Shown here one piece after another: positions 1 to 64,000 of a stretch of 64,000 bases of DNA. The position numbers and the translations under genes were made by a program. The notes below the pieces were generated by a model, which did no database searches, was not told where the DNA came from, and was given only the letters and a program-made list of their open reading frames with translations. This DNA is from Gordius sp. MW1 (Eukaryota > Nematomorpha > Gordioida > Gordea > Gordiidae). Each line of letters begins with the position of its first letter. Within the stretch, counting starts at the first letter, position 1. The stretch lies in assembly GCA_964036665.1 (NCBI GenBank), contig OZ038526.1, positions 5,642,001 through 5,706,000 of the forward strand, written 5' to 3'.

Positions 1-98
1 CGACGCAGTGATTTGTAAAGGTGGTATTTGTGTTGAATTCTTTCATAGACAGCGAGTAACATTTCACGATGGTGGGATTAGCAAATCTAACATGCAAT

Positions 99-641
99 AG
101 CCTGCTCATCTTTTATATATTTACGCATCAAAAGTGTTGCCAAAAAGACCGCCATTTTGATAAGTGAAGTAGAGTTTGTATAGCGATCATAGACTGTTCA
201 TTCCCTTTTAAAAAGTGTACCCCATTTTGGCAGCCATTTTAATAAGTGAAGCATGAATTTTGGCCATGGTTTGATAAATTTTTAAAATCGCTATAATGAT
301 TAAAATAGATTGTTTCATGTTACAAGATCAATGATTATTGTCCAATGCAATCCATCGCTATACAAACTCTACTTCACTTATCAAAATGGCGGTCGTTTTT
401 GGCAACACTTGATGCGTGAATATACAAGAAATGAGCAATCTATTAGTCTATGATAGCGATGGATTGTATTCGACAATAATCATTGATCTTATAACATGAA
501 ACAACCCATTTTAATCATTATAGCGATTTTAAGAAATGATCAAACCATATAAACTGGCCAAAATTCATGTTTCACTTTTCAAAATGGCTGCCAAAATATG
601 GAACACTTTTTAAAAGGGAATGAGCAATCTATTAGTCTATG
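99..641. mobile_element. hAT-like MITE (CATAGACT family), outer copy interrupted by its sibling
   Basis: The right end reads ATTAGTCTATG and is followed by CGTGCAAT. The left side is preceded by CATGCAAT (91-98), an 8-bp target duplication with one mismatch. With the inner insertion at 188-452 and its duplicated 8 bp removed, about 270 bp remain, the same size as the inner copy. It has no coding capacity. The 8-bp duplication suggests hAT-type mobilisation (inference). Confidence 0.7.
188..452. mobile_element. hAT-like MITE (CATAGACT family), inner copy with perfect 8-bp TSD
   Basis: It begins CATAGACTGTTCATTCCC and ends AGCAATCTATTAGTCTATG. It is flanked by ATAGCGAT at 180-187 and 453-460, a perfect 8-bp duplication. 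Its left part matches the reverse complement of 463-641, and its right part matches the reverse complement of 99-187. It is therefore the same element inserted in opposite orientation into the middle of the outer copy. Confidence 0.8.
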
Positions 642-759
642 CGTGCAATGGCAAAAAATAAATATCGGTCGGGTAGGTTGATAATGGAACTATTTTTTTA
701 TTTATTTATTTATTTATTTTAAACGCTATTTTATACAGCCTTTTTAAAGGGGTGAGCTA

Positions 760-913
760 GTGTTGCAAAAACGGCTGGGTTTTGTTTAGTCGACCTTTCG
801 CTTCTGGTCTGTTTTTCAAATTTTGACTACGTCTAGAGGTCGACTAAGAAAAACTGACCAAAAAACCGGATGTTTATTTATGTTCAAATAAAACCCAGCC
901 GTTTTTACAACAC
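760..913. mobile_element. short inverted-repeat element (GTGTTGYAAAAACGGCTGGG ends)
   Basis: The left end GTGTTGCAAAAACGGCTGGG is mirrored by the reverse complement at the right end (AACCCAGCCGTTTTTACAAC). The interior holds a second inverted pair around GTCGAC. No clear target duplication was seen. A related half-copy lies at 14,560-14,640. Confidence 0.6.
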
Positions 914-1633
914 AAGGAAGGGGTGACGTATGCAGAGAACTTACAAAATTTCAGTTATTTTCACGTGGGCCTAGTAAGGATTTCAATTGGTTGCCCAGAG
1001 ACCATACTAATGTTATACGGACCTTTGAAAGAAGTTACGGAGAAAGTTTTAAGATTAATTTACGAGATATCGTTTAAAGGTAAAATAGAGCCCATATAAA
1101 TTTAGCTTTACGGCGCTAATGACCAATATTATTTTCTATGGCGATAAAATTTTTTAAAATATCCCCAAAAAACTACAGTTAATAGTAACACAGTTTTGGG
1201 TCTTATATTTAATAAAAAAATTTAAAATGATGGCAATGCGACCAAATTCGTTAAAACATATTTTTTGGTAATTAGGAGCATACTAGAGCCTGCCTTTTAG
1301 CTATTCTAGGCAAAACCAAACTAGGAAGTTAAAGATACAAATTTTTTACTTAACTGCAATGTATTTTACCATACTTCGATTCTTTCAACTAGAGGTTAAA
1401 CATTAAATTTACTAGCTAAACGCTTTATTTAAAAAATCAACCAGCTTTTGTTGCAAGGAGGGTGGCAGAACGGGACACTTTCCCCTGTGGATCGTCAATT
1501 TTATTATTTTTGAGAAAAAAAATGTATTTGTAACAACAAATACAGCCCCGTAATTAAAAGTGGCTATGCTCATTAGGTTTTAAATACAATATTATAAAAA
1601 CCTTAATCTAAATCGCAAGCTATATAAACTTAC
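914..1633. other. non-coding stretch, probably Timeless intron
   Basis: I see no exon, repeat end or RNA gene here. The next Timeless exon should lie to the left on the minus strand, because the exon ending at 1634 closes with a GTAAGT donor and two bases of an unfinished codon. Confidence 0.4.
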
Positions 1634-4600
1634 GAATATAAGAAGCGCTTTAAATCAAATTCATCTTCAACCTCCACAAATTTATCTTCATCCTCGCTAC
1701 GCTCATATTCTTCTAAAATATTTGGAACATTAAATCAAGCATTAGATTTTTATACAAAATTATTAAACAAAAAATAACAAAAATAGAATTTTATGTTTAT
1801 TATGGCCACCAAAAGACATGCCCGTTTTAATATAATAATATTTAACTAGTGAGTGATCGAATTGTTATATGCGGCCATTTTTAAGTATTTATAAGCCAAT
1901 TTTAAAAAATGACAAATTAGCATTTGCAAATTATTTAAAAAACATTCATTTTCGGCTAAACAAAAACAACGTGTAGTTCAATCAAAATAATAAGAAATTT
2001 ATAAGTTTATGTGCGTAGTAATAACACGATATGCTACACCAATTTTGTTATATTCATAAAATTTAAAATCGTTTTTATAATTTGAAAACTTTCTAGATGT
2101 TCACAATAATACCCGAAACATCTTCCTCAATCATTTCCGACGGCTCCCTTGCTAAATTCTCACCTTTATCATTCATTGTAAAGTCGGGTTCTAAAAATTA
2201 AAAAAACATTAAATTCCAGAAAATAAAATCGATGAAATAAATTAAAAAATTTACTAAAATACATTTAAAAGCAGAGAAATGGTAGATATACTGGGAATAT
2301 CGGCTTCATAAATTTCTTTCAGAGCTGCAATATCTTCGCCTGTGCTCATGTTAGGATTACCGAACAAAGCGTCTTCTGGCCACATGTTACTAATGGAAAT
2401 AATTTTAATACACTCGAAGCAATAAGAAATTTTTTAACTGATTAATTTCTAGTATTAAATAGAGAAAACTAAAATAAAAAATGACCGCGACACACCAGTG
2501 TGATCAGCCTTTAAGAATGGGTACGATTAGTTTCACTTTTATATTTTTACCCCGAAAAAATCAATTTTTTTTATTATTAGAGATGTTTGGTCGTTGCCAA
2601 TTAAATATATTAAAAAATATGTATCAAAAGGTAGGGGATCTAATGACATTTAATACTTCCCAATGTCCAAAAAATAAATTAGATAAAATGTAGAGTTTTG
2701 GGCCATACTCACCATTGACTAGTAATAAAAAAATTTACAGTATACGCTTTCAAAATAACATTTCAATTTCTATGTGTATTTCAGATATTTAATTACCATT
2801 CAACCGGATATGAAAAAATAGCTGAGAATACACAATTTTGTTGCAAAAAACACTTATTTTCCTTAAAAAACTTCTTCTTTTGAACAGGAATGATAAGAAT
2901 CTAAGTTATGGCCAGACCATCTTAAAAATCAACGTTCTTCTTTAAATTTTTCAAAAATTTGAGTTGTCACCTCAAACTAATTTATTAACAGAAATCCTGC
3001 AAATATCGCATTGATATTTTTAGATATCATGTTTCAGATCAAATTTTGTACACTTACCGACATAATTTCAATGTTTCCACGGCTTTGTCCCAGGCATTTC
3101 GCCTCAACTCAAGCTGAACTTTGTACAATGCATGGAGCCTATTATAAACATATGAAAAAGGTGTAAAACAAATTACACCACTTTTTCTTGTCGAGTTTCA
3201 AGAGATAACAATAAATAACGATTGATTCTTTTAATATTATAAAAAAATAAATAGCAAATATGGGGTTTAGGTGAAATACAAAAGACAATTATGGGATTAT
3301 ATAGTTTAGGAGCAATCATTAATATACATGATTTATTAACAGCATTTATAGTTAATTGATATAATAACTTTAAGTTATAGTTGTTATAAAAATACATCGA
3401 GATTTGATCTTTTCCTTCAAAATTACTCTTAATGGGTCAATTCTATTGATATGATTTTAAATGAGATTAACAATAGTCTTTATGAATAAATATAAGTTCC
3501 ACTTATAGGCCGTCAAATAGATTGGCTCTTACTTTTGCTCTTCCATATCATAGTCCAGAGTGCAATCAAAAACCTTAATTTTGCTATTGTCCAAATCAAA
3601 GGTACTATTAACAAGCACCTCCTCTAAATCCTTCTCATAACTATCTTGCCACGGTGTGACGGTGTTTTCTTCCAATTGATTTTCTTAAAAGGGTTTAAGT
3701 TACAAAAATGCTACAAAATCCTTAGAAAAAAAACAAAGTTTAAGGTGAATTAGAGTTACAATAATTAAGTTTTACAGATACAAAGTGAACGAAAGGGTTA
3801 AAGAAACCTTGTTGTTCCGCACTACTTTCTTCCCGTTTCTTGTGTTTTCGCCTGACTTTTCTTTTTTTCTTGCGATTCATCACGGGTAAATGCTTGTATT
3901 CTTGGCAATAGCACTTAAGCATCTTGATAAAGACGTGGGTCAATTCGATCAAATCTTTCAGATAGTCTCTATAAACAGGTGGAACAAATCGGAGCATAAA
4001 ATTAAAAACAAGCCTCCTATCAAAAATGAATTTTAAAAATTGGGCCCAAATTATCCACAATTAATAAAAAAAATTCAATAGGCTATACATATTATGTCTT
4101 CACTATTTTCAGAATACACTCGCAACCAGACACCCGTAACTCGGGCCGGGCAACTTCATGAAATTAGACTTTCGGGCGGGCCCGGGCCGACATTATAAAA
4201 AGATTGGGGCAATTCGGACATAAAGATATTTTTTATGGTTTGTTACCTTGTTTTGGTGTATTATTTTGTCACTTTTTTAATTGTATTTTATTTATTAATC
4301 ATGGTTCTTATCCAAATAAATCAAGAATTATGTTTAAAATTTTTACAAGTATATAACAAAATTATTGGTAAAAATTTTAAAAAATCATCACTTCGGGCGG
4401 GGCAGCTCAAATAATTCGAGCATTGCAGGTCGGATACGAAATAGGGTTCGGGCGGGAACGGGCGTGCAATTTCGTTAAAAAATTGGACCGGGCCAGGTTC
4501 GGGCATAAAAAGTTACACAAATATGACCTTTGCTAGCAACCGCTAATCATCTAAGACCCCGATGCGTTCAAAATTATTTTTTGGTTAAATTAGTAACAAA

Positions 4601-7600
4601 ATTTTGCAATTTCCATAAATAAATTTACTCAACAGGCTAAATTTTAGAAATTTTTTCAATTCGTATCTGTAAGAAAATAATGATGCGTTTCAGATGCAAT
4701 AGCATTGATGTTAAGCGATTACATAAAATATAAAATTTCTTTATATTTCACATGGAATAGTGAAGGGGATTGTATGTCTTGAAGGCGTGCATCAGAACGT
4801 CTCGATATTCCGGCATGCAAAAGAGATTGGCTAAATTGATAGACAATTCATAGAAACGTTCAAGGCTATGGCTATAAAACATCATTTTAATGATTGATAT
4901 AAAACATGAAAATGAAATGACCATGTAAAGATTTCAAAATAGTGGATGTATATTAAAGTTTTACGCCAATTTCCTTAAATAACACAGTGGCATGTCGATA
5001 TTTTTTTGTAACACCACGACAAAGTTTACAACTTATCGACACTAATCAAACTACAAAGTTAAAGGGGAATAAACTATTTTGGCTTGACAACAAAATAAGG
5101 TCAGCACTATTTTGCAAGTCAAACAGGACAATTTTAACGAGAAAGCCGATTTATGAGAGTCCCTAGTATATATAGAAAATTAACAAATCATGGGCAGGCC
5201 AAAAGATATATATATTGTATTTTGGAATTCTTTCCTATTAAATAGTTTTCTCAGAAAAATGAAATTATTGGTCAACTTTTCAAAATTTGGAAGGATCTTT
5301 TATACATTTAAAGTCTAGAAATTTTTCAAACCTTTGATAACCTTAAAACCCTCCTCCACTTCCTCGCAGGCCGAAAGGCTCAGTCGGTAAAGAGTAAACA
5401 ATATTTGCTTGTACGCCATTAGCGCCAGATGAGCTCTGCAAAGAAAAAACGAAGCTTTCAACTTCATTTCAAAATTAAATTTGAACCATTTGAAAATTCG
5501 CAAATAAAAACAGTGTATATAATCTATGTGATAGAGTTTGAGATTTCATGCAATATATTAAAGAAAATTTAATGGTAAATTTATATATTTAAAAAGTAAA
5601 ATATGCGAAATGGTGTACCTTTTAGCCCATCGAAGTGCATTTTCTCGATCGACCAATACATTTTCTCCGTATGTATTAATCGCGGTAACCAGATAATGTA
5701 TCATGTCATTGTTTAAAGTTTCGCTAAAGTTATAAAATAAATAAGTATAAAATTTGATATTTTCTCACCAATAATAAACATTACTAACAATATAAATTTT
5801 TATAGTAACGATCCAAAAACGTAAAAAATCATGAAATTATTAACACCTCTAGAATATTTATGTGTCTTTTTAGATTAGTGCTTATTATAGGATAAGACAA
5901 GTTTCGGTCCGGTGCTTATTTTAGGGGCAAATTTAGTTTACAAAAAAAGGTATTGTATAACTTTCCATCATTAGTGATTGCATAAACGATTAAAAAATAT
6001 TTTGACATTTTAATAATTAAAGCATGGTTTTGTGGCCGGTAAATCCACAATCGACCCGATCTTCGCCCTAAGACAAGTTATGGACAAGTATGGAGAAAAA
6101 AGAGGGAACCTACACATGGTCTTCATAGACTTGGAGAAAGCATATGACACGGTTCCCCGCGAATTGATTTGGTGGTGCTTGAGAAGACAGAGCATCTCGG
6201 ATGCATATGTACGGCTAATCAAAAACATCTATGAAGCCTCAACATCGTGCGTTCGAACGACAGTTGGAGAGTCTAAGCCCTTTCAGGTCAATATTGGTTT
6301 ACACCAAGGTTCTGCCCTAAGTCCGTTTCTATTTAACGTTATTATAGACACGATAACGAGGGACTTACAGAAGCCATCCCCTTGATGTATGCTATATGCC
6401 GATGATATAGTATTATGCGAGGAAAAGAAGGATATCGTATTTGAAGAAGCCGATAAGTGGTCGAAACGTTTGGCTAGATATGGGCTCAAAGTCAATGACC
6501 GAAAGACGGTATACATGGAGATGAACGCAGAAGGCACACAATCGATGAATGAACAATTGAAATTCCCAAGAGTTGACAAGTTTACGTACCTCGGCTCGAT
6601 GCTACATCAAGAGGGAGGTTGTGCGAAAGAAGTTAATGCAAGAATTCAGAAGGGATGTTAAAATGGCGTAGCGTATCCGGTGTAATGTGTGACAAGAAGA
6701 TGCCAATATGGTTGAAGAGTAAAGCTTACAAATCTATCGTAAGACCGGTGTTACTCTTCGGAAGTGAAACATGGGCCTTGAATGCGACCCAAGAAAAACT
6801 ATTACAAGCGACGGAAATGAGAATGATACGCTGGAGCTTGGGATACACAAAGTTGGACCATATGACGAATGAAAGTCTTAGAGAAAAAATGGGTATTCAG
6901 CCAATAGCCGACTATATTAACGAAAATCGGCTAAGATGGTATGGGCATATCTTGAGAAGAAATGCGAGTGACGTCAATCGAATAGTACTAGACATGGAAG
7001 TGCCGGGAAAAAGAGGAAGAGGTCGACCTCGTGGTACCTGGAAAGGGCAAGTGGACAAAGTTATGCTCAATAAGAAGATCGATCCCAATATGGCTCTAAC
7101 ACGAGCTAGATGGAAGAAACTGATAAAAAACCCCACGAATGTGGGACCTACGAATTGATAAAGAAGAAAAAAGCATTTGCCGAGGATTGACATCTTGAAA
7201 TTTATATATATTAAATTCCTGTTCTAGCATTCTAGAAATAAAAATCATTTTAAAGCTCTCACATAAACCATATAACAATCTAATAATCGCCCACCCTACC
7301 AAAAAAAAAATAAGAAAAATATTTGATGTCTATATTTTTTAAGAGTTAAACCTGTAATACTTGACGTCAAAATCCAAATGTCGCGCAAACTCCATAAAAA
7401 ATGCTATGGTCCACAAGTAATGCGTCTCATCCGATTCCAAAGAGTTATTCCTCAGCAGCTTATCCTTATTAATTCAATAAAATATCTAGATATTGTAACA
7501 TAATGATTAATTATATAGCTACCATAGACTAGATAGCTACTTTATAATACAAACGATATAAAAAATAGCGTAACTGGGGGCTTCGCCCCCAGACCCCCTT

Positions 7601-10306
7601 GGGGGCTTCGCCCCCAAACCCCCTGCTGAGGGTTCCGCCCCCAGTCCCCCATCTCGTGGGGGCTCCGCCCCCAGGCCCCCGGAGAAGGGGGGGGGGAAGG
7701 GAAGAGGGCACGACTCATCTATTCTACGTATAAATGTAGCATAGCTATGCAATTTATGGGCGAGAAAGGTGTGAAGGGGCGAGAATGCCTACAGGGGGTA
7801 GGATAATTGCTAGGGTTTCCCCCTTGACTACTCCCATGCTAGTTACACAACATAAAAATCTACTTTTTTGTAAAAAAAAATAAAATTCATTTAAATTTAA
7901 AACCTCAATTTTACTCGCCGTTTTATAACGTATGTTTTGCATGTGATAAAAATTTGAAGAAGAAAAAGAGAGTATTTTTTTAATTTGGCAGAAGCTGGCC
8001 ATGTAACAAGGGACTGTTTTGTAAAATGAAATGTGAACATTAAAATAATCAAATATACTTTAAAAATTCTATTATTAATTCAAAAAGTGAGCCCATAATT
8101 GCATAGCAATTAAAATCCATATTGTCGTAAAGAATGTTTCCAGTTATAACAACAATTATCCTCGTCTAGGTTAGGCTTTCTTTAGTGTATTACTAATTTT
8201 ATATTAATTTATTTGCTAAAACTCTTCCATATATAAATCTGCCAATATTGTGAAATAATCTTCATCTCCTCCACTCCCGCCCCCTAGCGGTGGGCGGATA
8301 AGAGAAGAAGATAGGGGTAGGGGTTTAACCTTGGCATAGCGCCATTGAAAAAAAAATCAATATAAAATGACGAAGGAATAATTTCCCCCTTAGTGTTAGA
8401 AAATAGTTTTAATTAAAATAACAACAGGCGGAAATTAGAAATAATAAAATTAATTAATCAACTTTTTAATAATAATAAAGAATTGGATTGCCTGTTACGA
8501 CCGCACATCTAAAAATGATAAAATTTAATAACTTACTTTTGGTTAATGTAAAATGTTATTAAATTGGGATAATTCCTATTGTGGCTTATAATAAAAATTT
8601 TTGAAAATAAAATTTAAATATATAAAAATGCGTTACATATTAAAAAATATGACTTTTAAAAATAAGATGTAATAATAATTAGATTTATTAATAAGATATC
8701 TAAAAATAAAATAGTATAGATATTCAAAAATGGTATAAGGCATTTTTTTCATTGGTCAGCAGCCAGGACAGGGTAGAGGTGGTTATAAATTCATAATAGT
8801 CAAAAAAACGAAAAAATAATTTTCGAATCACATTTAGGCCAATGGTCATTTTTTTCATTGGTCAGCAGCCAGGACACGGTAAAAGTGGATATAAATTTAT
8901 AAGAGTCAAAACAAAAAACAAAAAAAAATTTTTTGAATCACATTTTGGCCAATGGTCATTTTTTTTAATTGGTCAGTACCAACAGATGGTCAATAAATCA
9001 GTGTTAGCGAAAAAAAGGAAAAAAATAATTTTGATTCACATTTTGGCCAATGGTCATTTTTTTCCATCGGTCAGCACCCAACGGACGGCCAAAAAGGCAT
9101 AATAGCATTGGTAGTAACAGGAACAATCAAAATAGTCGAAAAAAAATGAAAAAAATAATTCCGATTCACATTTTGGCCAATGGTCATTTTTTTCCATCCG
9201 TCAGCAATCAACGGACGGCCAAAAAGTGATAATAGCATTGGTAGTAACAGGAACAATCATAATAGTCGAAAAAAAAGGAAAAAAATAATTTTGATTCACA
9301 TTTTGTCCAATGGTCATTTTTTTCCATCGGTCAGCACCCAACGGACGGCCAAAAAGTCATAATAACATTGGTAGTAACAGGAACAATCATAATAGTTAAA
9401 AAAAACGAAAAAAATAATTTCGATTCACATTTTGGCCAATGGTCATTTTTTTCCATCGGTCAGCAATCAACGGACGGCCAAAAAGTCATAATAGCATTGG
9501 TAGTAACAGGAACAATCAAAATAGTCGAAAAAAAACGAAACTAATAAACTTGGATTCACATTTTGGCCAATGGTCATTTTTTCCATCGGTCAGCACCCAA
9601 CGGACGGCCAAAAAGTCATAATAACATTGGTAGTAACAGGAACAATCATAATAGTCAAAAAAAAACCCGGGATTCGAACCCAAAAAACTGGTTAAATTAA
9701 CAAAAATTAAAAGTAAACAAAACAAGACATTCGGTGCGCACGCCGAATAGCGGACGCCGAATAGGCGGACAAACAAAATGGAAAGTGATCCCATAAATTG
9801 CATAGCAATTAAAACATTAAATTCGCGACTAAAGAACTATAAAAACGAGCTAAAACTAAACTGATGGCATCGACCACGTGTAGGGAAATCGTGTTGGATT
9901 TAACGATTTCCATTGTTTTTAAATAACAAATAAATTTATTTTCTAAAAAAAACCAACTAATTAACAATAAAAATGGGCTATTTATCGATAAATCTTAGTA
10001 AGATTGTATAAATTGAGGTACTTTGACGTTTTTCATGAAGGAATCATAGCAAAGCTGGAGAAATTTAACGGCAAAATCGTGCAAAAAGCGAAGAGTATTA
10101 GGTGAAGTGATGGGTTTCGTAATTTTTTGCCCGACCGAACTCCTATTTTTTCTCTTTTCAATCGGTTTTCTGTCGCAATCTTTGAGTAAATCTTTAATGT
10201 CCCCGCTTATGGTATGGGTGATCATGTCGTTTTCCGAAATTGATTTAAATCCTTGCAAGCAATAGGTTCCCTTAAATCTATCTTTCCTATCCATGGTATA
10301 ATTGTA
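1634..10306 (-). CDS. timeless: Timeless (Tof1/Swi1) homologue, partial, 11 exons
   Basis: Timeless works with Tipin at replication forks in the nucleus, stabilising the replisome and supporting S-phase checkpoint signalling (family knowledge). Exons in gene order: 10022-10306, 7352-7464, 5619-5723, 5332-5435, 4752-about 4871, 3808-3968, 3533-3683, 3058-3138, 2292-2389, 2113-2190, 1634-1712. Recognisable blocks include LQGFKSISENDMITH, DETHYLWTIAFFMEFAR, RAHLALMAYKQIL, DYLKDLIELTHVFIKMLK followed by a basic Lys/Arg run (nuclear-signal-like), and an acidic tract ending EVEDEFDLKRFL. They occur in the same order as in human TIMELESS. Splice phases agree except into the 4752-4871 exon, whose upper boundary is unresolved (a micro-exon may be missing). 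The N-terminal exons upstream of 10,306 are not recognised, and the C-terminal exons should lie left of the window. Introns hold a LINE and a large repeat. Confidence 0.9.
4130..4510. repeat. GGGCCGGGC-rich element remnant (hAT-MITE-like)
   Basis: Both ends are rich in CGGGCCGGGC/TTCGGGCGGG words and the centre is AT-rich, as in the well-bounded elements at 28,132-28,729 and 53,715-54,495. I could not find matching termini or a target duplication. It lies in the Timeless intron between the 4752 and 3808-3968 exons. Confidence 0.45.
6028..7160 (+). pseudogene. LINE (RTE-type) reverse transcriptase, 5'-truncated and broken
   Basis: The translation shows RT motifs in order: VFIDLEKAYDTVPR, a GLHQGSALSPFLFN block (more usually G.RQGS.LSP), and LYADDIVL with the catalytic YADD. 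A typical RTE-clade C-terminal tail follows (FGSETWAL, RLRWYGHILRR, GKRGRGRPRGTW, RARWKKL). It is not functional: there is an in-frame TGA just before YADD (about 6383-6385) and a frameshift near 6650-6660. The endonuclease half is missing, so the copy is 5'-truncated. It sits in a Timeless intron, opposite to the gene's strand. Confidence 0.9.
7556..9811 (-). mobile_element. large non-autonomous element with ATTGCTATGCAAT ends (copy 1)
   Basis: Read on the minus strand it starts at 9811 with TTGCTATGCAATTTATGGG. It runs through a tandem array, then a GCCCATAAATTGCATAGC block and a C-rich tail ending in hairpin GGGGGCTTCGCCCCC repeats. The same order is found at 29.6-31.5, 51.3-53.1 and 58.2-60.1 kb. 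No transposase frame is present. It lies in the Timeless intron between 10022 and 7464. Confidence 0.75.
8740..9665 (-). repeat. tandem array of about 100-130-bp units with paired CCAAT/ATTGG boxes
   Basis: Units carry TTTTGGCCAATGGTCA, a short T-rich spacer, a GGTCAGCA..CGGACGGCCAAAAAG block, and then a poly-A/GAAAAAA stretch. Most units hold CCAATGG and its complement about 12-15 nt apart, able to form a hairpin. Open frames across it are periodic artefacts. A B-box-like GATTCGAACCC lies at 9671-9681. Confidence 0.8.
9836..9925 (-). repeat. fragment related to the nuclease-like retro-ORF end at 21.1 kb
   Basis: It shares GGAAATCGTGTTGGATTTAA and the flanking CTAAACTGATGGCAT block with 21,085-21,150, the C-terminal end of the ORF at 21,091-21,501. 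It is a short degraded relic. Confidence 0.5.
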
Positions 10307-10933
10307 CTTGAAATTATTCTATTTTTTCACGTGTATATAAATTTAAAGAGAATATTAAAATTAGAACCTTGTTTTAGAACACTTTTAATAGTCCTCGCTC
10401 GCCTTGCTAAATAACTAAACAAAAGGCTACATATAGTTTTTGTATGTTACTTTAGTGTCACGTTCTAAATTAATCAAAACAATAAATTTTTGTTTTTAAT
10501 AGAAATAAAATAGAAATTTAAAAAGCATCTCTTAAAAATATAATTATTATGGATGTATTAGGCTTGTTATAAACTAGAAACACACATATTTTTCAACGAT
10601 TATGTTTACCTGCATGAATTTGTAATAAATTAGAATACCAAATCATTTTCAGGCTTAAAACCCAACACTAACTCATTTTACAACCACCTCTTTATCCTGT
10701 GTCTTTATAATTAAATTTTCAACAAAATTCAAATAATTTTAACTGCATAAATTATAGTTGTGTGATATAACTACAAAATTAGTCTTTGTTGGAGTTAATA
10801 TATATAAATTAAAAATTCCCTTAATACTTTTGAATAGGTGTTGTGCCAATTTAATTACCTCTTTATCTATTAAGTAAATTTAACCCTTAACACTATATAT
10901 TTCTGTTTTAGAATTTATAACTAAATTAAACAA
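10307..10933. other. AT-rich stretch, no feature recognised
   Basis: This lies upstream of the most 5' Timeless exon found. Because that exon opens in phase 0 behind an AG acceptor and has no convincing start context, earlier exons must exist. I could not identify them here or further right. Confidence 0.3.
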
Positions 10934-11092
10934 GAGCGTAGGCAAGGGGTGGCAAGGAGGAGCGGCTGCCCCCCTCTAAATTCAAAAATTTAATATAGTT
11001 ATGGTTAAAAACACTATAAATTATCATTTTGCCCCCCCCCCCCTAAATCATTATTGCCCCCCCCCCCTAAATACAATCTTGGCTATGTTCAT
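10934..11092. mobile_element. MITE of the GGGCGTAGCC family, diverged copy
   Basis: The left end GCGTAGGCAAGGGG and the right end CTTGGCTATGTTCAT are diverged versions of the termini at 24,769-24,932. It has the same internal layout (CGGCTGCCCCCC, then TCATTTTGCCCC, then TTATTGCCCC). The target duplication is not clear. Confidence 0.6.
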
Positions 11093-11934
11093 AAAATCCA
11101 ATATATGGGTTGCCATGTAAAGTTGCAGGCCTGGATTAAAAAGAATATTAATTACAGGGGTAGGCATTTGTGTAAGTATTACAGATTGACCTTATTCACT
11201 TAGTGAAAAAAGAAATAGATTAGTATAGTATTAGCTGTTTTTAGTGAATTTCTTTAATCAATCCAGTAAATAATTTAGCAGCACACAAAAAATTATGTGT
11301 CAAATAATGTTAATAAATAATTTTGTCAAAATTAATATAAACATTTTTACTTTTATTTAACTACACCACACTATAATTTACAGCGGTGAAGCTGTAGTAT
11401 TCTATTTATTAGATTTAAAGCAATCTTTCTTTAATATTTCTTTTATAATAATGACTCCTTACCTTTCACATAGAGAATATCTATAGTGTAGATTCAAAAG
11501 CTTGAAAAAGCTGAACGACTATATTACAAAATTAGCAAGGAATTTATGGGCAATAAAATTGAATGTTTGCAGTGATGAGGCAAATAAATTCTAGGATTTA
11601 AGATGGTATGTATAATTTCCAGAAAAGAATTTAATCTTTTTAACAAGCTTCAATTAAGGGTTCAAAAGGTTCACCTTCCATAAATCCAAGAGCATTACAA
11701 GATGATAAGATTTCATCTTTTAATTGAATAAATGCCATAAATTTAATTTTTTGATTATCCCGGGAATTTCCACTTCTGGCCAAAAAAACTAATGGCAAAA
11801 ATCCCGAAACCAATCAGAACCTTTGATTAACGTGTATTTATTTATACACCATCTCAAATAGTTCCCAAAATGACTCATATTTGTGGTCCAATATATTAAA
11901 AATATGATTATTAAATCCTTAAATTCGGATTTTT

Positions 11935-12055
11935 GCAAAATGTAATATAGGCAAAATGTAATATAGGCAAGGGTTAGGGTAGATTTAGTGTTTGCATCTA
12001 GTTGGGAAATATTAGTTTTTATGGCCTTTGGTGATTATGGCCACGAATCGGAATT
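11935..12055 (-). repeat. fragment of the ATTGCTATGCAAT element (right-hand part)
   Basis: GCAAAATGTAATATAGGCAA, AGGGTTAGGG and TTTATGGCCTTTGGTGATTA reproduce, in reverse complement, the region before the right end of the copies at 31.1-31.3 and 52.7-52.9 kb. Confidence 0.6.
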
Positions 12056-12224
12056 TCAATATGAATGAACACCATAAACTAATAGACTGTTCATTATACG
12101 TACACACGTACAGAAAAAGTGATGCCAATTTTGACCGCCATTTGTAAGCACTACAACGAGAGAGTCTATTCTAACGTTATAATGAAATTCTATATATACT
12201 CTCTATCTTTTACCCTCTTTCGGG

Positions 12225-13075
12225 GGTGTTTTGCCCCCCCCCTAATTTTTTACCCTCTTTTTGATGCGGGGGAGAGGGGGGGGCAGGGGGTGTTTTGCCC
12301 CCCCCCCCCCAATTCTATACCCTCTTTCTGATGCGGGGAAGAGGGGGGCAGGGGAGTGTTTTACCCCCCCCCCCTTATTTTTTACCCGCTTTCTCACCCA
12401 GGGAGGGGGGCGGGGGTGTTTTACCCCCCCCCCCCCCCCCCACTAATTTTTTACCCTCTTTCTCACCCAAGGAAGGGGGGGGGGGGGTGTTTTGCCCCCC
12501 CCCCTAATTTTTTACCCTCTTTCGGATGCGGGGGAGAGGGGGGGGGCAGGGGGTGTTTTGCCCCCCCCCACCAATTTTTTACCCTCTTTCTGATGCGGGG
12601 AAGAGGGGGGCAGGGGAGTGTTTTACCCCCCCCCCCCCCCCCTTATTTTTTACCCGCTTTCTCACCCAGGGAGGGGGGCGGGGGTGTTTTACCCCCCCCC
12701 CCCCACTAATTTTTTACCCTCTTTCTCACCCAAGGAAGGGGGGGGGGGTGTTTTGCCCCCCCCCCTAATTTTTTACCCTCTTTCGGATGCGGGGGAGAGG
12801 GGGGGGCAGGGGGTGTTTTGCCCCCCCCCCCCCACCAATTTTTTACCCTCTTTCTGATGCGGGGGAGAGGGGGGGCAGGAAGGTGTTTTGCCCCCCCCTA
12901 ATTATTACCCTCTTTTTCACCCAGGGAGGGGGGGGGGGGTGTTTCCCCCCCCCCTCTAATTTTTTACCCTCTTTCTGATGCGGGGGAGAGGGGGGGCAGG
13001 GGGTGTTTTGCCCCCCTCCCTAATTTTTTACCCTCTTTCTGATGCAGGGGAGATGGGGGGGGGGGGGGGGTGATA
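12225..13075. repeat. minisatellite of about 65-80-bp G-run/C-run units
   Basis: The unit is roughly TTTTTTACCCTCTTTC, a GATGCGGGG or CACCCAGGG word, a G-run, GGTGTTTTGC, then a C-run of 8-18. About a dozen units are present, with homopolymer length varying most. The many Pro/Gly/Phe reading frames here are artefacts of the repeat. Confidence 0.85.
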
Positions 13076-13184
13076 GTCAATTTTAAAAAAAAAAGAGATA
13101 AATTTCAATAGAATTATGACATTTGTCACCACGGTGACCGCAAAAATTCACAAAATATTTTGAAAGGGTTAAAAAGGGCTTTCC

Positions 13185-13580
13185 GGCCCCCCCCCCCGGG
13201 TGACAAAGAGGGTAAAAAATAAGGAGAGGAGCGAATCCCCCCCCCCTCTCTCCCGCATCAGGAAGAGGGTAAAAATTTGGGGGGGGGGGGGAGGCAAAAC
13301 ACCCCCTCCCCTCCCGCCCCGGGTGAGAAAGAGGGTGAAAAATTAGGGGGGGCAAAACACCCCCCTTCCCTCCCCGGGCGAGAAAGAGGGTAAAAAATAG
13401 GGGGGGGGGCAAAACACCCCCTGCCCCCCCCCCCTCTCCCCCGCATCAGAAAGAGGGTAAAAAATTAGGGGGGGCAAAACACCCCCCTGCCCCCCCTCTC
13501 CCTTGCATCAGAAAGAGGGTAAAAAATTAGTTGGGGAAACACCCCCCCTCCCCGGGTGAGAAAGAGGGTAAAAAATAAAG
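13185..13580. repeat. inverted counterpart of the 12.2-13.1 kb minisatellite
   Basis: The same unit occurs in reverse complement (GAGAAAGAGGGTAAAAAAT, a G-run, GCAAAACACCCCC). Together with 12,225-13,075 it makes a long inverted repeat around a unique centre at about 13,080-13,180. Confidence 0.8.
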
Positions 13581-13698
13581 AGTATATATAGAATCCCATT
13601 TTAACGTTAGAATAGACTCTCTCGTTGTAGTACTTACGAATGGCGGTCAAAATTGGTATCACTTTTTTAAAGCGAATGAGCAGTCTATTTAGTCTATG

Positions 13699-14559
13699 AC
13701 ATAAACATATGTATTTAAACGAAATCATTTAACTAGTCTAAGCTCTTAGCAACTTATCAACTATTGCCCACCATGTTTTACAAACCCAAAATTTCCCCAC
13801 AACAATATTGGTAACAAAAGAATATTTAACGTTAGATAAAGTATTAGGATTAGCCACATATTCGATGTTAGAATTGAAATCAGTGTTAATTAGTGATGAA
13901 TTTAAGTACATTTAGTTATAAGCTTCATCAATGCCATAGACTTTTGACGAGTCTAAAAAATAAATAATTAAGCCCTGCCCTGATTACAATCCTACTCTAT
14001 GTCTAGTTTTATAATGGATGTAGGCAAATTACCCATTTAAATAACTTAGTATTTTTTCAACTATAAGCTTTAAGGGCCATTTACAACAACATTTTTAAAA
14101 TCTCATAAATTATCTGTTGTCTTAAATAAGAATTACCATAAAAATTGTGGGGACAAACAATAAATAGATGGGGACATTATTAGAACGGCATTACTCATGT
14201 CGTAATACATTTCACACAAAAAATCGCATCATGCTAAAATGATATGTGTTGTTATATTATCTTTTTTCATAATTAAAAATTTAAGACATTTATTTATATC
14301 AAATTAAATTAAAAAAAAAATTTATCATAAAATTTTGAACGAACGTGAACGCGTTCCTTTTTTTTAAAACGAACGTGAACGTAAATCGATTTTTTTAAAA
14401 ATGTTTACAGCACTAGTTACTTCTAAAATCAATTATCACAATAATACACTTAATTTCTTCCTTTGTAAATGAATGTTTACCCTACATTATGTAATTTCAA
14501 GCTGCGGCGTTTTAGATGTGTAATTTAGATGGAAAAAAGTTGGGATTATTTCCAAGAAA
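13699..14559. other. AT-rich stretch with a small GAACGTGAACG motif pair
   Basis: GAACGAACGTGAACG occurs at about 14,339 and again at about 14,371. No gene or bounded element was recognised. Confidence 0.3.
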
Positions 14560-14640
14560 ACAGCGTTGTAAAAACAGCTGGTTTTGTTTGGTCGACGTTT
14601 GGTAAACTAAGGCTAACGGTTGACTCTAGACTACAAGAAA
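14560..14640. repeat. half-copy of the 760-913 inverted-repeat element
   Basis: GCGTTGTAAAAACAGCTGG, TTTTGTTTGGTCGACGTTTG and the GACTCTAGAC block match the left arm of the element at 760-913. The right arm is missing. Confidence 0.5.
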
Positions 14641-15500
14641 ATATAAATTTAAACCTCGTGCCTTTAAATCTTGGAAAGACTCGATCCTTTCAAGTGTAAG
14701 AGTGGTGGTTGAAACAGTTGAAAGGTTATCATCCTCTTCTGTTTCCTGAACAATGATTTCGATATCTTTAGCTTCGATATTTTCAATTTCTTGACTGGAT
14801 TCAGGGAATTCCATTTAGCTATTCACATAGGAAATATATTTATTATCGAATTTTTGAAATATAAGGTTAAACTAGGCGGTTGGCTAATTTTTTGCCTAAA
14901 AGTAAATAATGACCGCGGTTTGAATATAATTGGTTTAATCCAGGGCAGAGGCCAAAATCTTTTCCCTTATTGGGCTCGACTAGAGCTTGAGACTGCTTAC
15001 TGTTTGACAATTCAGCACAATACAAATCCTATTCTTTCATAGGCATTCCCGACCCCCTCCCTGCCCATTGCCCGCTTCACAATCAGTAGCAATTTTAATT
15101 GCAAAATTTAATGTTAAAACTTTCTTAGAATCCTCGCCTCTTTTAATAGAGGGAGATGAAGACATTTTACTCGTATGACGCTTTTTTATATTATTATATT
15201 TTAGACTAATAGTATTATAAACAGACATGTATCAATAAACTAAGTTAAATCAAAAAAAACTTATCGCATATCATAACTCCTTAACATTTACCCTTCTTCT
15301 TCATTAGCAGCATTAAAGTGAGAGGGCAAAGCTGCCACTTTTAAAATGGCGTCTAAGTTGAGAGAAGCCTGCAGGCTAAGACAACCAAAATCTGTTAAAC
15401 CGGAGGGAAGAGGCAGTGGTTCACAGCCTTCTTTAGCATCGCAATCACCATTAGGGACCAGCTCGTCGGAGGTCGGGATGGGGAAATGGTCTAACAATTC
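14640..15500 (-). other. unassigned candidate exons, acidic and Ser/Thr-rich
   Basis: Three minus-strand open stretches lie close together. One at about 15,300-15,490 (contains HFPIPTSDELVPN) is followed by GGTAAA. One at about 15,060-15,200 contains MSSSPSIKRGEDSKK. One at 14,640-14,814 starts ATG and reads EFPESSQEIENIEAKD, then an acidic tract. Their composition looks more protein-like than the repeats around them. I recognise no family, and joining them is a guess. They could be 5' exons of an unknown gene or chance open frames. Confidence 0.25.
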
Positions 15501-15597
15501 TCCTTCGAAAAAAAATCGATTATTTCATTCGTTCTACAAGGAAGAAACTTTATTTTAGAATTTCATTATTCACACTTCATGAATCTAAATAAAAATA

Positions 15598-15985
15598 CGC
15601 CCTTCGGGCGTAACTGGGGCAAAACACCCCCACTCCCTCTGGTGGGAAAAAGGTAAAAAATAAGGGGGGGGGGCAAAACACTCCCCCTCTCCTCTGGTCA
15701 GAAAGAGGGTAAAAAATAAGGAGGGGGGGCAAACTACCCCCCCCCCCCTCCCCTCTGGTGAGAAATAGGGTTAAAAAAAAGGGGGGGGGGGAGGCAAAAC
15801 ACCCCCCCCCCTCCTCCCCTCTCGTGAGAAAGAGATTAAAAAATAGGGGGGGGGGGGGCAAAACACCCCCCCCCCTCCCCTCTGGTGAGAAAGAGGGTTA
15901 AAAATAAGGGGGGGGGGCAAAACACACCCCAACCCCTCTGGTGAAAAAGAGGGTAAAAAAGGGGGGGGGCAACCAACAGGACAAA
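15598..15985. repeat. second G-run/C-run minisatellite array
   Basis: This is a block of GGGGGGGCAAAACACCCCC, then CTCTGGTGAGAAAGAGGGT, then AAAAAATAA units, related to 13,185-13,580. It is preceded by a hairpin CGCCCTTCGGGCG plus TAACTGGGGC, which resembles the end of the element at 7,560. Confidence 0.8.
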
Positions 15986-16841
15986 TGAAGGGAGGGGGGC
16001 AAGTTCTTTATAATATTTTAATTTTTTTTATCACCATTTTTGGATTAATATATGATTAAAAAATATTGATTGCATTATATGTCAGCTCCCAACTCTATAA
16101 GCTAGATTTAAATTTGCTAAAAACCATGTTTAGTTTAAAACAACCCAGCTCGATACCACGGTTTATATCAATCCAATCTGCCAAATGCCCGGTTAGTTAC
16201 ATCTCTCTCAACCAGCAACCATGCCAACTTTGCTATGCTAGTAACCGGGTTATTAAGCAGCATGGTGCTGGTTATGATTCAGGTAATGGAAGGAGATAGC
16301 CTGTTACCTGGTTTAGCACTAAACAAGCAGAACCAATTCGAGCATATTAACAATACTAATCTGGCATAATATCTAAAGTGGATTGTGCTATGATTTAGTC
16401 GCTAATTTTAGTTTGTCATCCATTTCAATGCACAGCAATTCAACGCGTTTTGCTTCTTGTTCGATTATTCTTGCATGTTTTTAGGCTCTGCATAATGAAC
16501 AAATGAAAATAATAAAAATTTTATGCCCTGTACACTAAAAAACTACTTGTATAAGTGAATCATTGCTACCAATAAGAGAAATTTAAACTCTCTATAACAT
16601 CGTAAATACATAATGGAATTAACTTTTAAAAATTAACAAGCAATTTGCATTAAGTTTAATGAGCAACACTTGAGGACCTGCGAAGGAGACACTGATTGTT
16701 CCTACACTTTTTTAATTAAAGCTTAAGAATGCTTAACCTTATTAGCTGCCTGCAAAATTAATTGTAGAGCATCAGAGGTAGTGTCTCGAGTGATAATTAA
16801 ATTACCGTCAATTAGTATTAACGTATACCATCGCATGATTC

Positions 16842-17087
16842 ATGGTATGCACCATTATAAATCTATCGGTTTTATTATATCGCTATACCACGTTTAAAAA
16901 TCATTATACCTATATTGTGCACAACAGTAATGTAGCGCAAAGAACCTATGCGGTAATGCTTAAGTATAAGCACAATATTGAAATAATTCTAGCCCAATTT
17001 AAACTATTCCTAACTGAACTAAAATCACCAAACGAGGACAGGAAAGCCGCCCTACTATTTTGCAGCCTCGATGGGGAGCCATTATAG
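16842..17087 (+). pseudogene. possible retrotransposon gag-like fragment
   Basis: The C-terminal part of this 81-residue frame (FKLFLTELKSPNEDRKAALL, then FCSLDGEPL) resembles the N-terminal region of LTR-retrotransposon Gag proteins, where an ERKAALLL-type helix is common. No protease or RT frame follows and no LTRs were seen. The assignment rests on one short block and is weak. Confidence 0.25.
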
Positions 17088-18574
17088 GTGTTAGGAGAAT
17101 ATAGACCTCAAGGTCTTAACGGGATCTTACAAAGAAGCGAAGAAACTGACAAGGAATTATTAGATTTCAAAGGTTCGAAGAGATAATTTATGTTTAGGCG
17201 AATAGACTCAAGTTTACCGGAATCCAGTCGAACTGATGAAAAATTCAATTGGTGAAAATAAAATGAAACACAAACAAGATACCTAATCTTTATATTTAAA
17301 TTAAAAAATATATATGTAATTTAATTTAATATAATGCAATTAATATATAAATAATAAAATAAGAGAAACATATAGTAATTTGTAATATACAATAGGGTAT
17401 AATTAAGCTAGTAAAATAATAGCTTTTGTTTATAATTCCGCAAAAGGCTACCAATATTAAATCCACACTCCTACTATGTACAATTGGCCGGGGTAAATAA
17501 ATGAATATAATATAAGTCGGATAATGCTCTTCTGAAGAATATTAATGGTCGAAGCTGAACGATGGCCGGGGGTTAAATATCCGTGCAACCTAGGCTAGAA
17601 CGAACGGGTAAATGAAAGGTCTTGGATTAGGGCCGTTAAGTTCTTCGTCGATATTGCCACTGGACCCACGCGTTCTAAAGATGCAAATTAAACATCTCCC
17701 CCCCCCTTCCGCAGGACTAACCTGATTAGCAAACTAAATATCTTCTCCCGCAGGACTAAATAACAAATTAAATAACTCACTATCATGGTCAAATTCTCGC
17801 TATTTAAACCTTGTCGATGCCCTCCTAAATTTGCATGAGGGATGCCGACCGTTTGACGTCTGCTTCTAATTAGTGCACATCTATTCACATAACAAAGTAC
17901 ATTACATCTTATTCACACACTCATTACTTCAAACATTTTCCTCTCACTCATTTGCATTAGATCTAATGAATGCTTACCTTAAGTTACGACGTCTAAGATT
18001 TTAACAATAAACACCGATAGTGGTGTGGTACGGAGTCCTGCAACAACTTTCCTATGGCCCTAAATAGGAGGTGCCGGAGAAGGTAAAAGGGGAAGGTGTT
18101 GTAGCTGGTTAATTTGATTAAAGTTTACGCCTTTGCGCTTCCTGGCAAGCTTTGTTATGCACAAATCAGACAATAGATGACCCTCCAACGTACAAAAAAT
18201 TATATCAATTGGTTTTTTGCTAACACAGTTGCAAGGTTTTCTCTCAAACTTCTGATTTTTTTGTATTTAGCATTAGAACTAACTATTTTGTTTACTTGGT
18301 GAATTTATCATTCATAAGAAACTATTCTATATTAATATAAAATATTTACTATATCAATCTAAGTGAGCACACACATTTATAGTTTTAAGAGCCGAGTTTT
18401 AGTATAATATATTAATATTGTATATTAAATAAGTTAAAAATATAATACCAATTTGATAAAGGATGATATGATTGGTTAATAAGTTTCGATTTTATGACAC
18501 ATATTGAATCATATTTTGCGAAAGTGCCAAATGATCTTATTGGTTTTGATCACTTGTATGTATGTATGTATTTT

Positions 18575-18790
18575 TTGCCCCGAAGACGCCCAAGAGCTTA
18601 GTAAGTGCAATCTAAGGTTGAGCCCCTTCTTACGCCAAATGGCGCATAAGGCCACGTTATTGCTAACGTGTAATTTTATTCCTGTAACAAATGTATTTAT
18701 TATGCAATGTAAATATATATATGCCCCGATGACATTCTAGAGCTTAGCTAAATCGGCAAGCTAAGATTGAGTCCTATCTGACACCTACTT
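18575..18790 (+). repeat. imperfect tandem duplication of a GCCCCGA...GAGCTTAG block
   Basis: The block at about 18,577-18,640 (GCCCCGAAGACGCCC, AGAGCTTAG, AATCTAAGGTTGAGCCC) recurs at about 18,722-18,785 (GCCCCGATGACATTC, AGAGCTTAG, AGCTAAGATTGAGTCC). Spacing is about 145 bp. A TATG microsatellite precedes the first copy. Confidence 0.5.
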
Positions 18791-20949
18791 GTATTGGACT
18801 AGAAGTCACAATGGGGCAAGCATAGGCATAGAGGTGCCGCAAGTCAGTAGGCAGCACACTTGGTTTATAAAAATCATAAGTGAAACAGAAATTAACATAC
18901 CATCTACGGCAATTACTGGAGATAAGCGATAGTTTGCCTCGTTAGGTTGTACACTGGTCCCTGCTTGAGAAAAAAAAATCGTTCTGGAAGGAGTTGAAAA
19001 AGTTTCCAATGCAACTGCTTGAATATTGTCAGACTGCGGGAATAGGGTTTGGTGGTTTATGAATGAAAAAAAAAATTCCGTGCTGGAAGGAGTTGAAAGA
19101 GAGTTATATGTCGTACCCATATTTCTTTTCCTTTCTATTGTTTATACGGCATAGTGGCGAGTTCTGAAATTCAGACAATGTACCATGACTGGTTGCATAA
19201 CCCTGGATAGTGGGGGGGGGGGGAGGAAATTAGAAGGTGGAGAACTCGTAACTAGTCTCGTTATGGCGGGCCCTTGTCAAGAAAGGCGCCAGTCAGTCAT
19301 GGTAATAAGAGTAAGCGTCTGCTTCCGGAGCAGATTAGAAATATTCAGCTAAACTATCTTTAGATACTTATAGCACTATTCCAAGCTTACATCGAATGAA
19401 AGCTAGTGGGGAGGACGGAGTTTTATATATGCTGTATGTTTTTGTGATATAAAAGATCGTGGGAGGTCTTGTAAAGGGTGGAGGGAGAGGATATATATAA
19501 ACTTTTCAAGTTTGTTTAATTCTATATTTGTTTAAATTATTTAGGAGTTAAGATATTGTAGATAAGAATACAACTTGTAATTTTCTGCGTGTTTGCTAAA
19601 GAAACTGAATTTATTTTTTACCTTCTGATTTCTATCTAATGGATAGTTTTTTCTATCTTATGAAATATTGAAGAAGAATAATTATGATCTGATAATGCAT
19701 GTATACCTTAATTATTATCTGTATTATGATTAATAAATCTACTTAAATATATATTACAACAGTTATAAAATTTATTACAATATTTATATATTGATAGATG
19801 TAAATTATATATTTCATTGTCTGCATACATAACAAATTTTCAAGGATGTATCCAAATCTACTTAGCAGATATGTAGTGAATAAATTGGGGGGGGGGGAAG
19901 GTAGGGCTCTATCCTTAATATGTGGGAGAAAGGATGACAGGTTGTGCATTTGTTTAAATGAAATAGCAGTAGTTGGGCCATTAATATAAGATAATATGGG
20001 GAATTTAGAGAAATATATTCTAAAAAACAATTCCCTTACCAATAAATTTCTTCTAATATTTCTTAATGCAAACTGTTTTAAAACTTAATAATAAACTTAT
20101 ATGATAGTCATCTTAAATGCCAGTAGCAAGTTTACATGAGAGTAATTTCATCTTTAAAAATATTGAGTAAAGAATTTATATTAATTATGTAATAAATTAA
20201 CAAACAAAAGTTATAAACGACACAATAAAGCAGTTAAAGAAAATAATTTAAAAAAATACATGTTGTTTGACATTCTATATATTGTAAATTCACTTAAGCT
20301 TTTAGAGATATAGGTAAGAAATAATAAACTTATGATCAATACAAAAACAAATTGTAACAGCATTTAATATAACTTTACGATTCTTAACTTTTTAATTTAT
20401 TTATCTCACCTTCCCAAAATATGTGATTTTCTTTACAATAAATTAGTATCATTACTTTTACTTTTATAAAATAAAAATATCAAAATTAGTTAGTTTATTT
20501 AAGATGATTAAGGAATACCCTCCTCCATTTAAGCAGCAAATGTATGGAAATCCATATATTTCTTATATTCTTCATGCATAATTTATTGTTTCCTATCACA
20601 AATGTTTAATTGTTCGAAATCTAACATTAAGAGCACGCTGATAAAAATCGCCTTCAGGATATAATTTATATTCCAACTCCACACTACATTCCACGGTTAG
20701 TGATTTTCTTGCATCGGAAGTCATCGTGTATGTCTTTGATCACTTGTATTTTTCATCACTTGTACAGAAGCGGACTGGATTCCAAATTATATGATACCCA
20801 TAGACTAATAAAACCATAGACTGCCGAACAGCTGATAATTTTACAGCAAAGATAGCAACCGCCTATTGTGGGAAATTGTAACCAATCAATAAAATTCAGC
20901 AAAATTTATTGTTCTAATCTACTAATATTTTTTTAATTTATGAATAAGC

Positions 20950-20951
<2 letters not shown>

Positions 20952-21012
<61 letters not shown>
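20952..21012 (-). repeat. poly-T run of 61 nt (poly-A tail of a minus-strand retro-copy)
   Basis: Read on the minus strand this is an uninterrupted A-tract about 80 nt beyond the stop of the ORF at 21,091-21,501. This fits the 3' tail of a retroposed copy. The assembled length may be unreliable. Confidence 0.7.
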
Positions 21013-21014
<2 letters not shown>

Positions 21015-21090
21015 GTCTAAAAGTTTTATTCAGAAACAAATAATTATAATTATGATATACACGGATAAAAAATATAAAAACGCGCTATAA

Positions 21091-21501
21091 CTAAACGGAT
21101 GGCATTGATCCGTGTATGGAAATCGTGTTGGATTTAACGATTTCCATTGTGATCTTTTGCCTGATAAAAAAGTATTCTTTGGGATCGTGAGTAATGGAGG
21201 TTATATATTTTGAAATTTGTTTTAGGAATTGGCTGCCCTCGGGACCTAAGTTACCGAGGGTCGTAGCTACTACTGGTACGAAAATAATATTGTTTAGGTA
21301 TTTGTATTTATCCTCCTTCTTTCTCTCAGTAGAAGAGATGAGGTCGGGAGAGGCGTTAGATTTGGCGAATACGTCCACTGCAGTGAAGTCCCAGCAGGCG
21401 TTTAGGCCACGAGCCCACGGGATGATTGTTACTCCATCGGGTCTTTTCCCGTCAGTGGAGCTTAGGCCAGTGGGTTCTATTGTATTGGGAATTAGTCTCA
21501 T
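21091..21501 (-). pseudogene. retrotransposon-derived C-terminal nuclease-like domain
   Basis: The 136-residue frame contains KRPDGVTIIPWARG, then WDFTAVDVFAKS, KYKYLNNIIFVPVVATTLG, a GPEG word, and a C-terminal ISIHGSMPSV. I recall this arrangement (RPDG..L.PW, then WD.T.VDT, then a VA.ETLG.WG.EA block) from many uncharacterised invertebrate transposon-associated proteins. The RPD and WDxTxxD spacing is suggestive of a PD-(D/E)XK nuclease fold (inference). A poly-A tail follows, so it is probably a 5'-truncated retro-copy. No upstream RT is visible. Confidence 0.5.
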
Positions 21502-21773
21502 TTATTTTAATATTTTATCCTAAAGAAGTTTAAATATACCTGTTATTGAGTTTTTCTTGCAAAATTGCAGCTATTTTGGTGTCTGATTGATTTCAATAGT
21601 GAAAATCAGCATTAGTCTATGATGATACCCGAACCCGCGTCTTTAAGTATCGTATCGGTGCATTCGACCAAAGTTTAACTGACCAAATATCTATGAATGT
21701 CTACGAATGTCTATGAATATTTAACGAAAATGCTCCTTGAGAGGGGTTTACAGAGACGAAAACGTTAAGGTTA

Positions 21774-21830
21774 GTGTTTTAGGTTGAGGTTTTAGGTTAG
21801 GGTTTGGGTTAGGATTAGATGCACACATTT
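21774..21830 (+). repeat. degenerate telomere-like TTAGGG tract
   Basis: This is a run of GTTAGTGTTTTAGG, GAGGTTTTAGGTTAGGG and TTTGGGTTAGG words, about 50 bp. It is too short and degenerate to be a telomere. Similar short tracts occur near 41,594, 52,792 and 11,970. Confidence 0.5.
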
Positions 21831-21973
21831 TAATCGACAAATGCATTTTCGAGACATTTATTTCTTATTTGCTCTTTGGTCAATTGCAACTGAATCTTAA
21901 GTATAACAGCTGGTCTTATAACACCTGATTGAAATCATTCATCAAAAATTTAGGTCGGGATGTGGAAAAAAGA

Positions 21974-24900
21974 ATGATGGAAATTCCACATTTTCCAATA
22001 GTTGTGCCACAGAAACATAGTGAAGCTGCTTTTAAAATATTGTTATCTACTATAAAACCTCAGTGGCCCCCAGAGAAAATTATTATAAAATATTTTACTA
22101 AAGGTAATTATTGTAATATAGATTTTTGGTTAAATTTTTAAGTTAATTGTACAATAAAGTTTCTTGTTAATTGTTATTAAATTTCATAAATTTAAATAAT
22201 TCTGTGTGAAAAGTCCTTTTATAGCAATGAGCATTTTAATTGTATATGTATTAGTTTTAAAGGTTTGTAGCATTTAAAAGAGATTTAAATTAAAGATGAT
22301 ATTCTCTTATCAGGCACCACTAATACTATTATCAGTGCTTCCTTGGTCTCGGTGTCCCCTGAGTGTAGCATTGATGACACATACTACAATCACTGCACCC
22401 ATCCAACAGTTGATGCTGTCTTGGTTAGGGTCTATGGCAACTGCACAGAAGCTCTCATAGATCGAACCCAAGAAATACAAAATATGGTGGCCATGTGGGC
22501 CTTAGGTTTTGGCTCTCAATTGTACTGTACTTTTGAAAATGGTTTATGTTATGGCTATGCCCCAGGTGTTACAGTTAATATCAAAAGTGTCCGAGATCTG
22601 AATGTGTATCCTCTAATAGCCAAGACATTGGCACAAATGCATTGTGCTTTTAGAGATAGATCCTCACTCCCAAAAGTTAATAAAACAGTAACAGCAAACT
22701 CTTTTGCAATTCATAATCTTGATTGCTGCAGCCAAAGTCTTCCTCAACCTTCCCTGTTTATCACAATGAAAAAATGGGCAAATCTTTTGATCCCATTCCT
22801 AACCCACACCAATGGAGAATGCAATAACTCAACCAAAGCTTCCCTTATATCTACAAATTCCAACCCAAAGTAAGGACCAAATTGCATTTACTCAATTCAT
22901 TTATTTAAAAAGATCTAGCTTTTTAAATAAATTGCATAGCAATTAATAAAAAAAATTGAATAATTTTTTAAGATAGGGAAATCAAGTATTGACTTAACTT
23001 AGTTTTCATTAATGGTTTTTACCTAATTATTATTAGATATCTTTTTATGACATCATAACAGATGTATATTATATACACTTTTACATCTATATGGGCGTAG
23101 CCAGGATTGTATTTAGAGGGTAGCAATAATGATTTAGGGAGGGCAAAACGATAATTTTTAGTAATTTTAGGCATAATCATATTAAAGTTTGAAGATTTTT
23201 TGGGTTGACCCTCCCTGGCCGCCCATGCAACAATATATTTTTTTTAAATGTATCAATATGTTTATTTGACGTAAGAACATTATAAAAACGAAGTGTTAAT
23301 ATTGGAAATATATCGAGCGGGTATCAAACAAAATCAAAATTTATGCATTAAACGTGCTTGTTTTTGGTGGGCCCACAGCGACGTTTGAAACCAATCCCAT
23401 AATATTAAAAAAAAATTTAAAGTCAATTTTACGATTTTTCTCCATGTTTTACCAATAACCAATTTAAACCCTTTTCATGGCCATTTACATTCCCTTAGCT
23501 TTCCATCGCTCCACTCAGCCTCTGGCCATGATAGATACACCTTGATTGATTGCCCCATAATGCCTTGGCACCTGCTTTCCATCCATGCAATTAACCATTT
23601 GCTTTCCCCAACTCGATTAAGCCCTATATATTAAAATCTCTTGTTTTTATAAGAATGTGATATGTAAGTACAGTCAAACGAAACTTCTTAATCGCAAATC
23701 GGATTATCGCGAAAATCTTTTAATCGCGAATTTAACCGCCATTTTGTTTTTTTAAACGATAATATTAACAAAAACATCGTTTATTGACAAATCGCTTAAT
23801 AGTACAATATCGGATATTCACAAACATTTTCGAGTCCTTAAATCAACCATATAATTAAATAAAATATCGTTTTATTGCGAAGCGTAAGAAATGAATATTT
23901 AATATAATGTACATTACATATACTTTTATTCCCATCGTTTAATCGCGAATTATCTTAAACGGTTTTGACTGTATATCATAAAATTACAAAAGATGGTTGG
24001 TTAAATTTCGGATGTTAATTTACTCATGAAAAATTTAGTATTAAATGGAAGCAAAAAATTTATTCGTGGTCGCATTAATAAGACAATAACTGTCAAAATT
24101 GGGGGTTTATAAAATCGAATTCACGGTATAAGTAGAGGCTATAGCTTATTTAATTTTTTTTTAAATATAATTGATTTATTTGAATTTGAAAAGCTAAATC
24201 TAATAGATGACATGAAATATAGGGTGCCCTATCAACTCGCCGAAAACCATCTCGCCGAATTTAATGTCCCCCGGTTAAAAAAGGTCCCCTAATTTAAAAT
24301 CGTCCCCCATTAACCAATCTCAACCAATCACAAAATGTCCCCCGTGAATTCGGCGAGATGGTTTTCGGCAAGTTGACGGGCCACCGAAATATAGAAGGGG
24401 GATAAATTATAATATAACTTAGTGCTACAGCTCGAAACTTGGCTTCTTCTCCTCTTCTAGACTGGAGTATTTCATCTACATCATAAATCTAAATTAGCGT
24501 GGTAGATTAAATTGTAAGATTTTGAATCATTTTGGCACGTTAATAAGAGTGTAGTCAAAGCCATGATAAAAAACTTTTTTGCCTCCTACCAAGAAGTATT
24601 AGGGTAAACGATGCCTTAATGTTATTGTATAATTTTCTTAAATTTGTTTCATTTGCTATTCCTTTTCGTTGTTGTTGTTTTTTCGTTTTAATGTGCCCAA
24701 TTTTACATTTCACTCGAGTTCATTTATATATTTTGCACGCCTTTTGTCATACCATAGACGCTCGTGGCCATGGGCGTAGCCAAGGGGGGGGGAGGGGCGG
24801 CTGCCCCCCTCGAAATCCCAAAAATTTGTCGAATTTCATTAAAACTATGGCCAAAATTTCATAAAAGGATCATTTTGCCCCTCCTTGAATCATTGTTGCC

Positions 24901-26795
24901 CCGCTCTAATTCCAATGCTGGCTACGCCCATGCTCGTGGCTGAGGTCTCCATAATTTATGACTTTGTTATGCAAGCACACAAAATTGTGTTGTGTTGTAC
25001 GTAATGCCATCAAAAATGTCATGATTTGTTATTTAACTCTGCTCCCTAAGCAGTAATAACGTCATAATATTGTGAGTTGAATTGTCGTGCTTTGTTTTAG
25101 TTACGCCGATGGCGGGAACAGGCGCGCGAAAAGGATATTGGCTAGCCGGGCCTAAGAAGTGGCTGAAAGAGTAATTTATTTGAAAGATCTTTTTGGATTT
25201 TGTTAGGCTTAGACGCTAGAAAATGTCAACTGTGAATAAACAATACTTGAGTCCTGACGGCAAAGTAGTGCAAGGTAGATTTTTTTTGACCAGACTTGAC
25301 TTGGGCTATATCAAAAAATTTAACCCAATCCAACCATATAATTTTTATTACAATGGCTACCCCCCTTCCCCGCTCCCTAACTCATTAAATTCATCATCAT
25401 ATTTTTAATCGAGAAATAATTAAACTTAGCATTGTGACTAAAATAATTCAATCAAACTTTGTTTTTGAAAATTTTATTATCAAAATTGGAAAAAATGAAA
25501 TCAAGCGTTGATTTTTGTAACCTAAATTTAAGCTGAAATAATTAGTCTTAGATACGAAATCGACAAAATATTTTATAAGTTGGGTTATGGGTGACTCAGC
25601 TCTGTTTGGAGGTTACTAAAAATTTAGTTTTTAATTCATAACACGTTTAAAGACACTCAATTTTATTCTAAGGAGTTTAAGTGCTACTGGTAGCATAGAA
25701 AATGGTTTAGAATTTTAACACTTTTATGCAATTTTTCGATGAAATAGTTCTTGTCGGAATTTTTACAAAACATTTTCCCCTAACACCTAGGGAGCATTTG
25801 CTCAGCCAACTGCCGGTAGACCCGTGGGTCGAAATTGAGTATTTGGAAGACACCCTGAGGCCCCTCAAATCGCCCGTCGTATTTTGTCACAACGATCTTT
25901 TGCTTGACAACATAATATACAACCCGGACACGGGAAAGGTGACATTCATAGATTTGGAGTACGGCGACTTCAATTACCAAGCCTTCGACATAGCTCACTT
26001 CTTTTGCGAATTTGCGGGTAGGCTCATATGACTATATGGACATTTTAGTTTAATCAGCTGTAACTTTCTTGAATAAATTAATCATTTAAATGTGCAAAAA
26101 ACAGACATATGTTGGTAAACACTTAAATTGGTAGCAAACATACTTAAACTATGTGAAGCATGGTCGTAGCCAAGGGGGGACAGGGAGGGGCGGCTGGTCC
26201 CCTCTTAATACAAAAATTTGTTGAAATTTATTAAAATTATGGCTAAAAATTCAAAAAATGTTCATTTTACTCCTCCTAATTCATTATTGCTCCCCTCTAA
26301 TTCGAATGCTGGCTACGTCCATGATGTGAAGCATTAGATGAACTCGCTTCGTTGCGATACCGATATCTAATTACTTATTATGAAATGAGAAGAATTAACA
26401 GATATTTAAAATCCATATTTTAGATCATTTTTACAATTTAGTTAAGTGTAAGAGCGTGTGAAATTTTAGGAATGGAAAAGGTGGACTATGGTTTGTTTCC
26501 CGAACGCGCCTACCGCGTCGAATGGCTCACCGTGTATTGGAGGGAATGGCGAGCCCTGAACCGGTCGCAAGATGCGGTCCAGCCTGAGCCGGATAGCCCG
26601 GAGGAAAGGAGAGAAATCGAAAGGCTTAGCGCTCAAGTAGATCGTTTCACGCTAGCCCCTCACCTGTACTGGGCCATATGGGCTATACTTCAAAGTCGAG
26701 TTTCGGATAAGACGTTCGATTACTTCTCTTACGCCAAAATCCGGTTGGCCGAATATGCCAAGATCAAGGCAGATCCATCCGTGCTGGAAACATGA
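21974..26795 (+). CDS. etnk: ethanolamine kinase (choline/ethanolamine kinase family), 4 exons
   Basis: It phosphorylates ethanolamine with ATP, the first step of the CDP-ethanolamine route to phosphatidylethanolamine, in the cytosol (family knowledge). Exons: 21974-22103, 22314-22869, 25791-26017, 26470-26795. All phases match and give 412 codons plus TGA. The junction residues read GTTNTI, matching the family's glycine-rich G-(I/T)-TN nucleotide loop. Further motifs are LVRVYGN, LYCTFENGLCYG, Brenner's motif CHNDLLLDNIIYN (about residues 261-273, catalytic Asp) and the choline-kinase motif FIDLEYGDFNYQAFDIAHFF (about 281-300). The end ALAS.HF.WG.WA-like segment is LAPHLYWAIWAILQ. It aligns better with ethanolamine than choline kinases by eye, though substrate choice is inferred. 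The start chosen is the MM pair at 21974; an upstream 5' exon cannot be excluded. Intron 2 (2.9 kb) holds several MITEs. Confidence 0.93.
23093..23226. mobile_element. MITE of the GGGCGTAGCC family, diverged
   Basis: The left end ATGGGCGTAGCCAGG and the right end CCCTGGCCGCCCATG are inverted repeats. Internal GGGCAAAACGATAATTTTTA matches the family. No clear target duplication. It lies in kinase intron 2. Confidence 0.65.
23671..23971. mobile_element. pogo/Tigger-like MITE with TA target duplication
   Basis: The left end CAGTCAAACGAAACTTCTTA and the right end CTTAAACGGTTTTGACTG are flanked by TA on both sides. CAGT-type ends with repeated TTAATCGCGAAT words are typical of pogo-type Tc1/mariner elements (family knowledge). 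At 301 bp it is non-autonomous. It lies in kinase intron 2. Confidence 0.8.
24222..24385. mobile_element. 164-bp MITE with 40-bp TIRs and perfect 8-bp TSD
   Basis: The ends carry CGCCGAAAACCATCTCGCCG in inverted orientation within TIRs of about 40 bp. GAAATATA flanks both sides (24,214-24,221 and 24,386-24,393). The interior has repeated GTCCCCC words. It is hAT-like by duplication length. Confidence 0.85.
24769..24932. mobile_element. MITE of the CATGGGCGTAGCC family, perfect 8-bp TSD
   Basis: It begins CATGGGCGTAGCCAAGG and ends TGGCTACGCCCATG. CTCGTGGC flanks both ends. The interior has CGGCTGCCCCCC and two TTGCCCC words. It lies in kinase intron 2. Confidence 0.88.
26159..26323. mobile_element. 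MITE of the CATGGGCGTAGCC family, perfect 8-bp TSD
   Basis: It begins CATGGTCGTAGCCAAGG and ends GCTGGCTACGTCCATG. ATGTGAAG flanks both sides (26,151-26,158 and 26,324-26,331). It lies in the last kinase intron, about 150 bp before the final exon. Confidence 0.85.
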
Positions 26796-28131
26796 TTATT
26801 GCATAGATGTAACCCATCCCTCTTGTCTTCGAGCAATACTCTATTCAATCAATATCCTATTTTTAACGATGATTTTCCATAATATTTCACCCATTAGCGT
26901 GAAGCATTTGTTATTAAGCTGGCTGGTTGGCTGTCGTTGAATCACGGTAATATTTATATATAATCGATTGTTATGAACGTTTGTTAAATTTTTACTGGTA
27001 GCCCGTCGGCCTCGTTATGTCGAGTTATCGCATTATACAATCCGTCGTTATTAATCATCGAACCCCGGCTAACGCCTCGCCACCCTCTCACCTACCCCCA
27101 CCTTATTTACAATATCGTCGCATTTCTTAACGTGGTCCCTATTCCGTATTATTGTATTTCCAAATCCTCCATGACGCCTTTTTTATAAATAATTACTAAA
27201 ATTTAACTTAAGCTATCTTATTTAGTTATAAGCCTAACGGTCAGGTACGGCAGATTCGCACTGATTCCTAAACATTCTATAAATTTTTCAGTTGTTAATT
27301 CTTGGCTGAATAATAATGGTCGCATTGTTAAACTTAAAACTGTCAAAGTGGAAAAAACCAGAATCATATATAGAATTTGATACACTTTTTAATTGTTCGT
27401 TTATCAGGTTTCATACTAAAACTGACTCCCGACCTAGTCAGCCGGGTTTAAAAATAAAAATAGGTTTTGGCTTGGCCCGGGCCAGGCAATTCAAATTTTA
27501 ACAGCGGGCAAAAGTTATTTTTGGGCAAATATTTACTTAGAATCCTAGTTTTCCAGTATAAACCAACAAATCGGACAACTTTAGGAATGAGAGGACCACA
27601 AAAAAACGTCTCTGGCTTATTTCAAACAAATTAAATTATTTATTTGTTAGGCAATTATTCCGTAAGAATCATTGTTCTCCGTTATAAAGCATAAGAAGCT
27701 TCAAAAAAATCGGTTTAGGTTTACAAAGAATCTATTGAGGGACAAATATAAAAATGGATTTTGGTTAGGGCGGGGTCAGAAAACTGAAAGCCAAACAGGT
27801 GACATTAATTATTTTTTATTCAAAGACAACATTTATTCCCCGAAATAGCAATTTTTCATTATAAACCCGTAATGGTTAGGACGTGACACGACATTTTTCA
27901 CCGAAAAAGCCCATAAATTGCACAATTATTATATTGTCGAATACACGAACATTACTTTTATGTAGTGTGTATGTGTACATGTAATGACATTTATATAGGC
28001 CATAATTTGAGGCTAAACGACATTTTTTGGATGAATAAAAAATAAAACACGAAAATAAACACATTACGATTGCATTTTTGTGCCCAAACAATGAGGAGAT
28101 ATTGCTATTAAGTTGTTAGATAGGGTGGCGG
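26796..28131. other. spacer between convergent genes, little recognisable
   Basis: 3' flank of the kinase. It includes a small GGCCCGGGCCAGG patch at about 27,470, probably another GGCCCG-element remnant. No AATAAA was noticed close behind the kinase stop. No RNA gene seen. Confidence 0.35.
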
Positions 28132-28729
28132 TAGAGCCCTGCAAATTGGATTTTTTGCGGCACGAGCCCGACCGAAGCCCGACGTCTCAATTTTAATTTG
28201 CCCGACTCGAGCTCGACCCGATTTTTTAATAAAAACAGTTAGGCAAATTCTTCATTTAAAAATTATTCTACCATATATAATTATAAAAATTGTTGTTATT
28301 CTTAATTTGAAACAATTGAAGTTAAGATTCCAATTTCTCTTGCTACAATTTATTTAAAATGTTTAACGTAATGATCTAATTTTATATAAAAATTTATTTA
28401 GCGTTATAAAATAAATAAGCTTTTTTATATATTTACCTATTTTAATTGTAAAATTATATTAACTACTATTATAAATAATAGAATAAAATTTGCATTAATA
28501 TAGACAAGCTGGAGTTTGAAATCTATATTATCTATGCTGTACGAAGATATTTATTATTTTATTAAATTTTTTATTAGTGGCTAGTTGGCTTGAATTTAAT
28601 TAGGCCTATGCTCGGTTGTTGGATCGGGCTATACCTTCAGACCCAACCTTAGCCTGATTATTTTTAAATTTTGCTCAAGTCCAACCAAAATTTTCTCGGG
28701 TCGGGCTTCGGGCGGGTCGCAGGGCTCTA
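28132..28729. mobile_element. hAT-like MITE with CCCGAC-rich ends
   Basis: It begins TAGAGCCCTGCAAATTGG and ends GGCGGGTCGCAGGGCTCTA, so the TIR core is TAGAGCCCTGC. The flanks GGTGGCGG and GGTGGTGG make an 8-bp duplication with one mismatch. YAGNG-type ends plus 8 bp fit hAT. It lies about 200 bp beyond the transporter stop codon. Confidence 0.85.
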
Positions 28730-28924
28730 GGTGGTGGTAATAAGCACCTTCTTCGCCCTAAATTATGAAGTAATGTATATAAATGAAAATTCACACGAAA
28801 ATATCTTATCCCGATTAGCTGTTATAGATACATATATATATATGTTATAAATATGGACGTGTTATGGTGACATAAGTTGATGGCTTCGTGAAGTTTTTTT
28901 CTTTATATTAAACGCCATCCATTT

Positions 28925-31900
28925 TTAAGAGTAAAAAGTTAGAACGCTTTGCTGATTGCCCCTGACCAAGAGGATGGGGGGTTTCAGATCGCACGTGATC
29001 ATTTCCAGCCACGACATGTAAAGAGCTGAAGGGCACGAACGCTTGCGTGGAATGGGTAAGGTCCTAAAATGTCATTTAATAGAAATACAATTGTTAAAAA
29101 GACAAAGGTATTTTAAGATTAAAACAAAATGGCTTGCGTTTATTTAAGACATTTTTCATGGTTGCTAAAATTTTGGGGGACATACTAAGATGGAGCGGAT
29201 AACGAGTTATTGTATTTGTCAACCGTAACTATTGGGAAATAATTTGTTGGTAAGGGATGGGCCACTCCATCGCGCCTGCGGATGTTCGTGTAAAAAACTA
29301 GGTTCAGGCAGCACCCACGAACAAATTATTATATTAGTGGGTGGATTTGGTCAAAATCGTTCAAACTAATCTGCTGTCAATTTAAGGTCCTGGCCCATCA
29401 AGGTTTACTCTGAATTAGTTTAGGGTAAAAATGAGAATCAAATTAAATTTAAAAAGGGTCGGGGTTGTCATAGAAGACCTCTACAGCTCATTCCATATCA
29501 ATTAAATGCCCAAATTGTGTTCATAATAGAAAACCTTTGTGTGCTAGTAATATAGATTAAGAACGACAAATGAACATGCTATAACTTAGTGCAATTATTT
29601 TTAATTGCTATGCAATTTATGGGCTCGTTTTTTGGTGTCCGTTGTCCGATGTCTGTCCGTTACCCTCCCTATCTATTTGCATTTGGTATATTAGGTTATC
29701 GCTTTTTTAAATTAATGCATGAGAAAGAGGTGCCCCACCCCTCATCTCTATCTCCCTCGCTGTGTTATTTTTAATTGCTATGCATAAGAGGTGCCCCACC
29801 CCTCATCTCTATCTCCCTCGCTGTGTTATATATAAGATTTGTTAAATTATCTATTATATAAACTTAAATAAAAGTTGTTTACTTTTAATTGCTATGCAAT
29901 TTAACTAGTTATATAATAAGCATAAATAAAAGTTGTTTACTTTTAATTGCTATGCAATTTAACTAGTTTTTGTTATATAATAAACATAGATAAAAGTTGT
30001 TTACTTTTAATGCTATGCAATTTAACTAGTTATATAATAAACATAAATAAAAGTTGTTTACTTTTTAATTGCTATGCAATTTAACTAGTTTTGGGGTTAG
30101 AATCCCGGAGTTTTTTTTGACTCTTATGATTGTTCTTGTTACTATCATTGATAATAAGAATTTTTGGCCGTCCGCTGGCTGCTGACCAATGAAAAAAATG
30201 ACCATTGGCCAAAATGTGAATCTAAATTATTTTTTTCGTTTTTTTTGACTATTATGATTGTTCCTGTTTCTACCATTGCTATTATGACTTTTTGGCCGTC
30301 CGCTGGCTGCTGACCAATGTTATATAATAAACATAAATAAAAGGCTATGCAATTTAACTAGTTTTTGGGTTAGAATCCCGGAGTTTTTTTGACTCTTATG
30401 ATTGTTCTTGTTACTATCATTGATAATAAGACTTTTTGGCCGTCCGTTGGCTGCTGACCAATGAAAAAAATGACCATTGGCCAAAATGTGAATCCAAGTT
30501 TATTTTTTCATTTTTTTGACTATTATGATTGTTCCTGTTACTACCATTGCTATTATGATTTTCTGGCCGTCCGCTGGCTCCTGACCGATGGAAAAAATGA
30601 CCATTGGCCAAAATGTGAATCGAAATTATTTTTTTCGTTTTTTTTGACTATTATGATTGTTCCTGTTCCTACCATTGCTATTATGACTTTTTGGCCGTCC
30701 GCTGGCTGCTGACCAATGGAATAAAATGACCATTGGCCAAAATGTAATTCGAAAACTTTTTTTTCCTTTTTTTTTTACTATTATGAATTTATATCCGCTT
30801 TTACCGTGTCCTGGCTGCTGACCAATGGAAAAAAATGACCATTGGCCAAAATGTGATTCGAATTTTTTTTTTCTCGTTTTTTTTACTGTTATGAATTTAT
30901 ATCCACTTTTACCGTGTGCTGGCTGCTGACCAATGGAAAAAAATGACCATTGGCCGAAGTGAGCATCAAAATTTTTTTTTCCGTTTTTTTGGCTATCATT
31001 GACTTATAGAGTATCTGTGGGTACTGACCAATAGAGAAAAAGTGACCATTGGCCAAATTTTTGATTTTTTTAATTAAAAATGTTCAAATTCAACAAAAAA
31101 TTTCTCCCAACAATTCTGCAAATTCTTAACATTGTGTTGTTTTATAATATAATGTTTGTTAGACCCATAATCACTAAAGGCCATAAAAACTAATGTAATA
31201 CGCAACTAGATGCAAACACTAAATCTAACCCTTGCCTATATTACATTTTGCCGTTATTACATTTTGCCTATAATGGAAAATTTGTATAAATAATTTATTA
31301 ATCATTAGGCATTTAATACCCCCCTATAGGCATTCTCGCCCCTTCCCACCTTTCTCGCCCATAAATTGCATAGCAAATATGATACATTTATACGAAGTAC
31401 AGATGAGTCGTCCCCCCTTCCCTTCCCCTCTTCCCTTCCCCTCTTCCCTTCCCTTCTCCCCCTTCCCACGAGGGCCGAAGGCCCGAGTTTTTAAGTACCT
31501 AACTATCTTATAAAATGGCACAATGTTCAAAAAAACAAAACCTATCAATAAGTACCACGAAGAATGTATTTTTTAAAGTATAATTAACAACATCCCTGTT
31601 TTATCGCCCTCTGTGAGAACCTATTATGTCAATAACTAAGTAAATGGTAATTATAACCCCAAACGCAATTTTAAGCATAATAAGCTATATTAAAGTGAAG
31701 TTTAAAGCGGGCATTAACATGAATATTATGTTGGCGTTGGATGAATGTTGCCTTAGCATTTCGTGTAAGCGAATGTGACGGAACGTTTGGCCCTGGTTAG
31801 CTGCGTATTCAGTGTCCGTTATCAAACCTGGTTGGTATTTGGGATTATCCGTCGTGTCGACACGATACTTTTCCACAATATTTTCGAATTTGGTAATTCT

Positions 31901-34182
31901 ACAAAAATTTAGCTCGATAATAATTAATTTTGCAGTCGTCTAGGATATTAAGGGTGTGTCCGCCTAAATCTACGTCTATATAAGGCAAAATATTTTTTTA
32001 ATTGAAGCGACCGTTCGAAATAGTGTTTCAATCTTGTCTCGTCTAGGGTACCCTTATGAGAATCTCGTCTCCGTCTAGAAAAATATCGATCTCGACGAGA
32101 GAATTTTTATACTACCTCTATTTTTTCTTTAATTTATTGAGATTATTATATGAATAAATAAAATTAAATGTGTTCCATTTGTTGGTTCAAAAATCTTTAC
32201 AAATTTATCTTTTACTTTGACCGATCTGGAACCCTTAGCACTAGCACAAATAAGTAATGCCTGCTAAATAATGTAAAACAAGATTTCGAACTTTCTGATA
32301 TAACCGTCATCAGTTCATTCCAAAGAACGTATGACATGTTTATTATACTGTTTAGTGAAACAATTCATCTGTAGTGAAACAAATTCAATTTGAAAGAGAT
32401 TTGGTTGTGATACGCACAATGTGAATGTGAAAAGAGTAAGAATACACGAACAGAGTTACCGTTAATTTGAATGTTTATCGTTATCTATGGCTTGATAAAC
32501 TCGCAATTTATAGATTCGTTTATTGTTATAATTTCCCCTAAATAAAATATATTCCAACCCCTTTTACTAAACTGTCATATTTATCATTATTCATAACATA
32601 CGTAATTAGTTGCACACATTACAACGTAATAAAAACACCGATAATAATAACAAAAAATTCATTTCTATTATAGTGTGAGACCCGTATTATGTCGCAAAAT
32701 ATTTACCATTGTTTTAAATAATTTAGGCAAAAAATTATTTTTTATTAATAAAGCTTCTGCTTATATATTGGTGCAAGACCGCACAGAAAATTCAGTGGAT
32801 TAGATTCAACTGCCAATCATACCTTTATAATGTGAAAGGTAATGTAAATGGCCAGAAAAATGCATAGTATGTCATATGGCTCGAGAATTTCTGAGGTATA
32901 CTTTAAGTTATAGTATAACTCCTGGTAGACTAATTTAATCTGTTATTTGAAGGCTATCGTTGGGCACAAAAGACGTTGGGTTGCTCAAAATAGCAATTGT
33001 AGCCAAATTTACAAAAGTATTTTAATTAATCAGCCACCGATTCAAACTGCCATCACATCAGAAAAGAGGATGCAATTAATGCGAAATTTATAATTGCTTT
33101 AGTGATATTTACTATTTCATCAGACTCATTTCAAGTCTATATGTTTATATTATATTTTCATGCTAAGGAAATAAATACATTTGAAAATTACTTACATGCC
33201 TCAAGGATTAATATTTTATTTAACAAGAAAAATGATTATATTTGAATTCTAGGCCCCTACTTAGGTGTAAATTATCCAATATCAAAGGTGTTTGAATTTT
33301 ATTAATTTACATTTAACATTCTAAAAATTACAAAATAAAGGAACACGCCTAATTTTACTATATTTGATTAAGATGTTTAATGAAGAAACTTTAAAGTCGA
33401 GATCTGATAAAATCTCGTATCGTCTTGTCTCATATTGTTTTGGACGAAGATCAAACTTTTTCAGATTTTACGCCTTACTAGTTCATCTTTTTTTGACTGT
33501 CCACAAGATTAAGTAAAAGTCTCGTTATTTAGAGGTGTCGGAATACATTATGAAAATGTCCTTATTAATAACATCAATTTAATAATAAAATATTGTTAAA
33601 TGGTAAAAAACGATTTATTGATTGAATGTTAGTCTGATCATCGAGACTAATCGATATATAAACAATTAAAATAATTACGATGTGGGGTAGGGTGATTTAT
33701 GGAGATCCGGTACCACAATAACGTGCGAATAATCGATGCGAAACTTTATCAACATAGCTCCGAAACTAGTAATTAAAAGTCCATGAAAAATTATTACGGC
33801 ATAATAAATTCTTTGTGGTGCTAACGCTCGGTTTAGTGGAAATTAGGAGGTAAATTTGTTATTTTTTTTCTTACTAAAAAGTTTATTTGTTAAAAAACCG
33901 TTGACAGTAATAAACATTAAAACTAAAAACGCATTTTAGAGACAAATTTTAAAATCACGCAGCCTGTATCGTTAATGAGCAAAAGGAGGAGAACCACGTA
34001 TCTATTAATTTGTTATTAGATTGTCAAGGTGCTTCGATTTTAGGAATCAAAAACTATGCAGATTTACTTTTGGTGCACCAAATCGAGTTGCCTTTTGTCT
34101 TTCGTGACGACAAAAACGCGCATTTCGCAATTCCTCCAAATCTTCCTCTGCGAAATTATGAAGGGTAGCAAGATGGTCAAAC
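28925..34182 (-). CDS. SLC12A cytosolic C-terminal domain, second half and stop
   Basis: The exon 34068-34182 reads [20 protein letters not shown] and RVFVVTKD. Exon 33679-33765 reads [19 protein letters not shown]. Exon 31719-31898 reads [13 protein letters not shown] and [20 protein letters not shown]. The last exon, 28925-29063, reads [29 protein letters not shown] and stop. Each block has a clear NKCC counterpart. The intron before the last exon (29,064-31,718) is mostly one copy of the ATTGCTATGCAAT element. Confidence 0.93.
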
Positions 34183-37100
34183 CTAAAGGCGTAAAATCGC
34201 AAAATAATACAATAAAAACACCATATATGTCTTCTTATAACAGATAGGGTTAATAAGGGTCCAGACCAAATCATATATACCTCCGTCATCAAAAAGCCAC
34301 CAAACGTCGATGGTTCCCTGCATATTTTTGTGGCGAAAACGGTTGATGATAGCCCTTTTTTCAAAACTCCATAGGGCTGGGGCCGTTGCATTGGGCGCTG
34401 AATTTTTGCCTTGCGAATTTGTATGATTCCCTTCATTTTCGGACACGCGGGCTTTGATTTTAGAAACGATCGCTTTCGAGTTCTCGCCAGAATTTAATAG
34501 CTGTGATTTTGGCTTGGCTCTCAACCCCTTTATTATCAATGAATCGTCGGAGCGCCGACGCAAGAACAAAGTCATTTTACTCCGCTGCTCAACCTTAGGT
34601 CGATTAATAGTGTTGTTAGCGCCCGGACTATCCACTTTAGGAGCGGTTAGGTTTAGCATGCTGGTCGTTTTGGTATTTAGGCCATCGCACCTAAGTGGCG
34701 CCTTTGTAGTATTTGGCTGGTTAAACTTTTTCGCCAACGCCATATTTAACGACCTCATATCCTTCAAATTGAAGCCCGTCTTATAACCATTCGCAGCTAG
34801 CTCTGGTTCGACACCATCTATCGCTTCAACCGAAGCCAACGGCGTAGGGTTCATATAATCAGGTCCCAGGCCGTAACCTACCAGCTGATCAGCTTTAGTG
34901 TAACGCAACCGACTAGGCACGAGATCGGGTTTGAGCGAGGGCTTAGACCCCTGGCGATCCTTTACCTTCGTATTACCTTGGCCTGTTTCTTGGCCAGATG
35001 GGATGAAATAATCGTTATCGATACCCTGAGCGAAGTCGAGGTAAAGCTCATCGTTCATGTCACCTAGTGATAGTGTGACGGCGAAAGGATGTGAAACATT
35101 AAACTCAGATATGTTCAATGCATTCAATAATAAAGTTGCTTGTGGTTCCTTAGGACTGATAAAGAAAGAAGGAGAAAAGTGGTTAACATATTTTGAGGCT
35201 ACATGAGTTCAACGGAAAATAGATGATTTAAATTATGGCATAATAAGAGAAGAACTAAGCCATATTTACAAGGTTTAATAAACTTATATTAACATTTATA
35301 GGCTACTTAGTTTGGCCTTTATTCAAAATAAGTGGTTTTAGTTGACTAGAACATAACAATAAAATATTTAAAAAACTTTGGTAGTTATTATAACAAATTA
35401 AGTTAAAACATTGATTGATCCGCACTTTTTATAAAATAGCCCGAAGGTATATTTAGTTTAAATATCCGGCAATATTGCACATTATAAGTGGGATTTAAGA
35501 GATGTAAACATGGGCGTAGCCAGGGGAGGCAGGAGCGACCGCCCTCCCCCACATGACGAAAAAAAAATTCCAATGCAAAAACCCTTAAAAATTAAAAAAA
35601 ATATGTTTTGCCCCTCCCTAATTGAACCTTTAAACGTTTCGTCTTCTCCCCTAATCCAAAATCTGGCTACGCCCATGGATGTAAAACTAAGGTTGGATTA
35701 CTTTTTTATTGTATTAGTGTAAAATTTAACCATTTTCAAAAAAAAAATTAAACAATTTAGATAAAATATTTGTCTTCACTGTAATAAGCATAGTTATGGA
35801 ACAAATGCCATATACTATATTAAAACGAGCCCAGAGTAGTTTTGTGACATCGCTACCTGTTGAGGACATAGAACTCGCAGATGACGAAGTTTGGGCAAAG
35901 AAAGTCGAAGTGGGCAAAGACTTGCGTCGACTCTTCTTGGCCGGCTGTTGCTCATAGTGTGCGGAACGCTTATAAAATTCGACCGTCATTTTAAGCTTAT
36001 TACGCTTGGTTACGGGCCAACCCTGGGTCAAGGTTTTAGGCAGGGTTGAGGGTCTTCCTTGTTGGCTCCTCGCCACGGTTCGTTTATGATTTTCTAGGCC
36101 CATAGGGATTTCCTTTTGGCATCTTTTATTGCTTCCCCCGATCCCCAAAATTTGACAGACCCGTTTTATGGTGGTGTGCAGAGGCGACAGGAATTTGGAA
36201 CCTGATATATATATTGATGGTCGAAAAAAAACATAGTAACCTTTAAACGAAAAAACGTTATAAAGCGTCAAGCTGCCAAAAATTTTTGCACAAAAGATTT
36301 TATGAAATATAATTTTAATCAGCGTTATAAGACTAGACGCGGCTTGTATTACCAGGCGTCTGAAACGCATTTCCAGTGCTGTCGGTAACGGAGGCGTTGA
36401 CATTTATTTTTCTGAGATCGGGTGATGTTTCTGAAGATTTAAATTCGAAATTAGGATGGCTCGTGCTGTTACGCTTAAGCTGGGGCATATTTTGCATTAA
36501 TGTTAGGAGGGAATGGCCAAAGCTGGAACTGGGTCGGAGTTTAGAAGGTCCGAAGGAAGGATGAGATGGTTTGTCGACCTTGCCCAAATCTTTGAGGCAC
36601 CAAGTCATACCCGGGATTTTGCTGCGGATCATGAGTTGCTTGACTAAGTTGCAGTTCGATTTCCCGGTCGAAACGCCTAATTTTAAATTGCTAGTGTCAC
36701 TCTCTCGGATGACAATGGTTGTGGGCAGGTAGGTCTCCGTCATTTCATCCGATTGGTGACGTTGAACATACTGGTCGCGGTAAATATCCGATAAAGCTTT
36801 ACCCGATAGCTGAATAGGTCCAAAACCGTTCTTTTTAACGATGGTTGCTGGCTTAGGTGATGTGTCAGAATTTGATCTCAAAGTATTCCCTAAGGGAATA
36901 TTTAAGGTGTAATTCTTGAAAGTTCGACAATTTCAGTAAAATCTATCACATTCGCAATACAGACCTATTTGCCTTAATATGGTTAAATTTAAACTTCTTA
37001 ATAAATGGATGTCATGATATATCACCTTTTCATCAATATTGCACGAAACTATTGATAAGATTCGATTCGACTAATGTATAATTGAGCACTATTGCCTGTT

Positions 37101-40100
37101 TATAACTTAATTGAAAAACGTTAAACATTTGTTAAATTTTAACTATATATATATAAGAGCTTACTTAAAACGGCTAAACAGTCTTATAAATGTTTCGAAT
37201 CGCTTAACGATCAACAATCAAAATGCAATCGAAAATTAACGATGTGGCGATTTTAAAATTTTGGAACTCCATCGCAACCTAAAAATATCGACTACAAGGG
37301 CTCACTGCCATTTTGGGGGACATTTTTAACCGTAGTGTCGGGGATTGAATTTGCCTCGACTATGGTTGTAAGGGCCAGGTCTTTGCCCCGATTAATTTTA
37401 TTCGGCATAACTTCGTCATCTTGTACGAATGAAGCATTACAGTAACTCTCTTTGTACTGGCACGCATCGTGGTAAGTGTTGCGACGCAACGGGACCACCT
37501 TTTTGACCTTTTTCGCCTTTTCGCCAAATAGCAAGTATGAACAGTCCAGGCCTTCTGACACCTTGAGGATGCCAACTGCCAGCCTCATGTCGAAGGCGTC
37601 GCTATTAATAAAACAAATGTATACTTTAAGAAACGAGTGTTATAAATAATAAGACGAGAGATGGGGGCGCACGGATAAATCGTGAATTAGTTTGTAAAAA
37701 GTGATGGAATTGTATTTCCGTAAAAACTGCGCATTTGTTTCGTTAACTAAATAAGTTTCCTCATTAGAAACTTCAAAAGCTTGATATAGCCTATATATTA
37801 GAAAATATAATTTTTCAAGATAACAAGCTTAATAATTATGTTCAACAAATTGCGTTAAACTGATAAACTAAAAGGCTAAAAACGAAATTTAGTTATGAAA
37901 AATTATGGAGTTGTCGTATTGTGTGTAACTAAAATTAGAGTTTATTTTGTATGTTAAAAATATCATGACTTTATTAAAGCTAGATTGTTTATACTCTGTC
38001 GTGTCCTCCTATACAAATCCCCCACCCCCCACCGCACTGCTATACACACGCGTTTGTAATACCGTACTTGTTCGATCAAACCCCTCCCCCGTACTTATAT
38101 TCACAAAGGTTGTAAAACTGCCTATCTTACCCCCCCCCCCTCCTTCTTCCTATATACATTAATTGCAAGTTCATATCTTACTTGTGTAGGATACCCCTTT
38201 TGATCTTACACGCGTTAATTAATATAGCTCGTATTTTTACGACGTAGAATATATATATAACATCTGCGGTATTACTTGTACTGATTTTAGTATTTATGTC
38301 TACACAATCTCCCCTCCCTGGCCTTACAACTTCATATGTGGTACTTTTACTTTCCACTTTTGATTTCAAGTATTATGTTATTCACTCACTCTCGAATTCT
38401 TGTAACTTTTCTATAATATGAATAAATAAACTACAAATTGCGTTAAACTCAACATAACATTGGTGTCAGAATGAAAATTCCACTCCTAAGTTGGTTAGAA
38501 ATAATTTGGAACAAATCTGGTTCCCCCCCCTCCCCTTCTGCTGAATGGCATAAATCATATTCTAGAGATTAAATTCTTATAACTGGAGAAGAACAACTAG
38601 CAAATTATCACCTGATTGCTTCAAAACCTAAGGGAAAACTAAATCGTACTCAAGCGTCAGCCATCTTAGTGCTAATAAAGCTATAAATAAGGTCGGATCT
38701 GTGCCATGACCATAATTGTTAAGGAAGCGGGTGTCTCCTTAATTTTCAGATGAGGGCAAGGTTTCAGATAATGAACTAGTTCCTCATGTATGGAGGTAAA
38801 GGCATATAAAAATGCTGAGAATTCCTCATTTTAGATGGATCGTAGGACAAGAGTATCCGATAACAAATGGCAATACGCACCGAATGAAGGATTATTCCCA
38901 CAAGCCATAAATGAGGTATTTATAATTACATCCCGTTGGCCATGAATACTTAATTCTTCAAAAGAGAAGACCACATGATTCATTGAAGGTTACACATGTC
39001 GTTTATAAAAATGTTGTATAGTTAAGTTAGTATAATATTTTTGATCTATTATATTTTTACTATTAATATTGTAAACCCATAATCAGATCGTTGTTGATAA
39101 AAACCATCCAATTGCATTAGATCAATTATTCTTTTGTCTACCCCTGGCCCTAATTTTTTTTGAAAAAGGATGGTGTTGTAACCGGAGATTTTTTCCCAAC
39201 CCCCCATTACAAGATTCTTTTGATCTTACGCGCCGCGCCGTACAACCATAGACTACATAGACTGCTCATGTCATATATTCCATATGGCAAATTGTGTGTG
39301 AAATTTGCCTCCATTTTGATGAACACTACCGTCCTATATCACATAATGGCGTTTTGCGCTGTGCCGTTTTTTTCGAACAGGAGAGGTAAAGAAAAAAGGT
39401 TTTGATTCCATAAATAAGTAAGATATTACTAAATATATGATATTTTTAAAAAATTTATTATTGACACATTTCATAAAAATTAAAAACTGTAACGATATTA
39501 AAATTTTTTAAAAATATCATATATTTAGTAATATCTTACCTATTTATGGAATCAAAACCTTTTTTCTTTACCTCTCCTGTTCGAAAAAAACGGCAGAGCG
39601 CAAAACGCCATTATGTGATATAGGACGGTAGTGTTCATCAAAATGGCGGAAAAAAACACACACATTTTATACCGTGATGAGCAGTCTATGTAGTCTATGC
39701 GTACAACATCTGTATTTCCACCACTATTCTTTTACATTTAATTTCTAGTACGCGTATGTTATTTCCCCCCCCCCCAACGCGCTTATACTTATTTATTTAT
39801 TTCTCCCTATATATGATTGTTTATCAACATGAATACGCATCAGTGATTTTGATAACGCGTTTCGATTCATTAATAATTATGATATTTTCCGTCTTAGGAT
39901 ATACAATAAAAATGTAGCTCCTGATTCTCCCTTCTAACCACTCCCTTTGGGGAGGACAACCTGTAAAGCATTAGATGTGTCTTAAATGCCTTATGATCGC
40001 CCCAATATCTACCAATATCTTCCCTCAATTATTAAAATAGATTCCTTCAAATTCTTAATTCATATCCTTTAGGGATGTGATACTTACTGTATAACGCTAA

Positions 40101-43100
40101 AGTATTGTTCCACGTCCTTAATGTCGACCGAACGCCAGTCACTTTTGAAGCCCATCATAATGATATTAGGAGTCAAGCGCCCCAGTCCCGAAACCTAATA
40201 CACACACAAACGTTTTAAAATGTAATAACAATTATATGAAAAAAATCACATTTCATATAAATCATAAATTACAAAATGGTTAAATTGGTATTACCCTATT
40301 CTAGCCCAAATCTTAAATTAAAACACTAATTTTATTTAAAAAAATACAATGTTATTGGCAATTATAAATATAATTTGTTAAAATATGTATAAAGATATTG
40401 ATAAAATTATTTTCAATGCTCGCTTAATTTATACTTCCATCAAAGAACGCACACCAGTTTTGAACGAGGGCGATATGGTACAATTGTAGAGGGCCTTGAG
40501 ATGCCTGTTTTTTAGTGACTTGTAAACGGCCCTGGTGTCTATGGGAAAAATCTGGTCGTCTATGTAGGGCTAATTAACAAACAAACAATCATATATAAAG
40601 GATTATAAAAATAAGCATTTTCACCTAGCATTGAAAATTTGGAAATACGTAAAAATCTCTTTTATCAAATTCGTCACCCTTTTGAATTGTCGGAATGAAA
40701 TTTCAAAATATTTCTGAAATGTTAAAAGGCTAAAATTTAAAATTAAAGAATGTGTAACAATCGAAGTGTCTTACTTTAATAACGTGCCCACATATAAGGA
40801 GGCTGATTTTTTTGGTGAACAAGTTGGCAAAGTCGACGAACGAAGGCCTAATCCTAGGGTCCCCAGTCAGAGCTAAGATTTGAGGCCTTTGAAATTAAAA
40901 TTGCTTTATAATGTTTATACACAACAAATTATTTGCTAAGTATTTTATTCATATTGCTAAGTATTTTTAGCGTCATTGCTAAGTATTTTATTCATTTGCT
41001 AAGTATTTAATTTGTTTGCTAAGTATTTAAATTAATGCTAAGTATTAAATTCAAATGCTAAGTATTTTATTCATTTGCTAAGTATTTAAATAAATTTTGC
41101 TAAGTATTTTATTGTTTTGCTAAGTATTTTATTTGTTTGCTAAGTATTTTAATATTTTGCTAAGTATTTAAATTATATGGTAAGTATTTAAATATATTAT
41201 GCTAAGTATTTAAATTATTGCTAAGTATTTAAATATATTATGCTAAGTATTTAAATTATTGCTAAGTATTTAAATATATTATGCTAAGTATTTAAATTAT
41301 TGCTAAGTATTTAAATAAATTGTGCCAAGCATTTAAATTATTTGCTAAGTATTTAAGTAAATTATGCTAAGTATATTATCTAGGTTTATAAATAAATTAT
41401 GCTAAGTAAAGATTTTATAAATTTAAACAAATAAAGCTGTCTGTTGATTTTAAATTTGTTTCAAATTTTGACTAATGAGGTCATGAAATTAAGTAATAAA
41501 AATGCAGTTTTTGAAGTTCTTGTCATTGATGCAGCCAGTGCAATTCATATTGCATTTAAAGCTGTTTTTGGGGATAAAATGGTTGTGGTATAGGGTTAGG
41601 GTTAGGGTTTATTGTAGTTGAATAAAATCTCTATCAATTATCCTATTGGCTATTTAGATTATTTTATATATGAAGTAATTATAGAACATGAAGGGTATTT
41701 CTTCACCTACAAATAAATAATCATAATTTTTTTATTCAAATCTAAAATAAATTATTTTTTATATTATAAAAATATAAAATTGAAATATTATATTTTTCAA
41801 CTATAAATTTTGGTAATTCATTAAAATAATTCCCATTAAAACTTAACTTCAAATTTCAACACTTTTTTGTGTCATAAATAAAACTTTGAATTAAAAAACT
41901 TTAATAACTTAGCACTTCAAAATAGAAAACCTAGCATTTTTAAAAATTAAACATTTTCTTTGAAATTATTACCATTAAAACTTTGTCCTTTTTAGCTTTA
42001 AAACCTTATTATCTTATATTTTTTTACAACTCAGCATTTTGATTAAAACTCATAATTTAAATTTTTTTAATAAAATACTTAGCATTTTAATAAAAAAACT
42101 TAGTATATGAAAATAAAAACTCTGCAATTTAATAATAAGAACGTAGCATTTAAAAATAGAAAACTTAGCATTTAAAAATAAAATACTTAGCATTTCCTTT
42201 AAAATACTTAGCATTTAAAATAAAATACTTAGCATTTCCTTTAAAATACTTAGCATTTTAAAATAAAATACTTAGCATTTAGATTAAAATACTTAGCATT
42301 TAATAATAAAATATTTAGCATTTAGATTAAAATACTTAGCATTTACATTAAAATACTTAGCATAAAATACTTAGCGTTTTTTAATAAAATACTTAGCACT
42401 TTAATTAAAATACTTAGCATAAATTACTTAGCAATTTGTAATTATTTACTTAGCAGTTAAATAACACCCATGTTTATATAGCACAGACCTTCTAAGTTAA
42501 AGTTAGATTAATTACACAGGTCTACAAAAAAATAATTTTGCACCTATAATTCTAATAGAGAATTTAAAGCTGAATAATAATATGTTTTTAGTTTTTTTTC
42601 CAAAACTTCCAGTTTTTTAGATTAGGTTGAAGTTGCAAAAATGCCCATTCTAACCTTTTTTGAGGCAATATTGCCACGGTATTTTTAATTTTGACTTAAA
42701 GAAATTTAATTTATTTCTTTATATTAAAGTGTCATCTAAAGGTCCATTTTGCTTTTTTTGCTTAATCCGTATATTTAAATTTATATGCCTTTCAAACCCC
42801 TATTCCTTATAAAAATTCGTCCCACTATGTCTGGTAAACGGAGTACATTAGAGATTTACTAACACATATCTCTCTCCCTTCACCTACTCTCCTCTTTTCT
42901 CCTCCACTCCCGCCCCCTTATGTGCTTGAAGAGATATGGGGGGCAGGAGTGGAAGAGATGGGGAAAGGGAGAGATTGATGTGTTGGTAAACATCGCATGT
43001 GTATTTTATGTACTCTAATGTACTCCGTTTTCTAGACATAGCGGGACGAATTTGATAAGAAGGGGTTTACGTAAACGCAAATAAATTTAAATATAAGTGT

Positions 43101-46100
43101 GATATAAATGAAATAAAATAAAATTATGGGCCTATATGAAACTTTAATCTACAGAATTAATGTTTTTGATAAAAATGTCGTGGCAATTGAACCTCAAAAA
43201 GGGTAAAGTGGGCATTTTTTGCACCTTCAACCTCGTTTATCTAAAAAACTGGAAGGTTTGGGAAAAAACTAATAACATATTATTATTCAGGGCAAAATCT
43301 CTATCCAAATAAATGGTCTGATAATGGCATAAAATAACAAAGTCAATATTTGTAGAGATGTGTCATTATTAATAATATACATTGCGCTTATGTATTACTT
43401 TTTTTAGAATTTATTACATTAACGATTTATTAAGTATTTATACAAAAAAAGCTATGAATGAAGAATAAAATGCGACGTAAGAGGCACAGAATAAAAATGT
43501 AAGTGTTATTCTTTATTCAAAATGTCCACAAAATTTATAAATTCAAAATAATGTGACTACCTAAATGTTTTGACGTGCTCTTCCGTTTCGTTCAGTCGAA
43601 AGATGGCATCCAGTGCCCCCATATACACGTGAGACTGAGTAGAGGAGCCCCAATTTACGTCTATTTCAGGAATAAATATTGCAAATAAATTATAAAAATA
43701 AAGAAAAACCACACAATAAAAACGAAGCTTGAAATTTTCCCATCTAAAAGTGAAATTTGCTGAATATTGCTTGTTTTTTTGATGTTGTCCTTATATAGCC
43801 TTTTTTTAAAAACGGCCAAATACTCTTCATTATGAAAATAGTTCCAAACTTGTGGCAACATATCGAGACAAACGACTCTTAAACTTAACTATAAAATTAT
43901 TACATTTTAAAAGTAACACTTTTAATGGAAAAAGATACCATAATTTTTATAAGGAATGTTTGATGAAAAGTCATAATTTCTAAAAAAAAAAAAGGGTTCC
44001 TTAATAATTTTGGCAATTAATACGATTTAATTAATAGCTTTAAAAATGAACCCGGTTTCTTAATGCGAATGTAGAGGTAAAGAAAGAAAACGGCAACGAG
44101 AGTGACCAAGGCAGCCCACCATTTAATAAGAAGCATGGTTGCCACGCATAGAATTCCGCCAATTAGACTGATCCAACGATTATAATATTTGAAGCCCGGT
44201 CTAAAACCTAAATCCATCACAAAATTATTTTTACAACAAGCGCACAAGAGGTTGGCAAATGTCAGTTTTAAAAGCTCGACCCCAGGCTAGCTAGTTTTGA
44301 TATTTGGCCGGCCTGGTTTTGGTAATTAATTTTTCGATTTAAATCAATTCTTTAAAGAAATATTATTTAATATATATTGCTTCTCAACATTTAATGCTTA
44401 TGATAATATTGCATTTTATAATTGATATTTAAAGGCAATATGTCATGTAAAACATTTTGAGACCATGCACCAGTTCGGTCCTGAATAATCCAATCAATCT
44501 TAATTGACCGTATCTAATTCATGAATTTTCAACAATACAAAATTAGATCTTATGACAGAATTTATTATAACAAATTATGGTATACCGTCACGTAAATTAA
44601 ATGCATTTGTCAACTACCAGGTGTGTAAATATGAAACCGGAAATTTTGAATTGAAAACACATGTTATTGCATCAATAAGGATGTAAACATTTAATCCAAA
44701 GTATTGCCCATCGCTAGCTAGGGGAGACCGGGGCTAGTCGTAGCCCGGGGTTTGTAATTATTTTTTAAAATCATAATGATACATAATCAAAATTTAAACT
44801 AAATGGGTATATTTTCATAAGGTATAAGTAAAAAAATTTTTGTTATTAAAAAATAAAATTTAACATTTTTATAGGGGAAAACGATTTTTTTTAGACGTAA
44901 AAATTTTTTGGCTGTATATTTTGGACTAATTTAAGTTCTGTCATATAAAGGGATATTTTTTATATAAAAACCGTCTAATGATTAAATTTTTATTTGCAAT
45001 ATAACATGCTAAATTATTAATTGTTTATAAAATTAGGGGTCGGGGCTAGTCGGAGAGGGGCTAGTGCTAGCCATTTTTCATTGAGCAGACAATTGTCAAA
45101 ATTTAAAAAACAATAGTTTTGTTTAATAATAATTTATCTTAGTGTAATTTGGAATATTAATAAACTATTTAAACATTTTTTCCATTGCAAAAATTGTCTT
45201 TTATGGGTCCCTATTTTAGATTGTCATCTTGACCCTTTTTTAATTTGCATATGTAAAAAATAACCATATTTCATTTGCATTCTCTATGTTTTTTATAATA
45301 AAACAATCTTTTTATTGATTTGAGTTAGCATGCACGAATAGGAAGTGAAAACGTAAGGAATAATCTACCCCTCAAAGGGGGCTATGACTTGCCCCGGGAA
45401 TTTTTTAAATTTTTAGGTTTTTTGCTTTTTTAAATTTAATTTGTGAGAAAACTATTAATTTCTCCAATCCGAATTTTTTTTCTATAGTAAAAATATACCT
45501 TAAAATTACGTTCCAACAAAAAAATTGAAAAATAATTTTTAGTTTTTTTAAAACGCGATTTAATTTTTTATAGCTATTTAGTCCCCGGTCTCCCCTACAC
45601 ATATTTTTACCTGTGTGGCAGATTATGAATTAAAATAGACGTGAGGCATACCAGTCATCAAGCAAATTTCGTAAATTTTGTGAGAAGTGAGGTTCTGCTC
45701 AGCAAGTGTGTGTCCAATCAATTCAAACAAGTAAAGTCGCATGGAAAAATATTTTTCAACTAAAAGTCTCAATCACTTTTTAATCAGTTTTGTGTGTCCA
45801 TGTGCATTATCATGAAGCAAATTCCCTGTGTGGCGCCTTTTCTAAAATTGCGATCGTGTTTCACGTAAAGCTTGATTTTTATCGATTATTTGCTGTTGGT
45901 AGCGTTTAGTACTAACTATTTATCCAACTTTTAGTAGCTCCTAATAGATCATGCCCGTGTGGTCTTAAAAAAGAGAACATTATCCCCTGATTGGCGATTT
46001 GGCCTTGCAGTTTAAGTTAATGGTTTGCACGGAGTTGCCAATGATCTCTTATGCATACGACTTTCAAACTAGGCCCTATTATCATATCCAGTCATAACTC

Positions 46101-49100
46101 GCTGGAGAGATATCTTTATTTTGTTACTGGCTGACAGCATTTCGCGAGTGGTTTTTCTGTTTTCCCACTGCCTTTCATTTATTTCATGTGGAACCAATCT
46201 TCCAAAATTTAAATCATCATGCCACGTTTATTTATGTATTTATTTTGCATATTGTTGTTGTGACTAAGCTTCATCCACAGCAAGCAATATTTGCAAATCC
46301 CTGTCTACAACCTTTTTAACTGGTTTTCCACATCCTTCGTTTCTCACGCCAAAGCCCTCACTTTCAATTTTTTAACACTTAACACTCTAATATACCAAGA
46401 GGATTATACAAGCATTTGGTGCGATTCAGCAGCCATTTTTTTTAATGGTAACAGATAATCAATGCTGTCAGCAAATCGTAATTTCTTGGCATAAAATTGG
46501 ACATGTTAAACTCTCATATACCAGATGTTGTAAACTAAAAATATTGCTGTGAGTAAAAAATCTATAATAATGATACAACAAGGAATTGGCAGCAAGGAAA
46601 AAATTGGCCCAAGCTAGGTACATTCACCCCTAGGGCGAACAATAGGCGAATTCCGGTTTCATAATTTTACACCTAGTAATTAGGATGCCAACTTGTATAA
46701 AACTATTAATTTTATAGCTGCCAAAGGAAATATATGTATTATAAATTGAATCCATGCATACCCACTGATTTGGAGATGGTTGCGTGAAAGCAGGAATAAT
46801 TGATCAAAGCATAAGCCATGAGGAAAAAATTGGACATGATCGTGGCAATCACGTTTAAATCACCTTTGTAAAATGTTAAAACATTAAACGTGAGATGACA
46901 AATAATAGGCAAAAATAATAGTTTTTATTTAAACGACTTTACAGTGAGTTTTACCTAACTGCACGTTTCTCACTTCTCCACTTACCTAATAGTACGAAGA
47001 GTATGGTAATGATAAAGGCGAGGAAATAAACTCGGAGCGGATCGTTGTTCTTCTTAGAACCAATTGCGAAAAAATGAATGAACGGAAACAACTTGTCGCG
47101 ACAGACGGCCTTAAAAATTTGACATACTATTATAGTTATTAGCAAAATATGATAAAATTTAACTAGCATTTTATGTAATATACAAGTCAGTGGTTTTATT
47201 TGACTGTACCTGGAAAACTTTGGAGCAACCAATGAAACAGGCCATGGCAGAAGAGAGGGTAGCGGAAAATATGCCTGCCACAATTATCCAACCCGCCCCG
47301 CTCGCCAATTCAATGAACTAGTTTTCACGAACAAATGAAAATGTTCAAATTATTTATGTATGAGACAATGGCGGCAACTAGGTTCAATTTGTAAATAATA
47401 TCAAGAGGGCTTAACTATCAAATATTATCCCACAGATGCTCCCCTTAACCCTCTATCCTATTACATTATATAACAAATATGCCAAAAATTACAACAATAA
47501 GATTTTTTTTGCAATCCTATAACCATCCCTGGCTATGCCTATGATTGTAGAAATTTTTTCGATGTTACATCGTTTATCTAAACTTACGTGATAATCGTAC
47601 AAGAGACCGAATTTACAATTTTGGGTCAAATCGCAAGATCTAAGTTCACTTTCCCTGTGGTAAAATGGCACAGCACTTTGTAGGGAAGAATTATTTTGTG
47701 GCTGCATGAGTTGGACAATGGATCCCGAGGCAGCTCGAAGCCCACAACCACCGCTAGTCCAAATTATTGCGAGATAGGATAAGGTCGTTATAAGTATGGC
47801 CAAGAAAGTTCCTTTGGGGATCGCATTTTGGGCGTCCTACAAATATTTCGCACAGTAAAATGAAGGTATAATCCATCATAAGTATATATAGTAGTTTCTA
47901 AGTCCTCTTTAAAAGATAGGAAAAGCATTGACATGTTAAATCGTCAAGACGGATAATTTGCGAATAGAGTTTCTAAATCATATAGCAATCCTTAATTAAT
48001 AGTTAAATTTTGGGAATAAACAAATAAAAAATTTAACCAAAATTTTGTATAATATATTGTATTGACCGTGTAATATGTTTATTTCAGTGTCACTTCGTTT
48101 ATTTGCTAAATTAAAGAGGTTTTATTATTTAACGGGGAAAAATGCCAGCCTCAGTTTATTAAAATCTAAATTTGTGTGATTTTAGGGACGAGCGGCCAAA
48201 AATTTGAGACATTTTGGGCACATTTAAAGGTGATTAAATTTTTAAAACAGCAATAGTTAGGGGTTACCTTTAAATCACCCGAGATATTGGCACCGGCTAA
48301 GATCCCTGTGGCCGAGGGGAAGTATATGGCAAATATGGAAAAAAACGATTCGCCCATGCGGAAATCAGGTTTAAAATTTTCCCGAAATAGATAGGCTAAT
48401 AATAACATAAAATTGAATTATTTGAAAAAAAATAACAGTTTTAAAAATCCTTCCCCCATCTAAACAATTAAGTTAATAACCTTTGTATCCTGCAAAACCC
48501 TTGGCTTCCTTGTACTTCGATGGACTAATCAGGCTCCCCACAAAGTAATTGGCGAAAGAGACAAGGAGAATGATCAAAAACACAAATTGAGCCTAGTGTT
48601 ATGAATTAAAAGTAATCAATTTAACATATTTGAAAATATAATTTCTACAAAAAATATATAGGGAGACCGAGGCTGCCAGCCACCATAAAAAATCAAAAAA
48701 GCTTAGATTAATATAATCAACAGATTTTCATATACTTTTTTCACGAAAATATTCTAGAGAGGAAAATAATATAGCACCACAGTTAATATATTTTTTATGG
48801 CAAGTTTCAAAAAAAGACACCTCGTATAACTTCGAATGACCGGAGTCAACGTGTCCTTTCAATTAGGCTAAAGTGTCCTCTCTTATTCGCAGTCAAAAAT
48901 GCCTAAATAACTTAAGTACAAAAGCTTAAATTGCTAAAATAGGAAAAATATTTTTATAAACATAAATGTGAACTTGAATTCGTTTGTTCAACGATTTCCT
49001 TTAAACTGAAATTAATTTTTTAGTTAAAAGAACATGATGTCTTTACGTTAATAGGATATCAAGTTAGTTTTTTTGATAGCAATTATGCACCATGCTTAAT

Positions 49101-52100
49101 TAATGAATAAGTAAAAGAAACGATAGCCCCGATTGCCCCAGGGTGATCATTTCACTTTAAGTTAGGTTTAAAGATCATTAAATTCTTAATATCATATAGT
49201 TACACCTAAATCATATAAAAAAGTGGATTCTTTTTACTATAAAATTTGTTAAATGTTGAAGGAACACGTCATTTTTGAGTAATTTACAAAATTAAAAAAA
49301 GAGTTGGTTTAGCCCCGAAAAATCTTATTTTCTGTATAATTTTTTCCCATAAGAGTTAATCCAAAGCCCAATATGAGCCTTAATACTGTACATTTATAAT
49401 TCAAATTTGAGAGCAAAATAAATATAAATGACAAAATTATTTGAGAGGACGTCTATGACCTCGGTAAACATATAACCCCAGTCTCCCTTAATAAACTAAA
49501 CAGTGTCTTTAATAAATAATAAATACATGACGACCAACTTATAATGTTGTCGAAATATAAAATATAAATGAATTGCGCAAAATAAGTCAATGCACGGATC
49601 TAAAAATGATGGATTAAATGGCGAAATATAACCGGTGTAATGTGCAACAATATGGTGCCAATATGAGGAGCAAAGCTTACAAATCCATCGAAGACCAGTG
49701 TTACACTATGGAATTATGCATTTTAACACCACGGAAAAATAATTATTAAGACATGGTCATGAGAATAAATGACGGAGCTTGGGGTATACTAAGCTCGACC
49801 ATATGCCGGATGATTGTTTAAGAGCAAAAATGGTATCAATTTATGGCGGACTTGATTGCCTAAAATCGGCTAAGCTCGTATATATACTAAGGAGGGAAAG
49901 ACATTGAGGTGCCCCCCGGGAAGAGAGGAAGAGGACTACCTCGTGTTAAGCGGGAAGGGGAAGTGGATAAAGTTATGAAACCAAAGAAGACTAATCAGGA
50001 CATGGCCCTTACCCGATCCAGATGGAAGAAACTTCACGCCTTTGAGACGAAATACATGATAAAGAAGAAGATGAATATTACTTTATATTCCCATTCCATA
50101 CCAGCCAACGCAACTCCCAGTAAGAACACGACCGATATGCAACCAACTATGCGGGTCCAATTGATCGGGCTGATGCCGTACAACGTCCCAGTGCCTGTCT
50201 TCAGTTGCATAAATTTTAATGATCAAACATTTTCAGTATACCACAACAATCCAATTTAGATGGGGTCAATATGACCCCATATATTATAAAATCGTCATAA
50301 AAAGGACTAATTGAAATTCAATTTAATTATTAAGATAAAAATTATTGTTCATTTATATAAAATTAGAGGTAGTACTTTGCATGAACGAAGTAAAATTCAA
50401 CGAAGTGGTAAAATGCTCATAAATTTAAGCATTTTTGCTGAATATTTATGGATGTTAAGTTAAGTTAAGTTAAGGGGGGGGGCAGCTGCCTTCATGAAAT
50501 GCCCTGACTAAATGAGTCGTATTTTAAAAAATTAATTTATGATCACGAGCATTTTTGGTTAATTGTTATTGGCCCAGCGATAAATGTTAGTAAAATATGT
50601 TATACATATTTTTTTACATTAAAAGAATAAAAAGAGAAATGTTACTTGTATAATTTCGACGACAGCCTCAGCCAGACCCACAACATTTATGGAGACTGCT
50701 ATGACGCTGGCCAGGGAATATATGACGCCAATCGCACCACCAAACTCCGGCCCAAGGTTACGTGATATCATAAAGTAAGCGCCCCCTTGTATATTTAATT
50801 TTAAAAATATTTTTTCCCTAATGTTATATTTTTCATTTTGGTATGAAATATTTTTAAATAGAAAAGTCATAACAATAAATTTCGTACAAATTAATCACGT
50901 ATAAGCGGTCATGAGCCAATTATTGATTGGAAAATGGGGATAAGTGTACTAGCTTACAATAGCACTCTTTTTACTATAACCCCTAAAATGATAAGACACA
51001 TTTTTTGAAGGAGACTAACAAAAACTAAAGTAAAAAAGTGGTATGTAAATGCTCTTTGAATTTTTCACACGAATTAAGCCAAAGAGCGCTGTGTTTCTTA
51101 AGGCTTCAATTGAACAACTAAAAAATATTATAATTAGACAAATATTTCTGATTATAGAGTTTTACGCTGAACGTACTATGTTTTCCGTTTTTTCTAACGA
51201 ATGAGGTTAACGGGGCAAAAATAGCCTTTATAACTATTTTTGTGGTTATATTCCCACGCCATTAAAAACATATTTTTAATTATATTAATTGCTATGCAAT
51301 TTATGGGCTCGTTTTTGGTTGTCCGTTGTCCTCCCTATCTTTAAATTAATGCATAAGAGGTGTCCCACCCCTCATCTCTCTCTCCCTCGGTGTGTTATAT
51401 ATAAGATTTGTTAAATTATCTATTATATAATAAACATAAATAAAAGTTGTTTACTTTTAATTGCTATGCAATTTAACTAGTTATATAATAAACATAAATA
51501 AAAGTTGTTTACTTTTAATTGCTATGCAATTTAACTAGTTTTTGTTATATAATAAACATAGATAAAAGTTGTTTACTTTTAATGCTATGCAATTTAACTA
51601 GTTATATAATAAACATAAATAAAAGTTGTTTACTTTTAATTGCTATGCAATTTAACTAGTTTTGGGGTTAGAATCCCGGAGTTTTTTTGACTCTTATGAT
51701 TGTTCTTGTTACTATCATTGATAATAAGAATTTTTGGCCGTCCGCTGGCTCCTGACCAATGAAAAAAATGACCATTGGCCAAAATGTGAATCGAAATTAT
51801 TTTTTTCGTTTTTTTTGATTATTATGATTGTTCCTGTTTCTACCATTGCTATTATGACTTTTTGGCCGTCCGCTGGCTGCTGACCAATGTTATATAATAA
51901 ACATAAATAAAAGGCTATGCAATTTAACTAGTTTTTGGGTTAGAATCCCGGAGTTTTTTTGACTCTTCTGATTGTTCTTGTTACTATCATTGATAATAAG
52001 ACTTTTTGGCCGTCCGTTGGCTGCTGACCAATGAAAAAAATGACCATTGGCCAAAATGTGAATCGAAATTATTTTTTTCGTTTTTTTTTGACTATTATGA

Positions 52101-55100
52101 TTGTGTTACTACCATTGCTATTATGACTTTTTGGCCGTCCGCTGGCTCCTGACCGATGGAAAAAATGACCATTGGCCAAAATGTGAATCGAAATTATTTT
52201 TTTCGTTTTTTTTTTTTGACTATTATGATTGTTCCTGTTACTACCATTGCTATTATGACTTTTTGGCCGTCCGCTGGCTGCTGACCAATGGAATAAAATG
52301 ACCATTGGCCAAAATGTGATTCGAAAACTTTTTTTTCGTTTTTTTTTGACTATTATGAATTTATATCCACTTTTACCGTGTCCTGGCTGCTGACCAATGG
52401 AAAAAAATATTGGCCAAAATGTGATTCGAAAATTTTTTTTTCGTTTTTTTTACTCTTATGAATTTATATCCACTTTTACCGTGTGCTGGCTGCTGACCAA
52501 TGGAAAAAAATGACCATTGGCCAAAGTGAGCATCAAAATTTTTTTTTCCGTTTTTTTTGGCTATCATTGACTTATAGAGTATCTGTTGGTACTGACCAAT
52601 AGAGAAAAAGTGACCATTGGCCAAATTTTTGATTTTTTTAATTAAAAATTGTTCAAATTCAACAAAAAATTTCTCCCAACAATTCTGCAAATTCTTAACA
52701 TTGTGTTGTTTTATAATATAATGTTTGTTAGACCCATAATCACTAAAGGCCATAAAAACTAATGTAATACGCAACTAGAAGCAAACACTAAATCTAACCC
52801 TAACCCTTGCCTATATTACATTTTGCCTATATTACATTTTGCCTATAATGGAAAATTTGTATAAATAATTAATTAATCATTAGGCATTTAATACCCCCCT
52901 ATAGGCATTCTCGCCCCTTCCCACCTTTCTCGCCCATAAATTGCATAGCAAATATGATACATTTATACGAAGTACAGATGAGTCGTCCCCCCTTCCCTTC
53001 CCCTCTTCTCTTCCCTTCCCCTCTTCCCTTCCCTTCTCCCCCTTCCCACGAGGGCCGAAGGCCCGAGTTTTTATATAGTCCTATAGAGATAGACAGTTTA
53101 TTGATCTACAGAAAACCATAATTTTATTATTTGTTTCACCTCTACTTTCAGGTTTATTCGGTTGGAACCCCCACCCCCATTAAATTCCTCTTACTATGTA
53201 TTGAAAACAAAGTATAGTACATACTAGAGATTTGCAACGGACCTTTCTGTATTAAAAATTTAAAGCCCGGACCCGTCAAAATATTAAATTATAAGCCCGA
53301 GCTCGGCCCGTTACTACAAAACCCGAGCTCGGCCCGGGCTAGCAAATTTTTTTTATTCTTTTGTTGTTTAATTTTTTTACCGAGTGAACAATGTGTATGT
53401 GTTAAAAATGTTGTAAAAATAATAAATTAATAATTCCCGGTAAGATGAGTTCTTCTATCTTTTAAGAGGCGACCTACAAGAAAAACATTTTTTACAAGTA
53501 TCACTGAAAGATACATAAAACCATATAAGCCAAATAAACTTTTAAGGAACCTTATATAAGGTTATAATGTTTTTAATAAAGTTACTTGGTTGCTTTGCTT
53601 TTCCACATTTTAAATTTTTAGGTATTGATATAAAATAAAAAAGTGATATTTTACAAAAGTAACTTGAAGAAATAAATTTATAATTTGTTTTTAAATTTGT
53701 TAATGAGTTTATATCAGAGGTCAGATTTGTTAGAATTTTTCAGCCCGAACCCGCCCGGCCCGATTTTATAATTAATCTGCCCGCCCGAGCCCGCCCGAAC
53801 CCATCTAAGTGTCCGCCCGGGCCCGCCCGAATCGTTAAAGCTGCCCGAATTGCCCGGCCCGAAATATTAAATTTGCCCGTTAGTCCCGAATTTGTGAGGT
53901 CGCAAACACAGGTCGGATTTGTTAAAATTTTTCTGCCCAAACCCGGCCCGGTCTAAATTTTTAACTAAATTCCCCGCCTGAACCCTTCTAAGTGTCCGCT
54001 CAGCCATGCCCAAACCATTAGAGCTGCCCGGCCTTATTAATAAAATTTGCCCGTGACTAGAAATTATCCAATCCCAAAATCTTTTAACCACTATTACAAA
54101 ATAAGCATTAAATAAAGAACTATTGATCAGAACATATCTTTTATAATATAATATGAAAATTAAAAAATTTTTGATCTTGAGATAAACCAGTTAAACTAAT
54201 TTATTCGAAATAAAATAAAATTTAATTCTGAAGAAGTTAAAATTAGGATTTAGGACATTATATAAACGTACGATAAGGATTTAAGCGATAGAAAAAAATC
54301 TAGTCAAATTTATTATGGCCCAAAATTGTTTATAAGCGAATATTTCTTTTTTCGAGGAAAATCAATTTGATAAAATTTTTGGCATGCCCGAATTGCCCGA
54401 ATCTTATCAGCGTGCCCGCCCGGGCCCGTCCAAAAAGTAAAACTTAAGACAGTTGGGGCCGGGCAGCGGGCCGGGCCGGGCATTTCTGACCTCTGGTTTA
54501 TATATTAATAATCTTACATAATATTGAATTACTTTACTCAATATTGCTACAGACATAATTGCAAGGATGGGCAGCTGCCCTCCCCCCTCCAAATCCAAAA
54601 ATTCTTGATTTAAAAGACATTTTTTGCCCTACTTAAACTGTTTCCCTCTAGAGAGTGAGTCTATGTTAAGGCTATAAAAAATGGAATGGGCTACGGCCAT
54701 GGGATCACGTGTATAAATTATTTTTTACATTTCAAATGCGGGTTGAGGTATTGATGAATTAATGAACTAAGATGTAAATCTTAAGTTTCCTTGTTCATTT
54801 AATATACATAAAATAATTATAAATTAGAACATTATGAAACCACCTTCTTTTATACTAAATCTAATTGATTTTGTAACGGGCTCTGGCCTTAAATATATCT
54901 AGGCCCGGCCCGAGCTCATTAAGTAAAATTACGGCCCGTTCAGGCCCGGCCCGTTGGTTTATTTTTAAGCAGAAACCCGTCCAAGTCCGGCCCGCGGACC
55001 GGGCTATAGTACATACTACTATGCGATGTTTGCTTATACACTTAACTCTCTCCTTACTCTCTCCTCTCTTTTCCCTCTCCCTTTCCTCCACTTCCACAGC

Positions 55101-58100
55101 CTCATAAAATGTTAAAAAGGCCATTTTTGCATCTTTGACCTCATTTATCACAAAATCTTGATGTCTTGGGGAAAACAAACAGCGCAAAATTCTCTATCAG
55201 AATCATTTGTCAGATCACCTGATATAACCACACAGTCAATATTGTAGACCAGTGAAATCAAAAAATTACCTAAAATTTTAGTTAAGCTATCGATATTAAA
55301 GCTGAAGACAAAATAATTTCGGCCTCAAACTAATTGCACCCATCACTGGGATTCGAGCATGGTAAATAACATCAAATTACTCTAGGAAAAATTCAAAACA
55401 TTTCCTACCAAATTTTGAGGGCCAACCAAGCGCACTGGCATAAAAAACATAATTTGTTACCACCAAGGACTGCATGCGCTATTACACGAATAATGATTAA
55501 GTTGCAGAGGGCCGGGATTCTATATCATCAGCGCTTGATTACCAAGTAGACAAAAAGTTCGCCTGCCCCCCACCCTTATCGATAACATTCGAAATTATTA
55601 TTATTTCCCCCCCCCTCCCCATAATTTTTGGCTATGCTTATGGAAAGACGAAGGTTATAAACAATTCTACGTCACAAAATCGTGGAAATGGGGTCGGTAT
55701 CGTCCCAAGCGAATCGTTCAAAGACAAGGTTGTGGAAGTCAAGCGTTGTTCAGACAGGTTAATGTGGGCGAAGATTGTAGATCAAGGGGGCCTCCTAAAC
55801 GTATGTGCGCGTATCCTCCCCAAATTGGGTGTATGGAATCAGAGAAAGACATATTGATTCGATTCATTCGAAAAAGAAATACAAAGAATAGGGAAGAAAG
55901 GCTAATTGGGGCGGATTTTAAAGCTCACGTAGGGAAGGATCGCCTCGGGTATGAACGCAATCATGGAGGCTATGGGCATGGTATGAAGAACAAAGAAGTG
56001 GAAAAACTTCTCCAAGTATTTCAAGCATACGACATGGCGATCGTTAACACCTATTTTCAAAAACGCGAAGATCATATTGTGACTTATAGAAGTGGGAAGC
56101 ATTTTAGTCAAAACTATCTGCTCATACGGTGAAAGGACTTATGGAGCATCAAGGATTGCAAAGTTATACCGAGAAAATAAATCGCCAAGCAACACCGTTC
56201 CCTTATTATGGATCTTGACAGAAAAGTATTTTCCGAAAGAGGAAAGGTCTATGAACCTCGAGTTCAATACGAAAGGCTAAACGATACGTCGACAAACGAA
56301 AAATACCACCAAAAAGCCTCCTCACTTTTGGGTGCAAGGAAGTTGCAAAGAGACGTATACGACGATTGGGAGACGCTAACTAAGGACATAAAGAAAACAG
56401 CGATTCGAGTTCAAAGACAGACCAAAGGAGGCAAGGCTATGAATAGGGAACTTTGGTGGTGAAATCAATTGGTTAAGGATTTCTTCGAAGAAAGAAAAAT
56501 CTAAATAAACGGTGGCATAAATCAAGAAAGTCGGAGGATTATCAAAAGTATAGGGAGGCAAGAGGCGCCAAAAAAGGCCTTTGCAACGAAGAATGCCGGG
56601 TACACCGAGATGGCAAACAAACTAGACCATAAAAATGGCGATAGGCTTATGTACAAATTGGCCAAGATATGAGAGAAGAAAAATCGCGATGTCGGAGTTC
56701 TTAACATAAACAAAAACGAGAAGTGTCTAACCTTTTCAAACCGAAGGAAGTGATGGAAAGGATATTTAAAGAGACCTATGAAAATTGCAAATATGGAGCC
56801 AAACATTAATATATCCTTCAGGAGGATGAGTTAGGACACAAATGAACAAGATGCAAATGAAAAGCTATGGCCCAGATGAAAATCCTATGGAAGCATTGCT
56901 CGGATGAAGCGAAGAAACGGAGGAGAAAGTATTTAAAGAAGCCGAAAAGTGGTCAAAACGTTTAGCTGGAAATGATTTAAAGGTTAACGATCGAATAACT
57001 GTATACATAAATTAACAGGTTGCCAATCGCTAGATGACAATCTAAAGTACCCAAAAGTAGACAGGTTTTCATCCTCGGCTCGATGCTACATCAAGAGCAT
57101 TAAACACCACGGAAGAAAAGATATTACAAGCTACAATGAAATGGTGGAGCTTGGGGTATACCAAGCTCGACATATGACGTTTTCATGACAAAAATGGGTA
57201 TTCAACCTCGTGTTTTAATCTTGTCTCGATCTCGAAAGCAAAATCTCGTCTCGGGTGCGATTATAAAAGTCTCGTCTCGGTCTAGAAAAATCTCGGTTTC
57301 GTCTCGTCGAGAATTCTCGTCTTCTCTCTATATAAAAAAATGCTCTCTCTATTTAAAAAAATACATACTAAATTAAAATATCTCCTGATTTATTAAAATC
57401 ATAAAATAAGTGATAAAATTGTAATCAAAATGGGAAACCTTTTTTATTTTTTGAAAACTCGTAATGCAGATTAAATGCGACATGACAATATAAAGATATG
57501 AACCAATTAATAAACATAAAATTTTCTTTAGAAAGTACAAATTATAAAACATAAGAAACTTGAAGAATAGATAATAATAATTAACATTTTAGTTCTAGCA
57601 ATTTATAAAATTTGTATCAAATTTACTATGTCTGCTAAATAAAATAGATTATAAGTTTACATATTAGACTTCGTTACATATTTGGGTAAATTGAGCCCTT
57701 TATTAAACTAGCTAAAGTGTCAAGGTCCCTTTGTTTAGCTAATTAACGGCAAATGTTTTAGTTCATTGATATTACCATCATATAGACAATAGAGTTTATA
57801 ACGTTATAATCCACAAAACACGAATGTATACTTTTAATAATAATATTATTATTTACTAAATTAATAATTAATGTTTTTCAAATCTATCAAAAAGCTAACT
57901 AAACATTCATAGTTCTAATTAAAAATAAAGTTGATGATTATAGGTTATGGTATTAAGATAAATTAAATTTTGCAACGATTTTATATAGGATCAAAATAAA
58001 ATTTGTATAGATATTAAATAAGCTAAAATTGTCAATATAATGAATTATTTTTATCAATTTAACCTACCTAATTTCTAATCTCACATAGTGTAATGTCAAA

Positions 58101-60458
58101 CTTTGACTCCACACTTTCCACATGACAGTACGTTAATGGCGGCGTTTCGTTAATAGTTTTCAGATAATATTAATTGCTATGCAATTTATGGGCTCGCTTT
58201 TGTCCGTCCGTCCATTATCCAACTTGTATCTATTGATGTGGGTTCGAATCCCGGAGAGGGCAAATTTTTTTAAATTAATATATTGTTTTTGTTAATACCA
58301 TCGATAATATGGCTTTTTGACCGTGTCCTAGCTACTGACCAAGGAAAAAAATGACCACTGGCCAAAGTATAAATCGATTTTTTTTCTCGTTTTTTAAATT
58401 GCTTTGATAATTACCCTATGCCCCCCCCACAAGGGCTTATTCCTCCACTGATATGGATCCCTGTGCCCTCCCTCCCCCCCCCTTACAGAGGCCTATGCCT
58501 CTACTGATGTGGGTTCGAATCCCGGATAGGGCAAAAAAATTTAATTATTAATATATTGTTTTTGTTAATGCCATTGAAAATATGCTTTTTGACCGTCGCT
58601 GGCTACTGACCAATGAAAAAAATGACCATTGGCCAAAGTGTGAATCGAAAATTTTTTCGTTTTTTTCATTTCTATATTAGGTTAACATTGATAATTACCC
58701 TATGCCCTTCCCCTACAGGGGTCTATGCCTCTACTGATATGGGTCCCTGTGCCCCCCCCCACAAAGGCCTATGTCTCTACTGATGTGGGTTCGAATCTCG
58801 GCGAGGGCAAGTTTTTTTTATATTTTTTTTAATTAATATATTGTTCTTGTTAATACCATTGATAATATTGGCTTTTTGGCCGTTTGCTGGCTGCTGACCA
58901 ATGGAAAAAAATGCATTGGCTAAAGTGTGAATCAAAATTTTTTTTGTTTTTTTTTGTCTCTTATGTTTTAATATCCTTTTTGCCCGTGTCCTGGCTACTG
59001 ACCAATGAAAAAAATGACCATTGGCCAAAGTGTGAATCAAAAATTTTTTTTCGTCTTTTTTTATCTCATATGTATTTATATCTTTTTTGACCGTCTCCTG
59101 GCTGCTGATTAATGGGAAAAAATGACCATAAAGTGAGATTAAAATAAAAAAACTTTCTCGATATTTTAATTATTGACTAATATTTGGCCGTCTGCTAGCT
59201 ACTGACCAATGGGAAAAATGACCACTGCCCAAAGTGAGATTAAAATCGATTTTTTTCTATATTAAAATTATAGGCTATTTGGCCGTCAGACCAATGGAAA
59301 AAATGACCAATGGCCAAAGTCTGATTGGAAAATTTTTTCGTTTTTTTAATATCTTGTTTATACTATACATATGCGCATAATTTGAATAGAGTCTATAGTC
59401 ATAATTCAAATTATGGGTCGCCTACACCAAATTGTTTCAATTTCAACAAAAAAACTCTAAAATGAAAGTTGAACGTTTTGGTAGGATGACTATTGGCTTT
59501 TCCAAGGTCATACCCTCTATTTGCGTTCCATTTGTCATTTTGATTAATTTAGAAGTTTATAAATAAGAATAAATGAAAGAAAACCTATTCCTCAAAATAA
59601 AGTATAAAATGCAAAATAATTAGTTTTTTTCATACAAATATTCAAAAAGTTAAATTTTTGTAAAACCTGCTATAAAACATTTATTAATACTTTATTTATT
59701 GACGAAAATTATCAATTTTTTCATAAAAATATTTAAAAAGCTAAATTTTTGTAAAACCTGCTATAAACATTTATTAATACTTTATTTATTGAGGAAAATA
59801 TAAATGAAAATATAAATAGTATATTTAAAAAACAACTATAACGTTGTACGAGTATTATCTGACTCACAGCTTGACCATTGCCCCTTCCCCCCCCCTCCAT
59901 AGGCATTCTCGCCCCTTCCGACCTTTCTCGCCCATAAATTGCATAGCAAATATGCCATGTTTATACGGAGTATAGATGAGTTTCGTTCCCCTTCCCTCCT
60001 GCACCTCCCTCCCCCCTCCCCCTTCCCAGCAGGGCCGAAGGCCATGGTTTTTCTTAAATGATCGATTCTCCCTAGTTCAATTTAAAAATTAAACAACCAG
60101 TTCATAAGCTAAAAGAATCGCTATTAAAGTAAACTCTCGCACAAGGCCCCGCCTTGCCCTAGCTACGAATTAAATCCATCCCTCGGTTTATATTCAAGCC
60201 TATTTAGAACTATTTTATGTCAAGTCGGAGTTGGCATTTTGGGCCTATCGTTGTATGCAAATATTGAATTTGCATGATTCTTGCATCCTTTTAAAGTTAT
60301 TAAATCATAAATAAACGCCGAATTGTGGTGCAAATATGGTTAAAGCTTAATTTCTGTTATACCTCCCTTGACTTCCCCGTTCGTGCATATGGCAGACATA
60401 GACATAGATGTTATAATGGTCACCGTCACCGAAAGAAGTACTATAACGGTCGCCAATC
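28925..60458 (-). CDS. SLC12A cation-chloride cotransporter (NKCC/NCC type), 22 exons, N-terminus missing
   Basis: This family couples inward Cl- movement to Na+ and/or K+ at the plasma membrane. Exons in gene order: 60363-60458, 50646-50785, 50082-50198, 48481-48592, 48268-48395, 47588-47836, 47210-47317, 46986-47109, 46762-46863, 44052-44207, 43561-43660, 40775-40886, 40435-40569, 40088-40194, 37306-37601, 36353-36889, about 35849-36201, 34281-35148, 34068-34182, 33679-33765, 31719-31898, 28925-29063. Phases agree throughout and give 1,452 residues plus TAA. The chain opens at TM2 ([13 protein letters not shown]). The exons coding the N-terminal tail and TM1 are not found and may lie right of the window. 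The final FYS end matches NKCC proteins. Which ions are carried cannot be told by eye. Introns hold nearly all the large repeats of the right half; the longest is 9.6 kb. Confidence 0.95.
29604..31493 (+). mobile_element. large ATTGCTATGCAAT element (copy 2)
   Basis: It begins ATTGCTATGCAATTTATGGG. A 60-bp tandem block follows, then the CCAAT/ATTGG array, a unique stretch (GACCCATAATCACTAAAGGC) and GCCCATAAATTGCATAGCAA. It ends in a polypyrimidine tract and the hairpin GGGCCGAAGGCCC followed by TTTTT. It is nearly identical to 51,288-53,073 along its whole length. It lies in the last SLC12A intron. Confidence 0.85.
29842..30095 (+). repeat. tandem repeat, about 60-bp unit, 4 copies
   Basis: The unit joins TTATATAATAAACATAAATA, AAAGTTGTTTACTTTTAATT and GCTATGCAATTTAACTAGTT. 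The element's terminal word GCTATGCAATTTA is part of every unit. The same four-copy block is at about 51,410-51,660. Confidence 0.85.
31899..33678. other. SLC12A intron, with TCTCG-rich remnants
   Basis: TCTTGTCTCGTCTAGG and GAATCTCGTCTCCGTCTAG lie at about 32,030-32,090. GTCGAGATCTGATAAAATCTCG lies near 33,395. Similar TCTCGTCTCGG words are at 57,215-57,320. They are probably ends of a decayed element. Nothing else was recognised. Confidence 0.4.
34281..36889 (-). CDS. SLC12A inserted linker exons (low-complexity, Ser/Lys/Arg-rich)
   Basis: Three exons (36353-36889, about 35849-36201, 34281-35148), plus most of 37306-37601, lie between the conserved ...EGLD block and [12 protein letters not shown]. 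Together they encode about 650 residues, rich in Ser, Thr, Lys, Asn and Pro, with no domain I recognise. As I recall, NKCC/NCC proteins have well under 150 residues at this point. The middle exon's lower boundary is ambiguous: GT at 35,849 or 35,816 fits phase 0, and 35,857 fits with an alternative acceptor. All three frames stay open over long lengths, which argues for real coding. The reverse strand also shows open frames here; these are shadows. Confidence 0.8.
35509..35677. mobile_element. MITE of the CATGGGCGTAGCC family, perfect 8-bp TSD
   Basis: It begins CATGGGCGTAGCCAGGGG and ends ATCTGGCTACGCCCATG. GATGTAAA flanks both sides (35,501-35,508 and 35,678-35,685). It is inserted in the SLC12A intron between the 35.8 and 35.1 kb exons. 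Confidence 0.88.
37306..40886 (-). CDS. SLC12A cytosolic C-terminal domain, first half
   Basis: The exons read [20 protein letters not shown] and LLICGHVIK, then [32 protein letters not shown], and [20 protein letters not shown]. These correspond to LTG.P..RP.L..F, ICGHV, the AGLGRMKPN-LV-GFK block and HDAFD...GLD of NKCCs. The 40,775 to 40,569 splice joins ICGHVIK directly to PYIDDQIFP in phase 0. An open stretch at 40,630-40,730 is therefore treated as intron. Confidence 0.9.
39247..39699. mobile_element. near-perfect palindromic CATAGACT-family MITE, perfect 8-bp TSD
   Basis: It begins CATAGACTACATAGACTG and ends AGCAGTCTATGTAGTCTATG. Each arm is about 215 bp and nearly identical in inverted orientation around an AT-rich centre (about 39,470). 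CGTACAAC flanks both sides (39,239-39,246 and 39,700-39,707). It should fold into a long hairpin. It lies in the SLC12A intron between 40,088 and 37,601. Confidence 0.92.
40935..42460. repeat. CTAAGTATTT satellite in two inverted blocks
   Basis: In the left block (40,935-41,407) TTGCTAAGTATTTAAAT-type units of about 15-25 bp recur more than twenty times. In the right block (about 42,110-42,450) the reverse complement AAAATACTTAGCATTT recurs about twenty times. The 700 bp between are AT-rich with weaker AGCATTT traces. It fills an SLC12A intron (40,887-43,560). Confidence 0.88.
42518..43358. mobile_element. long inverted-repeat element (TCTACAAA ends)
   Basis: The arms of about 400 bp mirror each other around about 42,930. 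Left words GAATAATAATATGTTTTTAG, TGCAAAAATGCCCATT, CCCACTATGTCTGG and GGAGTACATTAGAGATTTAC have reverse complements at 43,280, 43,215, 43,040 and 43,010. The centre holds CTCCACTCCCGCCCCCTTAT and its mirror. No open frame. A second, interrupted copy is at 53,100-55,243. Confidence 0.85.
43561..60458 (-). CDS. SLC12A membrane domain exons (TM2 to TM12)
   Basis: Eleven exons encode the LeuT-fold transport core. Landmarks in order: [20 protein letters not shown] and [16 protein letters not shown]-like [59 protein letters not shown], an extracellular loop with NNSS (potential N-glycosylation) and Cys residues, [74 protein letters not shown], and the membrane exit KKP-DVNWGSS. The order and spacing match NKCC/NCC proteins rather than KCCs (inference from recalled family sequences). 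Confidence 0.93.
44719..45597. mobile_element. non-autonomous element with TAGGGGAGACCGGGG TIRs
   Basis: TAGGGGAGACCGGGG at the left end is repeated in inverted orientation at the right (CCCCGGTCTCCCCTA). The inside has further GGGGCTAGTC and CAAAGGGGGCTATG words. About 880 bp, no transposase. It lies in an SLC12A intron. Confidence 0.75.
45598..46761. other. SLC12A intron, no feature recognised
   Basis: AT-rich with short C-rich patches. I looked for exons and bounded repeats on both strands and saw none. Confidence 0.35.
48660..49489. mobile_element. second copy of the GGGGAGACCGGGG-TIR element, diverged
   Basis: The left end AGGGAGACCGAGGC and the right end CCCCAGTCTCCCTT are diverged versions of the 44,719-45,597 termini, with a similar length (about 830 bp). 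It lies in the SLC12A intron immediately before the 48,481-48,592 exon. Confidence 0.6.
49600..50045 (+). pseudogene. LINE (RTE-type) 3' fragment, degraded
   Basis: This corresponds to the tail of the copy at 6,028-7,160. It has AGAGCAAAGCTTACAAATCC-like sequence, a GGAGCTTGGGGTATACTAAG block, and an open end reading [17 protein letters not shown] and [10 protein letters not shown]. Many frameshifts and small deletions are present. It ends about 37 bp from the splice donor of the SLC12A exon 50,082-50,198, on the opposite strand. Confidence 0.85.
51288..53073 (+). mobile_element. large ATTGCTATGCAAT element (copy 3)
   Basis: It is nearly identical to copy 2 (29,604-31,493) in the order of blocks, down to shared oddities such as the ATGCTATGCAATTTAACTAG unit lacking one T. 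It starts ATTGCTATGCAATTTATGGG and ends with the GGGCCGAAGGCCC hairpin and T5. It lies in the SLC12A 9.6-kb intron. High identity suggests recent movement or duplication. Confidence 0.85.
53224..55007. mobile_element. GGCCCG-rich hAT-like MITE inserted in the 53.1-kb element
   Basis: AGTACATA flanks it on both sides (53,216-53,223 and 55,008-55,015). The ends are rich in AGCCCGAGCTCGGCCCG and CCGGCCCGCGGACCGGGC words. It is itself interrupted by the element at 53,715-54,495, so its own length is about 1.0 kb. Confidence 0.65.
53715..54495. mobile_element. hAT-like MITE with CAGAGGTCAGA TIRs, perfect 8-bp TSD
   Basis: It begins CAGAGGTCAGATTTG and ends CATTTCTGACCTCTG. GTTTATAT flanks both sides (53,707-53,714 and 54,496-54,503). 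Both subterminal regions are dense in GCCCGCCCGAAC words with an AT-rich middle. The Gly/Arg/Ala-rich open frames here are artefacts. Confidence 0.9.
55640..57180 (+). pseudogene. LINE (RTE-type) copy with endonuclease part, heavily decayed
   Basis: An open stretch at 55,746-56,132 reads [20 protein letters not shown] and [20 protein letters not shown], the AP-endonuclease domain signature (GDFNAHVG..R.GYE..HGG.G.G) of RTE-like elements. Further on are linker sequence (about 56,210-56,460), a small RT remnant ([15 protein letters not shown], about 56,935) and the GGAGCTTGGGGTATACCAAG tail. The central RT, including YADD, is deleted and several stops interrupt it. It lies in the 9.6-kb SLC12A intron. 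Confidence 0.88.
57181..58172. other. SLC12A intron with TCTCGTCTCG-rich start
   Basis: CTTGTCTCGATCTCG, AATCTCGTCTCGGG and TCTCGTCTCGGTCTAG occur at 57,215-57,320. The remainder is AT-rich with nothing recognised. Confidence 0.35.
58173..60052 (+). mobile_element. large ATTGCTATGCAAT element (copy 4, diverged)
   Basis: It begins ATTGCTATGCAATTTATGGG and ends with GGCATTCTCGCCCCTTCC, GCCCATAAATTGCATAGCAA, a polypyrimidine tract and the GGGCCGAAGGCC hairpin. Its array differs from copies 2 and 3. Three units carry the tRNA T-arm/B-box word GGGTTCGAATC(C/T)CGG, at 58,231, 58,511 and 58,787, each preceded by CT(A)CTGATGTG or ATTGATGTG. It lies in the SLC12A intron just before the TM2 exon. Confidence 0.8.
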
Positions 60459-61226
60459 CTAAAACAACGTACGATATTTTAAAAAAATATTTTGACGCAT
60501 AATAAAGTGTAAAAATATAATGCTTTAAAACATAAAAACTAGTAGTTTTTCGTTTTTTTCGATCTTAATAAAGACAACCCCATAGTAACTCTGTTATTTT
60601 GGTCCCGCTGAATCTAGAGCGATACACCTTTTGGAGTCATTAACTATGATGAGGGCAATCAATTTAAAGTAGTTCTAGAAGTTAAGAAGGCCAAAATACT
60701 TTGGTTAGGCCAAGCCAGACGGCCTGGCAAATTTGTTACTTAGTGCAGAAATGTGCAACTGACAACAATTGGTCTTGAATGTTTACAAACAAGGTACATT
60801 TTTTACCAGTCTTGATGTTTTAATACATGATTCAACTTTGTAATAATATCCATTTCTTCCTGTTTACGAGTCATTCTAAATTCTATGTCAATTGACACAA
60901 AGGGAAAACCATAAAGGCAATTTTTATATTTTATACATAATTTTTTTACCATCTAATCAATCATTTTTCTTTAGAAGTTTTTGTTAAACCCTATAAATAA
61001 AAATTATGATAATTGTCACCATGGCAAAACCACAAATCCAATTTATATTTGTAATAATTTTAATGCTCAGATCTTGTTAGAAGTTTTGTTTACTCCATGA
61101 CAATTAATACATTTTAACCAAGAGAAAACCACAATTTAATATAGATTCCTAATTATTTTATAACACCTTCAAATTATATTAATTAGCACTTATGTATAGA
61201 TAATATTAAATCGTGGCAAAATTAGT
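60459..61226. other. upstream of the first SLC12A exon found, nothing recognised
   Basis: The exon ending at 60,458 starts with two bases of a split codon behind a TTTTAG acceptor, so this is intron. I searched the minus strand for the TM1 block (LNIWGVMLF..LSWIVG type) and did not find it. Confidence 0.4.
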
Positions 61227-61667
61227 CATGTGCGTACGCAGGGCGCCCCCCCCCCCCAAATAAAAAACAAATTTTCAATACAAAAACCCTAACAAATTTA
61301 AAAAAAAATATGTTTTGCCCCCCCCTAATTAGCCGGAGGGGGGCAGCCGGACCCCCTGCCCCCCCCCTAATTTGCCCGGGGGCAGGGGGTGTGGGTGCCC
61401 ACACTGCCTAATTTAGGTCAGTTGCTTTTTTTTGCTCTCAGGAAAATTTTTGGATGTCGAGATCTTTTTTTTTTTTTGCTCTCAGGAAAATTTTTAGATG
61501 TCGAGACTTTCTTTTTTTTTTGCTCTCAGGAAAATTTTTAGATGTCGAGACCTTTTTTCTTTTTTTTTTGCTCTCAGGAAAATTTTTGGATTTTTTTTTT
61601 GTTCGCAGGAAAATTTTAATCTGCCTCCCCCCCCCCCCCCCCCCTAATTCAAAACCTGCGTACGATG
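61227..61667. mobile_element. CATGTGCGTACGCAGG-ended MITE with 8-bp TSD and internal repeats
   Basis: It begins CATGTGCGTACGCAGG and ends AACCTGCGTACGATG. The flanks AAATTAGT and AAATTAGC are an 8-bp duplication with one mismatch. Inside, at about 61,430-61,615, a TTTTTTTGCTCTCAGG, AAAATTTTTGGATGTCGAGA unit is repeated about four times. It is related in layout to the GGGCGTAGCC family. Confidence 0.75.
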
Positions 61668-63040
61668 AAATTAGCATTATAAGCAATGCTGCTTAATAAA
61701 TGGTACGGTATAAAATTTGCTGAAAGCCACGTTTTGTTTAAATTAATTCTGCCGATATCACGGTTTGTTTCGAGCAACCTGCTCGATACCAGTATCGTTT
61801 CTATCTCACTATAACAACAATCATAAGATGCGTTAATCTGTCAGTGCTTCAACCGGCTTATTAAGCATCATGTGCACTTTACGTTTTGATGGGAATGGTG
61901 GCAAATGTATGCTCGAGGTCTACATAGGCGCGCCGGGCTTGGGGCAAGATAAATATAACAGTTCGGACATTCTTTTGCTCTATTTGAAGATTATGCGCTC
62001 CTGGCCATCTGGCGAAACGGGCATGTGACGAATTTACTAAAATTAGGCAACAATTAATCTAAAGTTAAGAAACATATAATATTATCACCAAATTCAGATT
62101 ATTTTCTGTAAGGAATCTAAATAATTCTGTTTTGTAATTAACTCTTGCAAGTTATATATCATTGTCACACTTAGGTTCTCCATTGTATACTTAAGCACAC
62201 AAATTTTGCATAGTCTAATTTAATATTACTATATATTGCAATTCGAATAAAAAGTATAATCTATATTGTATATATAAATCATATATTCTATATATATAGA
62301 TAAGCACACTTTTTTGCAACTTTTATGACTTCGCCAGCTGTCCATTTCGCCAGGTGGGCTGGATTCAAATTATGAATACAAGAACGAATGATGAATACAC
62401 GTAGTATTTTAAGGGAATGGGTCGAGGGTTTTTCATTATGTAAAAGGCAGTAATTGATAGAGAATTATGATTAATAAATGGGATAATTTTTATTTTGAAC
62501 TAAATATAAAGTAGGAGGATTTTAAGTCAGATGTGCTTCTATGGTTGAAAAAACTTTAACCATTGCTATTATATTTATTTAAATTAATTATAGAGTTTGT
62601 CTCAATTCCAGCTTTGAGCGCCACTAGTTATGGGACTTTCAGTAATGCAAGTCTTATAGAAGAGAAAAGGACTAGATTAAAGCCCAATAAAATATTTTTT
62701 TTATTTTTTAACGACCAAATTAAACTCTAATTTGTATGGGCCTTAGATTAGTAACTTTCTATAAATGTTTTCGTTATAAAAATAAAATAGTTCAAATTAA
62801 AGTGGGCCTGTTTTTAATTAGTGGGGCCTGATGTGGCGCTATTTCAGTTTAAATCTGCGGGCTGGGTGCGGGCCGACAAAATATTTCGACCCGTGCAAAC
62901 CTCTAATGTATGCTACTACCATTGGTAACGGTTGTAGCATTTAAGCATATAGGCATCTCTAGAGTATTGAAATCGCGAAAAGCGATCTTTTATAAAATTG
63001 TTGATCAATTTGTGAGGAGAAAACGATAGGCATAGATATT
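61668..63040. other. AT-rich stretch, little recognisable
   Basis: There is one GCGGGCTGGGTGCGGGCCGAC patch at about 62,855 followed by GACCCGTGCAAACCTCTA, probably one end of a GGCCCG-type element. No exon of the transporter was found. Confidence 0.35.
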
Positions 63041-63369
63041 AAAAGAGCGGACTTTAACACATAGAGCCCCGAGCTAGGCTGGCAGAAGCGGTTTTGCCTA
63101 TAGATGACCGCCCTCCTTAGGAGTTGATGGGTTTGGAGCACAACACTTCGGGGAGCGAGTGAAAGAGCTAGCCGGGCCCGTTATAGCTAGCTCCTCCCTT
63201 TGAGCCATAACTGCTATACTTATCGGTCGTCATAGACGTTTCAATCGCAGGCAAGCCAAGGCCGGCCAACGATGAACCGGCGATGATCAGTAGTCTGAAT
63301 TATGACTCTGCGTCAAACATAACCTCTAGCCAGAGACGTCCGATAGTATCTTGACTAGTAAGCCTCAAG

Positions 63370-63590
63370 TTCAACTCTTTGTGGAACGGCCATGCACCAT
63401 CACCCATTGAATTAAAGAGGTATCAATCTGTTTATCCTTATAGTGTCCTGGCAGGGTGAGTTTTCCTGTATTGAGTTAGCCCCAGGCTCAACTTCTAACG
63501 GAACGGATGCACCACTACACTATTGAATCGTGAAAGAACAGATATCAATCTGTCAATCCTTACAATTTTCTAGCCGGGCGATTTTTTCGG
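63370..63590 (-). pseudogene. diverged tandem 18S-rRNA-like fragment
   Basis: On the minus strand CTATAAGGATAAACAGATTG, then AATTCAATGGGTGATGGTGC and ATGGCCGTTCC resemble the conserved 18S stretch around GGATTGACAGATTGA...GGTGGTGCATGGCCGTTC. The block occurs twice about 120 bp apart (about 63,375-63,465 and 63,490-63,590). The second copy keeps AAGGATTGACAGATTGATA but has GTGCATCCGTTCC. Downstream sequence (63,060-63,370) does not follow 18S as I recall it. It is probably an rRNA-derived repeat or pseudogene, not a working rRNA gene. Confidence 0.5.
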
Positions 63591-63593
63591 GAG

Positions 63594-64000
63594 ATAGACT
63601 GCTCATTAACGCACAAAATGTACCCTTTTTCCACCATTCTGAAAGGCACATTGTAAAGTGGTGATCATATATAAATTCGTAATTTTCGCTAATTAAATAA
63701 TCTTAAAAAGGTAAATAAAAAAATATTGAATTGGGTAGATATCAAAAACAGCATTTTAAAATAAAAATCATTTAAAAAATACATAAAAATTAAAAATGTA
63801 AAAAATGCGATTAAAGTTTGTTTAATTATTAGCCATCAATATTAATTACTATTTTGTATAATATTAATTTATTGACGTTCGTTTTAATTTATAAACTAGT
63901 GAGGAGGGTAAATTGACTGTCATAGGGCAAAATTACATGGTTAAAATACACCAGTTGCCCTCTTCAAAATGGAGGAAAATTTGACACACAATTAACCATA
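63594..64000. mobile_element. left end of a CATAGACT-family element, runs off the window
   Basis: GATAGACTGCTCATTAACGC followed by TGTACCCTTTTTCCACCATT resembles the ends at 188, 12,080 and 39,247. The other end is not in the window. Confidence 0.5.

Follow-up and report, generated by a model that had tools for sequence, protein, structure and literature searches.

A giant constrained insert in the C-terminal linker of an NKCC/NCC-type transporter gene

The SLC12 gene of the window, by which we mean the whole 64-kb stretch of DNA analysed, carries a loop of 623 residues between the two folded halves of its C-terminal domain (CTD). The insert is coding-like, in phase and constrained, and is located in the linker of this domain. 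It extends from SEGLD to TIDVWW (model residues 616-1238) and is encoded by the tail of exon A and by exons B, C and D. The initial annotation had described this loop as short in relatives: it has 95 residues in human NKCC1, 77 in zebrafish NKCC1 and 48 in human NCC. The giant insert reported there is confirmed, with one boundary mended.

The gene lies on the minus strand and was modelled with 22 exons (60458-28925), open through to the stop. All introns are GT-AG, phase is kept at every junction, and the model encodes 1422 residues plus the stop. TM1 and the N-terminus were not found by a motif search within the 64-kb window. The upstream half (37544..60458, with the start of exon A) is a phase-consistent chain of 14 exons, from TM2 (60458-60363) to 40194-40088. 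The protein matches the AA_permease core (PF00324, 267.6 bits) and the SLC12 C-terminal domain (PF03522, 427.1 bits), both represented in this half. The PF03522 match is in two parts, profile positions 1-155 and then 159-418 from model residue 1153. The earlier assignment to the NKCC/NCC type was borne out, as the best bit scores (human NKCC1, 465; NCC, 453; KCC2, 193) are nearer NKCC/NCC than KCC. Human NKCC1 was aligned across 449 residues, from the exon at 48395 to SEGLD, and the exon at 47836-47588 aligns colinearly with its residues 513-591. NKCC/NCC transporters have a long extracellular loop, placed between TM7 and TM8 in PMC4301019.

Exon A begins with 58 bases (37601-37544, HDAFD...SEGLD) that complete the first folded half of the CTD. 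The rest of exon A (37306..37543) contributes 79 codons and one base to the loop and ends in phase 1 at GCA/gtgagc, a donor conserved in the tandem neighbour (g3) and in a decaying C6 copy (g6). Exons B (36353..36889, 537 nt, with a KRNST patch) and C (35857..36201, 345 nt, with the basic patch KKSRRKSLP) are both symmetric, phase 1-1. The splice sites of exon B are conserved in g3; for exon C, the acceptor at 36201 is conserved in g3 and g6, and the donor in g3 only. The C-D intron occupies 35064..35856. The loop part of exon D (34315..35063, about 250 residues, with an LRRRSDD patch) contains two conserved islands of 20 and 16 residues, and its acceptor at 35063 is in phase and conserved in all three copies. 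The end of exon D (34281..34314) encodes a 12-residue block at which the second folded half begins, in agreement with the NKCC1, NCC and KCC structures. Exons E-H (34182-34068, 33765-33679, 31898-31719 and 29063-28925) encode the remaining folded domain to the stop, with the PF03522 match reaching its last position, 418.

The four-exon structure of the insert stands as first described. The start of its last exon at 35148 and its length of about 650 residues do not: 35148 is out of phase with the exon C donor at 35857, and because the in-phase acceptor is 35063, the loop has 623 residues. A strong-looking acceptor at 35155 is also out of phase with exon C. The site at 35198 scores better than 35063 (6.0 vs 3.3 with the gene's own profile) but is unmatched in g3. 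As an acceptor for exon C, 36240 scores 7.1 against 1.8 for 36201 with the same profile, but would shift the frame in g3 and g6. For a further exon that would lie between C and D and splice to 35155, there were 22 open candidates; none is needed with the conserved acceptor at 35063.

Over 607 loop codons, dN/dS between the window gene and g3 is 0.415 (95% 0.33-0.53), compared with 0.099 for the folded CTD and 0.153 for the TM region. The values for the loop parts of the individual exons are 0.30 (A), 0.41 (B), 0.375 (C) and 0.49 (D). Exonic gaps between the two genes are multiples of three in 8/8 cases, and intronic gaps in 2/18, counted in three of the four introns here (all but C-D). Exon B is 552 nt in g3, with gaps of 9, 9 and 3. 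Mismatches by codon position number 96/85/131 (p=0.004). The open frames of exons B and D (199 and 341 codons) exceed the longest ORF in 40/40 simulated 64-kb sequences with the dinucleotide composition of the window (longest 191). In 300 simulated 3-kb stretches with the exons' own composition, the maximum was 304 codons, and 199 was reached in seven. Taken exon by exon, synonymous codon scores lay at a weak 0.06-0.17 bits per codon; in exon D, one antisense frame outscored the coding frame, and these scores were not relied upon. The insert had been argued to be in phase and not retained intron, and the phased exon chain, dN/dS and gap pattern agree with this; together with the conserved splice sites, the latter two led us to reject a retained intron or a nested gene.

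Six NKCC-type genes were found in the 212-Mb genome. The insert is present in three of them, the window gene (g2), g3 and g6, which form one clade with a support of 100. The loop of g3 has 621 residues; those of the three other paralogues have 109, 109 and 185, provided that no exon was missed. A genome search with the insert, in which only the best candidates were scored, gave nine matches, all within the three insert-bearing genes. The insert had been called lineage-specific; within this genome, it was found in one clade. Exon B was not found in g6, and exon D of g6 carries frame breaks; therefore the insert, or the g6 gene itself, is not indispensable. Since g3 and g6 share the insert and selection has kept its frame, it is real and probably useful.

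The loop contains 10.3% Ser, 9.6% Lys, 8.3% Leu, 7.7% Thr and 7.2% Asn. Its charge-hydropathy value is -0.058, compared with +0.186 for the rest of the CTD. The disorder score of the loop is only moderately negative and equals that of the human loop. The suggestion of an unstructured insert is supported by the disorder-like overall composition, but not in 6/30 sliding windows, including model residues 856-896 and 1036-1096, which are on the folded side of the charge-hydropathy plot. Conservation along the insert is uneven (p=0.003), with its peaks in islands and at the basic patches. The best-kept common amino acids of the loop are D, E, G and R (0.77-0.86). On the earlier question of platform or spacer, constraint between folded-domain and neutral levels, combined with this unevenness, would favour some function.

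The Arg/Lys-Ser/Thr patches pointed out earlier are present: all four [RK][RK]x[ST] patches (RRNT, KRNS, RRKS and RRRS) are kept in g3, where a triplet with this spacing is fully identical with a background frequency of 0.352, and 3/3 testable ones are kept in g6. The motif shows no over-representation, with four occurrences against 2.67 expected (a count reached by 141/500 shuffles). The scan covered 16 patterns, and the kinase-motif test was chosen after the sequence was seen. RxxSxP occurs three times against 0.39 expected (4/500 shuffles), and only RRKSLP, in exon C, is kept in all three copies, where it is identical. We take RRKSLP to fit a 14-3-3-type pattern as well. The [S/T]P sites are kept in 3/6 cases and the R..[ST] sites in 6/9, against a pair background of 0.49.

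We consider it probable, by a modest measure, that the insert is a mostly disordered cytosolic linker regulated by basophilic kinases, gained by exon addition before the gene was duplicated. An ancestral NKCC/NCC-type gene would have gained two phase-1 exons (B and C) in the phase-1 intron of a short linker, and the next exon (D) would have gained about 200 extra codons at its 5' side. The enlarged gene would then have duplicated. The tree suggests this direction of gain, and composition suggests the disorder. The outcome would be a 620-residue, mostly disordered, basic cytosolic loop between the CTD halves. Basophilic (PKA-like) kinases may phosphorylate the conserved [RK][RK]x[ST] patches. 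Once phosphorylated, the loop, or else a partner of it, may affect how the transporter is trafficked, its dimer state or its activity, by analogy with the shorter disordered or alternative segments of human NKCC1, NCC and KCC2. With B and C both symmetric cassettes, skipping of one or both could tune the loop, giving 623, 508, 444 or 329 residues. In a bolder version, which we regard as improbable, the loop is a phospho-switch of 620 residues, built from optional exons and bearing PKA-like and 14-3-3-like sites. It would be the main control element of one NKCC-type clade, whose members would differ from the short-loop paralogues in regulation or membrane sorting; control, which in vertebrates sits at the N-terminus, would have moved to the C-terminal loop.

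Exons B and C may be optional, like human exon 21, with the giant loop tissue-limited and the 329-residue loop serving as the housekeeping form. This modular arrangement is compatible with the regulated linker, and we take it seriously while leaning slightly against it. Any skip of B (537 nt) or C (345 nt) would keep the frame, both being symmetric 1-1; human exon 21 (48 bp, starting at c.2930) is likewise phase 1, by arithmetic; and exon B was not found in g6. However, exons can also become symmetric without being alternatively spliced, and the constraint on B (0.41) and C (0.375) is no weaker than that on D (0.49).

It is doubtful that the loop is an entropic spacer, in which the linker tolerates length, the insert grew through exon gain, the frame is kept only to spare the following folded half, and sequence matters little. 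The site is an already divergent linker. A construct used for a human NKCC1 structure lacks its residues 941-1000; this construct also carries a loss-of-function mutation, and its cytosolic domain is not resolved. The absence of exon B from the g6 matches and the lack of preferential retention of [S/T]P sites also fit a spacer, as does the dN/dS of the insert, which is fourfold the value of the folded CTD and counts against the regulated linker. Against a spacer stand the upper bound of dN/dS (0.53), well under 1, the clustering of conservation in islands and at basic patches, and the better retention of D, E, G and R.

An undescribed folded or fold-on-binding module with the two exon D islands as its core is quite unlikely. 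When g2 is compared with g3, the islands have 18-19 of 20 residues identical; in g6, the exon D islands are largely kept, and the six windows on the folded side agree with such a module. However, the insert gave no match in Pfam at E<=1 (none at E<=5 for exons B and C) and none in the PDB at E<=1, and a best 20-residue window with 19/20 identities was reached in 62% of shuffles. Finally, an artefact, whether through retained introns, a nested gene or wrong joins in the model, could draw on the out-of-phase junction at 35148 and the weak single-exon codon scores, but is hardly credible, being largely contradicted by purifying selection, gaps in threes, and GT/AG sites and phase conserved in the paralogue.

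In human NKCC1, exon 21 (48 bp) is reported to be alternatively spliced; its skipping or mutation lowers Cl- influx, and it is disrupted in hereditary deafness. Human and zebrafish NKCC1 have in common with the window gene a cytosolic linker between the CTD halves with symmetric phase-1 exon(s), and the human loop (residues 928-1022) includes exon 21 (codons 977-993). The sizes differ, with loops of 95 and 77 residues against 623, and exon 21 contributes only 16-17 residues. The insert gave no sequence match (none in the PDB at E<=1), and a search of it for the dileucine pattern [DE]xxxL[LI] found none; therefore we do not file the insert as exon 21, but only in the same place. Judged from sequence, the linker in which human NKCC1 carries its alternative exon 21 has here undergone a coding, constrained expansion, with phase 1-1 common to B, C and exon 21.

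A human NCC variant is described with nine extra residues that include S811, a PKA-like site controlling phosphorylation of the N-terminus. By numbering, these residues fall in the same linker. The variant differs from the insert in its size of nine residues, its cryptic donor and its restriction to humans and higher primates, and the loop has 48 residues in the solved form. KCC2 is similar in having a large disordered, phospho-rich region in the CCC C-terminal domain, but this comprises 134 residues between helices 8 and 9 in the KCC subfamily. It presumably sits elsewhere in the domain than the insert of the window gene. Clade-defining coding insertions reported from fungi are in-frame, predicted-disordered and polar, reach >1,000 residues, and lie outside structural domains and TM segments (PMC10104129). 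These belong to fungal proteomes and, as far as the abstract shows, not to this transporter family. A literature search covering few subscription journals found no paper on a giant insertion at this linker.

In vertebrates, the CCC CTD linker houses small regulatory exons (exon 21 of NKCC1, S811 of NCC). Here this slot is >6x the human length and has been held under purifying selection in both tandem copies, and it is short in three paralogues. This amounts to a natural experiment on the extension that the linker tolerates and on its possible control of dimer, sorting or activity.

Relatives of the insert were not found in viral and prokaryote contigs. Internal duplication among B, C and D was rejected, with only one 12-residue match (E 0.9). 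We also rejected a transposon or another gene as the source, as the exons are unmatched elsewhere in the window or genome (with only the best candidates scored in the genome search) and a MITE-like element is confined to an intron. This element lies at 35509-35677 in the C-D intron and was identified by the repeat finder with 15-bp perfect terminal inverted repeats. A stretch related to it is present at 61238-61330.

On its minus strand the window carries a sodium-dependent-type cation-chloride cotransporter (CCC) gene, g2, with a large insert in its C-terminal domain (CTD). The insert is real, well bounded and constrained, and it was found in one clade of paralogues. The g2 model was built as a chain of stop-to-stop frames joined by splice signals and phases. 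It has 22 exons, running from 60458 to a stop at 28925, with GT-AG introns throughout, all junctions in phase and 1422 residues without an internal stop. The first exon (60458-60363) encodes transmembrane helix 2; a motif search of the window found neither TM1 nor the N-terminus. The protein matches Pfam PF00324 (267.6 bits) and PF03522 (427.1 bits). Among solved relatives human NKCC1 scores best (465 bits), followed by NCC (453 bits), and KCC2 reaches just 193 bits, in line with the NKCC/NCC type proposed in the initial annotation. One g2 intron holds AT-rich arrays of 20-21-bp repeats (40929-41374 and 42069-42464; motif TACTTAGCA or its complement).

The insert lies between SEGLD and TIDVWW, between the two halves of the CTD. 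This loop is encoded by the tail of exon A (37601-37306) and by exons B (36889-36353), C (36201-35857) and D (35063-34281) and has 623 residues in the final exon model. By alignment and subtraction, human NKCC1 has a loop of 95 residues, zebrafish NKCC1 one of 77 and human NCC one of 48; the initial annotation likewise calls the loop of relatives short. The Pfam SLC12 domain is interrupted here. Profile positions 1-155 stop about 30 residues into the loop, at model residue 645, and the match restarts with profile position 159 at residue 1153, 85 residues ahead of TIDVWW, which leaves approximately 507 residues without a match. The giant insert reported initially stands, but its length is 623 rather than ~650 residues and the acceptor of exon D is 35063 rather than 35148.

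At least 38 PF03522 matches and at least 60 matches to a TM/CTD query were listed in the 211.8-Mb, 12-contig genome, best-scoring candidates only. They group into at least six NKCC-type genes, with a few more distant ones on C3 and C4. Among the best-scoring matches, five NKCC-type genes are on C8 and one on C6. The window lies at C8:5642001-5706000, and the five NKCC-type genes besides g2 were mapped exon by exon. Of these, g3 (C8:5.73M) lies ~30 kb upstream in the same orientation and has a loop of 621 residues. Three genes have short loops: g1 (C8:0.76M) 109 residues, g4 (C8:6.38M) 185 and g5 (C8:9.97M) 109, each length taken from the longest phase-1 donor/acceptor pair of a single intron, assuming no unseen exon inside. 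In g6 (C6:2.52M; C6:2516001-2536000), exons A, C and D are recognisable. This copy looks decayed, because no match to exon B was found, exon C lacks the donor of its g2 counterpart, exon D requires two frame changes (seven stops when read in a single frame) and the match to the g2 exon at 48.6k contains one stop. Its sequence would fit a gene lost recently, or one whose loop has been shortened and is spliced differently.

When the insert exons were queried against the genome (E<=10), all nine matches among the best-scoring candidates fell within g2, g3 and g6. These three are 87-89% identical to one another from exon 48395 to SEGLD. A tree of the same span (LG+G4, ultrafast bootstrap, human NKCC1 alone as outgroup) places them in one clade with support 100, with g5 next (84). 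The simplest reading is a single gain of the insert in the stem lineage of these three genes, once that lineage had split from the short-loop paralogues. The NKCC-type genes are expanded in this genome, and human NKCC1, the sole outgroup used, falls outside them.

Position 35148 is out of phase with the donors of both C (35857) and B (36353). Candidate phase-1 acceptors nearby are 35198, 35138 and 35063. We place the start of D at 35063 because this acceptor and the codons after it are kept in all three insert-bearing copies, while similarity fades upstream: beyond ~36 bases, g3 has no evident similarity and g6 has one-base gaps. A splice profile built from g2 itself, taken alone, would favour 35198 for D and 36240 for C; paralogue comparison rules out the latter, and C begins at 36201. 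At position -3, the g2 acceptors (n=20, exons C and D left out) have T 15, A 5 and C 0 times. Exon D has T, and the conserved acceptor of exon C alone is CAG. The C-D intron contains a MITE-like element (35509-35677) with 15-bp perfect inverted ends (CATGGGCGTAGCCAG); a related stretch is present near the end of the window (61238-61330).

The open frames of B and D span 199 and 341 codons; the longest ORF in 40 simulated windows was 191. In 300 simulated 3-kb stretches with the exons' own composition, 199 codons were reached in 7 and 341 in none. The loop has a synonymous codon score of 0.106 bits per codon, vs 0.263 for the training exons, the latter self-scored, and GC3 is 0.504 vs 0.533 (intron GC 0.299). 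Codon usage by itself is weak evidence that the loop is coding. Comparison of g2 with g3 (Nei-Gojobori, codon alignments from tblastn) over 607 loop codons gave dS 0.364, dN 0.151 and a ratio of 0.415 (bootstrap 0.327-0.53); the other 16 of 623 residues fell in gaps, at codons split by junctions or among three residues that stayed unaligned where B begins. By exon, the ratio is 0.30 (A), 0.41 (B), 0.375 (C) and 0.49 (D), and outside the loop 0.099 (folded CTD) and 0.153 (TM). All eight exonic gaps are multiples of three (A 9; B 9, 9, 3; C 6; D 3, 3, 12), against 2 of 18 in the A-B, B-C and D-E introns. Loop mismatches by codon position number 96, 85 and 131 (p=0.004). The g2-g6 loop ratio (0.487) was given no weight, as exon D of g6 is partly read out of frame; elsewhere this pair gives 0.150 (TM) and 0.167 (folded parts).

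These ratios, gaps and mismatches bear out the in-phase coding insert of the initial annotation, and its Ser/Lys/Asn-rich composition and Arg/Lys-Ser/Thr patches were likewise recovered. Relative to the folded CTD, the loop has more Ser, Lys, Asn and Thr and less Ile, Val and Phe. Its net charge is +44. The charge-hydropathy value is -0.058 vs +0.186 for the folded CTD, with 6 of 30 loop windows positive; other loops fall on the same side (human -0.058, g3 -0.023, g1 -0.089, g5 -0.221). The g2 loop is probably mostly disordered, the scores describing composition, not structure. The g2 and g3 loops are unevenly conserved along their length (variance of 20-residue windows, p=0.003), and the best window (19 of 20 identical) is unexceptional, being equalled in 62% of shuffles. 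The basic kinase-type pattern [RK][RK]x[ST], picked post hoc from 16 scanned, occurs four times vs 2.67 expected and is not over-represented (reached by 141/500 shuffles). All four patches are kept in g3 (triplet background 0.352; 0.352^4=0.015) and 3/3 in g6 where the exon is present; RRKSLP, in exon C, is identical in all three copies. Other sites kept in g3 are R..[ST] (6/9) and [ST]P (3/6). The patches may be kinase targets, and the loop may have partners, be subject to splicing choice and affect transport.

Human NKCC1 exon 21 (48 bp) is reported to undergo alternative splicing. When this exon is skipped or mutated, Cl- influx falls, and such changes have been linked to deafness; the exon also contains a dileucine motif for sorting, although sorting does not rely on it alone (PMC9355526, PMC8612923, PMC7159186). 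By our own arithmetic this exon (codons 977-993, from c.2930) is phase 1-1. It lies within the same 95-residue linker (928-1022) that g2 expands. Human NCC is reported to have nine additional residues that include the PKA-like site S811, which governs T55/T60 phosphorylation (PMC6207291); from its numbering, S811 would fall in the 48-residue linker. A human NKCC1 construct without 941-1000 is described as still purifiable, with its membrane domain solved, in a loss-of-function mutant whose cytosolic domain was unresolved (PMC7035313). The KCC2 CTD is described as having a disordered phospho-region of 134 residues.

B and C are symmetric exons within a phase-1 intron also seen in the short-loop paralogues; exon D has grown. 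Most simply, exons B and C would have been gained in a permissive linker slot, and the resulting loop, basic, phosphorylatable and disordered, would then have been retained. The insert is a linker expansion in a CCC, with a putative function. A less likely reading would make the loop the main control element.

Elsewhere in the window, tandem repeats with units of ~58 and 103-130 bp (8741-9666, 29858-30990, 51416-52564 and 58872-59129) look related; the second and third have a like arrangement. C/G-tract minisatellites (12222-13553 and 15616-15960) have units of ~56-64 bp, one of 122, and long open frames remain in them. Plus-strand exons at 22289-26795 look by eye like those of an ethanolamine/choline kinase.
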